Assembly (NCBI RefSeq): GCF_002289565.1
Contig: NZ_NTFY01000003.1
Span: 124,001-188,000, forward strand
Length of the DNA: 64,000 bases
From: Rhodopirellula sp. SM50
GTDB taxonomy: Bacteria > Planctomycetota > Planctomycetia > Pirellulales > Pirellulaceae
Direction of reading: 5' to 3'
Made by a program: the position numbers and the translations under genes
Shown: positions 1 to 64,000 of the stretch, in pieces
Numbering within the stretch: the stretch's first letter is position 1
Layout: every line of letters starts with the position of its first letter
The notes under the pieces: model-generated
What the model was told of the DNA's origin: nothing
Seen by the model: the letters and a program-made list of their open reading frames with translations, nothing else
The model's database searches: none

Positions 1-1124
1 TTGGCCGTATGATGAACGATCGCGACAGCGACGATGCCGGCGAGGACCAGCGGCACGGCGCCCACCGCCAACACGGGCTTGCCCCATTGCGGCCATCGTC
101 GGCCGAACGCATGAGTATCTCGTCCGGATTGACGTTTCGGGCCGCGCCGGCCGGAGAGCTCGCGTCCGTCCGGTGTCAGCTTAAATATTGACGTTGACAG
201 CGTCCTGACCCTGCCGAGCCACGCCCGAAACGCAAAAAACAGCAAAGCCGACAGGGGCAACGCCAACCAAACGCCCAGGTCATGAGTCCACGTCGTGTAC
301 GACTCGTTTTGGTAGCGATCCGCGATCAAGGCGACCGCCGAAATCCGGGTGGCGTTGGCCACAATGGCCGCCGGCAACGCCAGCAACATCACCGCGGCCA
401 AATCCCACGCGACGCCCCAACCCGGCTTGCCGCCCTGATCCCGACCAGACCGCGACCGGGAAAGGAAGGTGATGATGGTCCCCAGCGCCGCGACCGCGAC
501 GGTCATCCGCAGTCCGCTGCAATCACGGGTGACCCCGACTCCGCCGGTTGCCATCATCAACGTGTAGCCGTCGGTCACCGCAAAGGTCGACGTCAGACTG
601 AGTAGGTAACAACTGCCCCACGCGGACAACCATTGCAGCGATTGATTTGCCAGCATTTCCAGCTGGAACGGAAGCGGGATCATGAAGCCCAAAAAGCCAA
701 TCGCCGGCAAACTCCAGACCAACACTCCCCGGCCCGCCAACAGCCCAACCATTCCGCCGAGGTACAGCGGCAGGGTCCAACATTGCAGTGTGGGAAGATG
801 GAAGTATCCGCCTAGCGACAGCAAACCCTGAGCCGCTACAAGCAACGCCAGTCCGGGCCCCCATGGCTTGCCGATCGCCGGCAAGGTCGATCGCCGCTGC
901 CACAACAGCCAGAGTGCGATCGGCAGGACCGCCGGCCCATGAGAATAACTCGTATTGGAGTGCCACTGTTGAATCAGATGCCCCACGACCTGATGGTAGC
1001 TGTAAAGAGCCAGTGCCACCCAAATCAGGATCAGCGTCGGTGAAAGCCGAGCCGAAACGCCAGTCGATTTGCCTCGCCAGCCGCGGCGTGTGCCCTTTGG
1101 GGGAGCCTGCAGATTCGATTGCAC
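1..1124 (-). CDS. xrtU: Exosortase, XrtU-like (3' end beyond window)
   Basis: This is a polytopic inner-membrane transpeptidase-like protein of the exosortase family, which processes C-terminally anchored surface proteins and is often encoded beside exopolysaccharide genes. It was found by translating the reverse strand. The frame is open from GTG at 1124 to the window edge (about 374 codons) and has no upstream ATG before an in-frame TAG at 1134-1136. It shows the family signature SHGPAVLPIALWLLW near the N-terminus. The three expected catalytic residues are Cys202 in RDCSGLRM, Arg260 in NATRI and His281 in WTHDLG. Many hydrophobic helices lie between these motifs. The GTG start is chosen because it is the only plausible one before the first helix; no clear ribosome site precedes it. 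It is divergent from the export genes that follow. The U subclass is inferred from planctomycete context, and the C-terminus is missing. Confidence 0.85.
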   Translation of the reverse strand, partial: MQSNLQAPPKGTRRGWRGKSTGVSARLSPTLILIWVALALYSYHQVVGHLIQQWHSNTSYSHGPAVLPIALWLLWQRRSTLPAIGKPWGPGLALLVAAQGLLSLGGYFHLPTLQCWTLPLYLGGMVGLLAGRGVLVWSLPAIGFLGFMIPLPFQLEMLANQSLQWLSAWGSCYLLSLTSTFAVTDGYTLMMATGGVGVTRDCSGLRMTVAVAALGTIITFLSRSRSGRDQGGKPGWGVAWDLAAVMLLALPAAIVANATRISAVALIADRYQNESYTTWTHDLGVWLALPLSALLFFAFRAWLGRVRTLSTSIFKLTPDGRELSGRRGPKRQSGRDTHAFGRRWPQWGKPVLAVGAVPLVLAGIVAVAIVHHTA

Positions 1125-1411
1125 GAGAGGATTCTATGGGTCATGGGAAAGGACACAGTTCTTCTGTCCATCGACGTCACCCGAACCACAACGTCATCGA
1201 ATTGAGTTTCGTCCGCAGACCGTGACGATTCCTCAGGACCGGATTGGAGCAACGAACCCGGACAGGCGTGCAGATCGACACGCCGCCCCCACCGATGTCG
1301 CTTGAGGCATTTCCGAGACAATTCTTCGTTTTTTCCAGAATGGAGAAAAGATATACCGGTTAGGCAGACGATAGGGTGGGTAAGCCTCCTAGCACTCCGT
1401 AGAAAACGGCA
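1125..1411. other. Divergent intergenic region
   Basis: This gap of 287 bases lies between the exosortase gene (reverse) and the small secreted protein gene (forward), so it should hold promoters for both. I cannot point to a convincing sigma-70 site. An A-rich stretch at about 1321-1355 is the least GC-rich part. No RNA gene was recognised. Confidence 0.4.
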
Positions 1412-1837
1412 ATGATTAAACAACTTCGCAATCCAAGTCGACTACGCCAATTCATCATCCGGACTGTCGTCATGGTGCCGGTCGGTATGGCGCTGGTTTC
1501 ATTGCCCGAGGCAGCCCCCGCCCAGGCACCGCCGCAGCGATTCGGCGGCGGATCGAAACGCGCATCCTCGGCGCCTTACCAACAACGATTGTCGCCCTAT
1601 CTCGACTTGCTACGCAGCGACAACAGCATCCTGAGTCCCTATCACTCCTTTGTTCAACCGCGGCAACAACTGCGGCTGAATCAGAACCGACAAGCCGAGC
1701 AGCTTCGCACATTAGAACGAACGATCCAGCGATCGGCAGCCCCGACGGCCCACAGCGAACGGATGCAGACGGGACGAGGCGGAACGTTCAACAACTACCT
1801 GCATTACTACCAATTCAATTCCGCCTTTCAACGGTGA
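1412..1837 (+). CDS. Small secreted protein of unknown function
   Basis: This 141-residue protein is not recognised. Residues 1-10 are basic, followed by a hydrophobic stretch (about 16-32) ending in EAAPAQA, which fits a Sec signal peptide cleaved after AQA. The mature part is rich in Gln, Arg and Ser (RLSPYLDLLRSD, then NQNRQAEQLRTLERTIQR). It probably forms a short helical segment followed by a Gly/Asn/Tyr-rich tail ending FNSAFQR. It has no cysteines in the mature part and no sorting signal for the neighbouring exosortase. It sits just upstream of the polysaccharide export lipoprotein, so a role in envelope or polymer secretion is possible, but only by position. Confidence 0.6.
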   Translation: MIKQLRNPSRLRQFIIRTVVMVPVGMALVSLPEAAPAQAPPQRFGGGSKRASSAPYQQRLSPYLDLLRSDNSILSPYHSFVQPRQQLRLNQNRQAEQLRTLERTIQRSAAPTAHSERMQTGRGGTFNNYLHYYQFNSAFQR

Positions 1838-1921
1838 CCGCCTGGTCGACGCCACTGTCGACGACTCCGTTGCCCCCGGTGTCGTGATCCCTCCCTGCCC
1901 CACATCATTGCAATCAACAAC

Positions 1922-3019
1922 GTGAACCTCGCCGTCTGTTCTCTGCGACACCTCGCTCTCGTGCTGCTATCGGCATGTGCGATGGCCAGTACCGGGTGCC
2001 ACTTGGCGCAGAGGGCTGACGCTCCGCTCGGCTTGCCGGGGCTGTTGGAGGCGAATTGCGATTCCGATGCCGCAGTGGCCTTTGTGCCTCGCGAATTGGA
2101 CAAAGTGACCACGCCGATGTATCGCATCGAACCGCCGGATATTCTGACGATCGATGTCCAGCAGAATGTTTCTCAGCAACAACACGCACTGCAGCCGGGT
2201 GACATCGTCTTGCTCACGGTGACGGGGACCTTTCCCGAGGAACCGATCGAGGGCGAATACCAAGTTGAACTCGGCGGCGTGATCCAGCTCGGTTTCAGCT
2301 ATGGAGCGGTCGAGGTGGTGGGCGTTGGAGTCGAACAGGCGAAGCAGCGGATCGAAGACCATCTGAAAACACAATTGCAGCAGCCGCTCGTTTCGATGTC
2401 GTTGCGCGGCGTTGCGGGAATCCAGCCCATCGCCGGTGAACATCTCGTCGGCCCCGATGGGACCATCACGCTGGGCCAATACGGTTCGGTCCGATTGGCC
2501 GGCATGACCTTGGACGAGGCACGCATGGCGATTGCCGCCCAGATGTCCACGGAGTTTTCCGATCCCAAGGTCTCGGTGTCGGTTTACGCGTACAACAGCA
2601 AAGGCATCTATGTCATCACCCAAGGCGGCGGAATGGGCGATGAGTTGGTCCGGTTGCCGTACACCGGCAATGAAACCGTGATTGACGCGTTGAGCCAAAT
2701 CAATGGGCTCAGCTACGTCTCGTCCAGTCGCATGTGGGTCGCCCGCCCCAACCGCGAACAAGGCACCAGCGTGATGTTGCCCATCGATTGGGAGGGCATC
2801 ACGCAACTGGCCGATGTCACCACCAACTACCAGCTGTTGCCGGGTGACCGAATCTTCATCGCGCACAACAAGATCATCGCGTTCGATTCCGCGATCGCGA
2901 AATTCACGTCGCCACTGGAACGCATTCTGGGCTTCACTCTGCTGGGCACGGGGACGGCGTCACGGTTGTCCGGGAAAGTGCTTGACAAGACCAGCGGAGG
3001 CGTCGGGTTCGGCCAATAG
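1922..3019 (+). CDS. Polysaccharide export lipoprotein, Wza-like
   Basis: This outer-membrane secretin-like protein should form the exit pore for the polymer made by the downstream genes. The start is GTG at 1922. A lipoprotein signal ends in MASTGC, so Cys26 would be lipidated. The Poly_export domain begins near MYRIEPPDILTIDVQQ (about residue 61), and two SLBB-like segments follow (HLVGPDGTITLGQYGSVRL and GIYVITQGGG). The length of 365 residues is normal for the family. The C-terminal stretch (SAIAKFTSPLERILGFTLLGTG) could be the membrane-spanning helix. A second lipoprotein starts 16 bases after the stop, so the two are probably co-transcribed. Confidence 0.88.
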   Translation: MNLAVCSLRHLALVLLSACAMASTGCHLAQRADAPLGLPGLLEANCDSDAAVAFVPRELDKVTTPMYRIEPPDILTIDVQQNVSQQQHALQPGDIVLLTVTGTFPEEPIEGEYQVELGGVIQLGFSYGAVEVVGVGVEQAKQRIEDHLKTQLQQPLVSMSLRGVAGIQPIAGEHLVGPDGTITLGQYGSVRLAGMTLDEARMAIAAQMSTEFSDPKVSVSVYAYNSKGIYVITQGGGMGDELVRLPYTGNETVIDALSQINGLSYVSSSRMWVARPNREQGTSVMLPIDWEGITQLADVTTNYQLLPGDRIFIAHNKIIAFDSAIAKFTSPLERILGFTLLGTGTASRLSGKVLDKTSGGVGFGQ

Positions 3020-3035
3020 GCTCGACACGAAAATC

Positions 3036-3572
3036 ATGAACCAGCGGTCCACCCCATCGACACGAACCGTGATCGGCCACCTCGCACTGGCGGTGCTGGC
3101 GCTCACACTGGCCGGATGTCAGTCGTGCCTTCCGGGGCAACGTTCCAAGACCATCACGCCCGCGGCCTACGATTCGATCGTCAACAATGCAGGCTATCGC
3201 GAGACCACTTGGACCCCCCTGGATCCCTGCGACGCCTGGCAGTCGCCGATCCAATACGAACAAGTCGACCAACAGTGGTTCGAGCACGTCGGCGACGAAC
3301 CGTTGCCCCACCCGATCGAGCAGATCAGCCACGAAGTGCCCAGCGAGTTGGCGAACATCGACCTGGCCAACATCGACCTGGCTGCCGTTGCCCCACAGCC
3401 CGAATCGGATCCATCCGGCGAACCGACAGAGAGTGTGGCCCCAGGCAGTGTGGCCCCAGGCAGTGAATCAACCGCCGCCGCGACCGCATCGGTCGCAGCC
3501 GGGAAGTGGTACGAAATCGAATCCGACCCGAGCGAAGAACTTGAACACGTTGAGATCGAGTATCTCCGTTAG
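3036..3572 (+). CDS. Putative lipoprotein in the export locus
   Basis: This 178-residue protein has a clear lipobox, LTLAGC, with Cys28 as the likely lipidated residue. The mature domain is acidic and low in complexity and matches no family I recognise. Two in-frame 15-base tandem duplications are visible, giving the peptide repeats ANIDL-ANIDL (about 3352-3381) and VAPGS-VAPGS (about 3434-3463). The start is ATG at 3036; the frame is open further upstream inside the Wza-like gene, but that part is out of frame with it. Its position between the export pore and the polymerase suggests an accessory envelope role. Confidence 0.6.
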   Translation: MNQRSTPSTRTVIGHLALAVLALTLAGCQSCLPGQRSKTITPAAYDSIVNNAGYRETTWTPLDPCDAWQSPIQYEQVDQQWFEHVGDEPLPHPIEQISHEVPSELANIDLANIDLAAVAPQPESDPSGEPTESVAPGSVAPGSESTAAATASVAAGKWYEIESDPSEELEHVEIEYLR

Positions 3573-3613
3573 TAACGTGACGCGCCACGCGTGGCAGGGA
3601 AGCAAGCAATCAG

Positions 3614-5026
3614 ATGGCAACGGCGGTTTTTGACACCACCGATCACACCCCCAGGTCCCGTATCGGCACGGACGTCGATGATCGGCACGGCTGGGGTTTT
3701 GCCCTGTTGCTGGCGACGACCGCGACGCTGTTTGTCCGCCCGGCGGACCTGGTGCCGGCCTTGGACAAGTGGCCGATCTATCAGGTGCTGATCGTCGCCT
3801 GTCTCGCCGTCTCGGCCCGGGCGTGTGCCAGGCAACTCAGCCACGGCAGACTGATCCATCGCCCGATCACGGCGGCGCTCCTGTTATTGGTCGTCGCGGT
3901 CGGAATGTCACATCTTTCGCATGGCTTTGTCTGGGCGGCAAGGATGTCGATGCTGGAAGTCAGCAAGTTGATCGCCCTGTACGTGCTGATCATCGGGCTG
4001 GTCAACACGCCGACGCGGCTGCGGTTTTTTGTGAAGTGGCTGACCATTGCGATCACGACCATGGCATCACTGGTGTTGTTGGACAAATACGGCATGGTGT
4101 CGATCGCCGCACTGGAATCGATCCAAGACCGCGGTGTCATGCAAAACGGTGTGGTCGAGCAGGTCGAACGCATTCGTGGAACAGGCATCTTTCAAGACCC
4201 CAATGACTTTGGTTTGATCCTCGTCATGGGACTCGTTTTTTGCGTCTCGTTCCTGACCAAACCTCGGACCGGATGGGTGCGTTATGCCTGGCTCGCACCG
4301 ACAGGTGTTCTGTTGGCCGCCCTGGCGATGACCCATTCCCGTGGTGCACTGCTGTCGCTGATCTGCGCGGTGTCGACGGCGTTGTGCTATTTCCGCGGAG
4401 GAAAGTATGGCGTGTTGGCGTTGCCGGTGTTGTCGTTGTTGGCGTTGGCATTTTCCAGCCGCATGTCTGACTTCAGCGCGATCAACCAGGGAACGGGCCA
4501 AGACCGCATTCAGATTTGGTCAGAGAGTTTGGGTATTTGGCGGCAATATCCATTGTTCGGTTTGGGCGAAGGATTGATCGCCGATGAAATCGGCGTGGTG
4601 ACTCACAATTCGTTTCTGCATTGTTACGCCGAACTGGGTTTCTTCGGCGGCACGATCTTCGTCGCCTCGTTTTTGGCTGCCGGGTTCGGCCTCTGGTCGC
4701 AACGGCGGCCTCGATCGAAACCGGCTGAAGTGGAGATGCCAGCGGCCCAAGCGGCTCGCGAACACTCCCGGTTGTGCGGCTATCTGTTCGCGGCCTTGAT
4801 GGGATGCATCGCCGCCATGCTGACCATTTCGCGACAGTTTGTTGCCCCCACCTATTTGATCCTGGGGCTCGTCGCGGCCGCAATTTCCATGCCCTTCAAT
4901 GCGTCGATCCCCGGTCAGGCAACCGGATTGCGAATCGGCAACCGGTTCGTGCTGATGTCTCTCCTCGCCAGTGCCGTATCACTGTCGCTGTTTTACATGA
5001 CCATCCGTCTTTTCGTCCGCTGGTGA
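3614..5026 (+). CDS. O-antigen ligase/polymerase (Wzy/WaaL-type)
   Basis: This 470-residue protein has about ten or more hydrophobic segments. The large periplasmic loop has family features: TGQDRIQIWSESLGIW followed by a short segment and HNSFLHCYAELGFFGG, the conserved H-N-S-F-L...E-x-G-x-x-G pattern of the O-antigen ligase superfamily. RGALLSL in the preceding helix also fits. It should join or transfer lipid-linked oligosaccharide repeats on the periplasmic side. Together with the flippase gene that follows after 24-40 bases, it points to a Wzx/Wzy-dependent pathway. The sequence cannot show whether it polymerises repeats or ligates polymer to an acceptor. Confidence 0.85.
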   Translation: MATAVFDTTDHTPRSRIGTDVDDRHGWGFALLLATTATLFVRPADLVPALDKWPIYQVLIVACLAVSARACARQLSHGRLIHRPITAALLLLVVAVGMSHLSHGFVWAARMSMLEVSKLIALYVLIIGLVNTPTRLRFFVKWLTIAITTMASLVLLDKYGMVSIAALESIQDRGVMQNGVVEQVERIRGTGIFQDPNDFGLILVMGLVFCVSFLTKPRTGWVRYAWLAPTGVLLAALAMTHSRGALLSLICAVSTALCYFRGGKYGVLALPVLSLLALAFSSRMSDFSAINQGTGQDRIQIWSESLGIWRQYPLFGLGEGLIADEIGVVTHNSFLHCYAELGFFGGTIFVASFLAAGFGLWSQRRPRSKPAEVEMPAAQAAREHSRLCGYLFAALMGCIAAMLTISRQFVAPTYLILGLVAAAISMPFNASIPGQATGLRIGNRFVLMSLLASAVSLSLFYMTIRLFVRW

Positions 5027-5050
5027 TTTCAAACTCAAGCATTGACTTTG

Positions 5051-6610
5051 ATGAGTAGTTTCCGTGTCATCTCTCGAAATATCCTGAGCAATTGGGTGGC
5101 TTACGTCATCCAGGTGGCGATCACGTTTTTCTTGACGCCATTCGTGTTGCACCAGATCGGTGATGCGCGGTACGGCGTCTGGACGATCGTGATCAGCATC
5201 ACGGGATACTACGGACTGTTGGATCTGGGCTTGCGGGCGGGGATGACCCAATACATCACCCGGTACTTTTCCAAGGGTGACTTTGACAGCATGAATCGTG
5301 CCGCCAGCAGCGGGTTCGCCCTGCATCTCGGCTGCGCCCTGTGTGCGTTGATTGTCACGTTCGCGACCGCAGCCGCCGCGCCCGCCTTCTTTTCCTTGCC
5401 TCCCGCGTTGGAGACCGAGGCCGTTTGGTGTGTTTTGATTCTAGGTTGTTCGACGGCAATCCAATTATTGTTGTTTCCCTTTTCGGTCGCCCTGACGGCC
5501 AAACAACGGTTTGACCTGATCACCTTCGTCAGCCTCTTCTGCCGAATCGTGTCGGCCGCCGCGACGATCCTGGTGTTGAGGGCCGGATACGGATTGATCG
5601 GCGTTTGTGCCGCCGGCGCGGTCGGAAACATTCTCGATTACGGACTTCGCTGGGCGGTCGGTTGCCGCGTCCTTCCCGAACTCAAAATCTCTTGGCGGTT
5701 GGCGAGTTGGGCCAGTTGCCGCGAATGCATCGGTTTCGGATTCTGGAGCGCCTTGCTTGCCGTCAGCCACTTGGTGATCAGCTTTTCCGACGCGTTGGTG
5801 ATCGGGATTTTCATGCCGGTCTCGGCGATCGCCTACTTCGCCTTGGCCAACAACTTGATGAAGTACTTTGCCAACATCTTCGTCCCCGTCAGTCAGGTCT
5901 TCTATCCTGCCGCGACCGACCTTGACGCACACAACAATCTGGCGGGGCTGCAGCAGCTCTACCTGAAAGGCTCGCGGATGCTTTCCTTGGTCGCGGTCAG
6001 CGCGGCAGCGATCACGGGGATGTGGGCCAGCGGCTTCTATCGATTGTGGATCGGCGAAAAGTATGTCCAAACGGACATCTATCACTCCGTTCCGCTGCTG
6101 TTTCAAATCTTGCTCGTCGGAGCGTTGTTCACCGCCGCAACCGGGATCGGTTCCAAGATCTTGCTGGGCCGACGCCGATTCAAGGGCCTGACCTGGTTGA
6201 TGTGTATCGAGGGCACCATGAATCTTGTCATCAGCGTCGCACTGATCCAACCGTTCGGATTGCTGGGCGTTGCGATCGGAACGGCGCTGCCCGCCGTTCT
6301 GTGCCGTGGCATCGCGCACCCGATCATCGTCTGCACCGACCTGCAACTTCGTTTCAAAGATTACAGCCGCCAGATCCTTTGGCCGACCGTAGTCGTCGCG
6401 GTGCTGCTGGCGCCGTTGGTGTTCGCCGTGCACCACCTCACCGCTCAAAGCAGTTGGACGGAATTGATCCTCGGCGGATTGCTCGCAACCCTGATTGCCC
6501 TCGTCTTGGCTTGCAGCTTCGGTCTGAACACCTCCGATCGTCAACGCTACCTTTTCCCCACTCTTAGACGGATGGTGAAAATCCGCGGCGTCTTGGAGGC
6601 CAAACCTTGA
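5051..6610 (+). CDS. Oligosaccharide flippase, Wzx/MATE-like
   Basis: This is a polysaccharide-biosynthesis-family membrane transporter expected to flip undecaprenyl-linked oligosaccharide across the inner membrane. It has about 519 residues and some 12-14 hydrophobic helices. The N-terminus SFRVISRNILSNWVAYVIQV followed by a short loop and DARYGVWTIVISI is typical of the family. The start at ATG 5051 is preferred over the in-frame TTG at 5042, though neither has a clear ribosome site. It follows the O-antigen ligase gene directly and precedes the glycosyltransferase block. Confidence 0.87.
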   Translation: MSSFRVISRNILSNWVAYVIQVAITFFLTPFVLHQIGDARYGVWTIVISITGYYGLLDLGLRAGMTQYITRYFSKGDFDSMNRAASSGFALHLGCALCALIVTFATAAAAPAFFSLPPALETEAVWCVLILGCSTAIQLLLFPFSVALTAKQRFDLITFVSLFCRIVSAAATILVLRAGYGLIGVCAAGAVGNILDYGLRWAVGCRVLPELKISWRLASWASCRECIGFGFWSALLAVSHLVISFSDALVIGIFMPVSAIAYFALANNLMKYFANIFVPVSQVFYPAATDLDAHNNLAGLQQLYLKGSRMLSLVAVSAAAITGMWASGFYRLWIGEKYVQTDIYHSVPLLFQILLVGALFTAATGIGSKILLGRRRFKGLTWLMCIEGTMNLVISVALIQPFGLLGVAIGTALPAVLCRGIAHPIIVCTDLQLRFKDYSRQILWPTVVVAVLLAPLVFAVHHLTAQSSWTELILGGLLATLIALVLACSFGLNTSDRQRYLFPTLRRMVKIRGVLEAKP

Positions 6611-6665
6611 TTTCCATCCACGAGAATCGTCGATCGCTCCTGGTCAGCGAAAGGAAAACCAACCG

Positions 6666-7712
6666 ATGAGTCATTTTGCAGCGACCTGCCGTCGAATCTC
6701 GCGAGCACCACGAACACTGGTGTCCCGCGTGCTGTCGCGGCAACGTTCCACCGCGACCAAACGCGACCAATGGTTCGTGGACTACCACTCCGACCACGCT
6801 CGACAGGTGGTCGGGTTGCGGGACAAGACCGATGAGCGTTTAAAACTGTTTCGCGTCGAAGACATTGCGGGAAAACGTGTCCTCGACGCCGGATGCAATA
6901 TGGGTGCGATCGTCAACCATTGCATGAAATTGGGCGCTCGCCAGGTCACCGGCTTGGACTTTGATAGCGCCGCGGTACAACGCGCCCGGGGACTCTACAG
7001 CGATCCCACGTCGGCGTTTCGATGTGACGATCTGGACAACCCGCTGGCGGCGCTCGAGCCGCACGACACCGTCATGTTTCTTTCCGTCTACGGCACCAAG
7101 GAATTGGAAGACCGCAATTCCATCCTCAGCCGGTTGGCTGGATTGTCTCAAGTGATGTACTTCGAGGGCCATCATGGTGATGACCCGCGTGACTACGCCT
7201 GGGTCTTACTGAAATACGGCGGGTTTCAAACCATCGAGTTCCTCGGCTACACCAACGACGAACTGCGTGAAGACTCCGTCGGACGCCCTTTCTTTCGCTG
7301 TGACCGGAAACCGCGCGACGTCGGCTTCCTGCCCGGTTTTATCGCCGACCATTCACACATCGATGCCACACTGAAGGTCGCCGTCGTCGGCCGCTCCGGC
7401 GCGGGCAAGAGCCACTTGGCGCGACAACTGGCGGACGATCGACGCTGCGAGGGTGTGACGATTCTGGACGACGTGAACGATCCGGATCGCATTCATGCCG
7501 CCCAGCGACTGGTTCTGTTTGACTATCGCGCGGGCACCTACATCGATCAAATCGACGCCTTGTTCTTTTTGGATGTCGACGAGAATGTTCGCCTGAAACG
7601 CTTTGCCGATGATCCCGTTCGACAAGACGACTACAACGCGCTGCTGCGCACGCCGCCGGTGCGGTCAAACTTTTTGAGCTTCTTTCGGATCGAGGCTCGA
7701 CAAGATGGTTAA
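6666..7712 (+). CDS. SAM-dependent methyltransferase fused to a P-loop domain
   Basis: This 348-residue protein has two parts. The N-terminal part has a class I methyltransferase core: motif I is VLDAGCNMGA (Asp74), followed by VTGLDFDSAAV and a SAM-binding-like acidic turn. The C-terminal part begins near residue 236 and carries a clear Walker A motif, GRSGAGKS (residues 242-249). It continues as a short kinase-like fold (LFFLDVDENVRLKRF). The P-loop part is small, about 110 residues, so it may be an adenylate-kinase-like or sugar-kinase-like domain. A good ribosome site (AAAGGA) lies about 10 bases before ATG 6666. The 3' end overlaps the next gene by 8 bases. It may modify a sugar in the polymer, but the substrate is unknown. 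Confidence 0.75.
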   Translation: MSHFAATCRRISRAPRTLVSRVLSRQRSTATKRDQWFVDYHSDHARQVVGLRDKTDERLKLFRVEDIAGKRVLDAGCNMGAIVNHCMKLGARQVTGLDFDSAAVQRARGLYSDPTSAFRCDDLDNPLAALEPHDTVMFLSVYGTKELEDRNSILSRLAGLSQVMYFEGHHGDDPRDYAWVLLKYGGFQTIEFLGYTNDELREDSVGRPFFRCDRKPRDVGFLPGFIADHSHIDATLKVAVVGRSGAGKSHLARQLADDRRCEGVTILDDVNDPDRIHAAQRLVLFDYRAGTYIDQIDALFFLDVDENVRLKRFADDPVRQDDYNALLRTPPVRSNFLSFFRIEARQDG

Positions 7713-8703
7713 CGATCATGCCGAAGCCGCCCAAACGATCGCGGCCGAAGGGACCGCAACACCGACCCAACGCCATGATCCAGGTCGCGTTTCGGTGATC
7801 ATCCCCACGTACAATTGTGCCCGCTACATCGACGACGCGTTGCAGTCGGTGGCGGTCCAGACGTATGACGACCTGGAAATCGTCGTGATCGATGATGGAT
7901 CCGACGATGAAACCCGCGCTGTCGTCGCACAATCCGGGGTCCGGTGCACCTACGTGATGAACGAGCGACACAAAGGCCCTGCGGGGGCTCGCAACCACGG
8001 GATCGGCTTGAGCAGCGGTCAATACATCGCCTTCCTCGATGCCGACGACGCGTGGCTGCCGAACAAATTGGCTCTTCAAATCGCTGCGTTGGAGGCCGAT
8101 CCACGTCTGCTCGCCCTCGGTTCCATCATGATTCCCTGGGACAGCACACCGTCCCAAATCGACCCGACAGCCACGGTGCGGCGATACAGTTTTTCCGAAA
8201 TGGTCATTCGCAACCGGCTTGGAACACCGACGGTCGTCTGTCGTCGTGACGCGCTGTCGAAGGTCGGCCTGTTCGACGAAGCGATGAACATCGCCGAAGA
8301 CTACGAATTGTGGCTGCGATTGAGCCGGATCGGCGCGGTCGGTCGGCTGGAAACGCCGCTGGCCCGATTCCGACAGCGGCCCGACGGTGCCAGCGCGGGC
8401 AACCGCGACCGCACCTTTGATCTGGACATGCGTTTTGCCCGCTCGCTTGCGAACCGATATCCCGATGTGCCGGGGATACGGCGGTTGGTCCAACAGGGGC
8501 TCTCGGCCAGAGAGTTTGAACGTGCGATTGAATTGTGCGATGTGGAAAAACGCTATTGGCAAGCCCTTCGCGCGACCGCCAATTCGATTCGCAATTGGCC
8601 CTGGACCAATCCCCTGGGCCTGGGCCGCCCGCTGACACGCCTGCGACGCGTTCGTCGCATCGTTCTGGACGCCCTGCATGCGCAATGCGGCGTAGGAGTT
8701 TGA
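7705..8703 (+). CDS. Glycosyltransferase family 2
   Basis: This GT-A-fold inverting glycosyltransferase has 332 residues. The nucleotide-binding start is VSVIIPTYNCARYIDDAL (from residue 29). VVIDDGSDD (about 61-69) and the metal-binding LDADDAW (about 111-117) follow. EDYELWLRLS further on is the usual acidic catalytic/acceptor region. The first 28 residues are an extension before the fold. The start ATG overlaps the end of the methyltransferase gene. It lacks membrane helices and should act in the cytosol on a lipid-linked acceptor. Confidence 0.88.
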   Translation: MVNDHAEAAQTIAAEGTATPTQRHDPGRVSVIIPTYNCARYIDDALQSVAVQTYDDLEIVVIDDGSDDETRAVVAQSGVRCTYVMNERHKGPAGARNHGIGLSSGQYIAFLDADDAWLPNKLALQIAALEADPRLLALGSIMIPWDSTPSQIDPTATVRRYSFSEMVIRNRLGTPTVVCRRDALSKVGLFDEAMNIAEDYELWLRLSRIGAVGRLETPLARFRQRPDGASAGNRDRTFDLDMRFARSLANRYPDVPGIRRLVQQGLSAREFERAIELCDVEKRYWQALRATANSIRNWPWTNPLGLGRPLTRLRRVRRIVLDALHAQCGVGV

Positions 8704-8706
8704 CCG

Positions 8707-9834
8707 ATGGAATCGACGAAACCAACCCAATCAGCCCCACACATCGTGGAACTCGACGCGTTGCGGGGAATCGCGGCGATGGCGGTGCTGTGCTGCCATC
8801 TGCCGCGCGGATTCTGGTTCGGTGCGACAGGCGTCGATTTATTTTTTGTCCTCTCCGGTTTCTTGATCACCGGCATCATCCAACGCAATCTCGATCAGCC
8901 ACGGTTCTTGCGCGCGTTCTATTGGCGCAGAAGCCTGCGGATCCTGCCGCTGTACTATCTGGTGATCCTGATGGCGTATGCGGTCAACCTCCTCCGCGCC
9001 ACGCCCGCCGATACGTCGGGCTTTGGCTACTATTTGGTCTATCTGCAAAACATCCATCAGTATTGGGGCGGCGAAACACCGCCGGTGGATCTGGCATTGG
9101 GCCACACCTGGACGTTGGCGATCGAAGAACAGTTTTACCTGTTCTGGCCCGTCGCGCTGTTGCTGCTGCGAGGTCGTGCGAAGTGGTGGCTTGCGGGATT
9201 GTTCATCATGTTGCCAATTCTGTTGCGTGGCCAAGGATTACCCAAGACCGTTCTACTGGGACACACCGACAGCTTGGCCATGGGCGCGTTTCTGGCTTGG
9301 ATCATGATGCGCACCGAATCGGTCAAACGCGAACGTCAGGCCGTTTGCTACGCGTCGATCGCATTGGCCAGCTTCCTCGCCTACGGGGCGATGTACTGGC
9401 AAATGTGTCGGCAAAACCCGGCGTTCACCGGCGGCGAGTACTTGCAACTGACCCTGCCGGTCGCCGTCATCAGTCTGGCCTATTTCGGCGTCATCGGACT
9501 GTTCGTGTGCATGACCGGCAGCCGACCGCTGGCGCTGTTTCGAAACCGCTACCTGGTCAAACTGGGGACGATCAGCTACGGCTTGTACCTGTACCATTTG
9601 GTGTTGTACGAAAACCTGGACACGCTGGTGAAGTTCCGCTGGAAGATGGGCGACCCCTGGTGGCTCGACGTGACCAAGGTGATCGTGTCACTGGCCGTCG
9701 CCGCGCTGTCATGGCGGTTCTTTGAACAGCCGATCCTGCGTTTCAAAGATCGCTTCCGCTACAACGACGCATCGGTCGTCGCCAGTCAACCAGTGCCGTC
9801 ACTTGCGACCGCGGGAGCCCCGGCCCATGAATAG
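8707..9834 (+). CDS. Acyltransferase 3 family membrane protein (OafA/YrhL-like)
   Basis: This 375-residue membrane protein has about ten helices and should O-acylate (often O-acetylate) a sugar of the polymer. The N-terminus has the family hallmarks VELDALRGIAAMAVLCCHLP, GVDLFFVLSGFLITGII and FYWRRSLRILPLYYLVIL. HTWTLAIEEQFYLFWP near residues 132-147 is the second conserved block. No SGNH hydrolase domain is attached. It starts three bases after the preceding gene and its end overlaps the next gene by 8 bases. Confidence 0.9.
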   Translation: MESTKPTQSAPHIVELDALRGIAAMAVLCCHLPRGFWFGATGVDLFFVLSGFLITGIIQRNLDQPRFLRAFYWRRSLRILPLYYLVILMAYAVNLLRATPADTSGFGYYLVYLQNIHQYWGGETPPVDLALGHTWTLAIEEQFYLFWPVALLLLRGRAKWWLAGLFIMLPILLRGQGLPKTVLLGHTDSLAMGAFLAWIMMRTESVKRERQAVCYASIALASFLAYGAMYWQMCRQNPAFTGGEYLQLTLPVAVISLAYFGVIGLFVCMTGSRPLALFRNRYLVKLGTISYGLYLYHLVLYENLDTLVKFRWKMGDPWWLDVTKVIVSLAVAALSWRFFEQPILRFKDRFRYNDASVVASQPVPSLATAGAPAHE

Positions 9835-10990
9835 AATCTGCGTCGCCTCCTCTGGACTGGGACACGTCGCCCGCGGAATCGAAGCCTGGGCCGATGATCT
9901 GGGAAACGCGCTCGCCGCGCGTGGCGAACACGTCATCCGGTGCAAGGGTGCGGGCAAACCCGAATCCGACTTCGACCGCGTCGTCCCCTGCTGGACCCGC
10001 GACGCGGTCAAGACCCGTGCGCTGCTGCGGTCGATGCCGCCCGCGCTCGGCTGGCGGATCGGGATGGGCAGCGGATACGCGATCGAACAGACCACGTTCG
10101 CACGCAATCTGATCAAGATACTGCGGACCGAAGACATCGACGTGTTGCACGTCCAAGACCCCTTTGTTGCCACCCAGGTGCAGAAAGCGTGGCGGCGCGG
10201 CCGCATCAAAACACGCACGATTCTGGCCCACGGGACCGAAGAATCGCTGCGATTTCAACACCAGATCACCTACCTGCAACACCTCGCGCCGTGGCATCAC
10301 CAACAAGCCCGCGATGCCGGTTTTGACAAAGACACGTGGACCACCATTCCGAACTTCATCGACACCGATCATTTCCATCCCGGCGACGGCGGACCATTGC
10401 GTGCGGAATTGGACATTCCACGCGACGCGCTCGTGGTGTTGATCGCCGCGGCGATCAAGCGGCGGCACAAACGCATCGATTACATGATCGATGAATTTCA
10501 CGCATTGCTCGACCAACACCCCGACTTGCCGGCCTGGTTGGTCATCGCCGGCGGTCGCGAATCGGAAACCGACGAACTGATCGCGATGGGCAAGCGGCGA
10601 CTGGCTGACCGCGTTCGATTCCTGGTTCGCTTTCCAAGAACACGCATGGCGGACTTGTACCGCGCCGCCGACGTGTTCGCGCTCGGCAGCCTGAAAGAGA
10701 TGATGCCGATCGCGCTGCTGGAAGCCACCGCCAGTGGTCTGCCTTGCCTGGTCCATCAGCACCCCGTCATGCAGTGGATGATCGGTCCGGGTGGCCGGTC
10801 GCTTGACCTGTCCCGACGTGGCGGTTTGACCACCGCGTTAGCCCAATTGCTGACCGATCGCTGTGAAGGACAACGCCTCGGTGTCGCCGCACGGCAACAT
10901 TGCTGCGATCGGTTCGGCACCGAGGTGGTCGTCGATCAGATCCTGCGTTATTACCGTCAGGTCACCAGCGACACGAGGGCGGCCGCATGA
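9827..10990 (+). CDS. Glycosyltransferase family 4
   Basis: This 387-residue GT-B-fold retaining glycosyltransferase has the glycine-rich acceptor loop SGLGHVARGIEAWADDLG at residues 9-26. Its C-terminal donor site has an E-x7-E motif, Glu291 and Glu299, in KEMMPIALLEATASG. The start at ATG 9827 overlaps the acyltransferase stop. An open frame extends further upstream, but it would lie inside the acyltransferase gene. The stop overlaps the next start by four bases (ATGA). Confidence 0.87.
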   Translation: MNRICVASSGLGHVARGIEAWADDLGNALAARGEHVIRCKGAGKPESDFDRVVPCWTRDAVKTRALLRSMPPALGWRIGMGSGYAIEQTTFARNLIKILRTEDIDVLHVQDPFVATQVQKAWRRGRIKTRTILAHGTEESLRFQHQITYLQHLAPWHHQQARDAGFDKDTWTTIPNFIDTDHFHPGDGGPLRAELDIPRDALVVLIAAAIKRRHKRIDYMIDEFHALLDQHPDLPAWLVIAGGRESETDELIAMGKRRLADRVRFLVRFPRTRMADLYRAADVFALGSLKEMMPIALLEATASGLPCLVHQHPVMQWMIGPGGRSLDLSRRGGLTTALAQLLTDRCEGQRLGVAARQHCCDRFGTEVVVDQILRYYRQVTSDTRAAA

Positions 10991-11919
10991 ACAATCCCAC
11001 CGTCAGCGTCGTGATCCCGGCCTACAACGCCGCAGCCACCATCGCCCGAGCGATCGACAGTTGCTTGGGGCAAACGATACCGCTGTGGCAAATCATTGTG
11101 GTCGACGACGGCAGCAGCGACGGGCTGGCCGAGTTGGTCCGGACGCGTTACAGCGATCCGGTCACGCTGATTCGCCAGACCAATTCACGAACCGCCGCCG
11201 CCCGCAATCGGGGGCTCGAAGCGGCTACCGGTGACTTCATCGGTTTCCTCGATGCCGACGATCATTGGGAACCAGGCAAGATCGAACGCCAGCTGTCGAT
11301 CTTTGCAACGCATCCCGAAGTCAACGTTGTCGCGGGGCGGTTCTTCTGTCAGTCGCCCGGATCGCCGCGGACACTGAACGCATCCAAATCAAACCGGTGG
11401 TATGACCGCCCCGTGAAAGCCGGCGGCGCCGACGCGTTCATGCTCGGCACGCTGCACTGGACCGGGACGGTGTTGGTCCGGCAGAGCGCCATTGAAAACC
11501 TGCGCTTCGTGTCGGGTTTGGAACCCGCCGAAGACCGCGATCTGTGGATTCGATTAGCGGCCAACAATACCGTTTATCTGGATTCCGAGCCGCTCGCGAC
11601 TGCGGTGTTGGAACCGGGCAGCCTCTCTCGCGGCAGCATCGAGGTCGACTGCACCAAGATGCTGGAGGTCATCCAACGCCATCGTTCGCTGTTGAGTTTG
11701 CCTGCGCGGTTGTTTTGGACCTCGTACGTGCGTTATCGCTGGGCGGCGATGGACCCCAAACCCTCCACGGCGCTGCCGATGCTGATCCGTTCGGTTGCCA
11801 GTTGGCCGTTTCCGTTTGCCGGAATGCCGGCGATGAAGCGTCTGGGCAGACTGAAACGATTGCTGGTCTTGCTGCGACAGTCGATGATGCGTCCGAGTCA
11901 ACCTGAAGGAGTGTCGTGA
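10987..11919 (+). CDS. Glycosyltransferase family 2
   Basis: This 310-residue GT-A glycosyltransferase begins directly with the fold: [18 protein letters not shown] (residues 6-23), VVDDGSSDG (38-46) and the metal site FLDADDHW (87-94). [12 protein letters not shown] further on matches the family's catalytic-region pattern. The start is ATG 10987, which overlaps the previous stop. The closest relative in the window by motif layout is the GT2 at 7705, although residues beyond the core differ. Confidence 0.88.
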
Positions 11920-12617
11920 TGCGTGACCGAATCAAAACGACCGTTCGATGGCTGTTGCAATGCCACCTGCCGGTGACCGCGATCAATCGGCCCGTCTTTG
12001 CCACGCTGTACCGAATGCACGTCGCCGCGCGAGAGCTGATCGGTTGGGCCGCCCGGTTCTTTTGGTACGAACCACTCTTTCGCAGCCAATGCGATGTCGT
12101 TGGGAATCGATTTCGCATGGAGCAGTTGCCGTATCTGGTCGGCCGTGGACACCTTTCAATCGGTGACGATGTCAGGCTGTCGGGAAAATCATCGTTTGCG
12201 TTCAGTTCGCGGCACTGCGATTCACCGTCCCTGTCCGTCGGCACCGGCACATTCATCGGGCACAATTGCGCCATGATCGTCGGCCGCGGCATCACGATCG
12301 GCAACCATTGTCTGATCGCCGGAGGGGTTCGCATCAGCGACTTCGACGGGCATCCCATCGATGCGGACGATCGTCGAAACGGATTGACGACACCTTCGAA
12401 AAATGTTTCCCCCGTCTCGATCGGTGACGACGTATGGATCGGCCACGGGGCGATCGTCTTGAAGGGTGTCCGCATCGGCGATCGTGCAATCGTTGGCGCG
12501 CGGGCGGTCGTGACCAGAGACGTTCCGGCGGACACCATTGTGGCGGGCAATCCCGCTCGGCATGTCAAATCGCTTTCTCCCGGTGTCATCTCCTTCTTCA
12601 CCGAGGACGCCGCATGA
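11919..12617 (+). CDS. Hexapeptide-repeat acyltransferase (left-handed beta-helix)
   Basis: This 232-residue protein resembles WcaF/maltose O-acetyltransferase-type enzymes that acetylate sugars of exopolysaccharides. Hexapeptide turns are visible as [20 protein letters not shown] and [20 protein letters not shown], and the C-terminal [18 protein letters not shown] loop is diagnostic of the family. The start ATG at 11919 is preferred over GTG 11916 because an AAGGAG-like site (about 11906-11911) is at better spacing. The N-terminal 60 residues precede the beta-helix. Confidence 0.87.
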
Positions 12618-13687
12618 TCGCACAGCATGTCGTTCACATTTCGCTGGGAACACACGTCGGCGGGATGGAAAAACTACTCGTCGAATTCGCCCGCTTTGCC
12701 GATCGCTCGCGCTACGAGTTGACGTTCGTCTCGCTGCAGCCGCGCGGCGATCTGGCATCGGAGATCGAGTCGCATCGTTGGCCGGTGATCGCGATGAACA
12801 AGGCCGAAGGACTGAAGCCCCGGCTCGTTGCACAACTTGCCAAAACGTTTCGCCGAATCAAGCCGGACGTGGTCCACACCCACAATACCGCGGCCTATGT
12901 TTACGGAGTCGCCGCGGCGCGGATCGCCGGCGTGCCCCGCATCATCCACACTCGGCACGGTCAACGATTCGATTGCTCGCGTCGCCAGACCACCCTGTTT
13001 CGCGGCCTGTCCCGCTGGGTGGACCGCGTGGTCAGTGTGTCCAATGACGGGGCGAGACTCACGATCGAAGAAGGCATCTCGGCGGAAAAAACGGCCACCA
13101 TTTTCAACGGCGTCGACCTGGAACGATTCACGCTCGTCCACAACCGACCACGCGGACGGGCCGTCGTCGTGGCGAGGCTGAGTCCTGAAAAAGACATTGC
13201 CTCACTGATCCAGGCCATCCACGTCGCCAAACTTCGTCATTGTCGACTGGTCTTGGACATCATCGGCGACGGCAGCGAACGACAACGTTTGGAAACGCTC
13301 ACGCAATCGCTGCAATTGTGCGACCAGATCCGTTTTCACGGCATCCGCGACGACATTCCCGCGGTGCTGGCGCAGGCGTCCATGTTCGTCTTGCCCTCGG
13401 TCACCGAAGGCATCTCGTTGACGCTGCTCGAAGCGATGGCGACCGGATTGCCGGTCGTCGCTTGCGACGTCGGCGGCAATCCCGAAGTCGTTGCCGATGG
13501 GCAAACCGGAATCCTGGTGCCGCCCCGTGATCCCGCCGCGATCGCCGGAGCGATCCAGCGATTGAATGAGGATCCACTGCTCGTCCGCCGTTTCGGCAGC
13601 GAGGGACGCGCCCGTGTCGAAGCCAAATTCTGCGTTCGAAAAATGGTGCATGCCTACGAGAACCTTTACTCCACCGAGGCAGCATGA
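12614..13687 (+). CDS. Glycosyltransferase family 4
   Basis: This 357-residue GT-B glycosyltransferase has the acceptor loop [20 protein letters not shown] near the N-terminus and ends with a donor site. The E-x7-E motif is Glu265 and Glu273 in [15 protein letters not shown], followed by [14 protein letters not shown]. The linker reads [18 protein letters not shown], the usual start of the second Rossmann domain. ATG 12614 overlaps the previous stop (ATGA), and its own stop overlaps the next start. It resembles the PEP-CTERM/XrtA-type GT4 family in general layout, but the sequence alone does not prove this. Confidence 0.88.
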
Positions 13688-15072
13688 TGATTGATTGGGC
13701 CTATCAAAAATGGATCCTGCCCGCATTCGAATCGGGACTCAAACGTCGCAAAACGTTTCATCACTGGCGTGAATTGGAAACCAGCCAGTGGTGGCCCCCG
13801 CAGCAAATCGCAGCCTTGCAAGTGCGTCGACTGCGTGACTTGCTGGCGCACTGCAACGCGCACTCGGCCTGGTATCGCGATCGCTGGGCGGATCACGGAA
13901 TCGATGTGGATGCCGTCTCGTCCTTGGATGATCTGAGCGCCCTGCCGATCACCACCCGCGACATGATCCGCGACCATGCCGATGCCATTCGATCCCGCCA
14001 CCCGGCAATCGCGTTCGTTTCCAAGGCGACCGGCGGGTCCAGTGGCGCCCCGTTGCGGTTCTTGATCGAACGGGACGCCAACGACCGCCGTGTGGCGGCG
14101 GCCTTTCGCGGATACGGCTGGGCGGGGGCCTGTCCGGGCACCAAACAGTCTCATCTGTGGGGTGTCAATCTGAACACGCTGTCCTGGCGCCAGCACCTGA
14201 AAGAGTGTTTGTACGCCCGGCTGCTCTATCGACGTGACATGTTGAACAGTTTCGAGCTGTCGGAATCTAACGTCAGCCGATACGTCAATCGACTCAATCG
14301 TTATCGCCCCAAGGTCTTGGTGGCGTACGCCAATCCGCTGTTTGTGTTGGCCAGAGCGATCGAAGAACGCGGCCTTCCGATCCACCGGCCCGAATCGATC
14401 ATCGTCGGATCCGAGAAACTGTACGATCACCAACGGGAATTGATCGAGCGGGCCTTTGGATCACCCGTCTTCGAAACCTATGGCTCGCGCGAGTTCACCC
14501 TGATTGCCGCCGAGTGTGATCGTCACCGGGGCTTGCATGTGACAAGCGAAAACTTGATCGTCGAAGTCGTTGACGACGATGGCAATCCGTCCGCACCCGG
14601 CGAAGAGGGGCAAATCTTGGTCACCGATCTGTTCAACACCGCGATGCCGTTTGTGCGTTATGCCATCGGTGATCGCGCGGTCGCGGGCACGGGGAGTTGC
14701 GATTGTGGCCGCGGATTGCCGTTGCTAGAAAAAATTGTCGGGCGACAGATGGACGTGTTGCACTTGCCCGACGGCCGCCACCTGCCCGGCGCGTTCTTTC
14801 CCCACATCATCAAGGACATCCCGGCGATTCGCCAGTTCCAGGCCGTCCAGACGCGGCGCGACGTCATCCGATTGCAACTCGTCGTGGACGACCACTGGAA
14901 CGCCGACGACCGCGATGCGCTGCGTCAGCGGATCCTTCAAAATATCGGCGATTCCTCGCAACTGGAAATTCAACGGGTCGACCAGATCCAACTGACCGCA
15001 GCGGGTAAAATGCGTGTCGTCATCGGCTACTCCGGTCACCACAGAAGCCACCCATCCAGGATCGCGGGATGA
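13684..15072 (+). CDS. Adenylate-forming enzyme, CapK/PaaK-like
   Basis: This 462-residue member of the phenylacetate-CoA-ligase-like family is common in capsule and exopolysaccharide loci, where its substrate is generally unknown. The nucleotide loop is SKATGGSSGAPLRF (from about residue 114). FETYGSREFTLIAAECDRH is the conserved A5-like block, and FVRYAIGDRAV fits the hinge region. LPLLEKIVGRQMDVLHLPDG is the typical C-terminal core entry. It may activate an organic acid for attachment to a sugar, but this is an inference. Start and stop overlap both neighbours by four bases. Confidence 0.85.
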   Translation: MMIDWAYQKWILPAFESGLKRRKTFHHWRELETSQWWPPQQIAALQVRRLRDLLAHCNAHSAWYRDRWADHGIDVDAVSSLDDLSALPITTRDMIRDHADAIRSRHPAIAFVSKATGGSSGAPLRFLIERDANDRRVAAAFRGYGWAGACPGTKQSHLWGVNLNTLSWRQHLKECLYARLLYRRDMLNSFELSESNVSRYVNRLNRYRPKVLVAYANPLFVLARAIEERGLPIHRPESIIVGSEKLYDHQRELIERAFGSPVFETYGSREFTLIAAECDRHRGLHVTSENLIVEVVDDDGNPSAPGEEGQILVTDLFNTAMPFVRYAIGDRAVAGTGSCDCGRGLPLLEKIVGRQMDVLHLPDGRHLPGAFFPHIIKDIPAIRQFQAVQTRRDVIRLQLVVDDHWNADDRDALRQRILQNIGDSSQLEIQRVDQIQLTAAGKMRVVIGYSGHHRSHPSRIAG

Positions 15073-16058
15073 AACGTGCAACGCTGATTCTCGCGATTGT
15101 GTATCTGCTGTTGTTGATCATCGGCGCTGCGATGATGCACACGAGTCTGAATTCGCATTGGCTGGTCACGCTCTTCCTGTTCTCTCCCCGCTGGGTGGTC
15201 GCGCTGCCCTTGCTATTGCTCGTCCCCTTCACCCTGCTGCTGCGGTGGCGATTGACGCCGATCTATTTGATTCACACCGTCATCATCCTGATCCCGATTC
15301 TCGGCTTTCAACTGCCGCGTCGAAACGCAAATCCAGTCGATAACGCGCGAACACTTCGCGTGCTGACTTGCAACGTCGGCGGCGGCACCTTGGATGACCG
15401 GCAACTGATCGAATTGATTCACGACAACCGAATCGATGTCGTGATGCTGCAAGAATGCCCTCAAGCGGTTTCCGAACCGTTGTTCCAGAAACTGGACTGG
15501 CAACGCCGCCAAGTGCACCACATCGTGATCGGAAGCCCGCTTCCGTTGGGTGCATCGCGCGTCCTCGGCCGGCAGTCGGAAGACAAATTTAGAGCCGTCG
15601 CCGGGATCGGTTGCGAACTGGACTGGCACCAGGGCAGTCGCATCCAATTGGCTTCATTACACCTGCCCACGTTTCGCCCCGCCCTGGAAAAACTACAACA
15701 CCTGGATTTCGATCAAGGTCCGGTTGCGATCGAGCGAATGGGCCAAATGCGTCGCGGTCTTTCCAAACAGATCGTCGATGCGATCGATGAATCGGAACTT
15801 CCCACCATCGTCGCGGGCGATTTCAACGTCCCCATCGAAAGTGCTTACTATCGCGATCTCTGGAGCCATTTCCAGAATGCGTTTTCGATCGCCGGCAGCG
15901 GATTGGGCTACACCAAATACACGCGCTTTCATGGCGTCCGAATCGACCACGTCCTGGCGGACGAAAACTGGACCGTGCAAGACGTCCACGTCGGCCCCGA
16001 CCTGGGCGGTGACCATCGCCCCGTGATTGCCGAATTGGCCAGGACGACCGCACCATGA
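15069..16058 (+). CDS. Endonuclease/exonuclease/phosphatase-family membrane protein
   Basis: This 329-residue protein has three N-terminal hydrophobic helices (about residues 7-87) and then an EEP-fold domain, so the catalytic domain is probably periplasmic. Core motifs are visible: RVLTCNVGGG (Asn), DVVMLQECP (Glu), AGDFNVP (Asp/Asn) near residue 252, RIDHVLAD, and GGDHRPV (His) near residue 316. This arrangement matches YafD-type membrane-anchored EEP proteins. Its presence inside an overlapping polysaccharide operon is unusual; a phosphodiesterase acting on lipid-linked sugars or teichoic-like material is conceivable, but nothing proves it. Confidence 0.83.
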   Translation: MKRATLILAIVYLLLLIIGAAMMHTSLNSHWLVTLFLFSPRWVVALPLLLLVPFTLLLRWRLTPIYLIHTVIILIPILGFQLPRRNANPVDNARTLRVLTCNVGGGTLDDRQLIELIHDNRIDVVMLQECPQAVSEPLFQKLDWQRRQVHHIVIGSPLPLGASRVLGRQSEDKFRAVAGIGCELDWHQGSRIQLASLHLPTFRPALEKLQHLDFDQGPVAIERMGQMRRGLSKQIVDAIDESELPTIVAGDFNVPIESAYYRDLWSHFQNAFSIAGSGLGYTKYTRFHGVRIDHVLADENWTVQDVHVGPDLGGDHRPVIAELARTTAP

Positions 16059-17230
16059 ACCTGTTGTACATCGCCACCACCTATCCGACGCCCACCAGAC
16101 CTCGCCAGGGAATGTTCAATCGCAACCTGGTGGACGCGTTGCGTGTCAACCATCAAGTGCGCGTGGTCGCGCCCATCCCGTGGGTGGAACGACTTCGAAA
16201 ACCCGATTCAACGTCGAGGTCGACCGCAGAGCCCTCGCCTGACGTGTTCCATCCCACGTACTTCTATCCGCCAAAGTTATTGCGAAACCACTACGACGTT
16301 TTTTATTGGCGTTCGATTTCCCCCGTGCTGAAGCAGATTCGACGCACGTTCACACCGGATCTGGTGATCGGCTATTGGTTGCATCCCGATGGACGGGCCG
16401 CGCTTCGAGCCGCCGAGTCTTTCCGTGTACCGTGCGTCGCCGTTTCCGGCGGCAGCGATCTGCGGCTGTTGCCCCAGCACCCCGCTCGTCGCCGCGCGAT
16501 TCAAAGCGTGCTGTCGGACACTCAACGGTTGGTCGTGGTCAGCCGCGACTTGGCCGCGCAAGCGATCCGACTGGGCATGCCGCCCGAAAAGATCGATGTC
16601 GTGTATCGCGGCGTCGATCATCGTTGCTTTCATCCCAGTGATCGTGGTGACGCCCGCGACGTTTGTGGATTGCCCCGTGACGCCATCGTGTTGATTTGGT
16701 CGGGGCGATTGGAATCGGTCAAGAATCCGACGCTGCTGTTGCGAGCGGCTCAGCGCTGGCAGATGAAATGGGGCAACCGGTTACGGATCCTGATCGCCGG
16801 CGATGGTTCGATGCGAAACGAATTGATCAAACTACGCTCGCGACTTGGGTTGGATCAGTGTGTCCGATTCGAAGGCAATCTCAGCCAACAAGCACTGGCC
16901 GCATGCTACAACGCAGCCGACGCGATGGTGTTGACCAGCCACAGTGAAGGGATCCCTAACGTCTTGTTGGAATCGATCGCCTGCGGCGTGCCCTTCGTGG
17001 CAACCGACGTGGGCGGTGTTTCCGAAATCGCGTCGCCGGGTGTCGATCGTCTGGTCCCCGACAACGATCTGGACGCACTGGTCGATGCCGTCGTCGGGCA
17101 AGTCGAGTCTCCGAGCGATGCCGAACGTGACTTTGTGCCCGACGGTCTGACGGAAATGGCGTCACGATTCGAAGCGGTGTTTCACCGAGTTGTCTCGTCG
17201 CGGAAAGCGAATACCGGCAAGGCGGCATGA
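16055..17230 (+). CDS. Glycosyltransferase family 4
   Basis: This 391-residue GT-B glycosyltransferase opens with LLYIATTYPTPTRPRQGMFN, the acceptor-side loop common in exopolysaccharide GT4 enzymes. The donor-site E-x7-E is Glu298 and Glu306 in SEGIPNVLLESIACGVPFVA, followed by TDVGGVSEI. VLIWSGRLESVKNPTLLL starts the second domain. ATG 16055 overlaps the previous stop, and the stop overlaps the next start. Confidence 0.9.
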   Translation: MNLLYIATTYPTPTRPRQGMFNRNLVDALRVNHQVRVVAPIPWVERLRKPDSTSRSTAEPSPDVFHPTYFYPPKLLRNHYDVFYWRSISPVLKQIRRTFTPDLVIGYWLHPDGRAALRAAESFRVPCVAVSGGSDLRLLPQHPARRRAIQSVLSDTQRLVVVSRDLAAQAIRLGMPPEKIDVVYRGVDHRCFHPSDRGDARDVCGLPRDAIVLIWSGRLESVKNPTLLLRAAQRWQMKWGNRLRILIAGDGSMRNELIKLRSRLGLDQCVRFEGNLSQQALAACYNAADAMVLTSHSEGIPNVLLESIACGVPFVATDVGGVSEIASPGVDRLVPDNDLDALVDAVVGQVESPSDAERDFVPDGLTEMASRFEAVFHRVVSSRKANTGKAA

Positions 17231-18540
17231 TGAATCTCGTTGAGCGACGGATGCTCTTGATCAGCTACGCTTACCCGCCGACCGGCGGGGGAGGCGTCCA
17301 GCGCAGTGTGAAGTTTGCCAAGTACTTGCCCCAGTATTCTTGGCGACCAACCGTGCTCACCGCGGCCGATCCGTCGGTACCGGTTCGCGACAATGATCTG
17401 TCGATGGAATTGGATCCGCAGACGACGGTGCTCCGCGCCCGAACGCTCGAACCGTCTTACCGAACGAAGCAAAAACTGATCACGACCGGGGATCCGTCCT
17501 CACTTTCGTTCAAACGATGGATGAAACGATGCATTCGGAAGGCGGGCATGTCGTTGTTGCAACCCGACCCCCAAATCTTATGGAACCCCTACGCCGCGCG
17601 ACTGGCGACACAAACACTCCGTCAGATTCCCCATGCCGTGGTGTACGTGACGGGACCACCGTTTTCGTCGTTCTTGCTCGGACGCACCCTCAAACGCCGT
17701 TTCGGATTGCCCCTCGTCTTGGATTTTCGCGATGAATGGCTGTTGTCCAGCCAGCACTTTGAAAACCACCAACGATCGGGAATCGCCTATCGACAACAAC
17801 GCAGGATGCTGGCCAAGGTCTTGCGGGCAGCCGATGCGGTCGTGGCAACGACACAGGCGAGCGCCGACGAACTCGCCCGCCAGGTCCAAGAATCAGGCAG
17901 CCGAGCTTCGGTGCACTGTATCTACAACGGTTACGACGAAGATGACTTGACGGCCCTGCGCCCCGAATCGAATCCGCCTGAGCGATTGCGGATCGTCTAC
18001 ACGGGAACGCTTTGGAAACTGACCGACGTTTCACCGGTCGTGGATGCGTTGATTCAACTCGCAGCGGCGGATCCCGATTCCGCGGCGCGAATCGATTTGA
18101 TCATCGCGGGGCGACGCACCCCACATCAAGACGCCCAGGTCGGCCAACTGGATGCAACCGCCGTCAACGTCCAACGCCACGATTATCTGCCGCACGGCAA
18201 GTCGTTGGAATTGGCTGCGTCGGCCGACGTGCTGTTGTTGCTGTTGGCCGATGAACCGGGCGCCGAGCGTGTGGTGCCGGCCAAACTGTTCGAGTACCTG
18301 GCGCTGCGAAAGCCGATCCTGGCGATTTGCGGCGATGGTGAGACCGCCTCGTTGATCGATCAACACGGGCACACCTATCGGTTCTCTCCCGGCCAACCCG
18401 AACGCATCGCCGCGTGTTTGTCGACGTTGCTCGCAGAGCGGCCTTGCCGGCCAACGTGTATTGCGGACGACCTTGGCCGATTCTCACGCCGTCGGCAGAC
18501 GAGCCAGCTGGCCGAGGTCATGGACGCGGTCAGCCGGTGA
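17227..18540 (+). CDS. Glycosyltransferase family 4-like
   Basis: This 437-residue GT-B protein begins LLISYAYPPTGGGGVQRSVK, a typical GT4 acceptor loop of the type that reads YPP..GGG..R. A Rossmann start follows in mid-protein (RLRIVYTGTLWKLTDVSPVV). The C-terminal donor site is less canonical (VVPAKLFEYLALRKPILAIC), as in the capsule/biofilm GT4 subgroup in which the sequence K-x-x-E-Y-L replaces the usual E-x7-E. It is the last gene of the overlapping run; the next gene starts about 100 bases later. Confidence 0.85.
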   Translation: MMNLVERRMLLISYAYPPTGGGGVQRSVKFAKYLPQYSWRPTVLTAADPSVPVRDNDLSMELDPQTTVLRARTLEPSYRTKQKLITTGDPSSLSFKRWMKRCIRKAGMSLLQPDPQILWNPYAARLATQTLRQIPHAVVYVTGPPFSSFLLGRTLKRRFGLPLVLDFRDEWLLSSQHFENHQRSGIAYRQQRRMLAKVLRAADAVVATTQASADELARQVQESGSRASVHCIYNGYDEDDLTALRPESNPPERLRIVYTGTLWKLTDVSPVVDALIQLAAADPDSAARIDLIIAGRRTPHQDAQVGQLDATAVNVQRHDYLPHGKSLELAASADVLLLLLADEPGAERVVPAKLFEYLALRKPILAICGDGETASLIDQHGHTYRFSPGQPERIAACLSTLLAERPCRPTCIADDLGRFSRRRQTSQLAEVMDAVSR

Positions 18541-18643
18541 GCGGCCGATGTCCTTTTTCCCTCATGGGATCCCGGCAGATTGAGCGTCGAAGTCAGCCCC
18601 CGAATGACGAACTTAAAGGGGGTTCGATCGTTGCCGTCACGTC

Positions 18644-19888
18644 GTGGCCCCTCTCTGGATCCTTGCAGTGCACGCTGTTCTTGTTTTCACCTTCCTCGGT
18701 TCCCTGCTGGGGTTGTTTTATGCGTACGTCGGTTATCCCATCCTGATCGCGATGCTGGCCCGAGTGCTGGGCCGCGACGATCCGCCGACGGTGTCCGACC
18801 GGACAGACGACCTGCCCGAGATCACGGTCTTGATCGCCGCCCACAACGCCGCGAATCACCTGACCGAACGCATTGAAAACATCTTCGCCTGCGACTATCC
18901 GCCGGAGCGATTGCACGTTCTGATTGCCTCCGATGGCAGCACCGATGCGACGCCGCGTTTGGTGTCGGGATTCAACGACGGCCGCGTCAAAGCCCTCTCC
19001 TTTCAAACCCGCCGTGGCAAGGCTGCCACGTTGGTCAGCGCCGTCGAGTCTGTCACCAGTCCCGTGATCGTCTTCACCGACGCGACGACGCGTTTTGACC
19101 GCGATTCATTGCAGCGATTGTCGCGACATTTTAGTGATTCGGCGGTCGGCGTGGTCGCCGGTCGAGTCACGATGGTTGATGGCCAAGGCGCACCGAGCGA
19201 ATCACTGTACTGGAAACTGGAAAACAAAATCCGCGGCTTTGAAGCACGATTGGGAATCACGCTGGGAGCCAGCGGGGCCATCTACGCCATCCGGCGATCG
19301 ATGTTCGTCACCCCGTCTCGCCCCACCATCAACGATGATCTGGTTCTGCCCATGCTGGTGCGGATGACGCATCAATGTCGACTGGTGTTTGATCCCACCG
19401 CGCGGGCGTATTCACCCAGTACCGGCGGGATCCGTTGCGAGTTCCTACGTCGTCAACGGATCGGTCTCGGTGCGATGCAGTGTTTGCCCACGCTACGTGG
19501 CCTGCTGCGGTGGAAAAACCTGGACCAAGCGGCCGCGTTTGCTTCGCACAAGCTGATCCGCTGGATCGGTCCATTCCTGTTGATCGCTGCCTTGGTCAGC
19601 AACCTGCTCTTGGCGACCGATCTCCGCTTTCAAGGCCTGCTGCTGTTGCAAGCGTTCGCCTACGGAGCAGCCGCGTACGGCCTGGTGACATCGCGTCGCT
19701 CACTCGCCTCGCGTTTGGCGCGAGCCGGGACGTCGTTCGTCGTCATGAACGCCGCCATCGGCGTCGGGATCTGCCGATATCTGATCGGACATGATACAGT
19801 GATTTGGAAACCAACCGAACGATCGAGTTGGAGCCATATCCCCGCGACGTCAGAAATGGTCCATGCAAGCGAAAAGCGTGCGGCGTAG
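18644..19888 (+). CDS. Membrane glycosyltransferase family 2
   Basis: This 414-residue GT2 has an N-terminal helix (about residues 5-35), a cytosolic GT-A domain and two to three C-terminal helices (from about residue 305), the layout of processive or lipid-acceptor enzymes. Visible motifs are EITVLIAAHNAANHLTERI, VLIASDGSTDAT, VIVFTDATTRFD (replacing D-x-D), and FLRRQRIGLGAM in the position of the Q/RxxRW motif. The start is GTG at 18644; no clear ribosome site precedes it and no ATG occurs upstream in frame. A processive role is possible but not shown. Confidence 0.8.
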   Translation: MAPLWILAVHAVLVFTFLGSLLGLFYAYVGYPILIAMLARVLGRDDPPTVSDRTDDLPEITVLIAAHNAANHLTERIENIFACDYPPERLHVLIASDGSTDATPRLVSGFNDGRVKALSFQTRRGKAATLVSAVESVTSPVIVFTDATTRFDRDSLQRLSRHFSDSAVGVVAGRVTMVDGQGAPSESLYWKLENKIRGFEARLGITLGASGAIYAIRRSMFVTPSRPTINDDLVLPMLVRMTHQCRLVFDPTARAYSPSTGGIRCEFLRRQRIGLGAMQCLPTLRGLLRWKNLDQAAAFASHKLIRWIGPFLLIAALVSNLLLATDLRFQGLLLLQAFAYGAAAYGLVTSRRSLASRLARAGTSFVVMNAAIGVGICRYLIGHDTVIWKPTERSSWSHIPATSEMVHASEKRAA

Positions 19889-19903
19889 GAACAGGGCTCG
19901 CCA

Positions 19904-20974
19904 GTGATCCAAATCCGGGGAATGGGACCGATGACGTTCGCCCGCGCCTATCGGGCGGGACAGCGGTCGCTGCCAAACCCCACGCACGTGTTCGTCTGTG
20001 TCACCGACCATTTCGAGCCCGAGCGTGACCGCGCCCCGTTGGAATTGCAGCGGCGACGCGTGGATCGTTGGCTGAGCGATTACCCGCGGACGGTCGACGG
20101 CTGTTGCGACTGTCGCGGCCGACCGCCACAGCACACGTTTTTTTATCCCATCGAATGTTACCTGCCCGAGCATCTGGAAAAGCTCGCGACACTGACGCGG
20201 TCGGGCTACGGTGACGTGGAGGTACACTTGCATCACGACAAGGACAACGCCCAGTCCTTGCGTGAGTTGCTGCTACGGTCGACGGAAACCCTGCACGCAC
20301 GACACGGGCTGCTGCACCGAGATGCGTCCGGTCAAATCCGCTATGGATTCATTCACGGCAACTGGGCGCTCGACAATTCGCACCCTGACGGATGCCACTG
20401 CGGTGTCAATGACGAACTCACCGTGTTGCGCCAAACGGGATGCTACGCGGACTTCACCATGCCCGCCGCCCCTCACCCGGCACAGACACGAACGATCAAC
20501 AGCATCTACTACGCCATCGACGACCCCCAGCGACCGAAATCGCACGACACCGGGATCCCGGCGACCGTCGGTGCGGCGCGACCGCGGGACGGATTGCTGA
20601 TGATCCAGGGTCCGGTCGTGGTCACGCATCGGCGACCTTGGCAAAAGCCGCGGATCGAAAATGGCAACGTCGCCGGTTCGCAACCGCTCGACGAACACCG
20701 GATCGACGACTGGCTCAAAGCACGCGTCATCGTGTCCGGTCAGCCCCAGTGGCAGTTCGTCAAGCTACACACGCACGGCGCGCTGGAATCAAACACCGAC
20801 GTGTGGTTAAGCCCACACGCCACGAAGTTTCACGCCAGACTACGCGAAACGGCCGATCGTTACGGATTCAAGTACTACTACGTGACCGCAAGAGAAATGG
20901 CCGCGCTGGTCGCACAGGCCGAACAGGGACTGACCGAACCGGTCTTCGACGAGGATCGGCTCGCGAACCTGTAG
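19904..20974 (+). CDS. Putative polysaccharide deacetylase-like protein
   Basis: This 356-residue protein has no clear transmembrane helix. Several His/Asp-rich segments recall NodB-type carbohydrate esterases: VCVTDHFEPE near residue 31, VEVHLHHDKDN near 106, FIHGNWALDNS near 150, and CGVNDELTVLRQTGCYADFTMP. The arrangement (D-H, H-x-H-x-D, then G-x-x-A-x-F-T-x-P) is only partly like characterised deacetylases, so function is tentative. The GTG at 19904 gives the longest frame; ATGs at 19922 and 19931 are equally possible, and 19931 has a G-rich site about 9 bases upstream. It closes the forward polysaccharide block. Confidence 0.5.
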   Translation: MIQIRGMGPMTFARAYRAGQRSLPNPTHVFVCVTDHFEPERDRAPLELQRRRVDRWLSDYPRTVDGCCDCRGRPPQHTFFYPIECYLPEHLEKLATLTRSGYGDVEVHLHHDKDNAQSLRELLLRSTETLHARHGLLHRDASGQIRYGFIHGNWALDNSHPDGCHCGVNDELTVLRQTGCYADFTMPAAPHPAQTRTINSIYYAIDDPQRPKSHDTGIPATVGAARPRDGLLMIQGPVVVTHRRPWQKPRIENGNVAGSQPLDEHRIDDWLKARVIVSGQPQWQFVKLHTHGALESNTDVWLSPHATKFHARLRETADRYGFKYYYVTAREMAALVAQAEQGLTEPVFDEDRLANL

Positions 20975-21288
20975 CCGGCTCGGGCATGCCACGTAGTCGC
21001 GTCGGGCATGCCTCGGGGCCGCTTGGCGCCAACCGGCGTTCACCCATCATTCTGCCACGAATGATTCTGCCATCCCTCCCCAGATCCCCAACGATTTCAG
21101 AGGGAAGGTGGCTGAGTGGAGAGGCAGGAACATTTTGGGGCAACGCTGTGAAGCATTTCTTAGCGGCAGGGCGCGAGCCCTCCGGTGTTTTGGCAAAGAT
21201 GAAGGACCGGAGGGCTCGCGCCCTACCGCTAAAACCTCAAGAAATCGTCTTACCCGTTTTCCGCGACGGTAAAAAAAGCGAAGGCCGC
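20975..21288. other. Intergenic region between convergent genes
   Basis: No gene is seen in these 314 bases. The stretch holds two copies of TCGGGCATGCC (about 20981 and 21003), two copies of ATGATTCTGCCA-like sequence (about 21048 and 21061) and the long inverted repeat described separately. Confidence 0.5.
21161..21231. terminator. Long inverted repeat, probable bidirectional terminator
   Basis: The arms 21161-21186 and 21206-21231 are complementary at 25 of 26 positions, with a 19-base loop. The core of each arm is CGCGAGCCCTCCGG or its complement. The right arm is followed by AAAA, and the element lies between convergent transcription units (deacetylase-like gene and sugar transferase gene), so a two-way terminator is reasonable. 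Arms this long also suit a dispersed palindromic repeat, which many planctomycete genomes carry. Confidence 0.6.
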
Positions 21289-22206
21289 TTACGCCACGTT
21301 TTGCGTCAGCTCGATCGCCGATTCTTGCGGTGTTGCCGAATCGGGGTTCTCGCTCTTCAACGGCACTGGCTCCAACGGCACTGGCTTCAGAGGTACTGGC
21401 TTCAATGGCACTGGGCCAATCATCGGAGCGGCAGCAGTGGGAACACGATACCGCGATTTCGCTCTCAGTTTGAACCAGAGCTGTCCTGCGATGTAAGGAA
21501 GCGTCGCCGACAGCAGTTTCAGATCTTGGAACAAGCTGGCGGTGCGAATGTACTGCAAATCACACGCGACTTTCTGTGGAATCCCCACGATCGATTCGTC
21601 GTATCCCAGTTTCAATTGCGCCAGACCGGTGATGCCGGGCCGGACCCGAGTTCGTCGCAAGTAGCCCGGCACTTCTTCGGCCAAGGTGGTTACAAATTCG
21701 GGGCGTTCGGGACGGGGGCCGACCAGACTCATGTCGCCTGCCAGCACATTGATGAATTGTGGCAATTCATCCAGGTGACAACATCTCAGCCAGCGGCCCG
21801 ATCGAGTCACGCGTGAATCGTTTGGACTGCTCCAGACCGGACCGGTGTTCTTTTCGGCACCGGTCCGCATGGTGCGAAACTTCCAGATTCGGAAGTTTTT
21901 GCCGTTCTTGCCCACACGCACTTGGCGATAGAACAGGGGGCGCCCATCGCACACTAAAATGGCGACCGCCACGATCGCCATGATGGGGATCGCGACCACC
22001 ATCAACAGCGCCGTGATCGCCCATTCAACGAACGGCTTGGCACGAAAGTACTTTGTCGGTATCACCGTCGACTCGTCCGCCGGCTCAACCGTCACCTTCG
22101 ACGGCGCGGGGGAGACAGTTTGATGCGGCGGATGGTGGAACAAGTCTGAATCCGCCGCAAGAGCCACGAGTGAGGGTACCGGGGAGGGCAAAGTGGGTTC
22201 TGTCAT
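21289..22206 (-). CDS. Undecaprenyl-phosphate sugar-phosphate transferase (WcaJ/WbaP-like)
   Basis: This enzyme should start polymer synthesis by moving a sugar phosphate onto undecaprenyl phosphate at the inner membrane. The 305-residue protein has a hydrophobic segment near residues 62-85. The bacterial sugar transferase signatures KFRTM, DELPQFINVL, DMSLVGPRPERPEF and RVRPGITGLAQL follow. It lacks the four-helix N-terminal part of full WbaP, so it is the short, monotopic form. The C-terminal tail contains four PVPLK/PVPLE pentapeptide repeats. ATG 22206 overlaps the stop of the Wzc-like gene by four bases. Confidence 0.9.
   Translation of the reverse strand: MTEPTLPSPVPSLVALAADSDLFHHPPHQTVSPAPSKVTVEPADESTVIPTKYFRAKPFVEWAITALLMVVAIPIMAIVAVAILVCDGRPLFYRQVRVGKNGKNFRIWKFRTMRTGAEKNTGPVWSSPNDSRVTRSGRWLRCCHLDELPQFINVLAGDMSLVGPRPERPEFVTTLAEEVPGYLRRTRVRPGITGLAQLKLGYDESIVGIPQKVACDLQYIRTASLFQDLKLLSATLPYIAGQLWFKLRAKSRYRVPTAAAPMIGPVPLKPVPLKPVPLEPVPLKSENPDSATPQESAIELTQNVA
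21354..21417 (-). repeat. 15-base tandem repeat coding PVPLK
   Basis: About four copies of a 15-base unit, read as GGCACTGGCTTCAAC on the forward strand, lie in frame near the 3' end of the sugar transferase gene. They encode the pentapeptide PVPLK, with one PVPLE copy. Copies differ at a few positions. Confidence 0.8.
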
Positions 22207-24563
22207 GAATGAGTCACGTCCTCGGTTTTCGCTGTCATGGTGTCAGACTCCTTTGGTCCACCCTGGGGTTGTCCGTCCGCCTGGACCCGACGCAGTTCAT
22301 CCTGCAATGCGTCGATTTCCAGACGGAGTGCCGTTTCGCTTTCGGTATCGTCTGCTGCGAGCGAAGCAGCCCGATCGTTCCTGGATCGATCGGGTTGCAA
22401 ACGCAGCCCGCTTTTGCCCGTGCCTGAATGAAAAATGGAGCCGCTGAGTGGGATTCCCGCTTGGCGGGCCGACTCTTCGCACAGCACCAATTGATTCCAG
22501 CGGCTGTCATCGACGAACACGGCAAACACACTCGAATCGACTTCTTCGGCGAGTAGCGCTCCCTCGGTCGCCCCCATCCATGACGGGCCGTTGACGATGA
22601 TTGCGTCGTAGCGTGACCGCAGGGCGTCGATCACCTGCCGCAAGGTCTTGGGATCAATCCATGCGTGATCGGCCTCCGGGGTCCCGATCGGCATGAAATC
22701 CACCTCGTCTACATTGGTCGCCACCAACAGCGCCGCGATCGTTTCCACCGCGGGGGCCTGGTTGCCAACGGGGAGTTGCCGAATGCCGTCGGATCGCGAT
22801 GCCCCGAGTGCGCGGCTCAGTTGGCTCCGGTCGGTATCGCAGTCGATCAATAACACTCGACGATGGAAACCTCCCAGCACGACTGCCAGTTCTTGTGAGA
22901 CTAGGTGCCGCGACTCGTTCGCGACGCAACTGGTGACCATCAGGGTGACGCTGTCCGCGGAATCCTGGTTCCGCAAAAAGATCCTTGCCGCCGCCTCTCG
23001 CACACCGCCGCTCGTTTGTTTTTGCCGAAACCCGAAGCCGAACTTGGACTGCGAGGCCGCATAGGAATTCGTGCCAAAAACGGGCACGCGTGATCGGGAA
23101 ACCAGATCGCGAGGGGATCGCACACGGCAATCCCGCCATTCCAGGTAGCCGACAGCAAACATGATCAGCATCCATCCGCCCGCCCCGCTGGCGGCCGCCG
23201 CCCTCAACTGACGGGAATGATTCGCTTGCGTGGGTAGCGTGGCCAGGGACTGCAGGGCGACGCGTGACTGCGATCGACCTTCGATTCTGAATTCCTGCAG
23301 CGTCTTCCACAGTCCGTCGGCCAAGCGACTTTGCCGCTCAACCGCGTGACGAGACATGTCCAGCGGCACGGCGGTTTTCGGAGCCGCACGGACCACGACA
23401 GAATTCAACTCGGTCAAACGTTCCCGCAGAAACTCCTTCTCGCTGCGATTCAATTCAATTTGTTGCTTGAGTTTGGCAAACAGCTGCTGGTGTTCCGATT
23501 GGGTCTGAATCTGCAGCGTCTCACTGATCTCCGCGCGGGTGCGTTGAATCAACTGCTCCAGTTCTTCGGCGAACCGGTCGCGTTGGTCCGTCAGACGTCG
23601 CATCTGTGGCGAGTCTGCACTGGCGGCAATCTTCTCCATTTGCTGGCACTGTAGTTCCAACCCCATCAGCTGCTTGCGCGCGGTGCTGACCTCGCGATTC
23701 TGACGCAGTAGTTTTTCGACGACTTCTTCGCTGACCGCGGGTTGTCCCTCGTGACTTGCCTGCAGCTCGTCCAGCTGGCTTTGCAGTTGATTGCCCCTGA
23801 GCTGGGCCGCTTGCAACTGTTGGGCGTAGTCACGATACGACTGGAACTGCAGCTCGTCACGAATCGTCAACGATTCCGAGCTGTCCGAACCCACCGACCG
23901 CGCGACGCTATTGAGATCCTCCCAGAGCTTGTCCAGCTGTAGGTCAGCCGCCACCACCGCTTGTTCGAGTTGTGTTTCACGCAGCTTTCGGTCCGACATC
24001 ATCCGGTGCGTGATCTCATCCAGATACGCCCGGGTGATTGCGTTGCAAAACGCTTGGGCGACCAACGGCGTTTCGTGATGCACCGTGATGCTGATCACTT
24101 CGGATCCCGATTGGGTCTCGACCCGCAACAGCCCGTCCAGCCATTCGACTCGATTTCCAACGGGAACCACATGGGTCAACTGCTGGACTTCGTCGTCATC
24201 AAAAGCGGCCGAAAGGACTTGATGGGATCGCACCAAAGCGGCCTGGGAGCGGAAGAACGCGAGGTCTTCTGACCGCGACGTCTGTGGGGTAAACACCACA
24301 TTTTGTTTTTCGCGAACACGCACCAAGGCCTCGGCGTGATAGCTCGGCCGAATCCACGACCAGGCGACCATCGCCAGCGTGCCGGCGAACACAGTGCCGA
24401 CGACGAACGTCAGCGTCAGGTGATGACGGCAGGCCAACACCAGGTCGCTGAATTCGGGGATGCCGCGATAGATCGAGGCCCCGATCGCGTGGTGCATCAG
24501 AGGTGCTTGACCGTCAGACGCCGCCGCGCGGCGTCCCTCATCAGTTGGGGATTCGATTTGCAT
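22203..24563 (-). CDS. Wzc-like chain-length protein with degenerate tyrosine-kinase domain
   Basis: This 786-residue polysaccharide co-polymerase should set polymer length and link to the export pore. Transmembrane helix 1 is at about 48-70 and helix 2 at about 455-477; the periplasmic part between them is predicted coiled coil (EQLIQRTRAEISETLQ and similar). A C-terminal BY-kinase-like domain follows. Its Walker A site is degraded (TSCVANESRH, about 541-551, where P-G-E-G-K-S is expected). Walker A' keeps only VLLIDCDTD (about 569), Walker B reads YDAIIVNGPS without the usual Asp, and the C-terminal 110 residues have no tyrosine. It therefore looks like a pseudokinase. It overlaps the sugar transferase start. 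Confidence 0.85.
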   Translation of the reverse strand: MQIESPTDEGRRAAASDGQAPLMHHAIGASIYRGIPEFSDLVLACRHHLTLTFVVGTVFAGTLAMVAWSWIRPSYHAEALVRVREKQNVVFTPQTSRSEDLAFFRSQAALVRSHQVLSAAFDDDEVQQLTHVVPVGNRVEWLDGLLRVETQSGSEVISITVHHETPLVAQAFCNAITRAYLDEITHRMMSDRKLRETQLEQAVVAADLQLDKLWEDLNSVARSVGSDSSESLTIRDELQFQSYRDYAQQLQAAQLRGNQLQSQLDELQASHEGQPAVSEEVVEKLLRQNREVSTARKQLMGLELQCQQMEKIAASADSPQMRRLTDQRDRFAEELEQLIQRTRAEISETLQIQTQSEHQQLFAKLKQQIELNRSEKEFLRERLTELNSVVVRAAPKTAVPLDMSRHAVERQSRLADGLWKTLQEFRIEGRSQSRVALQSLATLPTQANHSRQLRAAAASGAGGWMLIMFAVGYLEWRDCRVRSPRDLVSRSRVPVFGTNSYAASQSKFGFGFRQKQTSGGVREAAARIFLRNQDSADSVTLMVTSCVANESRHLVSQELAVVLGGFHRRVLLIDCDTDRSQLSRALGASRSDGIRQLPVGNQAPAVETIAALLVATNVDEVDFMPIGTPEADHAWIDPKTLRQVIDALRSRYDAIIVNGPSWMGATEGALLAEEVDSSVFAVFVDDSRWNQLVLCEESARQAGIPLSGSIFHSGTGKSGLRLQPDRSRNDRAASLAADDTESETALRLEIDALQDELRRVQADGQPQGGPKESDTMTAKTEDVTHS

Positions 24564-25104
24564 TGAGTTTGGTTAGTTGCTCGCTTCGTCTCAATCATCC
24601 GTCGTATCCGGTCGCCGTGTCTGGAGAACCAAACGCGTGTGGCGACTGAATCAGTGGTGGCACGAACCCCCTGACGAGTTTTCGTCATCCGGGGGTGTGC
24701 TAGTGAGAGAAATGCGCGTTCCCCGCACAGGAGCATCAACCGCACGAATTTCAATCAACGGGACGTTTTCCGTGTTCGACAAACCGATCTGCGATTTGTG
24801 CAACACCACCGCTGCGGTGAGGTTCAACCGACATGCAAACGATTTCGTTTCATCTGGCCGACGGCAAGCTCAGCGATTCAAGCCGCCGCGGGTGTCGAAC
24901 ACTGCATGAGGTTTTGATGAGGTTTGTGGGGTGCATTTGGCGATGCACGCCACGACGCCCGGTGTTTTCAAGGGGATTTCGTGTCTCTGGCGAATGCCGG
25001 ATTCGGTTTCGTTTTCATCGGACACCCCACAGGGCAGCAGCGGGCGTTCGGCTCGGCTAAACTGATGAGCCCCGAAAGGATGTTTCCTCCATCCATCCCA
25101 CCCA
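24564..25104. other. Divergent intergenic region with a hairpin
   Basis: This 541-base gap lies between the reverse Wzc-like gene and the forward propeller gene, so promoters for both should be here. A hairpin is visible at 24666-24696: ACCCCC-TGACGA pairs with TCGTCA and GGGGGT, with a 4-base loop and a three-base bulge. No small gene is convincing. Confidence 0.5.
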
Positions 25105-28100
25105 ATGGCTCTCTCCATGAACGTGCGAACGATCCCCGGCATTTCCTTTCTTGCTTGTTTGTTTCTATCGTCGTCCGTCTTGGCCGACTGGCCGGCCTAC
25201 CTGAACGGCAACGCTCGCGCGGGCTTCACGTCGGAGCACTTGGCCCCTTCGCTACGACAGGCCTGGACCTACCAGTCGCCGGCCAAACCGGTCAAAGCGT
25301 GGTCGGGACCGCGTGAGGATCCGATCGAAGGCCATGAGATGAAGCATCGCGTCGATTTCGATGACGCGTTGCAAGTCGTGACGGCTGACGGCCGCGTCTA
25401 TTTCGGCAGCACGGTCGATCATCGGTTGCACTGTGTCGACGCGAAATCGGGGCAGCCGATCTGGGATTTTTACACCGAGGGTCCGATTCGCTTGGCACCG
25501 ACGCTGGCCCATGGCAACGTCTATTTCGGATCCGACGACGGACGGGTGTATTGCCTGCGTGCGACCGATGGAGAAGTCGTCTGGCAAATGCGCGTCGGAC
25601 CTCAAGATGATCGATTGCTCTCGCGCGGAGAAATGATCTCGCGTTGGCCGGTTCGCACCGGTGTGTTGATCGACGGCGACACGGCCTACTTCGGCGCCGG
25701 CGTTTTTCCGCATGAAACGGTTTACCTTTGTGCCGTCAACGCGAAAGACGGTTCGATCCTCTGGCGCAATGACACCATCAGCGAGCAAGACGCCGGGCGC
25801 AACGATCTGTCCCCGCAAGGGTACTTGCTGGCCAACGACCATTACCTGTACGTCCCATCGGGCCGATCGCTGCCGGTGGCGATTTCGAAAGCAACCGGAA
25901 AAATCGTTTTCCAACGCACGCATTCCTGGCGAACCGATGCCGGTGGCGTCGTGGGCGGAACCAAAGCGTTGTTGGGTGACGGTCAAGTCTACGCCGGTGG
26001 TCCCCATCACTTTTTGGCGATGGACCAGGAGACCGGCAACGTCGGTGAATCCTGGATCAACGGCCGCCAAATGGTCTTGGCCGGCGAGCTTGCTTATTTG
26101 ATGGATGGCGAAAAGATCTTTTGCGTCAATCGCGCCGAGCACGCCAAGGCGAGCCAAGAAAAACAAAAGTGGTTCCTGAAACTTCGCGAGCGGCCGACGA
26201 CACCGGAGAAACTCGCCCACGCCAAACGGATGATGAAGGAGGCGATGAAAGGTGGCATCCTATGGGAGTACGCCAGCGACTTTGATGATGTCTTGATCGC
26301 AACCGAGAACGCGGTCATCGCCGGCGGTCTGAACGAAGTGGTGATGCTTGATCGATCCAGCGGCGAAACGCTGTGGCAGGCAAGCGTTGACGGTAACGTG
26401 CGGGGACTGTCCGTCGGCGACCATCTCCTGACGGTGAGCACCGACAGCGGAAACATCTACGCGTATCGAAGCGATGTGACGACGGAGCAAGCCGCAACAT
26501 GGCCCGGTCCCCTCTCAGCACCGTTCCCTGCCGACGACCTGACCGAGTTCTACGAGTCGGCCGCGCGGCAGATTCTGCAGCGGAGTGGTCAGCAGACCGG
26601 CTACTGTCTGGTGATCGGAAATGGGCGAGGACGATTGGCGTACGAATTAGCCCGGCAAAGCGAATTGACGATTTACGCCGTCGAACCGGACGCGGAAACG
26701 GCGGCGGCGTCGCGCGAAGCTCTCCAGCGGGCAGGCATTCACGCCACGCGGATCACGGTGGTCAATACGCCGATCGATGACATGCCATTTTCCAATTATT
26801 TCGCCAACCTGATCGTGTCCGAGTCGATGTTGCTCGATGGTCAATTGCCGGGTGATCCCGAACAGATCGCACGGCATCTGAAACCCTGCGGCGGCGTCGT
26901 GATCCTGGGACGTCCGGCCGGCGCTGCGAACTTGCCGCAACTGGCGCCCGCCGAACAGACGCTTGCTTGGCTGACGCAGTTCTATCAACAGGAGGAAGGC
27001 GAGGTGGTCACGGGAGCGGATTGGCAACTGCTGCGACGCGGCAAGTTGCCCGGCGCGGGAAATTGGTCCCACCAATACGGCAACGTCGCCAACACCTCTT
27101 ATTCCGATGACCATCGCATCCGCGACGGACTTGGCGTGTTGTGGTACGGCGACCCGGGACCGAGCGCGATGATCAATCGCCACGAAGCCGCCGGGGCGCC
27201 GCTTTCGACAAACGGCCGCATGTTCATTCAGGGGACGGACCGACTGATGGCCTATGACGCCTACAACGGCACGTTTTTGTGGGACTATGAAAATCCCGGC
27301 GCGATCCGTACCGGTGTGTTCAACAATCGCGAAACTCACAATCTGGCCGCCAGTGATGACGCACTCTTCGTGGCGATCAACAACCAGTGCATCGCGCTCG
27401 ATGCCGCGACCGGCACGGTCAATGCGACCTACCAAACACCCGAATCACCCGATGGGGTGCAGCGTGCCTGGGCGTACTTGGCTTACGACGACGGACAGTT
27501 GTTCGGCACCAGCACGATTCGCCAAGAACTGGAACAACGGATGCGTCGCCGCGGCTTGACCGTCAAAAGTCAGACCGATGCGGTGTTCGCGGTCGATACC
27601 GAGACCGGGGAGCGGATGTGGACGTATCGCGGAAGCAATATTCTGCACACGACGATCGCGATCGGACCGGAACGGATCTATTTCATTGACAGTTCGATCA
27701 CGCCCGAAGAACGTCAACAGCTGTACCTGAAAGACAAGAGCAACTTGAAAGCGTTGACCGGCGAAGCGGCCAAACAAGCCGAAGCGGAGATGAAGAACTA
27801 TGACGTGCGGTTGGCCGTCGCGTTGGATCGCCGCAGCGGCGAAAAGTTGTGGGAGAAACCGGTGAACGTCACCGACACCACCAACGTCAGTGCCGGCGGC
27901 GGAAGTTTGACCTTGATGGTTGCCGACGGCCATGTCGTGTTGTGTGGCGCCAATGCGAACGGGCACTATTGGAAACAGTTTCTCTCTGGACAGTTCGACC
28001 GCCGAAAATTGTTGGTCCTGGACGCGACCGACGGGACGGAATTGTGGTCGAAGAACGCCAATTACATGAACCGACCGGCCGTCGTCGGCAACGAGATCTA

Positions 28101-29001
28101 TGCCGAACCGTGGGCGTTCAACTTGCACACCGGCGAGCCGAAGACACGGCCGCACCCGTTGACCGGCGCCGACAGCCAGTGGCGTTTCAGTCGCCCGGGG
28201 CACCACTGCGGCGTCATCACCGCGACGCCGAATATGATGTTCTTTCGCTCCGGATTCATCGGCTATTACGATTTGTACGAGGACAGCGGCACACGGCATT
28301 TCGCCGGTCAGCGACTCGGTTGCTGGGTCAACGCCATTCCGGGCAACGGGCTGGTGATGATCCCCGAAGCCAGTGCGGGCTGTGTGTGTCAATTTTCGAT
28401 CGCATCGACCGTGGTGATGGAGCCGAAAACGGAAAACAAGTCTTGGGGGATATTCAGCGCCGTCGGTCCGACCACGCCGGTCAAACGGATCGGCATCAAC
28501 TTCGGTGCGCCGGGCGACCGCAAAGAAATCGCTGGCCGCGAGTGGTTCGGCTATCCCAGACCCAGCAGCCGGGCGCGGTTGGAGTTCGTTTTTGATTTGA
28601 AACCGCAATTGTCCAGCGGTGGAGGCTGGTACAGCCGCAATCTTGAATCGGTCGAACTGGGGGATTCGGACAAACCCTGGGTTTACGCTTCGGGGGCACG
28701 GGGGCTGAAACAATTTGAAATCCCGCTGCTGGGAAAAGACGATCCGAAGGCGACGTATGACGTCAAGTTCTTATTCGCCAACTTGGACGAATCCGATTCG
28801 GGCGCGTTCGCGATCAAGCTACAATCAGAAATCGTGAAGTCGGGGATCGTCATCGCGGCGACACCGGGGCAACCGGCCAAGTCGCAAACGATTGAATTTT
28901 CCGACATCACGGTCAACGACAAACTGTTGGTTGAACTCGTTCCCGAAGATCCGTCACGGCTGCCGATCGTGTCGGGAATCGAGGTCACACGAAAGGAATA
29001 G
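25105..29001 (+). CDS. Large secreted PQQ-like beta-propeller protein with Rossmann insert
   Basis: This 1298-residue protein has an N-terminal signal peptide ending near SSSVLADW. Residues from about 31 to 460 form a PQQ-like propeller (repeats such as VYFGSDDGRVYCLRATDGEVVW and the block SRWPVRTGVLIDGDTAYFGA). A methyltransferase-like Rossmann segment follows, with CLVIGNGRGRLAYELA at residues 501-516. A second propeller half begins near residue 645. A conserved motif of Cys1073, PGNG and Cys1093-x-Cys1095 comes next, and a malectin-like beta domain may end the protein. The two halves resemble the proteins at 42893 and 44269. No CxxCH haem site is present. It may bind a redox cofactor or be only a scaffold. 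ATG 25117 is an alternative start. Confidence 0.82.
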   Translation: MALSMNVRTIPGISFLACLFLSSSVLADWPAYLNGNARAGFTSEHLAPSLRQAWTYQSPAKPVKAWSGPREDPIEGHEMKHRVDFDDALQVVTADGRVYFGSTVDHRLHCVDAKSGQPIWDFYTEGPIRLAPTLAHGNVYFGSDDGRVYCLRATDGEVVWQMRVGPQDDRLLSRGEMISRWPVRTGVLIDGDTAYFGAGVFPHETVYLCAVNAKDGSILWRNDTISEQDAGRNDLSPQGYLLANDHYLYVPSGRSLPVAISKATGKIVFQRTHSWRTDAGGVVGGTKALLGDGQVYAGGPHHFLAMDQETGNVGESWINGRQMVLAGELAYLMDGEKIFCVNRAEHAKASQEKQKWFLKLRERPTTPEKLAHAKRMMKEAMKGGILWEYASDFDDVLIATENAVIAGGLNEVVMLDRSSGETLWQASVDGNVRGLSVGDHLLTVSTDSGNIYAYRSDVTTEQAATWPGPLSAPFPADDLTEFYESAARQILQRSGQQTGYCLVIGNGRGRLAYELARQSELTIYAVEPDAETAAASREALQRAGIHATRITVVNTPIDDMPFSNYFANLIVSESMLLDGQLPGDPEQIARHLKPCGGVVILGRPAGAANLPQLAPAEQTLAWLTQFYQQEEGEVVTGADWQLLRRGKLPGAGNWSHQYGNVANTSYSDDHRIRDGLGVLWYGDPGPSAMINRHEAAGAPLSTNGRMFIQGTDRLMAYDAYNGTFLWDYENPGAIRTGVFNNRETHNLAASDDALFVAINNQCIALDAATGTVNATYQTPESPDGVQRAWAYLAYDDGQLFGTSTIRQELEQRMRRRGLTVKSQTDAVFAVDTETGERMWTYRGSNILHTTIAIGPERIYFIDSSITPEERQQLYLKDKSNLKALTGEAAKQAEAEMKNYDVRLAVALDRRSGEKLWEKPVNVTDTTNVSAGGGSLTLMVADGHVVLCGANANGHYWKQFLSGQFDRRKLLVLDATDGTELWSKNANYMNRPAVVGNEIYAEPWAFNLHTGEPKTRPHPLTGADSQWRFSRPGHHCGVITATPNMMFFRSGFIGYYDLYEDSGTRHFAGQRLGCWVNAIPGNGLVMIPEASAGCVCQFSIASTVVMEPKTENKSWGIFSAVGPTTPVKRIGINFGAPGDRKEIAGREWFGYPRPSSRARLEFVFDLKPQLSSGGGWYSRNLESVELGDSDKPWVYASGARGLKQFEIPLLGKDDPKATYDVKFLFANLDESDSGAFAIKLQSEIVKSGIVIAATPGQPAKSQTIEFSDITVNDKLLVELVPEDPSRLPIVSGIEVTRKE

Positions 29002-29003
29002 CC

Positions 29004-30032
29004 ATGAACCCCTGCAAACAATCATTCCCCAGCAAAGCAACCGCACTGGTTTCGGTCGCGCTGTTCTCGATCGCACTGGTTTCGATCTCGTGGGCGGCGG
29101 TCGCCGATGCTTGCCAGGTCCCGGTGTTCCGCTACGCCTTGGAGCGTTGGCCGGCGGACAATTATGAGCTTGTCGTGTTGCACGACGGCCCGCTCGGCGA
29201 TGCCGAATCGAAGCTCGTCGAACACTTGCGGGCGTCCGATCATCAATCGTCGGTTTCAGCCAACTGCGGCGTCAGACTGATCGAAGCGGCCACGCTTCAA
29301 GACGAGCAGCTGAAATCGGCGTGGGCGAAACATGGCAAATCCGGCAAACCGGTTTTGGTGTCGCTGTATCCCGTGACGGCTCAAGAGGTCCCCGATCGCC
29401 TGATTGCCGCTGCGCCCTTGAACTCGGAGTCGGTCGGCAACCTGGTCGACTCCCCAATCCGACAGGAGATCGCAAAACGGTTGGTCGGGGGAGAGTCTGC
29501 CGTTTGGATCTTTGTGCCCTGTGGTGACCCCAAGCAAGACGAGGTCGCGCTGGGCAACTTGACACGCTTCGTTCAGCAAAACGAACAATCGTTGGAGTTG
29601 CCCGAACAGGAAGAGGTCGAGGACGAACAGGCATTGTTGGAGCAGTCGGCGATCGACCTGCGTTTGGATTTTTCGATCCTCACCCTCCGACGCGATGACC
29701 CCGCGGAGCAGTTTTTGTTGAAGATGCTGTTGGCCAGTGAGCCGGATCTGGAAGGACTCGATCAACCGATGGCGTTTCCGGTGCTGGGTAGGGGCCGTGT
29801 GCTGTACGCCCTGGTCGGCAAGGGAATCTCGGAATTGACGATCGGGTTGGCCTCGCGTTTCATCATCGGCCCCTGTTCCTGTCAGGTCAAAAATCAGAAC
29901 CCCGGTTTTGACCTGTTGATGGCTGTCGACTGGGAAAAGAAAATCGGTACGGCAAAGTTGAGCGACCCGTTGCCGGAGACGTCGGCCGCCCCGGTGCTGC
30001 TGACCATTCCGCCCGGACGAAACGCCAAGTAG
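29004..30032 (+). CDS. Secreted FRYALERW-family protein (unknown function)
   Basis: This 342-residue protein has a signal peptide ending in WAAVADA, directly before CQVPVFRYALERW. It shares that start with the gene at 41730. Other shared blocks are SAVWIFVP, AFPVLGRGRVLYAL, and the C-x-C element GPCSCQVKNQNPGFDLL with Cys291 and Cys293. No helix follows at the C-terminus, unlike its relative. Two bases separate it from the upstream propeller gene, and AAAGGA inside that gene serves as ribosome site. The tight link to the propeller suggests a periplasmic partner, perhaps thiol- or metal-related. Function is not known to me. Confidence 0.72.
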   Translation: MNPCKQSFPSKATALVSVALFSIALVSISWAAVADACQVPVFRYALERWPADNYELVVLHDGPLGDAESKLVEHLRASDHQSSVSANCGVRLIEAATLQDEQLKSAWAKHGKSGKPVLVSLYPVTAQEVPDRLIAAAPLNSESVGNLVDSPIRQEIAKRLVGGESAVWIFVPCGDPKQDEVALGNLTRFVQQNEQSLELPEQEEVEDEQALLEQSAIDLRLDFSILTLRRDDPAEQFLLKMLLASEPDLEGLDQPMAFPVLGRGRVLYALVGKGISELTIGLASRFIIGPCSCQVKNQNPGFDLLMAVDWEKKIGTAKLSDPLPETSAAPVLLTIPPGRNAK

Positions 30033-30431
30033 TCCGGTCGGACGCTGTGAAAGCGGCTCAGCCGATCGAGGATCGCCCCGTTCCCAGGCCCCCTCGTCGT
30101 GATTCTGCGATTTTTACCGTGCTTTCCGCGAAAAAGCGTTTCTCCGTCGCAGGGCGTCCCGCAGCTTCTAGCTGGCATTCAGCTTATCGGTTGACGAATT
30201 CTCGAGGCCCGGAGGGCCGGCAGAGTGTCTGCCGGCGGCGTGACGGCCTGTCGATTGAATCCGATCACGCATGGGATCAGCCGTTTCGCACGTCGATCAG
30301 CGACGGTCCCGATGCCGAATCTGCGTGGGAAGAGACCCCCGCGGGTCAACGGCGTGTCGATAAGGTATCATCAAAGTCTAATCCTATTGCCCGCCGGGAC
30401 CATTTATTTGATTCCACCAAGGTTGCTCTCC
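30033..30431. other. Intergenic region with palindrome
   Basis: No gene is visible in these 399 bases. A perfect 9-base inverted repeat with a 3-base loop lies at 30216-30236 (GCCGGCAGA and its complement). The promoter of the regulator gene downstream should lie in the 3' part, but no clear site was found. Confidence 0.5.
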
Positions 30432-31337
30432 ATGACCACCGTCCTGATCGTCGATGATTCCGCCGTCTGCCAGCGAGTCGCCGGCGCCTGTGTCCAAGCG
30501 GCTGGATGCGACGTCCGCTATGCCGCCGATGGATGTGAAGCCCTTGAATCGGTCAACACGGAAAAGCCCGACATCGTGTTGACGGACCTGCAGATGCCCA
30601 AGATGGACGGGTTGGAACTGGTCGAACGGCTTCGGGATGTGTATCCACAATTGCCGGTGATCCTGATGACGGGATTCGGCAGCGAAGAAGTGGCCGCCCG
30701 CGCGCTGCGGGCCGGGGCATCGAGTTATGTGCCCAAGGAGAACCTCAGCAAGGGACTCAGCGAAGCACTCCGAACCGTCATGTCGGTGGTGCATGCGATT
30801 CAGGAGCGGGAAAAGGTCTTGGCCTTCTTGGAGGAGAGCCAGTCCCGTTTCGTTTTGGGGTATGAACCCGGTGGGACCCAAGCGCTGGTCGGCTATCTGC
30901 ACGAACAACTGAAACTGCTGAACTATTTTGACGAATCGACATTGGTGCAACTGACCACTGCGCTCAGCGAATCGATCACCAACGCCATCGACCACGGCAA
31001 CCTGGAACTGGACTCTGACTTGCGTGAAGAGGACGACGGTTCCTATCGTGATCTCGGTGAAGAGCGGATTCAACAGCCACCGTATTGTGATCGGCGGGTG
31101 ACCGTGATGGCGACGTTGACACAGTCCGAGGTCAAGTTTGTCATCAGAGACGAGGGGCCAGGATTTGATCCGTCGTCGTTGCCCGATCCGACCGATCCGG
31201 AAAACCTGCTCAAGGCCAGTGGCCGCGGCATCATGTTGATTCGCACCTTCTTGGACGAAGTCACGTTCAGCGAAAAAGGCAACGAAGTCACCTTGATCAA
31301 ACGCCGCGATTCCATCGACGGCGAGGGGGAGAGCTGA
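30432..31337 (+). CDS. Response regulator fused to RsbW-type HATPase
   Basis: This 301-residue protein combines a receiver domain with a histidine-kinase-like ATPase domain. Receiver residues are Asp8/Asp9 (VLIVDDS), phosphorylation site Asp52 (TDLQMPKMDG), Thr80 and Lys102 (YVPKE). The ATPase part has an N box with Asn184 (SESITNAIDHGN), a G box from Asp240 (DEGPGFDP) and SGRGIMLIRT, which is the SpoIIAB/RsbW pattern. Such proteins often bind a sigma factor or anti-anti-sigma factor, here controlled by phosphorylation. No partner gene is adjacent. ATG 30432 begins the receiver directly. Confidence 0.85.
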   Translation: MTTVLIVDDSAVCQRVAGACVQAAGCDVRYAADGCEALESVNTEKPDIVLTDLQMPKMDGLELVERLRDVYPQLPVILMTGFGSEEVAARALRAGASSYVPKENLSKGLSEALRTVMSVVHAIQEREKVLAFLEESQSRFVLGYEPGGTQALVGYLHEQLKLLNYFDESTLVQLTTALSESITNAIDHGNLELDSDLREEDDGSYRDLGEERIQQPPYCDRRVTVMATLTQSEVKFVIRDEGPGFDPSSLPDPTDPENLLKASGRGIMLIRTFLDEVTFSEKGNEVTLIKRRDSIDGEGES

Positions 31338-31404
31338 GACAAGGAGATGGGGAGACAAGGAGATGGGGAGACAGGGAGACAGGGAGACAGGGAGACAGGG
31401 AGAT
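31336..31404. repeat. Purine-rich microsatellite
   Basis: Two 16-base units containing GAGACAAGGAGATGG are followed by four to five 8-base units (GGGAGACA). The array begins at the stop codon of the regulator gene and lies in the 178-base gap before the M23 peptidase gene. Confidence 0.8.
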
Positions 31405-31515
31405 TGGATACGCGGGGGAAGGGATTCGACTAGGATCTTGGTTTGACGATTTCAGCTTTCGCTGTGACCGAGCAAACCAACCGAGCAAACCACTCGCCCC
31501 GACTTCAGCATCAAC

Positions 31516-34209
31516 ATGATTTGGAACCACCGGAAACGCCATCACCCGATCCAGGTGCGTCCGATTGAACGACTCGAATCACGATCGTTGCTTTCGGCCG
31601 ATTTCGCTGCTCCGGTGGGCGATTTGCGGATCGAGCCGATCTCCGATCATGGCCATCACGAATCGGTCATCGCATCGGCCTTGTCCGGTGACGGGGATGT
31701 GCACACCGCTCACCGGCAGAGCGTCTTGCTCGGCGCGGAGGCTCCGCAGAACGCCTCGTCACCCAACCTGCGTCTGATCACCGGATACGTTCGTGACGGG
31801 CAGGGCAATCCGATCGCGGCGCCATTTTTGGGGCAGCGTCTGGCGATCCAAGTTCAATTCGAAACGACGGATCTGCCTGCCGGGGCGTCTTATGCGTTTC
31901 ACTTCACCGTCGATGGGGTGACGCTCGGCAGCGGAATCGTGACGACCGGCGCGGGGCAGTCGATCCACACCGGGTTTCGTTGGCGGGCCGGCTGGTTTGC
32001 CACGCCGGGCACCCACAACGTCGTCGTGACCGTCGACGCGTTTAACACCATTTTCGAAAGCGACGAAACGGACAACACGTTCAGTTTTAGCTTCACCACC
32101 GGCCAAGCGACGTTTGCCCAGCCGTTGATCTGGCCTGTGGAAGGCGCCCCCTACTCCAACCACGCCTTCCTAAATTACGTCGACGTCGATCCGACGACGG
32201 GAATCCGAGACTTTCGTGGTGGCAGTTATGCTTACGACGGCCACTCGGCGTGGGACATCGCCGTGCGGGGGTATGACGAGCAAGACGCCGGCATCGAAAT
32301 TTATGCCGCCGCCGACGGGGTGGTCATCGATACGCATGACGGCGAGTTTGATCGGCAAACCAATCTGGGGTCCACCTTCCCTCCGGTCAACTACGTCGTG
32401 GTCGATCATGGCGGCGGCTGGACGACCAGGTACGTTCACCTGCGCCGCGATTCGGTCCAAGTTGCCGTCGGCGACACGCTCTCCGCCGGAGACAAACTCG
32501 GCTACATGGCCAGTTCTGGTTGGTCCGATATCACGCATCTGCACTTCGCGTTGGAACATCACGGGTTCTCCGTCGAACCCTGGTACGATCCATCTGTCTT
32601 CCTGGACGCCTCGATCGCTTCGCTCCACTACATCGCCGAGAGCCAACATGTGCTCAGCAACGGGATTTCCAACGTCCCCGTGGCGGCGCATGTCCGCGAA
32701 GGCACCTCGCGGGTCAGCGTCTTTGAGCAGAAGTCGGGACAGCTCGTTTACACTTGGAATTGGTTTTCCGGTGTCGAACAGGGAGATGTGATTCACTTGG
32801 ATTGGCGGCGTCCCGACGGATCGGTGTTCTGGGTCAATGAAACCACGGCGGGAAATGATTGGGCACATCAATGGCGTTGGTTTTCTTATCGCTTTCCCAA
32901 CACGCCCGAATTGGGGACGTGGACCATCGATGTCCTCGTCAACGGAGTCAAACTCGCCGAACAATCCTTCGTCATTGCTCCCCAAGGAGTCCCCGAGGCT
33001 CGTGTCTTGCAAGGCGGCGCATTGATCGTTGATGACCGCGTCACTCCGATCGATTTCGGGACGGTCCCGCAATCGTCGTTCGCTCCATCTCAGAGCTTTA
33101 TCGTCGAAAATCACGGCGAAGCGGTTCTCAACATCGGCGACGTCTCGGTTCCGGCCGGCTACACCATCACCAACCCACTTCCGACCTCTTTGGCCGCCGG
33201 TCAGTCAGACACGCTGACGGTTCAACTCTCGACCACGACACCAGGTCACTTCGCCGGTCAGGTGCGAATTGCAACCGACGACGAGGACGAGGGCGTTTAT
33301 GAGTTCTCGGTTGAAGCAATCGTGACCTCCACCACGCAGCCACAGCAGTTGATTCTGGGCATCAATGAACGAAAAGAATCCGAGGGGTCGACGCTGTTTG
33401 GCAACGTCCGCCGCGGCGACCAGGGGGCGGGGACGTCGCAACCGTTGGTGGTGAACCTGGCTTCGGATTCTGCGTCGGTTTCGGTTCCCGACTCGGTCAC
33501 GATTCCGGCGGGCAGCGATCGCGTGATCTTCCCGATCGTGACCACCCCCGACGGCGTGATCACGGCTGATCGTGTCGTGCAGCTGTCGGCGACATCCGCG
33601 GTCACGCCGGCTGCCCACAATGAATTTCTGTTGATTGACGTACCGTTGCCACCGACGATCGCCGATGTCAGCGTCAATGCCGGAGATGCCTCTCGGTCGT
33701 CGCTCGATTCGGTGGCCGTCCGGTTTGATCAGGTCGTAAGCATCGATTCATCCGGCCCCGATCCGGCAGTTGAGATTGTCAATCCAGCCACGGATGCTTC
33801 GCTGCCGATTGGCGTGTCGGCATCGATCGTGGACGGCAAGACGGTTCTGGAAATCAGTTTCTCGAATCCCGCAGCGATCGCTGACGGCAACTACGTGCTG
33901 AACCTCAACGCCCAGTTGATCACGGCTTCCGGTCTTCCGCTGGACGGAAACCGAAATGGCGTCGTCGATGGAGAAGACGATTTTCAGTTCGGCGCCGAAA
34001 CGTCCGATGCGTTCTTCAAGTTCTATGGCGACACCGACGGCGATCGCGATGTCGATGGACAGGACTACGGTCGCTTCGGACTCAGTTTCTTGAAATCGAC
34101 CGGGCAGGCGGGTTTCGACCCCCGCCTAGACGCCGATTTCGATGGCGACGTGGACGGGCAGGACTACGGTCGATTCGGAATCCGGTTTCTAAGGACGTTG
34201 CCGGATTGA
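31516..34209 (+). CDS. Secreted M23 peptidase with CARDB-like and dockerin domains
   Basis: This 897-residue protein starts with the planctomycete motif RPIERLESRSLLSA (residues 15-28), a marker of surface or extracellular proteins. A CARDB-like beta domain follows (about 86-200), ending ETDNTFSFSF. The LytM/M23 zinc peptidase comes next: His243 and Asp247 in GHSAWDIA and His341-x-His343 in HLHF. It should cut peptide cross-links in cell wall or another protein. A DUF1573-like segment (about 511-560) precedes further beta domains. The C-terminus has two calcium-loop copies of a type I dockerin-like module, each containing DGQDYGRFG. All zinc-site residues are present, so it is probably active. 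Confidence 0.83.
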   Translation: MIWNHRKRHHPIQVRPIERLESRSLLSADFAAPVGDLRIEPISDHGHHESVIASALSGDGDVHTAHRQSVLLGAEAPQNASSPNLRLITGYVRDGQGNPIAAPFLGQRLAIQVQFETTDLPAGASYAFHFTVDGVTLGSGIVTTGAGQSIHTGFRWRAGWFATPGTHNVVVTVDAFNTIFESDETDNTFSFSFTTGQATFAQPLIWPVEGAPYSNHAFLNYVDVDPTTGIRDFRGGSYAYDGHSAWDIAVRGYDEQDAGIEIYAAADGVVIDTHDGEFDRQTNLGSTFPPVNYVVVDHGGGWTTRYVHLRRDSVQVAVGDTLSAGDKLGYMASSGWSDITHLHFALEHHGFSVEPWYDPSVFLDASIASLHYIAESQHVLSNGISNVPVAAHVREGTSRVSVFEQKSGQLVYTWNWFSGVEQGDVIHLDWRRPDGSVFWVNETTAGNDWAHQWRWFSYRFPNTPELGTWTIDVLVNGVKLAEQSFVIAPQGVPEARVLQGGALIVDDRVTPIDFGTVPQSSFAPSQSFIVENHGEAVLNIGDVSVPAGYTITNPLPTSLAAGQSDTLTVQLSTTTPGHFAGQVRIATDDEDEGVYEFSVEAIVTSTTQPQQLILGINERKESEGSTLFGNVRRGDQGAGTSQPLVVNLASDSASVSVPDSVTIPAGSDRVIFPIVTTPDGVITADRVVQLSATSAVTPAAHNEFLLIDVPLPPTIADVSVNAGDASRSSLDSVAVRFDQVVSIDSSGPDPAVEIVNPATDASLPIGVSASIVDGKTVLEISFSNPAAIADGNYVLNLNAQLITASGLPLDGNRNGVVDGEDDFQFGAETSDAFFKFYGDTDGDRDVDGQDYGRFGLSFLKSTGQAGFDPRLDADFDGDVDGQDYGRFGIRFLRTLPD

Positions 34210-34334
34210 CGCGTGGTGCACGGGGTTTTGTGGGGTTTTTTGAGTCCATTGTGACGCCGACGCACGTTCTTCACGGGAGTGCATCGGGTAGTCTGTTGGC
34301 GAGCAGATGGATCCAATCGCCAAACGTTGCAATC

Positions 34335-34412
34335 GCTCGCTTGCGCGTCCCGTTGGGGTCGGTCGCTTACGCGTCCCGTTGGTGCCGCTCGCTTACGCGT
34401 CCCGCTGGGGTG
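34335..34412. repeat. Three 26-base tandem repeats
   Basis: Three head-to-tail copies of a 26-base unit (core CGCTTACGCGTCCCG) at 34335-34360, 34361-34386 and 34387-34412. They differ at a few bases. They lie in the short gap before the VWA gene and end about 30 bases before its start. Confidence 0.85.
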
Positions 34413-34442
34413 TCTATTCTTCCTTCTCGTCCGAGGTGATTT

Positions 34443-35855
34443 GTGCCCGATCTTGTCACCGTTTCCAACGGCAAACGGTTCTTTCGTATTCCGACCGAAC
34501 AGCTTCCCAAGGCTCGTCGCGCGGGGTTCTACCGGCCGGCGGTTTTGAGTCGAACGATTGTGTCGGACGGGACACAGATCTTCGAGATCCCGATCAGCGA
34601 TCTCTCGGCGGCGTTGGCGGACGGGTTTCGTGACGTGCTGGCGATTGAACGACCGTCGATCGTTTGCGATCCCATCGACTCCCCCAGCGCGTCCACCGAC
34701 GAGCGCGGCAGCGGGGGGGCCGAGACGGCCACGACCGAAGCCGAATCAGAGGACATCTCCGCCTATCGCCGTGCGGAACTGGAGCAGCAGGCCTTGCACG
34801 AGCAGCTGCGAGCTGACGTCGACGCAGCCTCGTTGATTTGGACACCCGTTGCACTGATGCGGCTGTGGTGGTTCGAACGGCGTGAGGGATTGGTGGCGCA
34901 ATTCCGAACCAGCGGATTGAGCATCGCGCTGCATGTCGCGCTGTTGTTGCTGTTGTCGACCGTCTTCTTGGTCGAGGAGCAGATCGCCAAGCCGGACATC
35001 ATCACCGTTTCCACCGCCGTCGAAGATGCGATCGAAGAAGTCGTGATCGAGCAGGTCGAGTTGGAGGTGACCGAACCGGTTGACGAGGTGGTCGAAGAAG
35101 TCAGCGAGTCGATCGAAGTGCTGTCGGAAGTCACCGAACAATTTGTGTCGGTCGACTTGAGTGACTCCTTTGACGGCAATCTGCTCGCGGCGCCGGCGAG
35201 TTCCTCGGGTGATGGCGAGGCGATGGAAAAACCGGCCAAAGCCAAAGTGCAATTTTTCGGTTCAAAGACCGAGGCGATTGATTTTGTGTTCGTGATCGAT
35301 AATTCCAACAGCATGACGCAGGGGCGTTTCGAAACCGCCCTGAACGAACTGGTCAAAGCGGTCGACAAGCTCAACAAACGTCAAAAGTTCTACGTGATCT
35401 TCTACAGCGACACCGCCTATCCGCTCTTTCACCCCTACGCCCCGAAAACGCTGGTCCCCGCCACGCCCCAGAACAAGCAACTGCTGGTCAAGTGGTTGCA
35501 AACCGTACCGCTGTGTCTGAGAACCAACGGCAAAGAAGCGCTTCAGCTGGGGTTCAATCTCAACCCCGACATCATGTTCGTGCTCGGCGACGGAGCCTTC
35601 ACCGACGGAGCCTCCCGGTACTTCAGCGAGCGACCAAACAAGAAAGTGGTGGTTCACACCCTGGGGATGGAGGTCAGCGGAAAGAACGCGCAAACGTTCA
35701 AGCAACTTGCCGCCAAACATCGCGGCACCTACCAAGACGTCGGTGTTCATCCGCAAGCCGCACTGATCGCCAAACAGTTGCCTCGCCCACGACTGAAAAC
35801 CAGAAACGGGTACTGGGGATTAAAATTGCCGGCTAACAACAAAAAGATGCAGTAG
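34443..35855 (+). CDS. Membrane-anchored VWA-domain protein
   Basis: This 470-residue protein starts with GTG at 34443, supported by a GAGG site about 6 bases upstream. A single helix lies at about residues 158-178 (IALHVALLLLLSTVFLVEE), followed by an acidic Val/Glu-rich linker. A von Willebrand A domain with the metal site DNSNS (Asp286) in FVFVIDNSNSM comes after. The predicted topology puts the VWA domain outside the cytosol. The N-terminal 150 residues are of unknown type and include two IP-x-x-x-L repeats (FFRIPTEQLPKA and FEIPISDLSAAL). It lies 19 bases upstream of a TPR-like membrane protein, suggesting co-transcription. Confidence 0.78.
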   Translation: MPDLVTVSNGKRFFRIPTEQLPKARRAGFYRPAVLSRTIVSDGTQIFEIPISDLSAALADGFRDVLAIERPSIVCDPIDSPSASTDERGSGGAETATTEAESEDISAYRRAELEQQALHEQLRADVDAASLIWTPVALMRLWWFERREGLVAQFRTSGLSIALHVALLLLLSTVFLVEEQIAKPDIITVSTAVEDAIEEVVIEQVELEVTEPVDEVVEEVSESIEVLSEVTEQFVSVDLSDSFDGNLLAAPASSSGDGEAMEKPAKAKVQFFGSKTEAIDFVFVIDNSNSMTQGRFETALNELVKAVDKLNKRQKFYVIFYSDTAYPLFHPYAPKTLVPATPQNKQLLVKWLQTVPLCLRTNGKEALQLGFNLNPDIMFVLGDGAFTDGASRYFSERPNKKVVVHTLGMEVSGKNAQTFKQLAAKHRGTYQDVGVHPQAALIAKQLPRPRLKTRNGYWGLKLPANNKKMQ

Positions 35856-35874
35856 CTCCGAGTGTGGACGCCGA

Positions 35875-38400
35875 ATGACTGATCCCCCTTCCTGGCGCTC
35901 GCGTGCAAAATCTTTGTCGCCCGGACGCTCGGCCGAAAAGCAGGCTGCGAGGCCGGCCGAAAAGCAGGCTGCGAAGCCGAAACCCGAAAGCACGCCCGAA
36001 CCTCGCTCCGAACCTTCCGCAACCGACCAGTTGCCCGCCGGTTGGCAGACGCTCGACGCGACGACGGCCATGGAATTGCTGTCGACGAAAACCGGCCCCC
36101 AAGGCGATGCCGCCGACACCGATGCTACAGACGACCAGGCAACGTCGTTGCTGCGCCGACGCAGACGGTTTTCATGGGTGGAATGGACCGGAATAGCGGC
36201 CGTCTTGGGATTGCTGATCGCCGCGATGCTGATGTACCTGCGGCGACCCCAAGCCGAACAGTCCGCGGTCGACAACGCAGCGGTCCCCGCCGAAGCACCT
36301 GCACCGCCCGCCGTCGATGCCCCAACGGCACCCGACGACCGGGAGCAGTCCGCGCCGCCGGCCCCGGCCGCACAGTCGGCGGGCCCAGCGACGGCCAAGT
36401 CAATCGCTCAAGACGTCCTTGCCGACGCCGGTGACGGTTCGTTTGCGCTGCAGAGTTCTGGCGCCGTCGCAGAATCGAAAAAGCCTGTTGCTCGCCGGCC
36501 CGATTCAATCGTCGAAACTGCGCCCGGCCGTGAACCTTCGCCCTCCAAACCAACAAAAGCCTCGACGCGTTTTCCGCGCGCCCCCGCCCCCAACACGCTC
36601 ATCCCGCTCGATCGCAAACCGATCGAGCATGCTGCGGAAAAACCGATGCGGGCACCGCTCTCCTTGCCGCAGCGTTCTCCCGCATTCGTGTCCTTTGAAC
36701 GAGTCTATGCGGTCGCTTTCGAAACGCATCAAGATTATCTCGAACAGAAACGGTCGGCCCCATCAGCTCCCGAGACCGAAGCGCTGTTGGGTGAATGCAT
36801 CGTGTTGTTCGATCAGTGTCTCGGCCGACCGGCCGATGAATCGACGCTTGAACAACGCCATCAAATCGCATCGACACTCGCGGTCCTCTATTTCGACGCC
36901 GGTCACTTGTACGCCGCCGGCGTCTATGGGCTGCACGTGACCCGGTTCGCCGATCCGACGCAACCGGTCGCCACGGCATCCGCGACGCTCGCCTTTGCCG
37001 CCTTTCAAGAAGCACATCAAGTGCACTACACCGGTGCGGATCGCTCGGGTGATCTGCATCAGCTTGAGCATCTCTGTGACCTGATCGCAAGCCGCGGCAT
37101 CAAACACCCCCAGCTCGACACGATGCGTTTTGCGACCGCCCAGTTTTATCAGCGCGACGGATTCCATCTCGAGGCCGCGCAAACCTACCTCAAAATCCCC
37201 AAGCGTTCACCTCTCTACGCAAAGGCTCAGCTGGCCGCCGGCAGAGAGTTCTGGGCCGAGGCGGTGCGGCGCGACAACGAAGGGATCAACAAACAACGTG
37301 CCGCGATCATCAGCTGCGCGGCGAAATACCTGCGTGGCGCCATCGACCAGATCGATACCAACAGCGAGATCACGGCACCCGTATTGGCGGGGATGTTCTC
37401 GCTCGCCGAGATCTCATTGATGCGTGACGATCCACAGCAAGCGATTGCGTTGCTCGATGGAAAGCAAGGCGTTTTGGAACTGGCGAAGAAGGTGAAACTG
37501 TCGAAGGAATTCATCACCGCTGCCGAGGAATGTCTGTTTCAGGCCTATTCGCAATCCGGCGATGTGGAGGGCATCCAGTCGTCGATCGCGGCCTTGTCAA
37601 AACGGTACGGCCCTCGTGGCAAGGAGCGGATCGCAAGCCTGCAAACGAAAGTCGCAAGAGAATTTGTGGACAACCTGGATCCCGATCAACCGCTGTCGGC
37701 CGTTGAAACCGAACAGCTTGAGACGCTGATGCGATCGATTCTCGATCCCAAGCGTAGCCCCTCGACCAACGTGATCCTGTGGGCCGCAGAAACCTGGTCC
37801 GATCTGGCAACTCGCGCGAGTGATCAAGACGTCGTGATGCGATGTCGCCGGCGGGCGGACGAATTGCTTAGCCGCGCGTACGAATCAGACGAGCTAACGG
37901 CGGCAGAAAAAATGACGCTGCATTTGAAACGGGTCGACCTGGCGCAGCAAGCCGGAGACGCCGGGCGAACGATCTCGCTGTTGTCCGAGACTTTGCGTCA
38001 ATCGCCGGCCGCAATCGACCTGCAGATCAAGGCGGCCGAAGTGCTGACTGAAAACGCCAGGGCGACCGGGGACGCCGACCGTTTCGCCGAAGCAATCGAA
38101 GGCCGCCGTGACGATGCAATTTGGGGCTGGGCGAAACTGACCAACACGCTGGCGAGAATGCACTTTGACAGCGAAGACAAAACGCGATACCTCGATCGAC
38201 TGCTGCTGTCCGGTTTTCACCTCAACGAAAGTCGCATCCTTCAGGCCCGATCGACGACGTCCCCGGACGAGCGTCAACGGTTGCTGCAGATGTCGAAAAA
38301 GCATCTGCGACAGTTGATCGTAACGTTTGCCCAATCGTCGGAGGATTGGATGAAGAAACTTCAAACGCTTCAAGCGATGATCGATCAAATCGAGCAATAG
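35875..38400 (+). CDS. TPR-like membrane protein of unknown function
   Basis: This 841-residue protein has a basic, low-complexity N-terminus containing a duplicated AEKQAA(R/K)P repeat, one transmembrane helix (about residues 100-122, WTGIAAVLGLLIAAMLMYL) and an Ala/Pro-rich linker. A long C-terminal region rich in helical pairs resembles TPR repeats, for example GRTISLLSETLRQSPAAIDL. No catalytic motif is seen. It follows the VWA gene closely, so the pair probably acts together at the envelope. A hairpin after its stop could be the terminator of this unit. Confidence 0.65.
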   Translation: MTDPPSWRSRAKSLSPGRSAEKQAARPAEKQAAKPKPESTPEPRSEPSATDQLPAGWQTLDATTAMELLSTKTGPQGDAADTDATDDQATSLLRRRRRFSWVEWTGIAAVLGLLIAAMLMYLRRPQAEQSAVDNAAVPAEAPAPPAVDAPTAPDDREQSAPPAPAAQSAGPATAKSIAQDVLADAGDGSFALQSSGAVAESKKPVARRPDSIVETAPGREPSPSKPTKASTRFPRAPAPNTLIPLDRKPIEHAAEKPMRAPLSLPQRSPAFVSFERVYAVAFETHQDYLEQKRSAPSAPETEALLGECIVLFDQCLGRPADESTLEQRHQIASTLAVLYFDAGHLYAAGVYGLHVTRFADPTQPVATASATLAFAAFQEAHQVHYTGADRSGDLHQLEHLCDLIASRGIKHPQLDTMRFATAQFYQRDGFHLEAAQTYLKIPKRSPLYAKAQLAAGREFWAEAVRRDNEGINKQRAAIISCAAKYLRGAIDQIDTNSEITAPVLAGMFSLAEISLMRDDPQQAIALLDGKQGVLELAKKVKLSKEFITAAEECLFQAYSQSGDVEGIQSSIAALSKRYGPRGKERIASLQTKVAREFVDNLDPDQPLSAVETEQLETLMRSILDPKRSPSTNVILWAAETWSDLATRASDQDVVMRCRRRADELLSRAYESDELTAAEKMTLHLKRVDLAQQAGDAGRTISLLSETLRQSPAAIDLQIKAAEVLTENARATGDADRFAEAIEGRRDDAIWGWAKLTNTLARMHFDSEDKTRYLDRLLLSGFHLNESRILQARSTTSPDERQRLLQMSKKHLRQLIVTFAQSSEDWMKKLQTLQAMIDQIEQ

Positions 38401-38445
38401 CACGTACGGCAGTCGCCGGGGTGTGGAAATTTGGCAGAACGATAC

Positions 38446-38482
38446 GGGGCAGAATCATGTCGGCCTGAAATCATTCTGCCCC
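38446..38482 (+). terminator. Possible factor-independent terminator
   Basis: GGGGCAGAAT (38446-38455) pairs with ATTCTGCCCC (38473-38482) around a loop of about 17 bases, followed by TTCTTTTC. It lies 46 bases after the stop of the TPR-like gene. The same ATTCTGCC core also occurs near 21050, so it may instead be a dispersed repeat. Confidence 0.5.
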
Positions 38483-38631
38483 TTCTTTTCAGGAGATCGG
38501 AACACTGCAACTTTGTGAAAAAGACACTCAGCGACGGCCCCACTCCTGAACATTGATGTTCGAATCTGCCGGGACACGGTTCGGCTATACTGTTGGCTGC
38601 CAGAGCCCAGTCCCCCGCCGCAGGGTTGAAC

Positions 38632-41600
38632 ATGAGACACCGAGTCACGAACATCACGTCCGCAACCCTTCTCATTGTCCTTGCGCTAAGCAGTGCAGCG
38701 GAATGCCCGGCCGAGGACGCGACCCAGTTTGACCCAGCCGCCGCCGCCAATCTACAGGGTGGTTTGATCGTTCAGCTGGGTGGTCAAAACACCGATGCCG
38801 CCGCCCGGCTCAGTCGAACGGGGCGTTACCTGATTCACGTGCTGGATGCCGACGCTCAGGTCACCCGGTCCGCACAGCAACGGTTGCGAGAGCAGGGGAA
38901 CTACGGCTTGGCTTGGGCCGAACACGTGCGCGATCCACAGCGGCTTCCCTACGCTGAAAACGTGGTGAACCTGATCGTCGTTGACGGTTACTGTGTCCCC
39001 GCGACGGAACTGCTGCGCGTCTTGGCTCCTGGCGGGTCGGTCGTCGTTGTCAACGAAAGCGTGGTCGAACAAATCAACTTGGACGCACCAGGATTTTCCC
39101 AGACGCGCGATGTGGGCGCCGCCCGTGTCGTTCGAAAGCGTTGGCCGTCCGAAATGGACATCTGGTCTCACTCGCGTCATGATGCCGACGGGAATGCCGT
39201 TTCGCTGGATACCGCCGTCGGCCCCCCGCAACGCGTGCGTTGGATTGCCGCCGCGACGTCGGAAGTCGAAGGCATGGTGACCGCCGGCGGTCGCAACTTT
39301 TACGGCGGTGTTTTGGCGCGTGACAGCTTCAACGGGTTACGTCTCTGGCACCGCGACTTGAACAAAGACGGCGTCAACAATCCCGACACGTTTAGCCTGC
39401 CAAGACTCGCCGGCGATGGCTCCCGACCGGTTGCGTCGGATCGGCGACTGTTTGCCAAATTGAAAGACAGGTTGGTGGCGATCGATGCGGCGACCGGCGA
39501 AGTATCGGTCGAGCTTGCGGAAATGAAGTCGCCCCGAGCGTTTTTGTTTGATGGCGTCCGCGTGATTGCCGCCGATGACAAAACGGTACGCGCGTTCGAC
39601 GTTGAAAATGGGGCGGAGCTATGGCGGGTTGAGTCGGCCGAACCGCGTCACGTGGTCGCCGATGGCCAGCGTGTCGCGCTCGTTCAGGGTCGGATCAAAC
39701 GTGGCGAAAAAGCGGTCGCGGTTGTGTTGGACGCCGAGTCGGGGGAGACGACCTGGACACGAGATGATTTTTCCTGGCTCGGTGAAACGACGCGTACCGT
39801 GCTCGCCAAGGGGCTGCTGGTCTTCGAAGTGTCGACGTTGAACGACCACGATGCCGGCAATGGAATTCATGTCGTCTCTGCAGACGCCGGCGAGCACCGT
39901 TGGTCGAAAGAGTATCCGCCGGGGATGAACCATGCACGGCAGGCGCGGGCGATGTTCTTGGACAACGACATCTGGATTCTGCATGGGGGAAAATCAAACA
40001 CGACCGACAAAGACAATCTGATTCGATCCAAACCGCAAGTCTCCGCGCTCGATCCCAAGACCGGCGAAGTGCGTGTGAGCTATCCGGCGGGGCTGGCCCA
40101 TTGTTTTCCGCCAGTCGCCACGCCCAACTATTTGTTTGCCGGCGAGTTGGACATGACCGACCTGAGTTCCGGCGAAGTCATCGCGAACCGAATCACGAAG
40201 GCGAATTGTTCGCGCGACAGCGGTTGGATTCCGGCCAACGGGCTGATCTACACCACGCCCAAGCACTGCACCTGCTGGCCGATGTTACGCGGATTTGTGG
40301 CGATGGCCAAAGCACCCGGTCGTGAGAGTGACGCCAACCGTCCGCTGGCGGAGATCGAATTCGTACTCGAACAGGGGCCGGCGGAGATCGACCCGGATGC
40401 GGCAGAAATCGGTCCGAACGACTGGCCGCTGTACCGTCACGACCGCTGGCGCAGCTCGAGCACCGGCGGATCGGGTCCCGACGGGTTGAGTCAAAAGTGG
40501 GCGGCTGTTTTGTCCGCTGACTTGATCGCCGATGCAAAAATCACCGGGCCGATCATGCACGACTGGAACGAAAATCCGGTCGTCAAAGGCCCGCTGAGTG
40601 CCCCGACGATCGCCGGCGGAACCGCCTTCGTGACGCGGTCCAATGCCCATGAATTGATCGCGGTGGACACTCAATCGGGATCGGTTCGGTGGAGATTCAC
40701 CGCCAATGGTCGACTCGACACGCCGCCGGCGATTCACCGCGGGCTGTGCCTGTTCGGGACGGCCGCGGGTTGGGTGTACGCGGTCCGCGCCGACACCGGC
40801 GAACTGGTCTGGCGGATGCGCGCCGCCCCCAATGACGAGCGAATCATCGCCTACGGTCAAGTCGAATCGCCTTGGCCCGTTCCCGGCGCCATCCTGGTCA
40901 TGGATGGCATCGCGTACTTTGCAGCCGGCCGACAACCCTTGGCCGATGGCGGCATCCTGGTTTTCGCCGTCGATCCGATGACCGGCAAACGCCACTGGGT
41001 CAAACGCATCGACAGCGTTCCACAAAAAGGTTTCTACGAAAATTCCGGTTTGGAATTTGATCCTTTTGATCTCCTGCATGCAGAAGGCGACAAGTTGGCG
41101 ATGTCGCGTTGGATCTTATCACTCGATGGCAAGGACGTTGACGTCGACAAGTGGAACGCGTTCGCCAAGCTGAACACCGGCAAGGGGGACGTTTGGGTTC
41201 CGCGCGGCAGTTGGACCTACGGCGCGCGGCATCAACATCGCTTCCGTGGTGAAGCACCACGACGACCGCTGACTGTTTTCAAGGACGACAAAGTTTTTAG
41301 CTCACTCGACGGCAGCACGGACGTGTTCCGCCGCGATTTCAGCGCCGCAGACGTTCAATCCTTCAACAGCAAGTGGATCACCGGATGGGAAGCCGGCAAG
41401 TTGGCGCGCGAAGGCGGAAAACCCTATCGAAACCAACGCGTTTCCACCAACTCGGCCTGGGTTCACGATCCCTTTGCCGATCCAGAGGAGATCAAGGAGG
41501 AACCCGAATACGGAACTCAACTGCACAACGAGATCTACGCGATGGCGTTGTCCGGCGATGAAAAACTCTACGTCGTGCACCGGGACGGTCGTTTAAAAGT

Positions 41601-41733
41601 CCTGTCGACCGAAACCGGTTACGTCATCAAAGAATCAAAGGTGCCGCCGCCGGCCTGGGACGGTTTGGCCATCGCCGATGAACGCCTCTTTCTGACCACG
41701 CAGGACGGAAAACTGATCTGTCTGGGAGACTAG
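38632..41733 (+). CDS. Secreted PQQ-like propeller protein with Rossmann segment
   Basis: This 1033-residue protein has a signal peptide ending ECPAED. A Rossmann-like segment follows (about residues 42-142), ending ELLRVLAPGGSVVVVNESV, which matches the late core of a methyltransferase without clear SAM-binding loop. The remainder is a PQQ-like propeller: LVAIDAATGEVSVEL, SGSVRWRFTANGR, ESPWPVPGAILVMDGIAYFA. The shared motif is Cys526, PANG and Cys546-x-Cys548 in KHCTCWP. It is close to the gene at 50223 in length and layout. ATG 38632 is chosen over the upstream in-frame TTG at 38593. The stop codon shares the bases CTAG with the convergent gene. Confidence 0.82.
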   Translation: MRHRVTNITSATLLIVLALSSAAECPAEDATQFDPAAAANLQGGLIVQLGGQNTDAAARLSRTGRYLIHVLDADAQVTRSAQQRLREQGNYGLAWAEHVRDPQRLPYAENVVNLIVVDGYCVPATELLRVLAPGGSVVVVNESVVEQINLDAPGFSQTRDVGAARVVRKRWPSEMDIWSHSRHDADGNAVSLDTAVGPPQRVRWIAAATSEVEGMVTAGGRNFYGGVLARDSFNGLRLWHRDLNKDGVNNPDTFSLPRLAGDGSRPVASDRRLFAKLKDRLVAIDAATGEVSVELAEMKSPRAFLFDGVRVIAADDKTVRAFDVENGAELWRVESAEPRHVVADGQRVALVQGRIKRGEKAVAVVLDAESGETTWTRDDFSWLGETTRTVLAKGLLVFEVSTLNDHDAGNGIHVVSADAGEHRWSKEYPPGMNHARQARAMFLDNDIWILHGGKSNTTDKDNLIRSKPQVSALDPKTGEVRVSYPAGLAHCFPPVATPNYLFAGELDMTDLSSGEVIANRITKANCSRDSGWIPANGLIYTTPKHCTCWPMLRGFVAMAKAPGRESDANRPLAEIEFVLEQGPAEIDPDAAEIGPNDWPLYRHDRWRSSSTGGSGPDGLSQKWAAVLSADLIADAKITGPIMHDWNENPVVKGPLSAPTIAGGTAFVTRSNAHELIAVDTQSGSVRWRFTANGRLDTPPAIHRGLCLFGTAAGWVYAVRADTGELVWRMRAAPNDERIIAYGQVESPWPVPGAILVMDGIAYFAAGRQPLADGGILVFAVDPMTGKRHWVKRIDSVPQKGFYENSGLEFDPFDLLHAEGDKLAMSRWILSLDGKDVDVDKWNAFAKLNTGKGDVWVPRGSWTYGARHQHRFRGEAPRRPLTVFKDDKVFSSLDGSTDVFRRDFSAADVQSFNSKWITGWEAGKLAREGGKPYRNQRVSTNSAWVHDPFADPEEIKEEPEYGTQLHNEIYAMALSGDEKLYVVHRDGRLKVLSTETGYVIKESKVPPPAWDGLAIADERLFLTTQDGKLICLGD

Positions 41734-42896
41734 TGCTTCAACCCTGCCCTCATTCCCATCCGCAGCTTCATCGTGAACGCCAACGCTCCGAGTGCCATCA
41801 CGACGAGCACCCAGATTTTGCCATCATCTTGATCTCCATCGGCAGCCGCATCGGTCGCGGTCGACTCCTGTGTTCCGGGTTTGCCGACAGGAATCGCCAA
41901 CTCCAGTGGCTCACCCGAGTCCGCCGATTCGACCATCACGATTTGATCGCCGAGGGTCTGTTGCCAATCGGTTCTTAAGATCAGGTCGACGCCCGGGTTG
42001 AGCGCCTTGACGCTGCAGCTGCACTCGCCGACCAGATAGCGGCACGCCGCGATGATCGAACCGGCGTCAAAGTCTGCAGCGGGCAGGGGTTCGATCATTC
42101 GTCCGCGGCCGAACACCGGAAACACGAACGGGGCCTCGACCGTTTCGGTCCAGCCATCGACCATCGCGCGAAAGGCGAATTCGTTTTCATCGTCGTGTCG
42201 AAGTCGCTCGATCGTGAATTTGATTGAGAGCGGGATGTCACAGCGCAGCACGTCATCCATCGACGCCGCCGGGTGGTCCTGCAAATACTGCGCGGCATCT
42301 TCTCGTCGAATCACGCCCTCGGGAATGGCGATCGCGGCGGTCGCGTCCCGGAGTGCAGCTTGCAGGTCCGCCCGCAGCGCGTCGTTTTGTGATTCGTCGG
42401 GGCCCTCGACCAAGACCCAGACGGCGGAAGCACCGGTTTGGATTTCCCGAATGATGTTCTTGCGAAGCGGAGACTCGATCCAGGCGTTGAGATTCGCGGA
42501 TGTCAGAGCGCCGCTCCAACAGAGCGCTGGTTGACCGTCACGTTCGGGATAAAAGACCTGCAGCAGCGGCGTTTGCTCGGTGCTTTCCAATCCCTCGACC
42601 GACCAGAGTTCGGCTTCGGAGAGGGTAGCCAAATCAACGACTCGCGTGGTCACGTTGACGCTTGGTTCGGCGAGAGACCGCAGTGCGGCGAGCGCGCCTG
42701 CCGCATCGCCGGTCGGTTCACCGTCGATCAACGCCACGATTTCATACGTGTCGGCCGGCCATCGTTCGAGCGCGTAGCGAAACACGGGAACCTTGCACGC
42801 GTTCGCGGTAGTGGCCAATAACAGGGTGACGACGACGCATAAAGTGCGTCGATCGAAAGATCGGCTCAAGGCTAGACACCAACGACTGGCGTTCAT
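41730..42896 (-). CDS. FRYALERW-family protein with C-terminal helix
   Basis: This 388-residue protein is related to that at 29004. A signal peptide (RTLCVVVTLLLATTANA) is followed by CKVPVFRYALERW. The shared blocks SAVWVLVEG, FVFPVFGRGRMIEPL and GECSCSVKALNPGVDLI (Cys292, Cys294) are present. A C-terminal transmembrane helix (WVLVVMALGALAFTMKL) with a basic tail anchors it, which its relative lacks. The start at ATG 42896 overlaps the stop of the propeller gene upstream by four bases, so translation is probably coupled. It is the last gene of a three-gene reverse operon. Confidence 0.75.
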   Translation of the reverse strand: MNASRWCLALSRSFDRRTLCVVVTLLLATTANACKVPVFRYALERWPADTYEIVALIDGEPTGDAAGALAALRSLAEPSVNVTTRVVDLATLSEAELWSVEGLESTEQTPLLQVFYPERDGQPALCWSGALTSANLNAWIESPLRKNIIREIQTGASAVWVLVEGPDESQNDALRADLQAALRDATAAIAIPEGVIRREDAAQYLQDHPAASMDDVLRCDIPLSIKFTIERLRHDDENEFAFRAMVDGWTETVEAPFVFPVFGRGRMIEPLPAADFDAGSIIAACRYLVGECSCSVKALNPGVDLILRTDWQQTLGDQIVMVESADSGEPLELAIPVGKPGTQESTATDAAADGDQDDGKIWVLVVMALGALAFTMKLRMGMRAGLKH

Positions 42897-44272
42897 CGTT
42901 GCGGTCCGAAGGCGTAGATGTGGCCGAGTCCGGTGCTGACGAGCAGTCGGCCGTCGGCGACCGCCAGTCCGTGTGCAACGCCATCGACCTCGGCCGACCA
43001 CTTCAGCGTGCCGTCGTCGGCGTCATAGGCACGGACTTCGTTTTCCAGTCCGACAACGATCGAGTCGGCGGTCTTGATGAACCCGGTCGGGCTGGGGCAC
43101 TCGACCTCCCACCGCCAGGCCTCCGTCTGTTGCTTGATCGCCTGGGCCAGCTCCGCTTTTGCGGCCGCCTTGGCTTGCTCGTCGGTATTTTTTTTGTCAT
43201 TGATGATCCCGTTGGCCTTGGTCGCGGCGACTTGTGCGGCGACATAGCTGGATCGGTTCAGCATCTTGAGTTTTCCCGCGGTCGGAATCCAGGCGCGTTC
43301 TCCGGCGACCAGGATGCGATTGGTGCCGCTGAAAGTCGCCAGACGTTGTCGGCTGCGCGCATCGGCCAATCGCATTTGATCGCTGGACGACTTTTGATCT
43401 TGCGGGCCGGCCAACAGCATTTCGTCTTCGGTCAGCACGCAGAACACGCCACCGGCTTCACCGATCGCACCGAGGGGACTGCCGTCGGCCATCTCAAACG
43501 CCAACGGCGCCGCCCGGCCTTGGGGCACATAGATCCGCTCCGACGACGCCAGCAACGCTCCTTGCATGGTGACGCCTTGAACGTCCTTGCGGAAGCATCG
43601 ATCGCCGTCCAACGCCCCCGTCTTGGCGTCGACCTTGCACAGGTAAGAGGCCTTCCACGGAACCAGCGACGCGCCGAACAACGCGGTGCCGTCTTGGACG
43701 AGCACACCGGTGCGCACCGGCCACATCGAAATCAGCTTGCGATTGCTCGCCACCTGTTTCCGCTCCGGCGCGGCCTGCTTTTTCCAAATCAATTCGCCCG
43801 AGCTCTGGTCACAACAATAGACGAAGCCGTCATCGGAACCGAAGTAGGCCCGACCGTCGGACAAGGTGGGAGGAAATCGGACGGCGGAGCCGGTGAAAAA
43901 CACCCAGTGTTCTTTGCCCGTCACGGCGTCCAACGCGTGCACGGCATCGTCGACCGACGAACCGAAAAAGACTTGGCCGCCATCGACCGTCACGAAGAAG
44001 CAGGGGTCGAAGTTGCGCATCGATTGCAGGCCGCTGTTGCCTGAATAGGCGTCCCACTTTGCAGGCCCCGTCCACGCGGTTTGCGGAGGCTGCTCCGAGA
44101 CACGCCCCCAGAGCGGTTGCATGGGGAACGTCAGGCTCGCGTCGGTGACGCCGCTGCGACGGGCATCGTGACGATACGTCGGCCAGGATTGGGCGCACGC
44201 TTTGGAGCCAACGCCGACAACTTGGCTGCCGATGCAGCCCAACAGGACGATGACGGTTCGAAGTTGGATCAT
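42893..44272 (-). CDS. Secreted PQQ-like propeller protein, N-half type
   Basis: This 459-residue protein has a signal peptide ending SKACAQSW. It resembles the N-terminal half of the protein at 25105: both have a WP-x-Y start with A-R-x-G (WPTYRHDARRSG), LDAVTGKEHWVF, YFGSDDGFVYCC and ISMWPVRTGVLVQDGTALFG. It lacks the Cys/C-x-C motif of the other propellers, which lies in the half it does not have. ATG 44272 overlaps the stop of the upstream gene. It probably forms a complex with that gene's product and with the downstream FRYALERW protein. Confidence 0.8.
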   Translation of the reverse strand: MIQLRTVIVLLGCIGSQVVGVGSKACAQSWPTYRHDARRSGVTDASLTFPMQPLWGRVSEQPPQTAWTGPAKWDAYSGNSGLQSMRNFDPCFFVTVDGGQVFFGSSVDDAVHALDAVTGKEHWVFFTGSAVRFPPTLSDGRAYFGSDDGFVYCCDQSSGELIWKKQAAPERKQVASNRKLISMWPVRTGVLVQDGTALFGASLVPWKASYLCKVDAKTGALDGDRCFRKDVQGVTMQGALLASSERIYVPQGRAAPLAFEMADGSPLGAIGEAGGVFCVLTEDEMLLAGPQDQKSSSDQMRLADARSRQRLATFSGTNRILVAGERAWIPTAGKLKMLNRSSYVAAQVAATKANGIINDKKNTDEQAKAAAKAELAQAIKQQTEAWRWEVECPSPTGFIKTADSIVVGLENEVRAYDADDGTLKWSAEVDGVAHGLAVADGRLLVSTGLGHIYAFGPQR

Positions 44273-46407
44273 CGCTCCTCTCCCAACGACAAGACGGGGG
44301 CAAAACCGATCGAAGTTTCCATCCAACCGCCACAGGAACACCCGCCACCGCCCTCCGGTGAAAACAGCATGCCTTGAGCCGGAATGGTGCTCAGCCAACA
44401 GCTCGGCCGCAAGCGGGTGAACTCGCTGGGTTTCTCGTCTTCAAGTGACCACAACGACAGGGGTCCAGTTCCACCGCGATAGATGATCGAGTTGCCCGCG
44501 CCGATCGGCGTCGCACATCCGCGGCGTTTGCCCAACGTCCCCGATTTGACCACGCGGCCGTCGTCGGCACTGAGAATATGCGGCTGGACGAAGATCTGGC
44601 CGTTCATCAACACCGCGTGTTGGATGTGTGCGCTGTGATGGTCTTCGGGCCACTGAACGGATTGCTGCCAACGCGGCTTGCCGGATATCGCATCGAGCGC
44701 GACGAAGTGAAACTCGTTCTTTCCAGAGGTTTGCAAGATGAACTGATCGTCATCGGCAATGCCAAAACTGATCAGCGTTTCATGATCCTGTGGCGGCACC
44801 TTCGATTTCCATCGTTCGTCGCCGCTGTCAAGGTCCAGGCAAACGATGGAGGCCGCGTTCCAGATTTGGCGGTTGAGTAGTTTTCCATCGGACGCTTGTT
44901 TCAGCGAGGGATCGTCGACTTCGACAAAGTAAACATGGTTGCCGGAAATGGTGATGGTGGAATGCACGATCGCGTCGGCATCACGCTGCCAATCGATGCT
45001 GCCGTATTGTTTGTCGTAGCCCACGATGGCATTCCCGCAGACCTTGGCGGTCGCCGCGTCGTCTTTGCCGTCGTACCACGCCGCCTTGTCCCAGAATCCC
45101 GAGTAACCGCTGCCCGGTTTCATGACGGTTCCGACGACACGATGCTCCGTGACGGCGACGTAGCCCCATTCGCTGCTGCCCTCGTATTCTTCCGGAAGCA
45201 ACATGGTGCGAATCATTTCTCCGCTGGCGGCATCGATCACCCACAAGCGATCTTTCACGGCGGCATAGACGTGCGAATCATCCGCACACCAGTTGCCACA
45301 GTCACGCGGAATGTTGACGCGTCGCAAGTCGGGGATTTCGAGCGACCACAGCACGGCGCCGTTGAAAGCATCCAGTGCGATCATGCGATTCATGCCCTGA
45401 TGAAACAGCCGGCCGCCGACGGCCAGCGGCGCTGGCATGCGCGGGTTGCGGTCGATGCCAAAATCCGCCCCCGGTCGACCGATCCATCTCACTTCCAGGT
45501 CGGCCGTGTCGTCGACGCCGCCGAGCATTTCGCCGGAGTAAGACGCGTTGCCGCTGGAGCCGTACTGGTGTCCCCAAGCGGCGAGTTCCGGAGCGGGACG
45601 TCGCCCGAAATCGATTTCGGGGTTGATGGCCTGCCATGCGTATCCGGCGTTTTGGGTGTCAGCTACTTCATCGCCGCTGCCCAGCTTGATGATCTGGCCC
45701 ATCGGGGAAAGCAGCCCGGCGACATCGTTGACTTGATTGGCGCGAACAACGACGACGTTGGCGATCGCCTGGGGAACGTCTTGTTTCAGTTGGGCGGTCA
45801 GACGAATGCCGTAGGTTCGATCGGCATACCATCGTTTGCGCAAGCGGTTCAATACGTCTGAATCATCGACCGCGGCGACAACTGTCATCGACGTCCCCGC
45901 CGCGATCGCTTCACACCACGAAGGGGGCACGTCGCCCCACACGACCGCGTACCCGCCGGGCTGGACCAGCCGTTTGATCGCCTCCTCGGCTCCGGCGGGA
46001 ACCTCGGATGTCTCGACCACCGGAGGCGTGTAGTTCATCCCGCCTTCGAGTTGATAAAACGAGCTAAAGGAACGCTTGCCACCTTGATTCAAGCCGAATC
46101 GATACCAGTAGTTTTTGCCCGGGACCAGATCGTCCACGACGACACGATGGCTGGTGCCGGAGGATGGCGATGCGATGACGCGCCCCAGTTTTCGGGTTGG
46201 TCCAAAGGCGACGGCGGCCGGACCGGCGATCGTCGTTTCCCAGCGGATCTCGGCCGAAGTCGGCGTCAAAAAGCGGACACCGGGGCGGACGCCAAAGGCG
46301 ATCGGCTCGTCCAAAAGTTTTTTGTCCGGCAGCGTTTTGTCTTGGGCGTGCGACGATACCGCCAACCCGATCCAGAACGCGACGATGACCAACAGGAGGG
46401 AAGGCAT
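44269..46407 (-). CDS. FN3/PQQ-like propeller protein with Rossmann segment, C-half type
   Basis: This 712-residue protein has a signal peptide ending VSSHAQDK. A fibronectin-III-like domain follows (about 38-125; AEIRWETTIAG and GKNYWYRFGLNQG), as in purple acid phosphatases, but no phosphatase catalytic part is seen. A degraded Rossmann-like segment (about 150-245) precedes a propeller half starting at WGHQYGSSGNASYSGEM, similar to WSHQYGNVANTSYSDDH in the 25105 protein. The C-terminal motif is Cys670, PAQG and Cys690-x-Cys692 (GCSCGGWM). First gene of the reverse operon. Confidence 0.8.
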   Translation of the reverse strand: MPSLLLVIVAFWIGLAVSSHAQDKTLPDKKLLDEPIAFGVRPGVRFLTPTSAEIRWETTIAGPAAVAFGPTRKLGRVIASPSSGTSHRVVVDDLVPGKNYWYRFGLNQGGKRSFSSFYQLEGGMNYTPPVVETSEVPAGAEEAIKRLVQPGGYAVVWGDVPPSWCEAIAAGTSMTVVAAVDDSDVLNRLRKRWYADRTYGIRLTAQLKQDVPQAIANVVVVRANQVNDVAGLLSPMGQIIKLGSGDEVADTQNAGYAWQAINPEIDFGRRPAPELAAWGHQYGSSGNASYSGEMLGGVDDTADLEVRWIGRPGADFGIDRNPRMPAPLAVGGRLFHQGMNRMIALDAFNGAVLWSLEIPDLRRVNIPRDCGNWCADDSHVYAAVKDRLWVIDAASGEMIRTMLLPEEYEGSSEWGYVAVTEHRVVGTVMKPGSGYSGFWDKAAWYDGKDDAATAKVCGNAIVGYDKQYGSIDWQRDADAIVHSTITISGNHVYFVEVDDPSLKQASDGKLLNRQIWNAASIVCLDLDSGDERWKSKVPPQDHETLISFGIADDDQFILQTSGKNEFHFVALDAISGKPRWQQSVQWPEDHHSAHIQHAVLMNGQIFVQPHILSADDGRVVKSGTLGKRRGCATPIGAGNSIIYRGGTGPLSLWSLEDEKPSEFTRLRPSCWLSTIPAQGMLFSPEGGGGCSCGGWMETSIGFAPVLSLGEER

Positions 46408-46511
46408 GATTGCGTTTCACCAAAAAAATCGAGACGCAGAAAGGAGAGAACTGACTGAGGGTAACCGTGTCGGGGACGGCAGTCATCGGTGGTCGCAACG
46501 GTTTTTAAAGC

Positions 46512-46696
46512 GACCCTCCCTGGCAGGGAGTGTATTGGTGTCTACACCTCTTCCGCCACCCTCCCTGGCAGGGAGGGTCGAGCGCAGCGAGGGGAGGGTC
46601 GAACGGTGAATCGCCACGGTGGTCGCGGCGAGCCGCGACAATCGCAAGCTGGAAGCTTACGCCACGACTATCGCAAGCTGGAAGCTTACTCCACGG
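46512..46696. repeat. Direct repeats between two reverse genes
   Basis: ACCCTCCCTGGCAGGGAG occurs twice (about 46513-46530 and 46558-46576). The unit ATCGCAAGCTGGAAGCTTAC occurs twice (46641-46660 and 46671-46690), about 29 bases apart. The first is also an internal palindrome (CCTCCCTGGCAGGGAGG). They lie in the gap of 289 bases between the esterase gene and the FN3/PQQ gene. Confidence 0.75.
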
Positions 46697-47599
46697 TTAG
46701 GGAATCAGTTTCATCGTTTCCATCCAGTTGGCCGCTTGCTCGGGCCAGCGGGTGACGGGCTGGTCGGTGACGCGGAGCCCGTAGCCATGGCCGCCGGTCG
46801 CGTAGACATGAAGCTCCGCCGGCACGCCGGCTTCTTTCAGTGCGCCGGCCAACGTCAGGCAATTGTGAACCGACACGCGATCGTCAAAGGCGTGTGCGAA
46901 AAACATCGGCGGCGTGTCTTGCGTCACCTTGATGTAGTCGTGCAACTGCGCGGTGCCTTTTTCGACCATGCCCGCTGCGTAGATCAGCATCGCGAAATCG
47001 GGCCGGATCGAAACCTGGTCGACTTTGTCCACCGCTTCGTATTGACGGTCTTCCTGAAACAGGGCGGTCAAGCCGGCGGTTTCGCCGCCGGCGGAGAAGC
47101 CGCAAATGCCGATTCGTGCGGGATCAATCTTCCACTCTTTAGCGTGCGATCGCACCAAACTCATCGCCCGCTGGGCGTCCTGCACGGCCGCGCCCCAACG
47201 ACGATCGGGGTCGCGAGCCGGCACGCGGTACTTCAACACGATGGCGGTCACGCCGATCGTGTTGAGCCACTCGGCGACTTCGGTCCCCTCCAAATCATAC
47301 GCCAAGATGTGGTGTCCACCGCCCGGACAGATCACGACGGCCGTTCCGTTGCTCTTGTCCGCCGGCGGTTGATACACTGCAATCTGGGGCGTGGAAACAT
47401 TGCCCAGCTTGATGATGCGCCGTCCCGCGATCAACTTGTCGTCCGGCTTGGTCTGGTCCGCTTCCGCGGGCAACGTTTTGGTTTCGCCCGGTGGCGTCCC
47501 CGGCCAAACGTTCAAGACAATCGGATCGCCGGCGGCAACCTGCGGCAGCGATGAAAAAACGGATGCAGAGATCAGTGCGATCACGAAGACTGGTTTCAT
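46697..47599 (-). CDS. Secreted alpha/beta-hydrolase (BD-FAE-like esterase)
   Basis: This 300-residue protein has a signal peptide ending PQVAAGD. It has the family's oxyanion region (VVICPGGGHHILAYDLEG), nucleophile Ser169 in GFSAGG and catalytic His271 in TGGHGYG. An Asp is likely in AHAFDDRVS. This layout matches acetyl-xylan or BD-FAE-type carbohydrate esterases, which remove acetyl or feruloyl groups from plant or algal polysaccharides. It points to use of marine polysaccharides, although no glycoside hydrolase lies next to it. Confidence 0.87.
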   Translation of the reverse strand: MKPVFVIALISASVFSSLPQVAAGDPIVLNVWPGTPPGETKTLPAEADQTKPDDKLIAGRRIIKLGNVSTPQIAVYQPPADKSNGTAVVICPGGGHHILAYDLEGTEVAEWLNTIGVTAIVLKYRVPARDPDRRWGAAVQDAQRAMSLVRSHAKEWKIDPARIGICGFSAGGETAGLTALFQEDRQYEAVDKVDQVSIRPDFAMLIYAAGMVEKGTAQLHDYIKVTQDTPPMFFAHAFDDRVSVHNCLTLAGALKEAGVPAELHVYATGGHGYGLRVTDQPVTRWPEQAANWMETMKLIP

Positions 47600-47958
47600 G
47601 TGAGTTTCCGGGGGTGCGTGAATCGAGCGACCGCCATTCTAGCTTCGGTCGCGGCAGCGTGCTGCCGCACCCTCGTTCCATCGAAGTGGGGTAAGCATCT
47701 TGCTTGCCACCCCCGACGGCTCCGCCGGCGGCCCGGAAGCGTAGCCTGGCCTGCGCAAAGTTGGTTGTTGCGGCCGGTCCGAATCTTAGGCGGAAACCGT
47801 TCCGCAGCATTTGCCCAAAGTGGACCTGGGGTGAAGCCCGGATTCGCTGGGGCTCATTCGGTCTCACCCTAGGCTATGTTGTTGATCACCTTTGGCGAAC
47901 CGAGCCGAGTGATCCTTGATCCACCACAGAACAATAACCACCAAAGAGCTCCACCGAC
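47600..47958. other. Intergenic region with palindrome
   Basis: No gene is recognised in these 359 bases. A perfect inverted repeat lies at 47651-47668 (GCGGCAGC and complement, 2-base loop). Promoters for the flanking divergent genes must lie here, but no clear site is seen. Confidence 0.45.
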
Positions 47959-48386
47959 ATGCGATCAGCCCGATGGACCCTCATCGTTCTTCCCTTGCTG
48001 TTGATCTGCGTTCCTGCCGCCGGCCACGATTACTTTGTGATCAAAGTCGTGGATCAGGCGACCGGACGCGGGGTGCCGATGGTCGAACTGAAAACCGTCA
48101 ATCACGTCCGCTATTACACGGATTCGGCGGGCCTGGTGGCGTTCGATGAACCGGGATTGATGAACCAATCCGTCTTCTTTCACGTTTGGAGTCACGGCTA
48201 CGAGTTCCCCGCAGACAGCATCCGATGTTTGCCAAAGACGACGGGCGGGTGATCTTTTTTGAAGGCACGTACACGACGACGTTCTCGGGCAACGACGTCC
48301 CGACGCCCCGCTACGACTACAACCAGATGATGTACAAGCTGGATCTAGCGGATCTGGGTTTCGGAGAACGAAACGCAAGCGAGTGA
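47959..48386 (+). pseudogene. Deletion remnant of a secreted planctomycete protein
   Basis: The first frame (47959-48252) encodes a signal peptide ending PAAGH and a beta-like start, DYFVIKVVDQATGRGVPMVE, then [15 protein letters not shown], and stops at TGA. A second frame, shifted relative to the first, runs from about 48219 to 48386 and encodes [16 protein letters not shown] and [14 protein letters not shown]. From memory, related planctomycete proteins of several hundred residues contain both segments far apart, so this looks like a gene that lost its middle and was frameshifted near 48215-48225. The 3' frame ends GFGERNASE before TGA. Function of the intact family is unknown to me. Confidence 0.6.
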
Positions 48387-48579
48387 ATCGATGTCCAGAT
48401 CGCACGGATTCCCCTCGTTTTAGGGCTCCGCCGCTGGCACGCCAGACTGCCGCGCCTCTGCCTCGCCTGGCCGCCTTTTCATCCACGTTCCCGCGTCAAA
48501 TGGGTTATGATGGCTGACCCGAACTCGCGCCGCGAGTGCCTTCCCTCCTAAATCCCACATCCACTTGGAGTCTATTCCG

Positions 48580-50127
48580 ATGAAACCATTTAGTCGTCGC
48601 CAGTTTAATGTCGCATCGGCCGCCTCGCTCGCCGGGCTGGCGACCGCCGTTCACACCAGTTCGGCCGCCAAGGCAGCCGACGGCCCCAACGAAAAACTGG
48701 GCGTGGTGGTGGCCGGTGTGAACGGACGTGGGCAATCGCACATCGCCGGATTCGGCAGTGATCCGCGGGCCGAAATCCGCGCCATCGTCGAAGTCGATTC
48801 TAAGGTCGCGGAGCAGCGCGCCGGTTCGATCGAAAAACGAACGGGGCTAAAGCCGAAGGTCTACCGGGACATCCGTGAAGCGCTCGAATCCGATGATTAC
48901 CAAATCGTGACCTGTGCGACACCGAACCATTGGCATGCGTTGATCGGCGTCTGGGCGATGCAAGCCGGCAAAGACGTCTACCTTGAGAAACCGATCAGCC
49001 ATAACGTCAACGAAGGACGGGCGCTCGTCGAGGCGGCAAAAAAGTATGGCCGGATGTTTCAAACCGGAACACAGTGCCGCAGCAGCAACGGCGTGATCGA
49101 TCTGGTCGATTTCATCCAGAGCGGTGGCATCGGTGAAGTCAAATTGGCTCGCGGGCTGTGTTACAAACGCCGCAAGTCGATCGGCCCGATCGGCGACTAT
49201 CCGATTCCCGATTCGGTCGATTTCAATCTCTGGAGCGGACCGGCGACCTACACCGATCCGAAGGTGACGCGGCAACGCTTCCACTACGACTGGCACTGGC
49301 AACGCCATTACGGCAACGGCGACTCGGGAAACCAAGGCCCTCACCAAACCGACGTCTCACGCTGGGGACTGGGGCTGGAACGTCATCCCAACTCGATCCT
49401 GACCTACGCCGGACGTCTCGGTTATCAAGCCGAACGGAAAGATCCGAGCTATGTCGATGCCGGCGACACCGCCAACACCCAGGTCTCGATCTACGACTAC
49501 GGCGACAAAACGATCGTTTTCGAAACACGTGGCCTAAGTGTCGACGATAGCGCCGACGACGAAATCAACACCCTGTTCGGCAGCAACCGGGGTAACAAGA
49601 TCGGCGTCGTTTTTTATGGCAGCGAAGGTTACGCGATCCAGGGTCCGAATTACGAAAACGGACGCGTCTTTGACCTCAATAAAAAGCCCGTGCGTGACTT
49701 CAAGCACAACAGCAAAGAAGATGGTCAGCTGAACGAGTTGCACATGAGCAACTTCATTGACGCGGTCGTCTCGCGTGATGGGTCCAAGCTGAATGCCGAT
49801 GCGATGTGCGGACACCTGTCCGCATCGATCGCGCACCTGGGTAACATCTCCTACTATGTCGGTCAGGAAAACCGCGTCAGCCCCGATGAGATTGCCGCAG
49901 CCGTGGAAGCGTTCGGTTCGTCCGATGATGATTCCGCGACGCTGCAACGAACGCTGCGGCACCTGCGCGACAATGGTGTGAAACCCGAAGTCGAACAGTT
50001 GTCGCTCGGTCCGGTGCTGAAATTCGATCCGGTCAGCGAACGCTTTGCCGACAACGACGCCGCCAACGCGATGTTGACCCGCCAGTACCGCGACGGATTC
50101 GTCGTCCCGGATCCGAGTAACGTCTGA
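48580..50127 (+). CDS. Gfo/Idh/MocA-family oxidoreductase with Tat signal
   Basis: This 515-residue NAD(P)-dependent dehydrogenase has a twin-arginine signal, SRRQF (about residues 4-8), followed by a hydrophobic stretch and AAKA, so it is exported folded. The Rossmann start is GVVVAGVNGRGQSHIAGF. EKPISHNVNEGRALVEAAKK is the family's conserved Lys motif. The C-terminal domain has HYDWHWQRHYGNGDSG. It probably oxidises or reduces a sugar or inositol derivative in the periplasm. ATG 48580 is chosen over TTG 48565 because the Tat motif starts right after it. A tandem repeat and a hairpin follow the stop. Confidence 0.88.
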   Translation: MKPFSRRQFNVASAASLAGLATAVHTSSAAKAADGPNEKLGVVVAGVNGRGQSHIAGFGSDPRAEIRAIVEVDSKVAEQRAGSIEKRTGLKPKVYRDIREALESDDYQIVTCATPNHWHALIGVWAMQAGKDVYLEKPISHNVNEGRALVEAAKKYGRMFQTGTQCRSSNGVIDLVDFIQSGGIGEVKLARGLCYKRRKSIGPIGDYPIPDSVDFNLWSGPATYTDPKVTRQRFHYDWHWQRHYGNGDSGNQGPHQTDVSRWGLGLERHPNSILTYAGRLGYQAERKDPSYVDAGDTANTQVSIYDYGDKTIVFETRGLSVDDSADDEINTLFGSNRGNKIGVVFYGSEGYAIQGPNYENGRVFDLNKKPVRDFKHNSKEDGQLNELHMSNFIDAVVSRDGSKLNADAMCGHLSASIAHLGNISYYVGQENRVSPDEIAAAVEAFGSSDDDSATLQRTLRHLRDNGVKPEVEQLSLGPVLKFDPVSERFADNDAANAMLTRQYRDGFVVPDPSNV

Positions 50128-50135
50128 TCGGCAGT

Positions 50136-50174
50136 GACTGAGCAGCGAGACTGAGCAGCGAGACTGAGCAGCGA
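50136..50174. repeat. Three perfect 13-base tandem repeats
   Basis: GACTGAGCAGCGA is repeated three times without change (50136-50148, 50149-50161, 50162-50174), directly after the stop of the oxidoreductase gene. Confidence 0.9.
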
Positions 50175-50199
50175 ACGGACAGTCATGGTTCGTTCGTTG
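50169..50199. terminator. Possible terminator between convergent genes
   Basis: CAGCGAACG (50169-50177) pairs with CGTTCGTTG (50191-50199) at eight of nine positions around a 13-base loop. It lies between convergent genes and overlaps the last copy of the 13-base repeat. No U-tract follows, so the call is weak. Confidence 0.4.
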
Positions 50200-50222
50200 C
50201 TCGGCGTCTGATTCTCAGCGAA

Positions 50223-53200
50223 TCATTTGGCGGAAAGGCAGACGACCGATCCATCCTTCAAGCAGACGAAAAAGCTGTTGTGGGCGATCGCGATGCCGTC
50301 CCAAACCGGTGCCGCATCAAATCGCAGTTCCTGTAACGGGCGACCGTCTGCGGCGTCCAACAACCAGGCGATGCCGCCGTTCCGGCCGGCGTAGGAGGCA
50401 TTGGTCTGCTCCGCCGAGTAGTCTTTGAGCAGCGGAACCCCGGCGGCCATCACCGTGTTTTCCGAAGCCGCGATCGCGTGGCCGGCAAAAGGCGTGGGTG
50501 TCGTCCAACGCTGCTGCCAGGTCCCCATCGCGGGGATCGCCGATTTGTCTTCCTTCTCGCCCATCCCGCCGTAGCTTCCCGAATAGACGCTGTACAGGTC
50601 CAACGGGTCGAGTCCCCGCCCGCGGCCCGGCAGATTGCGACCGGGCGCGTAACCACGAACCTCGTAAAACAGCTTGCCGTCAAAGGCGATCGTGTCGCCC
50701 GCCGGACCGGCGCCGAACTTCCCCATCGCGCCGCCGTAGCGGAGATCGCGATCCACCGTCCAGTAGGTGCGGTGCTGGGGCGATTCGTTCAAAAAACCGG
50801 GAGACGCCATCAGGTGCAGGGTCTTCACCCGTTCCGTCGCGACGGGTTCTAGGTCGGGACTGAAGGCCTGGTTTCGCATGAACAGCTGGTCGGCCGCACA
50901 AGAGAAAATGTCGGCTTTGCAACCTTCCAACTGGAACTGTCCCCGCGCCTGGACGGGGAAACTGCGGACGTCGTCCTGGTACGGGCCCTGCATGATTCTG
51001 CCCTGTTTCATCTCGCCGGAGACCGGATCGAGTCCAAACACGGCGATACCGCCATCGAGAAAGGTGTTGCGTCCGGCGGCAAAGTAAGCCGTGTCATCAA
51101 ACATCATGATGCTGCCATGCACCGGCCAAGCCGATTCCAAACGCCCCGTGTCGCAGATCAACCGTCGCTGGGGCATGCCGTTGAACGTCCACACCAACTG
51201 GCCGTCGGAGGCTCGCAGACAGTAGACCGATCCGCCGCGACTGCCGACCAGGACCAAGCCGTTGTGATAAGTGGGAGGACTGTCGATGCGTCCGTCGGCG
51301 ATGAAAGACCAACCGATGGTCCCATCTTCGCGATGGAGCGAATACAACGTGTAGCCGTCTCGATCGGCGACATACACATTGTCGCCGGCGACCACCGGAG
51401 CGGTCGGATGCGAACCGAGATCGACATTCCATTTGGCCACCAACTCGTCCGGAGTCCGCCCCGACGTGATCCCGCTACGTGAATTCGAATAGCGGTACGT
51501 CGGCCAGTCGTCCGCCGAGGCCGCCGGGCCTTTCACGGTTCCAAACGCAGGCCCCTTCACCAGACGCGGCTCGATCGAAACGTTGAAGCGGCGGTCGGCA
51601 TTGTCGCAACCGTTGTAGAAACCGTTCACGCCGGTGGCCATCGCTCCGATCGCGCACTGACAGACATAGGGGCCGTTGTAGAGCATGCCGTTGGCGGGCA
51701 TCACCGCCAGCCCGCAAGTCGAACGCGCCCAGGGGTTCGGCGTTTCCGCCATCCCATCGAGCTTGACGAAGTCGCTGCCGCCGGACGCGCTGTTGAGGTA
51801 ATAGCGATGCGTGATGCGATTGCGATAGCAGCGGTCATGCGACATCGGACCGGTCATCTCCTGGGCCAACGTGCGGACGACCTTACCGGTTTTGGGATCG
51901 CGGCCGTTCAAGTCGCGACTCCACACCAATCCATCGGCGACGAAGATCTCGGTGCTCTTCATGTAGTTCTTTCCGGCCGGTGCCGACCAAAGCGTCTTGC
52001 CATCGCTAAGACGCTTCGCCGTCATGGTGTCATGAATGGCGCAAAAAACCATCTCGTCGGTCAACACCAGCGTGGGATGGACGTTGGCAGAAAACAGAGC
52101 CGAATCACTGGGTTTCTTGCCACGCCGAAGAGCCCGCCCCGCCTCCTTGGTCACCGGTGGCGCGGTCTTGATCGGAACCGGTTCGGTCCACAACACGTCT
52201 CCGCTGACAGCGTCCAAACAGGTCACGCCGCCGGTGCTGTGATAGACCAAGTGGGGACCATGGACCGCAAAGGTGCCCCCGGTGTATTCGTCCGCAACGG
52301 CGCGGGTCCAACGTTCGCCGCCAGCTTTCAGATCCACGGCACACAGCTCCGCACGTCCAGCGGTCGCCGCCGCTTTGGGCAGCTTGTAGGGCGTTCCCTT
52401 GATCACGTACAGCGTTTGGCCATCGATGGCAAACTCCGTCGCCCGCTTGGTGTGTGGATAAACCTGCCGGACCGCGCCGGTGCGGATCGAGTACGCCGTG
52501 ACGGGATCACCGAAACCGGAACAGACGTAAACGCTCTTGCCGACCGCCGCCAGACACCGCTGCTGCTGAGTCGGAATCGACTTGATGCTTCCCGTCTGCC
52601 ACTTGCTCCATTGCTCCATCGGCCGCTTCCACAGCTCGATGCCGTTGAATCCGTCACGAGCGACCAATTGGTAATCGAGCGACGCGTTGATGTCTTCGGT
52701 CGTCGCGCGATCCTCGATGGTCAATAACACACCATCGGCAGAAACCATGTTGGTCAACGAAGGCGAGAGCGACTTGGAACGTCCGTATTCTGGCGTGTCG
52801 TGCCAACGGAGTCGTTGGGGAGGCCCCACATCGTCCAGCGAGACGCCGTTGTTATCCGCACCGTGCAAGAACTGATTCCACTGATCCAGTCCGTCGGGGA
52901 CCGGCTTCGCCCGCTTCTTCCATCCATCGGCCCCTTGCACCACGAGACGACCACCCGGAACCAACACCCGCATCAATTCGGCTTCGGGAACTTCGGACGA
53001 ATCCTTGCACAGCACCAGATTCACCAAGCCATCGACGTAGGGCAGGTCGCGGCCGTTGTAGAGCTCGCACGAAACCTTCCCATAAAGCCCCGCCTGCTGA
53101 ATCACCTGCCGAGCCGCCGCGACACGCTCCGGTTCACGCAACAGCGCATGAATGACGAAGGGTTCATCGGTCGCCAGATTCGCGATCGATTCTCCGTCTT

Positions 53201-53348
53201 CAAAATCAATCGCGACGACGATTCCGCCACTGAACTTGAATTGTTCAACGAAGCCATCTTCCGCGTGCAGCCTAGACGGCAACAGTCCGATCAGGCAGAG
53301 GACTGCGGCGATCCGTCCGACGAGAGATCGATAGTTGTTCATTCGCAT
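50223..53348 (-). CDS. Secreted PQQ-like propeller protein with Rossmann segment
   Basis: This 1041-residue protein has a signal peptide ending SRLHAED. A Rossmann-like segment lies at about residues 40-139 (ELMRVLVPGGRLVVQG), then WNQFLHGADNNGVSLDDVGP and propeller repeats (VYCLRASDGQLVWTF, ESAWPVHGSIMMFDDTAYFA). The shared motif is Cys545, PANG and Cys563-x-Cys565 (VCQC). It parallels the protein at 38632. ATG 53342 is an alternative start. It stands alone in the reverse direction between the oxidoreductase gene and the PDZ gene. Confidence 0.82.
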   Translation of the reverse strand: MRMNNYRSLVGRIAAVLCLIGLLPSRLHAEDGFVEQFKFSGGIVVAIDFEDGESIANLATDEPFVIHALLREPERVAAARQVIQQAGLYGKVSCELYNGRDLPYVDGLVNLVLCKDSSEVPEAELMRVLVPGGRLVVQGADGWKKRAKPVPDGLDQWNQFLHGADNNGVSLDDVGPPQRLRWHDTPEYGRSKSLSPSLTNMVSADGVLLTIEDRATTEDINASLDYQLVARDGFNGIELWKRPMEQWSKWQTGSIKSIPTQQQRCLAAVGKSVYVCSGFGDPVTAYSIRTGAVRQVYPHTKRATEFAIDGQTLYVIKGTPYKLPKAAATAGRAELCAVDLKAGGERWTRAVADEYTGGTFAVHGPHLVYHSTGGVTCLDAVSGDVLWTEPVPIKTAPPVTKEAGRALRRGKKPSDSALFSANVHPTLVLTDEMVFCAIHDTMTAKRLSDGKTLWSAPAGKNYMKSTEIFVADGLVWSRDLNGRDPKTGKVVRTLAQEMTGPMSHDRCYRNRITHRYYLNSASGGSDFVKLDGMAETPNPWARSTCGLAVMPANGMLYNGPYVCQCAIGAMATGVNGFYNGCDNADRRFNVSIEPRLVKGPAFGTVKGPAASADDWPTYRYSNSRSGITSGRTPDELVAKWNVDLGSHPTAPVVAGDNVYVADRDGYTLYSLHREDGTIGWSFIADGRIDSPPTYHNGLVLVGSRGGSVYCLRASDGQLVWTFNGMPQRRLICDTGRLESAWPVHGSIMMFDDTAYFAAGRNTFLDGGIAVFGLDPVSGEMKQGRIMQGPYQDDVRSFPVQARGQFQLEGCKADIFSCAADQLFMRNQAFSPDLEPVATERVKTLHLMASPGFLNESPQHRTYWTVDRDLRYGGAMGKFGAGPAGDTIAFDGKLFYEVRGYAPGRNLPGRGRGLDPLDLYSVYSGSYGGMGEKEDKSAIPAMGTWQQRWTTPTPFAGHAIAASENTVMAAGVPLLKDYSAEQTNASYAGRNGGIAWLLDAADGRPLQELRFDAAPVWDGIAIAHNSFFVCLKDGSVVCLSAK

Positions 53349-53513
53349 GGTGACTGAATCCAGTTCCAGGGCTTCATTTCCAAGGCTTCATTGTTTCGAT
53401 GCTCCAGGCCGCGTTGTCTGTCACTGAGTATCGTCCAAGCAGATCCCCCCCACAAGGCTGTGCCGCACCGATCTGCGTTCCACGTCCTCCCGCCATCCCA
53501 CCGCCAGGCATTG

Positions 53514-53528
53514 CCTGGACGACGCCGA
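53514..53528. repeat. Short perfect palindrome
   Basis: CCAGGCA and TGCCTGG, separated by one base, lie between two reverse-strand genes. It could form a small hairpin upstream of the propeller gene at 50223. Confidence 0.5.
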
Positions 53529-53550
53529 CCTCACCGGTGGGTGCAATGCC

Positions 53551-53976
53551 CTAAAAATGAACCCGAGTGCGAGTCAATCGCACATTGACGCTCAGCAGTT
53601 GCCCCGTCCGCCAGTCACGGACCCACAATTGCACCCAGCCGCTGTGTGTTGCCTGCAACGCCACGTTGAGTGGGTAATGCATGCTGATGCGGCGACCGTT
53701 GACGGCCAAGATTCGGTCTCCGACTTCCAGCCCAACATTCCAGGCGGCGGTCCCGGGATAGACCTGGGTCAAATGCAACCCACTGGGCGTGTAGCTTCCG
53801 TAGACGCCCAAGTACCAACCACCGAAGTGATGATGGGGATGCTTCGGTTCGACAAAGCCACCAAAACCATTCGCTTCCACCGCCGGTTGTGCTTGCAGTC
53901 TCTCCGACACTCCGGCGACACACGCGGCGAACACGAACACAGAGAACGCGCTGATCGCGAATCGACGCCTTAACAT
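53551..53976 (-). CDS. Small secreted PDZ-domain protein
   Basis: This 141-residue protein has a signal peptide (SAFSVFVFAACVAGVSERLQA) cut near QAQPAV. A short His-rich linker (KHPHHHFGGWYLG) leads to a single PDZ domain with the carboxylate loop and TAAWNVGLEVGDRILAVNGR. No protease domain is attached, so it is a free PDZ protein, perhaps an adaptor for a periplasmic protease. The start at ATG 53976 is fixed by AGGAG at 53986-53990, nine bases upstream; a longer frame to 54009 lacks such a site. Confidence 0.8.
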   Translation of the reverse strand: MLRRRFAISAFSVFVFAACVAGVSERLQAQPAVEANGFGGFVEPKHPHHHFGGWYLGVYGSYTPSGLHLTQVYPGTAAWNVGLEVGDRILAVNGRRISMHYPLNVALQATHSGWVQLWVRDWRTGQLLSVNVRLTRTRVHF

Positions 53977-54283
53977 TGACCTTTTCTCCTTGTTTCTTGA
54001 AAGGAGCAAAATTCGGCATCGGCCGGTTTGCTCGATATTTTCGTTGCATGTCCAATGGGTCGCAGATCGCTCCCGATAACGAATGGCCAGACCGAATCGA
54101 AACCGTCACGACCAGATTCCGGATTCTGTGGCTTTCGCGGAACGATGCGAGCCGTCCGGTGTCATCCGACGCGACGCCGCTTCCCGCCGGCCGGTTGAAA
54201 CGTGACAATGACGGTCAAACCGTTGGGGCCTGAACTGCTCGGCCGGATGGGATCGATCCGATTTCACGGCGAGGTCTGACCTG
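53977..54283. other. Divergent intergenic region
   Basis: These 307 bases separate the reverse PDZ gene and the forward sigma factor gene. Promoters for both should lie here. GAGG at 54271-54274 is the likely ribosome site for the sigma factor. No RNA gene was recognised. Confidence 0.45.
53986..53990 (-). promoter_or_regulatory. Ribosome-binding site of the PDZ gene
   Basis: AGGAG on the reverse strand, nine bases before ATG 53976, decides the start of this gene. It is among the clearest Shine-Dalgarno sequences in the window. Confidence 0.75.
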
Positions 54284-54850
54284 ATGACCGAAGTGACGAA
54301 AATCCTGTCGAAGATTCGCGAGGGAGACGGCGCGGCCGCCGACCGGTTGCTGCCGCTGGTCTATGACGAACTCCGCAAGCTGGCCGCGTTGAAACTGTCG
54401 TTGGAACATCCGGGCCAGACGATCGAGGCGACGGCCCTCGTCCACGAGGCGTACCTGCGGTTGGTCGACGGCAACGAGCACCGCAATTGGGACAGCCGGG
54501 GACATTTCTTTGCCGCCGCGGCGACGGCCATGCGGCGGATCCTGGTTGACAACGCACGTCGAAAAAAAAGAGTCAAACACGGTGGTGACTTTCAGCGACT
54601 GGCATCAGATAATGTGGAGTTGGCCGCACCGGAAATTCGCGAGGACCTCGTCGCGCTCGACCTGGCCCTCGATCGCCTGAAGTCTATCGATCCCGCCGCG
54701 GTGGAACTCGTTCAGTTGCGTTACTTCGCGGGGTTATCGATCGCCGAGGCGGCTGCCGTGCTCGGCCTTTCACCTCGTTCGGCCGACAGACTCTGGGCCT
54801 ACGGAAGAGCATGGTTGCGCACCGAATTGTCTGATCCGGAGGAGAAATAG
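54284..54850 (+). CDS. ECF sigma factor (Sigma70_ECF/PF07638-type)
   Basis: This 188-residue protein belongs to the planctomycete-rich ECF group that is usually encoded beside Ser/Thr kinases. Region 2 has ALVHEAYLRLVDG and WDSRGHFFAAAATAMRRILV; NARRKKRVKHGG ends it. Region 4 is VELVQLRYFAGLSIAEAAAVLGLS followed by PRSADRLWAYGRAWLR, a helix-turn-helix that should read the -35 site. No anti-sigma factor gene is adjacent, and the kinase 94 bases downstream may control it. Confidence 0.9.
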   Translation: MTEVTKILSKIREGDGAAADRLLPLVYDELRKLAALKLSLEHPGQTIEATALVHEAYLRLVDGNEHRNWDSRGHFFAAAATAMRRILVDNARRKKRVKHGGDFQRLASDNVELAAPEIREDLVALDLALDRLKSIDPAAVELVQLRYFAGLSIAEAAAVLGLSPRSADRLWAYGRAWLRTELSDPEEK

Positions 54851-54943
54851 CAGAAAACAAGAAAAAGCTTGGCGTGATTTCCGTCATTGCGACGCATTGA
54901 ATTCAGAACGTCCCCGATCCTACTGGCAATCAAGGGCTGGCCG

Positions 54944-57253
54944 ATGAATGAACGCGAACTGTTTCTCTCTGCGTTGGAGCTTTCCGACACGATCGCCCGG
55001 CAGTCCTATCTCCGCTCGGCCTGTGGCGACGATCTGGAATTGATGCGCCGCGTCGAAACGCTGTTGGCCGCCCACGAACAAACCGGCGAATTCCTCGACG
55101 CGCCGGTTCCGGAGCAACTGGCGACTGCGCCGGCGGATTCCAAGGCGACCGCCACGGCGACCGCAACCAGTTTGGACAGTTCACCTCCGCGACGGCGTTC
55201 GGCGAAGACGGATGTGACAACCGGCGAATTCCCGAAGGCTGGCGATGCCGGTCCGGACGGTTCGGAGTTCTTCGCGGCGTGTCCACCCAATTGGCTGCAA
55301 CCCTCGTCCCGCGCCGATTCCATCGGTCGACTGGGACAATACGAAATCCTGGAGGTCGTCGGGCAGGGTGCCTTCGGGACGGTGCTGAAGGCATTCGATA
55401 CAAAACTGCAGCGGGTGGTGGCGATCAAGGTGCTCAATCCAGAACTCGCAGCGATGTCGCCGGCGCGGAAACGCTTCCTTCGTGAGGCTCGAGCGGCGGC
55501 GGCGATTCGGCATGAGAATGTCGTCAGCATTTATGCCGTCGAAGAGAGCCCGCTGCCGCACCTGGTGATGGAATATGTTCCCGGCGAAACGTTGCAGCAT
55601 CGACTGGACCACCAAGGCCCGCTGTCGGTCGGTGACGTGGTGCGATTGGGAAAGCAGATCGCCGACGGACTGGCGGCGGCTCATGCCGGCCAGCTCATTC
55701 ATCGTGATGTGAAACCGGCCAACATCTTGCTGGAAACCGGCGTCGATGACCACGTGAAGATCACGGATTTCGGACTGGCCCGTACCGCCAACGATGCCAG
55801 CCTGACGCAGAGCGGTACGATTGCCGGCACACCGTCGTACATGGCCCCCGAACAGGCTCTCGGTCTGAAGCTTGACCAACGGGCGGACCTGTTCAGCCTG
55901 GGCAGCGTTCTGTACCAGATGCTGACCGGGCGGCCGCCGTTTCGCGCCGCCAACGCGTTGGCCATCTTAAGGCGGGTGACCGAAGACGTTCCGCGACCGA
56001 TGCAGGATATCATTCCGGATATCCCCGACTGGTTGTGCCAGATCGTGGAACGACTTCATGAAAAGAAACCCGAGAATCGATTTACCTCGGCCCGAGAAGT
56101 CGGTGACCTGTTGGCCCGTTGTCAGGCCGAATTGCAGGCCTCCGGAAACGTGGTGGCCATTGGCCCGGTCGACACGCGATCGCGGCCGTCCAAGAAAACT
56201 TCCGCTCGGCGTCGATTCGGCATCATGGCCAAGCTGGCCGTCGCGACAACAGGCGTGCTGGTCCTTGCCGCAACGGTGTGGCTGATGCCGGTCCTCCGTC
56301 TGGTCTGGCAGGGACAAGCCAGTGTCGACTTTTTAAATCGATCCGGTGAGACAAGGGTTGAGTTCTTCGCCGACGGACAGCTCGTCGAAACGCAGGTCGG
56401 GTACGGCGGGGTGGATCTGCCGGCGGGTATTTACGAACTACGTGTGCACCATCCCGATTCCAAACTGCGGATCTACGATGTGGCCCTGATCCGCCTTGAC
56501 TGGCTGCACCGACCGCATCAGGTGAACCTCAGTTCGCCACCGCAGAATCTGCGGCTGCGGGCCGGCGATCGAGTGCAAGTCATGGTGGCGTATGTCGAGA
56601 AAGAGACGACCGCGCCGCCGCCTTCGATTGACGCGCGGGCGGATGATCTTTCGCTCTTGGCCGTGGCCGATCAGCTGTTGACGGACCAGTGGGTCGAACT
56701 GTTCAACGGCGAAGACCTGTCGGGATGGGAACCGCATCCCGAGGAGACCGGCAGCTGGCACGTCGAGAATGGTCTGCTGACCGCCGCGAGCAGTCCCGGC
56801 TATCTTTTCACGACGCGAGATGATTTCACCGACTTTCATCTGCGCTGCGACGTGCGACTCAACGCCGGAGGCGACTCGGGAATCATTGCCCGGGTGCCCT
56901 TCGAACGCCCCACCAAAAACGGATTGCCGGGCTACGAAGCGCAGCTGCAGGCCGGGACCGTGCTGGCGGCCGGCTGGCAAACCGGTGCCATCGCGGTCAG
57001 CCGGCGCGACCATGGCTGGAGAATGCTGCAGCCCTCCAGCCTGGCGATTGAGCCCGACAGCTGGGTCACGTTGGAATTCATCGCGATCGGCAACCGCCTG
57101 GAGACCCGGCTGTCGGGACAACGGATTGCCACGCATGTCGATCCGCAACACCTGTTCGCCCGCGGTCGAATCGCACTGCAGCATTCCGCCAGCGGCACAC
57201 GGGTGCAGTTTCGACGCATCGAAGTGCGACTACCCGCCAAGTCCCAACAATAG
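54944..57253 (+). CDS. Ser/Thr protein kinase fused to a DUF1080 domain
   Basis: This 769-residue protein has a short N-terminal region, then a full Hanks-type kinase: G loop GQGAFGTV (140-147), VAIKVL, catalytic HRDVKPANIL (His253, Asp255), DFGLAR near 275, and APEQ. One transmembrane helix follows (about 426-448). The extracytoplasmic part ends in a DUF1080/3-keto-disaccharide-hydrolase-like jelly roll, from WVELFNGEDLSGWEPHPEE (about 584) to SGTRVQFRRIEVRL. All catalytic kinase residues are present. It should phosphorylate proteins inside the cell while the outer domain senses or binds sugars. ATG 54944 is preferred; the longer frame from 54887 has no added conserved sequence. Confidence 0.88.
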   Translation: MNERELFLSALELSDTIARQSYLRSACGDDLELMRRVETLLAAHEQTGEFLDAPVPEQLATAPADSKATATATATSLDSSPPRRRSAKTDVTTGEFPKAGDAGPDGSEFFAACPPNWLQPSSRADSIGRLGQYEILEVVGQGAFGTVLKAFDTKLQRVVAIKVLNPELAAMSPARKRFLREARAAAAIRHENVVSIYAVEESPLPHLVMEYVPGETLQHRLDHQGPLSVGDVVRLGKQIADGLAAAHAGQLIHRDVKPANILLETGVDDHVKITDFGLARTANDASLTQSGTIAGTPSYMAPEQALGLKLDQRADLFSLGSVLYQMLTGRPPFRAANALAILRRVTEDVPRPMQDIIPDIPDWLCQIVERLHEKKPENRFTSAREVGDLLARCQAELQASGNVVAIGPVDTRSRPSKKTSARRRFGIMAKLAVATTGVLVLAATVWLMPVLRLVWQGQASVDFLNRSGETRVEFFADGQLVETQVGYGGVDLPAGIYELRVHHPDSKLRIYDVALIRLDWLHRPHQVNLSSPPQNLRLRAGDRVQVMVAYVEKETTAPPPSIDARADDLSLLAVADQLLTDQWVELFNGEDLSGWEPHPEETGSWHVENGLLTAASSPGYLFTTRDDFTDFHLRCDVRLNAGGDSGIIARVPFERPTKNGLPGYEAQLQAGTVLAAGWQTGAIAVSRRDHGWRMLQPSSLAIEPDSWVTLEFIAIGNRLETRLSGQRIATHVDPQHLFARGRIALQHSASGTRVQFRRIEVRLPAKSQQ

Positions 57254-58131
57254 GTTCACCCAGGTATCCATCCTGATGAAACCGTCCAGCTTAGGACAAT
57301 CGCAATCGTAGTCGTGCTCAGCGATAGCGGTACTCGTGCTCGTCATCGCATCTCGCCCGAGAGATGAGATCATCAAAACCCGTATCGTGCCGGTTACCTC
57401 GCAGCAACCGCACGATGCTCAATCGAAACCTTCGAGCTGGCGGATCCCCAGACGCCAATCGATCACGCAAAGTGCGCAGCGGTGTCCGCCACCGACGCGG
57501 CTAAGGAAAACGGCTTCGAGACAGCGGTTGGTCCAACCGACGCGCCGAATCAGAGCGATTTAAACCCGACCGAATGGCTTTGATTCTGGCGTTGCGTTCT
57601 CTGAGGCTGAGGAAAACTCGCTGCGATTTCACTCAAATGCTAGTTGCTTTTCAACGGGCTGCCTCGACCGACTGAGAGTTCGACCATCTCGGCATGTTCG
57701 TCAGGCAAACGTTTTGCACCAAGAACGGCAAACTGCCGACAGTTTGGTGCTCCCTGGCTCGCTCGGAAGCTCATCGAAAAACTGAATTTGAAGTCAACCC
57801 CGCATCGCTCGTCCGAGCAAGCACCAAGCGATCTTGCTTGAACGCCTTGGACTCAATCTTCCTTGGCGACGGCGGCAAATGGAAATGTGGTGCCAGTTGT
57901 TTTGCCCCCCCCGCGACCATGGCACCTCCTCCGCTAACGGGCGGGGCGCGGTCTGCGTCATTATGGTGAATTACGAACACCCACTCTTCTGGGTTGATAT
58001 AGTGGCTCCGTATTGGTTGGAGCAACTTGAAGTGAATGCAGCGATTAGACGTTTAACCGGCGCGGCCATTTCCCAGAATTCCAATCCGCATCACGTTTTC
58101 GTGATTTACCACGCTCCTCTTGAGAAGTTCC
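57254..58131. other. Gene-free stretch before the giant gene
   Basis: No convincing gene is found in these 878 bases. Short open frames exist (for example 57694-57969), but they lack recognisable motifs and ribosome sites. The composition is less GC-rich than coding DNA here. A perfect inverted repeat (ATCACG, TTTT, CGTGAT) lies at 58090-58105, about 26 bases before the start of the giant gene, where it could act on transcription or translation. Confidence 0.5.
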
Positions 58132-61100
58132 ATGCGGATTCATTCTTGGTTCGGTCGTGCTGCTGCGCACGACAAAAGTCGCGTTCGTCAACGGAATCGT
58201 CGCGTCGCGCGACGAATGCTGACCGAGACGCTTGAAGAAAGGCACCTACTGGCCGTCACGCCGCTGAGCCCTGGCGAGACCGCGGCGCTTCGCGATACCG
58301 TGTCGGCGGTTCAAAGCTTTGGCGATCGGCTGGATCAGTACGCCGCGTTCGCGCAGTCGCTGCCGATGATCGAAGCGACGCTCGGCGAGCAGATCGACAT
58401 CGGTGGCGCGTTCGGGCAATCCTTCGTGAGGACGATTCAGAGTTTTCTCGACGCGCCGAATCCGACCAAGGAAGGCCTGGAAACGAAAGTCGGTACAACG
58501 CTTGGTGACCGAGGAACGATTGATTCCAGCATCAGTCCAACCGAAATCAGCTTTACGATCGATGCGAGTGTCGAGCGTTCGATCAAGACCGAGTTCGATT
58601 TGTCGGAGCACATTCCCAACAGCTCGATGATCATCGCGGACAAGTTGGAGGCGGAGCTGAAACTGAAGTTGGATTTCAACTTCACGTTCGGCATCGACCG
58701 GACGGCGACTTCCGCAACGGCCGGTGCGTTCATCAGTTTTGATGACGATGCGGAACAGAACAAACTGTCGGCGTCGCTGAGTTTCGCGCCGAACGTGGCT
58801 CCCTTGGCAGCCAACCTTGGAGTCCTGGGGATCACTTTGGAAGATCCCACCGCATCGGTCTCGCTGATGGCCTCGTTCGACACGATAACGGAAAAGGTGT
58901 CGCCGTCCCAATTGTTGACGTCCGAGTTGTCGTCGTTGGTCAAGATCACGACGCCCAATGCACCGGACAACGAATTCAGTTTGGAGTTGGACGTCAAGAC
59001 AACATTGGAGGGTATCGATGCCGCCGATGCCAAGGTGACGATCACCGACAGCCTGTTCGATTCGAATCCACCAACCATCTCAGTCGACGTGGGCGCACTA
59101 TCGAGTTTTCGCGCGCTCTCTCCGACCGGTCTCTTGTCGGCGCTCGATCAGGCGAGCAACACGCTGGGCGGATTGAATGCGTTTGACACCATCATCCCGT
59201 TTACCGATGGGAAGAAACTCAGTGAAACAATCAAGTTGGCGGACGCGTTTGAATCGAAGGTGATTCAGCCTGCGACGGACTCGCAGCAAGAAGGCCAACC
59301 CGGGTTTTCCAGTTTGCAACAGTTCGTCGTCAAGGTCGCCGATGGAGTCCAGTTCGTCTTGCCAGATGCGAATGATCCGAATCCGGTCAACGAAATCGTA
59401 TTGGACTTTTCGTTCGAGCACGTCTTCGACATCGCCGCGTTTGAGATGGATTTCGGCGAGGGGCTCGGCGATCTGATCGGGATTGAACTCGATGCGAGCA
59501 CGCGATTGAATGTCAGCGCGGACGTCGGAGCAGATTTCCAGCTCGGCATCAAGTTGATTCAACCAGGCGCAAGCTTTGGGTTCGACGACAGCACCTTGCT
59601 CAGTGCGCTCAACGGTGGCCGTGGTGTGCCTTCGGTTGCCGGTTTGCCGGACTTTAAGGTCACGCTGCGCAGCGGCAAATCCAAAGAAATTGACCTGTCG
59701 GACATCACAACCGTCGGACAGCTCATTTCGGCGCTCAGCACAGGAAACCTGGACGAACTAAAGGTCGGTTTTCAAACGGCGACCGATCCGGTCACGGGCG
59801 ACGAATTCAGTGAAGGCCTGACGCTGATCGACCCGACGACAGGGACAGAGAACAGCAAACTGAAAATCGAGATACTCAACGGTTCGCTGGCCGCGGCTTC
59901 TCTCGGGTTGCTGGGTTTTGGGGCCGCAGGGATCTTCACCGGAACCGATGGAAAGATCGACGATGTGAAGCACGGCATGATGACCGGGCAGCTGCACGGC
60001 GAAAGCATCGCCGACAATCTGTACATCAAACAGCGCGAAGAAAACAACGAGAAGCTGCCGATGTTCTCGGCCGGCGCTCAGTTGACGGCGGGGCTTGATG
60101 GATCCGCCAAGCTGGGATTCATCGAAGTGGGCATCGCTAACGCAACCGCGGTCGGATTGGTTTCGGTGGACTTCACGCCGCCCGACCCAGATGGCAACGG
60201 CGAAATCAGCGGCGGCGAAATCATCGAGATCGCCGGATCACTTGGCCGGGAGATCACCGCACCCAAACCCGTCGATTTTGGTCAGGCGGCCGACTACAGT
60301 GGCGCGGTCGAAATCGTCTTCCAAAAGACAGATGACTCGACGGCGACGTTGAGTATCCCCTTCATCGTGCGCGCAACTGATGACGCCGGCAAGATCGAGA
60401 CGATTGCGCGAGCGATGAATGCCAGTTTGGACGGCTCTTCAGATCCCAACGCAGCGCGCATCCGCGTCGGCAGCGCGATGGGAATGCTGACGTTTACGCT
60501 GACCGACCGCTCGGACCTTCAAAAGATGACGGTCAAGGGCGGCGGTGCAAATCAAAATATCGTCCTGTTAGGATTGACCGAAGACACATCGGTTTACGTC
60601 TTACGCCCGGAATTCGGCGGTTCGGCGCACTTTGACATTCCTTTGACGCTGTCCGTGGGCGGTTTGACATTGCCCGAAGGAATCGGTGGGAAGACCTTGA
60701 CGTTTGACGTTCCCGACCTGTTCAACATCGACCTGAATCTAAAGGACGCGTTGGACATTGATTTCTCGGAGATGGGCGACGATCTCAAGCGGCTAAAAGA
60801 TCTTGACCCGTCCGCCATCTTTGATGCAATCAACGGCGCCTTCGAAATGCTGAAGGGATTGGAAGCGTTTCAGGACGCGGCGTTTTTGAACGAGCCGCTG
60901 CCGCTACTGGGCACCGATCTAAAGTCTGTGCTGGATCTCGCCGCAACCTTCGGTGAGCTGATCGTCGATCTGAAGAACGATCCGGTCGATGCCGTCGGAC
61001 AGATCGATGATCATCTGGAACGTTTGCTCGGCATCACGAACGATGAAGCGGTCGAATTGTCGTTCGATACATCGGGGGACAATCCCGCGCTGCGGATCGA

Positions 61101-64000
61101 CTTGCTGCTGACGGTGGATGCCGGCGGAATTGGATTCGGCACCGTCGATCCACTCGTCTTTGAAACCCCGGTCAGCATCGACCTGGCAGACCTGGGCTCC
61201 AACGACTTTTCCAACTTAATTGATGCGAAGGGCTCCGCTGCACTGAGCCTGATGGGGTTCGCCGAATTAGACATTTCGATCGGGATCGAGTTGCCCGACA
61301 GTGGCAATCCGATTCCGTTCTTGTACGATTTTGACGACATGGATGACGAGGACCCGTCGAATGACACGGGCACGAACCTCGCCCTGTTGGTCAAAGCGGA
61401 CGCGTCCGATATCAACTTTAACGTTGCCATCGGTCCGATCGGGGCATCGATCGTCCAACAGCCCGGACAGTCCCTTTCGATCAGCGGGCCTGCCGGGCCA
61501 GGCGAGGAGTATGCGCGGTTCGTGGTCGAACTCACCGATGTGGCCGAGGGTGATGACGGACGTCACCTGCTGAGTGAGTTGGCGTTGACGGGACCGAACC
61601 GATTGTCTCGCGACGATTTCGGCTTTTCCGGAGACGGCAGTGTCGCGTTTGATGCGGATCTGGACTTTGCCGGACTGCCAACCTTCCCGGTCTCGTTTGC
61701 ACTCAACAACATCGGGTCGCTGACCGACCCCGGCGGATTGCAACCGGACGATTTCCATTTTACGGTCAATGGCGTGTCCGCAGATCAGGCGCTCGGTGGC
61801 GTCAAAGACATCTTGGCGGGCGACTTCGACTTGCTGTCCTTCGTCGGCGGTTGGGACGGCGCGTTTGACCTGATCATCGATGCCATGGAAGGCGAAGTGT
61901 TCGGGCTCGAGTTGCCGTTCATCGGTGACAAGCTGAAGGACCAGGCGGACTTCCTGCGCGAAATCAAAGACAGTGTATCGGCGAACCTCGGCGACAATGT
62001 TGAGAACGAAGAAGGCGGCGTCTTTACCGAGATCTTTGATGACATCCGCCAAGACATCTTGGATGGAATCGGTCCCGGCGGCGTTAACCTGCTGAAGGAT
62101 CTCACCAATGACGGGCAAGTCACGATCGACGACGTGGTGATCGGACTGATCGAACCGGGGCCGGGAGTCGAGTTTGAAATCTTGATCGGCAGCGATTTGG
62201 GCAAGCTCGACTTGCCGTTCGGTTTTGATCTGGGGATCCCGGGACTGGGTCTGGAAGTCAATGCGGAGGTCGAAGCGAGCCTCGGTTTCGAATTTGGGCT
62301 CAGCATGGGTGTTGACCTGGATCACGGTTTCTTTATCGACACCAACGACAGTTTCCTGCAAGTCTTTGTCGACGTTGCGATTCCGAACTTGAATGCGACC
62401 GGCGAACTGGGATTTCTGAGACTGGATGCCAATCTGCTGGCCGACCGGGGTGAACAAGCCAAAGCGATGGCGATGGTCGGAAGAGACCAACCGCTTGATT
62501 CGCAATTTGAAATTTTTAGCAACCAGCGGGGCAGTACTGCAAACTTTGACGTGCGAATCATTCCCGACGATGGTCAGGGCGAGAACTGGAAGTTCGATGC
62601 CGCGGATCGAATGTTGACGTTTGAGGTCGAATCGACGACGTCCGCGGCGGAATTGGTTCTGCGCATCAATGATACACCGGAGCTTGCCGCACACTTCTCC
62701 GCGGTGTTGGCAGAGGAAAACGGATTGGGCGGCGGCGTTGTCGATGCAAATCAGCGCGCGCTCGGTGTCGCCAACAGTTTTGTCGGACAGTTCACCGTCG
62801 ATCTGATCGACCCGGCACTGGACGGTGAAGCCGATGGCAAGTTGTCGTTCAATGAAATCGTTTCGGTCCAATCGTTCGATCAAGTACTCAACATCGACAT
62901 TCTGGCGAAAGCCGCGTTGGACATGCATTTGCATGCCGGATTCGGCGAGAACGCGAATTTTCCCAGCATCCAAACCGGCATGAGTGTTGATTGGGAGTTC
63001 CAACTCGGCGACGACGTCCAACTGCCAACCGTCCAATTCGTCAACATCGAACTGGGTCTAGGTGAATTCCTGTCGGGATTCGCCGGCGGAATGTTCGAAC
63101 AGGTCGAAAAGGTACTCGCGCCCGTTCGACCGATCGTCAATTTCCTCAGCGAAGAGCTGCCGGTGGTTTCCGAGCTGACCGGTGGACCGATCACGGTGCT
63201 CGACTTGATCAGGATGCAAGGCGGTCGGGTCGCCAGGGCGGCTTCGTTCATCGAAGCGGTTCAGAAATTGGACAGCATCATTTCGAACATCCCCGACTTG
63301 GGCGATGCGATGTTGCCGATCGGTAACGCGACGTTCGATCCGAACAAAGAGACCGACCGATTCACGATCGATGGCGGACTAGTCGACGCATTCAGCGCGA
63401 TGAAGGACGCGTTCAGTGCCAAGGCGCCTGCGGAAGGAGGATTCGATCCCAACAATTTCGTGGCCAGCGAGGAAGACTTGGACGAGATGGGTGACGACAA
63501 GCTCAAGCTGGGATTCCCGATCCTCAGCCCCGCGAACGTGCTCGGTTTGCTGGGTGGTGAAGTGGTCGATCTATTCACACTCGAATTGCCGACGTTGACG
63601 TTGGACGCCAGCATCAAAAAGTTTTTTCCCTTGCCACCGTTCCCGGCGGTCGGCATTGAGCTGGCAGGTAACTTCGAGGCCAAAGCGGATTTCGCATTCG
63701 GCTTTGACACGTTGGGGATCGAACAATTCAAACAGTCGGGCGACTTTGAAGACATCATCAACGGATTCTTCGTCTTCGACCATGAGAATGCTGATGGCAG
63801 CGGCGAAGACATCCCCGAGTTGGTCTTGGGTGCGTCGGTCACGGCAGCCGCGGCACTCAACGTGGGCATTCTGAGCGCGAGTGTGGGCGGCGGGATCTTT
63901 GCGAATGTTGATTTCAATCTTCACGACGAAGACGACGATGGCAAAATTCGCTTGGTCGAGTTGCTTGACAGCGTGTTGTTGGGGCCGATTCACATCTTCG
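58132..64000 (+). CDS. Giant secreted LEPR-type protein (3' end beyond window)
   Basis: The frame is open from ATG 58132 to the window edge, 1,956 codons with no stop. A basic N-terminus leads to TLEERHLLAV (LEERHLLA at residues 34-41), the planctomycete extracellular motif, so the product should be exported. The rest is acidic, low in cysteine and built of beta-rich and helical repeats, such as SFTIDASVERSIKTEFDL and FGIDRTATSATAG. Calcium-loop-like segments occur near residues 685 (DPDGNGEISGGE), 1326 (NDGQVTIDD), 1564 (DGEADGKLSFNE) and 1932 (DEDDDGKIRLVE). It may be an adhesin or surface matrix protein. It is not recognised beyond this. No signal for the exosortase can be judged because the C-terminus is missing. 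Confidence 0.8.
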   Translation, partial: MRIHSWFGRAAAHDKSRVRQRNRRVARRMLTETLEERHLLAVTPLSPGETAALRDTVSAVQSFGDRLDQYAAFAQSLPMIEATLGEQIDIGGAFGQSFVRTIQSFLDAPNPTKEGLETKVGTTLGDRGTIDSSISPTEISFTIDASVERSIKTEFDLSEHIPNSSMIIADKLEAELKLKLDFNFTFGIDRTATSATAGAFISFDDDAEQNKLSASLSFAPNVAPLAANLGVLGITLEDPTASVSLMASFDTITEKVSPSQLLTSELSSLVKITTPNAPDNEFSLELDVKTTLEGIDAADAKVTITDSLFDSNPPTISVDVGALSSFRALSPTGLLSALDQASNTLGGLNAFDTIIPFTDGKKLSETIKLADAFESKVIQPATDSQQEGQPGFSSLQQFVVKVADGVQFVLPDANDPNPVNEIVLDFSFEHVFDIAAFEMDFGEGLGDLIGIELDASTRLNVSADVGADFQLGIKLIQPGASFGFDDSTLLSALNGGRGVPSVAGLPDFKVTLRSGKSKEIDLSDITTVGQLISALSTGNLDELKVGFQTATDPVTGDEFSEGLTLIDPTTGTENSKLKIEILNGSLAAASLGLLGFGAAGIFTGTDGKIDDVKHGMMTGQLHGESIADNLYIKQREENNEKLPMFSAGAQLTAGLDGSAKLGFIEVGIANATAVGLVSVDFTPPDPDGNGEISGGEIIEIAGSLGREITAPKPVDFGQAADYSGAVEIVFQKTDDSTATLSIPFIVRATDDAGKIETIARAMNASLDGSSDPNAARIRVGSAMGMLTFTLTDRSDLQKMTVKGGGANQNIVLLGLTEDTSVYVLRPEFGGSAHFDIPLTLSVGGLTLPEGIGGKTLTFDVPDLFNIDLNLKDALDIDFSEMGDDLKRLKDLDPSAIFDAINGAFEMLKGLEAFQDAAFLNEPLPLLGTDLKSVLDLAATFGELIVDLKNDPVDAVGQIDDHLERLLGITNDEAVELSFDTSGDNPALRIDLLLTVDAGGIGFGTVDPLVFETPVSIDLADLGSNDFSNLIDAKGSAALSLMGFAELDISIGIELPDSGNPIPFLYDFDDMDDEDPSNDTGTNLALLVKADASDINFNVAIGPIGASIVQQPGQSLSISGPAGPGEEYARFVVELTDVAEGDDGRHLLSELALTGPNRLSRDDFGFSGDGSVAFDADLDFAGLPTFPVSFALNNIGSLTDPGGLQPDDFHFTVNGVSADQALGGVKDILAGDFDLLSFVGGWDGAFDLIIDAMEGEVFGLELPFIGDKLKDQADFLREIKDSVSANLGDNVENEEGGVFTEIFDDIRQDILDGIGPGGVNLLKDLTNDGQVTIDDVVIGLIEPGPGVEFEILIGSDLGKLDLPFGFDLGIPGLGLEVNAEVEASLGFEFGLSMGVDLDHGFFIDTNDSFLQVFVDVAIPNLNATGELGFLRLDANLLADRGEQAKAMAMVGRDQPLDSQFEIFSNQRGSTANFDVRIIPDDGQGENWKFDAADRMLTFEVESTTSAAELVLRINDTPELAAHFSAVLAEENGLGGGVVDANQRALGVANSFVGQFTVDLIDPALDGEADGKLSFNEIVSVQSFDQVLNIDILAKAALDMHLHAGFGENANFPSIQTGMSVDWEFQLGDDVQLPTVQFVNIELGLGEFLSGFAGGMFEQVEKVLAPVRPIVNFLSEELPVVSELTGGPITVLDLIRMQGGRVARAASFIEAVQKLDSIISNIPDLGDAMLPIGNATFDPNKETDRFTIDGGLVDAFSAMKDAFSAKAPAEGGFDPNNFVASEEDLDEMGDDKLKLGFPILSPANVLGLLGGEVVDLFTLELPTLTLDASIKKFFPLPPFPAVGIELAGNFEAKADFAFGFDTLGIEQFKQSGDFEDIINGFFVFDHENADGSGEDIPELVLGASVTAAAALNVGILSASVGGGIFANVDFNLHDEDDDGKIRLVELLDSVLLGPIHIF

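Follow-up and report, generated by a model that had tools for sequence, protein, structure and literature searches.

The 64-kb window, by which we mean the whole stretch of DNA analyzed here, contains two genes of one family, which we call FRY for its FRYALERW segment. Copy 1 (29004-30032, plus strand) encodes 342 amino acids, with Cys37, a late Cys291-x-Cys293 pair and no C-terminal anchor. Copy 2 (41730-42896, minus strand, ATG at 42896) encodes 388 amino acids, with Cys34, a Cys292-x-Cys294 pair and a hydrophobic C-terminal segment at residues 360-378, where the best 19-residue mean hydrophobicity is 1.82, versus 0.56 in copy 1. The N-terminal cysteine opens a common stretch, C37-Q in copy 1 and C34-K in copy 2, each followed by VPVFRYALERWPAD, and the products further share SAVWI/SAVWV, FPVLGRGR/FPVFGRGR and CSC (291-293/292-294). 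Judged at the level of sequence, their resemblance is not due to chance, because BLASTP aligns them over 328 columns at 32% identity with an E value of 6e-47. A third copy lies outside the window in the same genome (C35:85285-86256).

Both genes stand directly downstream of genes for PQQ-type propellers (PROP). Copy 1 starts 2 bases past the stop codon of a plus-strand gene (25105-29001) for a 1298-amino-acid double propeller, which matches Pfam PQQ_2, PQQ and Methyltransf_25, has an embedded methyltransferase-like domain at about residues 502-596, and carries cysteines C1035, C1073, C1093 and C1095. On the minus strand, a 4-base overlap joins the ATG of copy 2 to the stop of a propeller ORF at 42893-44398 (PQQ_2 1.4e-17; PROP profile 310 bits), for which, by inspection, a likelier start is the ATG at 44272, which has a 4-base overlap with the preceding gene. 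That preceding gene, 44269-46407 (also minus strand; PQQ_2 3.1e-15; PROP profile 251 bits), encodes a weak phosphatase-N-like region followed by a propeller with Cys and GGCSCGG. The propeller upstream of copy 2 is thus divided into two ORFs, 44269-46407 and then 42893-44398, whose domains match, respectively, the second and first halves of the single-gene propeller at 25105-29001; a two-gene PROP also occurs at locus L175. A further propeller gene (38593-41733, plus strand, 1046 amino acids) converges on copy 2 with a 4-base overlap of their ends. It is a paralogue from a wider propeller family, scores 298 bits against the PROP profile, versus 1578 for 25105-29001, and is probably not a FRY partner.

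The first-pass annotation had described these products as an uncharacterized, secreted family with common motifs, one member membrane anchored and the other not, each encoded immediately behind a propeller gene, and every part of that description held. A signal sequence is present; neither Pfam nor NCBIfam gave a match above cut-off; and sequence searches of the PDB with query P0001 and with the FRY profile returned nothing at E≤10. Searching plasmids with P0001 at 1e-5 likewise gave no match, and nine pattern matches in viral contigs included no relative. A one-genome-per-species collection yielded 520 stretches related to FRY.

The same annotation had suggested looking, by structure prediction, for a thioredoxin-like fold around the first cysteine. 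AlphaFold2 modeled residues 37-333 of copy 1 with a mean pLDDT of 90.5 (88 for another FRY model), and together with Foldseek it suggests that FRY consists of two degenerate thioredoxin-like domains that lack CxxC. With the familiar strand and helix order of thioredoxin as the reference, DSSP assigns the models that order by prediction, domain 1 following the thioredoxin strand order minus its first strand. A proline precedes the would-be fourth strand in both domains (mature position 80 in 39 of 45 rows, 219 in 41 of 45). None of the 671 Foldseek matches to the PDB for whole FRY, and none of the 1065 for domain 1, reached E≤0.001; the top 50 among the matches listed are mostly thioredoxin folds, with probabilities up to 0.99, and TM scores by target reach 0.65 and 0.56 for the FRY models. 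The CxxC active site is missing from both domains at the place assigned from predicted strands, where domain 1 has HxGxL instead (H in 30, G in 31 and L in 37 of 45 rows) and domain 2 has ESGD (E in 27, S in 29, G in 34 and D in 26). The fold is probably thioredoxin-like, but the first cysteine is not its active site: it lies ahead of the first helix, and CxxC is gone from the place where it would stand.

The cysteines characteristic of the family are the N-terminal one and the late C-x-C, conserved in 116 of 124 members. We considered the first as a lipoprotein anchor and rejected this role, the lipobox [LVI][ASTVIG][GAS]C being found in just 6 of 120 sequences; by pattern matching, an A-x-A-type motif stands ahead of it in 80 of 120. 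At locus L057, where a FRY member is naturally fused to PROP, this cysteine sits within the fused protein. A C-terminal helix is present in all 51 members with FtsX within three genes, versus 32 of the 70 without.

We compared gene neighborhoods at 124 de-duplicated loci, 50 from a genome sample plus the window and 74 from a best-80 scan that is biased toward close kin of copy 1 and whose pattern requires the FRYALERW segment; FRY ORFs were placed before other ORFs. Recurrent neighbors are PROP, an FtsX/MacB-like permease, a LolD-like ATPase, a tandem ModA-like protein, ModB- and ModC-like proteins, a ThiS/MoaD-like carrier that ends in GG, and a MoeB/ThiF-like E1. At least one of these genes is present on 108 loci, while 16 have no partner; ThiS occurs on 25 and E1 on 24 of the 124. 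The system comprises up to nine genes, more than the two or three parts originally envisaged. FtsX lies directly downstream of FRY at 49 of 124 loci, against a maximum of 14 in 500 gene-order shuffles, and propeller adjacency was observed 38 times, against a shuffled mean of 7.8 and a maximum of 17. A conserved gene set around FRY is well supported.

Propellers are genuinely linked to FRY but make up just one part of the system. Adjacency far exceeds the shuffles, the L057 fusion joins the two directly, and the genes pair at the genome level even when unlinked, yet the propeller is the immediate upstream neighbor of, or fused to, FRY at just 39 of 124 loci, the genome sample plus window contributing 10 of its 50 and the best-80 scan 29 of its 74. 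The counterevidence named in the first-pass annotation, homologs mostly away from propeller genes, is thus half borne out: most are not directly behind a propeller gene, though one is present somewhere on the fetched locus in 68 of 124 cases. No named family was matched. Next to the two window copies there are propellers but none of the set's transporter genes. An FtsX search of their own genome gave only generic matches (E values of 3e-7 to 2e-5) to ORFs without CxC, so FtsX/LolD is either dispensable or replaced there. At twelve loci with unlinked PROP genes, no neighbor other than PROP is present in all; six Gimesia-like loci have neighbors in common.

Conserved cysteines recur among the partner proteins. 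The periplasmic C-x-C cysteines of FtsX are conserved in 59 of 59 and 58 of 59 sequences; within the sequence slice that we examined, 54 of 58 FtsX-labeled ORFs have CxC, and of the four without it two are weak, questionable FtsX matches. Other spacings are C-x2-C at L176 and C-x3-C at L076. In the tandem ModA-like protein, C361 and C380 of the second pocket are each present in 49 of 51 sequences. C361 aligns with the conserved S126 of domain 1, which in turn aligns with a serine of ModA that we take to have a ligand role; variants without the two pocket cysteines have mostly Ser, and also His or Gly. Among the 55 propellers near FRY, C1035, C1073, C1093 and C1095 are each conserved in 50, C150 in 51 and C762 in 47. 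ModB membrane segments and E1 zinc-type pairs also contain conserved cysteines; these, together with PROP C150 and C762, lie where a thiolate relay of the kind considered below would have no need of them. One FRY-like variant, L182, lacks CxC, though its FtsX neighbor keeps it; L182 scores against Thioredoxin_6 and PDIA6_C, in both cases short of the cut-off, and its two weak PDB matches are unrelated.

Across 392 genomes, in which FRY presence was judged with one query sequence and by scoring the best few candidates per genome, the ModA-like protein is present in 50 of 53 FRY-positive versus 29 of 339 FRY-negative genomes (Fisher 1e-38). A list of "split" ModA-like proteins was at first counted as the tandem protein; its pocket differs. 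Profile re-search of 21 FRY-negative genomes added four weak FRY matches. In 80 genomes hand-picked from the 392 (40 of the 53 FRY-positive and 40 FRY-negative), PROP was found at E≤1e-60 in 32 of 40 FRY-positive versus 4 of 40 FRY-negative genomes, some of the latter having been picked for ModA-like matches, a choice that works against this result. All four FRY-negative genomes with PROP carry the tandem ModA-like protein, and the eight FRY-positive genomes that miss PROP at this strict threshold include G284, whose FRY locus has a profile-matched PROP. Propeller and FRY thus co-occur in genomes even where they are unlinked. Ten genomes have the tandem ModA-like protein and no FRY match by single-sequence search. 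Loci were fetched from seven of them: in six (L175-L179 and L181) the FtsX gene is accompanied by a diverged FRY that has both a leading Cys and a C-E-C, and the seventh (L180) is truncated by the end of its contig. In a profile alignment, this diverged set plus L189 matched FRY at 98.4%, CxC falling on CxC.

We find it plausible, although short of probable, that FRY is the periplasmic thiol-bearing subunit of a multigene system that takes charge of a soft, thiolate-binding ligand and passes it on to PROP. Our best reading of the gene content and cysteines is an ATP-driven periplasmic thiolate relay that would load a metal or metal-sulfur ligand, the most likely kind, onto PROP. The ModA-like/ModBC module may import an oxyanion, or a metal species related to one, and the E1/ThiS pair could supply activated sulfur in the cytoplasm. 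The FtsX-LolD pair would use ATP to do mechanical work at the periplasmic face of the membrane, where FRY might hold the ligand on its three thiols; a C-terminal helix would anchor FRY where FtsX adjoins, and many members with no such neighbor would be soluble. The ligand would then pass from FRY to the PROP cysteines, making PROP the working enzyme or binding protein. A bolder extension, which we regard as rather doubtful, is that imported metal oxyanion and ThiS/E1 sulfur form a site with no pterin, made of metal and sulfur or of a single thiolate-bound metal, and installed in giant propellers by the FtsX-LolD/FRY relay; this would be a new periplasmic cofactor system and a new class of extracytoplasmic metalloenzyme in Planctomycetota, Verrucomicrobiota and several candidate phyla.

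Alternatively, FRY could be a PDI-like chaperone or oxidoreductase that makes or mends the disulfides of the cysteine-bearing propellers, with the FtsX CxC as its redox partner and no metal involved. The Foldseek neighbors of the FRY model, mostly PDI-family tandem thioredoxin folds, would fit this reading, as would the C-x-C pairs in FRY, FtsX and PROP; however, with CxxC lost from both domains and the association with ModA-like/ModBC, ThiS and E1 unexplained, we consider it unlikely. An export role in the manner of LolCDE or MacB, in which FtsX-LolD, with FRY as its periplasmic adaptor, would set free or export either PROP or some peptide and the ModA-like genes would be frequent but unrelated company, draws on the LolD-like ATPase, the FtsX/MacB_PCD domains and the way the FRY anchor follows FtsX. 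The LolD and LolCE cut-offs are not reached, the CxC is left unexplained, and FRY goes with the ModA-like protein across the 392 genomes, so that this role is quite unlikely. Least probable to us is that FRY is merely a structural partner of cell-surface propellers, with shared neighborhoods reflecting inheritance rather than common work. In its favor, some FRY copies in Pirellulaceae occur next to propellers on fetched loci that lack transporter genes, but adjacency to PROP, mapped onto a tree of 119 FRY sequences, requires 14 changes, of which supported branches force at least nine, and the genome-level co-occurrence holds with unlinked genes counted.

The Mod/ThiS/E1 module might instead supply Mo or W to ordinary pterin enzymes, with FRY and PROP as bystanders. 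At L034, the ModA model TIGR01256 scores 114.8 bits over two stretches, above its cut-off of 62.5; the best ATPase model is WtpC (215.1 bits, below its cut-off of 440), MoaD- and MoeB-like neighbors are found below cut-off, and MoaA or MoaE occurs in 38 of 40 FRY-positive genomes. Against this, the specific ModB and ModC profiles stay below cut-off, and FRY, the FtsX loop and PROP would all lie on the far side of the membrane. Among FRY-positive genomes, some of which may be incomplete drafts, MoaE is missing from 4 of 40, MoaA from 3 and both from two, G284 (96% complete) and G290 (84%); among FRY-negative genomes, with the same caution, MoaE is missing from 7 of 40 and MoaA from 2. The two FRY-positive genomes with neither MoaA nor MoaE weaken ordinary molybdopterin supply as an explanation, and overall we judge this reading distinctly unlikely. 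We also rejected AOR, a tungsten enzyme, as a client: it occurs in 5 of 40 FRY-positive versus 8 of 40 FRY-negative genomes (p 0.55) and is absent from the window's genome.

FRY, unnamed in Pfam and NCBIfam, thus marks a conserved gene set and is not an orphan. Should the metal or metal-sulfur reading be true, it would mean an undescribed route to cofactor loading outside the cytoplasm and a testable chemistry for giant planctomycete propellers; should that guess about the ligand fail, direct targets would still be at hand in the gene set, the cysteines and the natural fusion. In the open-access literature, where only open-licence papers are searchable, we found no description of FRYALERW or of its gene set; PMC13197769 concerns the pterin tungsten cofactor. 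Going by the matches to known families, the ensemble is what is new, each part alone being a relative of a known kind.

Tandem thioredoxin folds (the PDI family, Mpd1p, a QSOX1 fragment, Wind and calsequestrin) resemble FRY in predicted strand and helix order, in the conserved proline and in making up most of the listed Foldseek top 50. FRY differs from them in lacking CxxC, in having its conserved cysteines off the classical site, and in its FRYALERW segment and C-x-C tail, with no structural match at E 0.001. NosDFY and NosL assemble a periplasmic copper site for N2O reductase, and they offer an analogy of working only, in that a membrane ABC pair and a periplasmic protein mature a propeller enzyme outside the cytoplasm. 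Unlike NosY, an ABC-2 type permease, the permease of L034 matches FtsX and MacB_PCD, and the FRY system adds a Mod-like importer, a ThiS/E1 pair and the thioredoxin-like FRY. With the oxyanion importers ModABC, WtpABC and TupABC it shares superfamily-level matches for binding protein, permease and ATPase (the ModB and ModC equivalog profiles reach 140.4 of 182.6 bits for TIGR02141 and 170.2 of 285.05 for TIGR02142 on L034), whereas its binding protein is two ModA-like domains in tandem, the second bearing Cys in place of the serine. LolCDE, MacB and FtsEX have in common with it the FtsX C-terminal and MacB-like periplasmic domains and a LolD-like ATPase (on L034, LolC/E reaches 36.1 of 362.45 bits and LolD 217.8 of 307.75), but its permease has the conserved C-x-C and the company of FRY. 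Finally, BamB and PQQ-dependent dehydrogenases are, like PROP, made of PQQ-type propeller repeats; PROP falls far below their cut-offs (BamB, 90.5 of 285.2; PQQ alcohol dehydrogenase, 70.3 of 480.05) and is set apart by its embedded methyltransferase-like domain and conserved cysteines.

Both genes of the secreted FRYALERW (FRY) family that the first-pass annotation had described are present. Gene 1 (29004-30032, plus strand) begins 2 bases past the gene for a 1298-aa giant double propeller (PROP; 25105-29001, plus strand), and gene 2 (41730-42896, minus strand) shares 4 bases with the propeller ORF upstream of it, both as claimed. In the ORF list gene 2 starts at an upstream GTG and measures 423 aa; the shorter product of 388 aa, starting at the ATG at 42896, agrees with the annotation's residue numbering. 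The two products are indeed related (32% identity over 328 aligned columns, E = 6e-47). Searches of Pfam and NCBIfam at E up to 1 gave nothing above cut-off for either copy, the sole listing being DUF2474 (0.042, below cut-off), which fell on copy 2's membrane segment, and PDB sequence searches with a single FRY sequence or a 45-sequence profile returned no matches.

The family has three copies in this genome and occurs in 53 of 392 genomes sampled from the phylum. A one-genome-per-species scan confirmed 520 of 542 stretches as FRY, and the best 80 of these 520 were retained; they include Planctomycetota, Verrucomicrobiota, Kiritimatiellae, Omnitrophota, Sumerlaeota, Hydrogenedentota and Latescibacterota, as well as two MAGs labelled Deltaproteobacteria and Acidithiobacillales, with the closest relatives among them in Stieleria sedimenti (96%) and TBK1r (97%), which puts the window within or close to Stieleria. 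No FRY relatives were found among the plasmids and viral contigs searched. Across the 45-sequence alignment, P4, V5, W13, S114, R117, G226, C255, C257, K260, G265, D267 and W274 are invariant (mature numbering), and the N-terminal cysteine (C1) is conserved at 90% or more.

We examined gene order in the window plus 134 loci, where 138 FRY ORFs became 124 after de-duplication at 90% identity. Partner identities were set by Pfam and NCBIfam on one locus (L034) and traced elsewhere with profiles built here. C1 and the late C-x-C pair (CxC) occur together in 116 of the 124 members; the eight exceptions are partial ORFs, strict-pattern misses and one C1-to-Thr change (L074). PROP lies directly upstream on the same strand, or is fused to FRY, at 39 of 124 loci (10/50 in the genome sample plus window, 29/74 in the best-80 scan), and an FtsX/MacB-like permease (FtsX) lies directly downstream at 49 (23/50 and 26/74). 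Within-locus shuffling of gene order (500 rounds) gave a mean of 7.8 and a maximum of 17 for PROP upstream, versus 38 observed, and a mean of 5.7 and a maximum of 14 for FtsX downstream, versus 49. Anywhere on the locus, PROP was found at 68 of 124 (23/50, 45/74), FtsX at 54 (27/50, 27/74) and at least one Mod, ThiS or E1 gene at 44 (28/50, 16/74). Sixteen loci had no partner (5/50, 11/74), eight of them with less than 1.6 kb available on one side.

The fullest operons (L034, L122, L128, L148) run, in order, FRY, FtsX, a LolD-like ATPase, tandem ModA-like, ModB-like, ModC-like, ThiS/MoaD-like and E1-like genes; a count of nine genes arises because L148 also carries PROP, on the other strand. 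At L132, PROP, FRY, FtsX, LolD, ModA and ModB are consecutive, and L057 is a PROP-FRY fusion. The single locus around FRY copy 3 (C35) has PROP, FRY, tandem ModA and a ModC-bearing ORF, with E1, ThiS and E1 on the other strand; no ModB was seen there among the ORFs as picked, and a search of this genome found no FtsX with CxC. Six Gimesia-like loci (L204-L207, L212, L213) have PROP followed by two short genes, encoding in the ORFs picked products of roughly 266-294 and 224-265 aa.

Around copy 1, PROP carries a methyltransferase-like domain between its two propellers (residues about 502-596; Methyltransf_25, 2.3e-6). Its glycine motif looks intact and the protein has a signal sequence; S-adenosylmethionine is not expected where such proteins go. 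Copy 1 is followed by a response regulator joined to HATPase_c_2 (30225-31337), and a large protein matches Peptidase_M23, CARDB and DUF1573 (31516-34209). Two propeller paralogues match the PROP profile: 1046 aa at 38593-41733 (298 bits) and 1041 aa at 50223-53348 (253 bits). Since the former shows a PROP-like HC...C...CTC pattern, the PROP cysteine pattern may be common to a wider propeller family.

The association extends to whole genomes. A ModA-like protein (E<=1e-20) occurs in 50 of 53 FRY-positive versus 29 of 339 FRY-negative genomes (Fisher 1e-38), and the full-length tandem form in 37 of 53 versus 10 of 339. PROP (E<=1e-60) was found in 32 of 40 FRY-positive versus 4 of 40 FRY-negative genomes, and these four (G030, G196, G342, G346) are all within the ten with tandem ModA. 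From those ten we fetched seven loci (L175-L181). In six (L175, L176, L177, L178, L179, L181), a C-E-C protein starting C-(R/K/E)-Y-(T/C)-(I/V)-R-(D/E) after its signal adjoins the FtsX gene; at L180 a contig end cuts off the neighbourhood. Profile alignment of the six, together with L189, against FRY gave 98.4% (E 4e-15), CxC over CxC. In G299, for example, about 1.1 Mb separates FRY from PROP, whose identity to the window's PROP is 51%, and thus the PROP-FRY link is more than physical.

On a tree of 119 FRY sequences, with loci having both partners scored as FtsX, the PROP-adjacent label requires 14 changes, of which supported branches force at least 9, and for the FtsX label the figures are 23 and at least 11; therefore, these partnerships were reshuffled many times yet retained. 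Copy 2 is a long branch of uncertain placement. Among 121 scorable tails (124 less 3), a C-terminal hydrophobic helix is present in 51 of 51 FRY proteins with FtsX at most three genes away versus 32 of 70 without (p 3e-12). Copy 1 lacks this helix; copy 2 has it, with FtsX absent nearby. Judged by the first cysteine, FRY proteins are mostly not lipoproteins, as a lipobox fits 6 of 120.

We consider it very probable that FRY and its partner genes form one functional unit. What this unit does is a more tentative matter: at a little under an even chance, it would be an ATP-driven thiolate relay in the periplasm that passes a ligand to PROP and so loads it. The main ground is the cysteines on several proteins expected to face the periplasm. 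FtsX conserves its CxC in 59/59 and 58/59, in the stretch that separates two hydrophobic segments with centres near 30 and 309; the spacing differs in L176 and L076. PROP conserves C1035, C1073, C1093 and C1095 (50/55 each), C150 (51/55) and C762 (47/55), and ModA conserves C95 (45/51) and the second-pocket C361 and C380 (49/51 each), which align with the first domain's conserved S126 and with A145. Cysteine conservation alone is no proof of a relay, because ModB and E1 carry conserved cysteines too.

As for the ligand, putative Mod-like import together with ThiS/E1 sulfur favours a metal-sulfur species as the candidate. A metal is also favoured because histidine replaces a pocket cysteine in variant ModA-like proteins: Ser predominates at the C361 place, where Gly, Ala and Thr also occur, and the C380 place is mostly His or Gly, with C95 retained in all variant copies where the position aligned. 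Such variants, with Ser and His or Gly for the pocket cysteines, occur in FRY-bearing genomes at L184-L188. A tie to aldehyde ferredoxin oxidoreductases was rejected (5 of 40 FRY-positive versus 8 of 40 FRY-negative genomes), and the system probably does not depend on molybdopterin synthesis, as MoaA and MoaE are both missing from two FRY-positive genomes.

AF2 modelled mature copy 1 with a mean pLDDT of 90.5 and pTM of 0.88 (domain 1 alone, pLDDT 88.0). Foldseek ranked thioredoxin folds high, with no match reaching E 0.001; first for domain 1 was a KaiB, which is itself thioredoxin-like. A proline precedes the equivalent of the fourth strand in 39 of 45 rows for domain 1 and 41 of 45 for domain 2. 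In domain 1, HxGxL stands where the redox motif of thioredoxin would be. A shorter FRY-like protein (L182:9318-10118), starting CAISQFAL and without CxC, lies beside LolD and an FtsX that has CxC. It alone of ten scanned resembles Thioredoxin_6 (0.004; PDIA6_C 0.016, both under cut-off), and it may link the FRY family to ordinary thioredoxins. The FRY fold, as modelled, is probably a degenerate tandem thioredoxin-like one, short of proof. The order of domain 1 (helix-strand-helix-strand-helix-strand-strand-helix-helix) is predicted to be the same as that of thioredoxin, minus thioredoxin's first strand.
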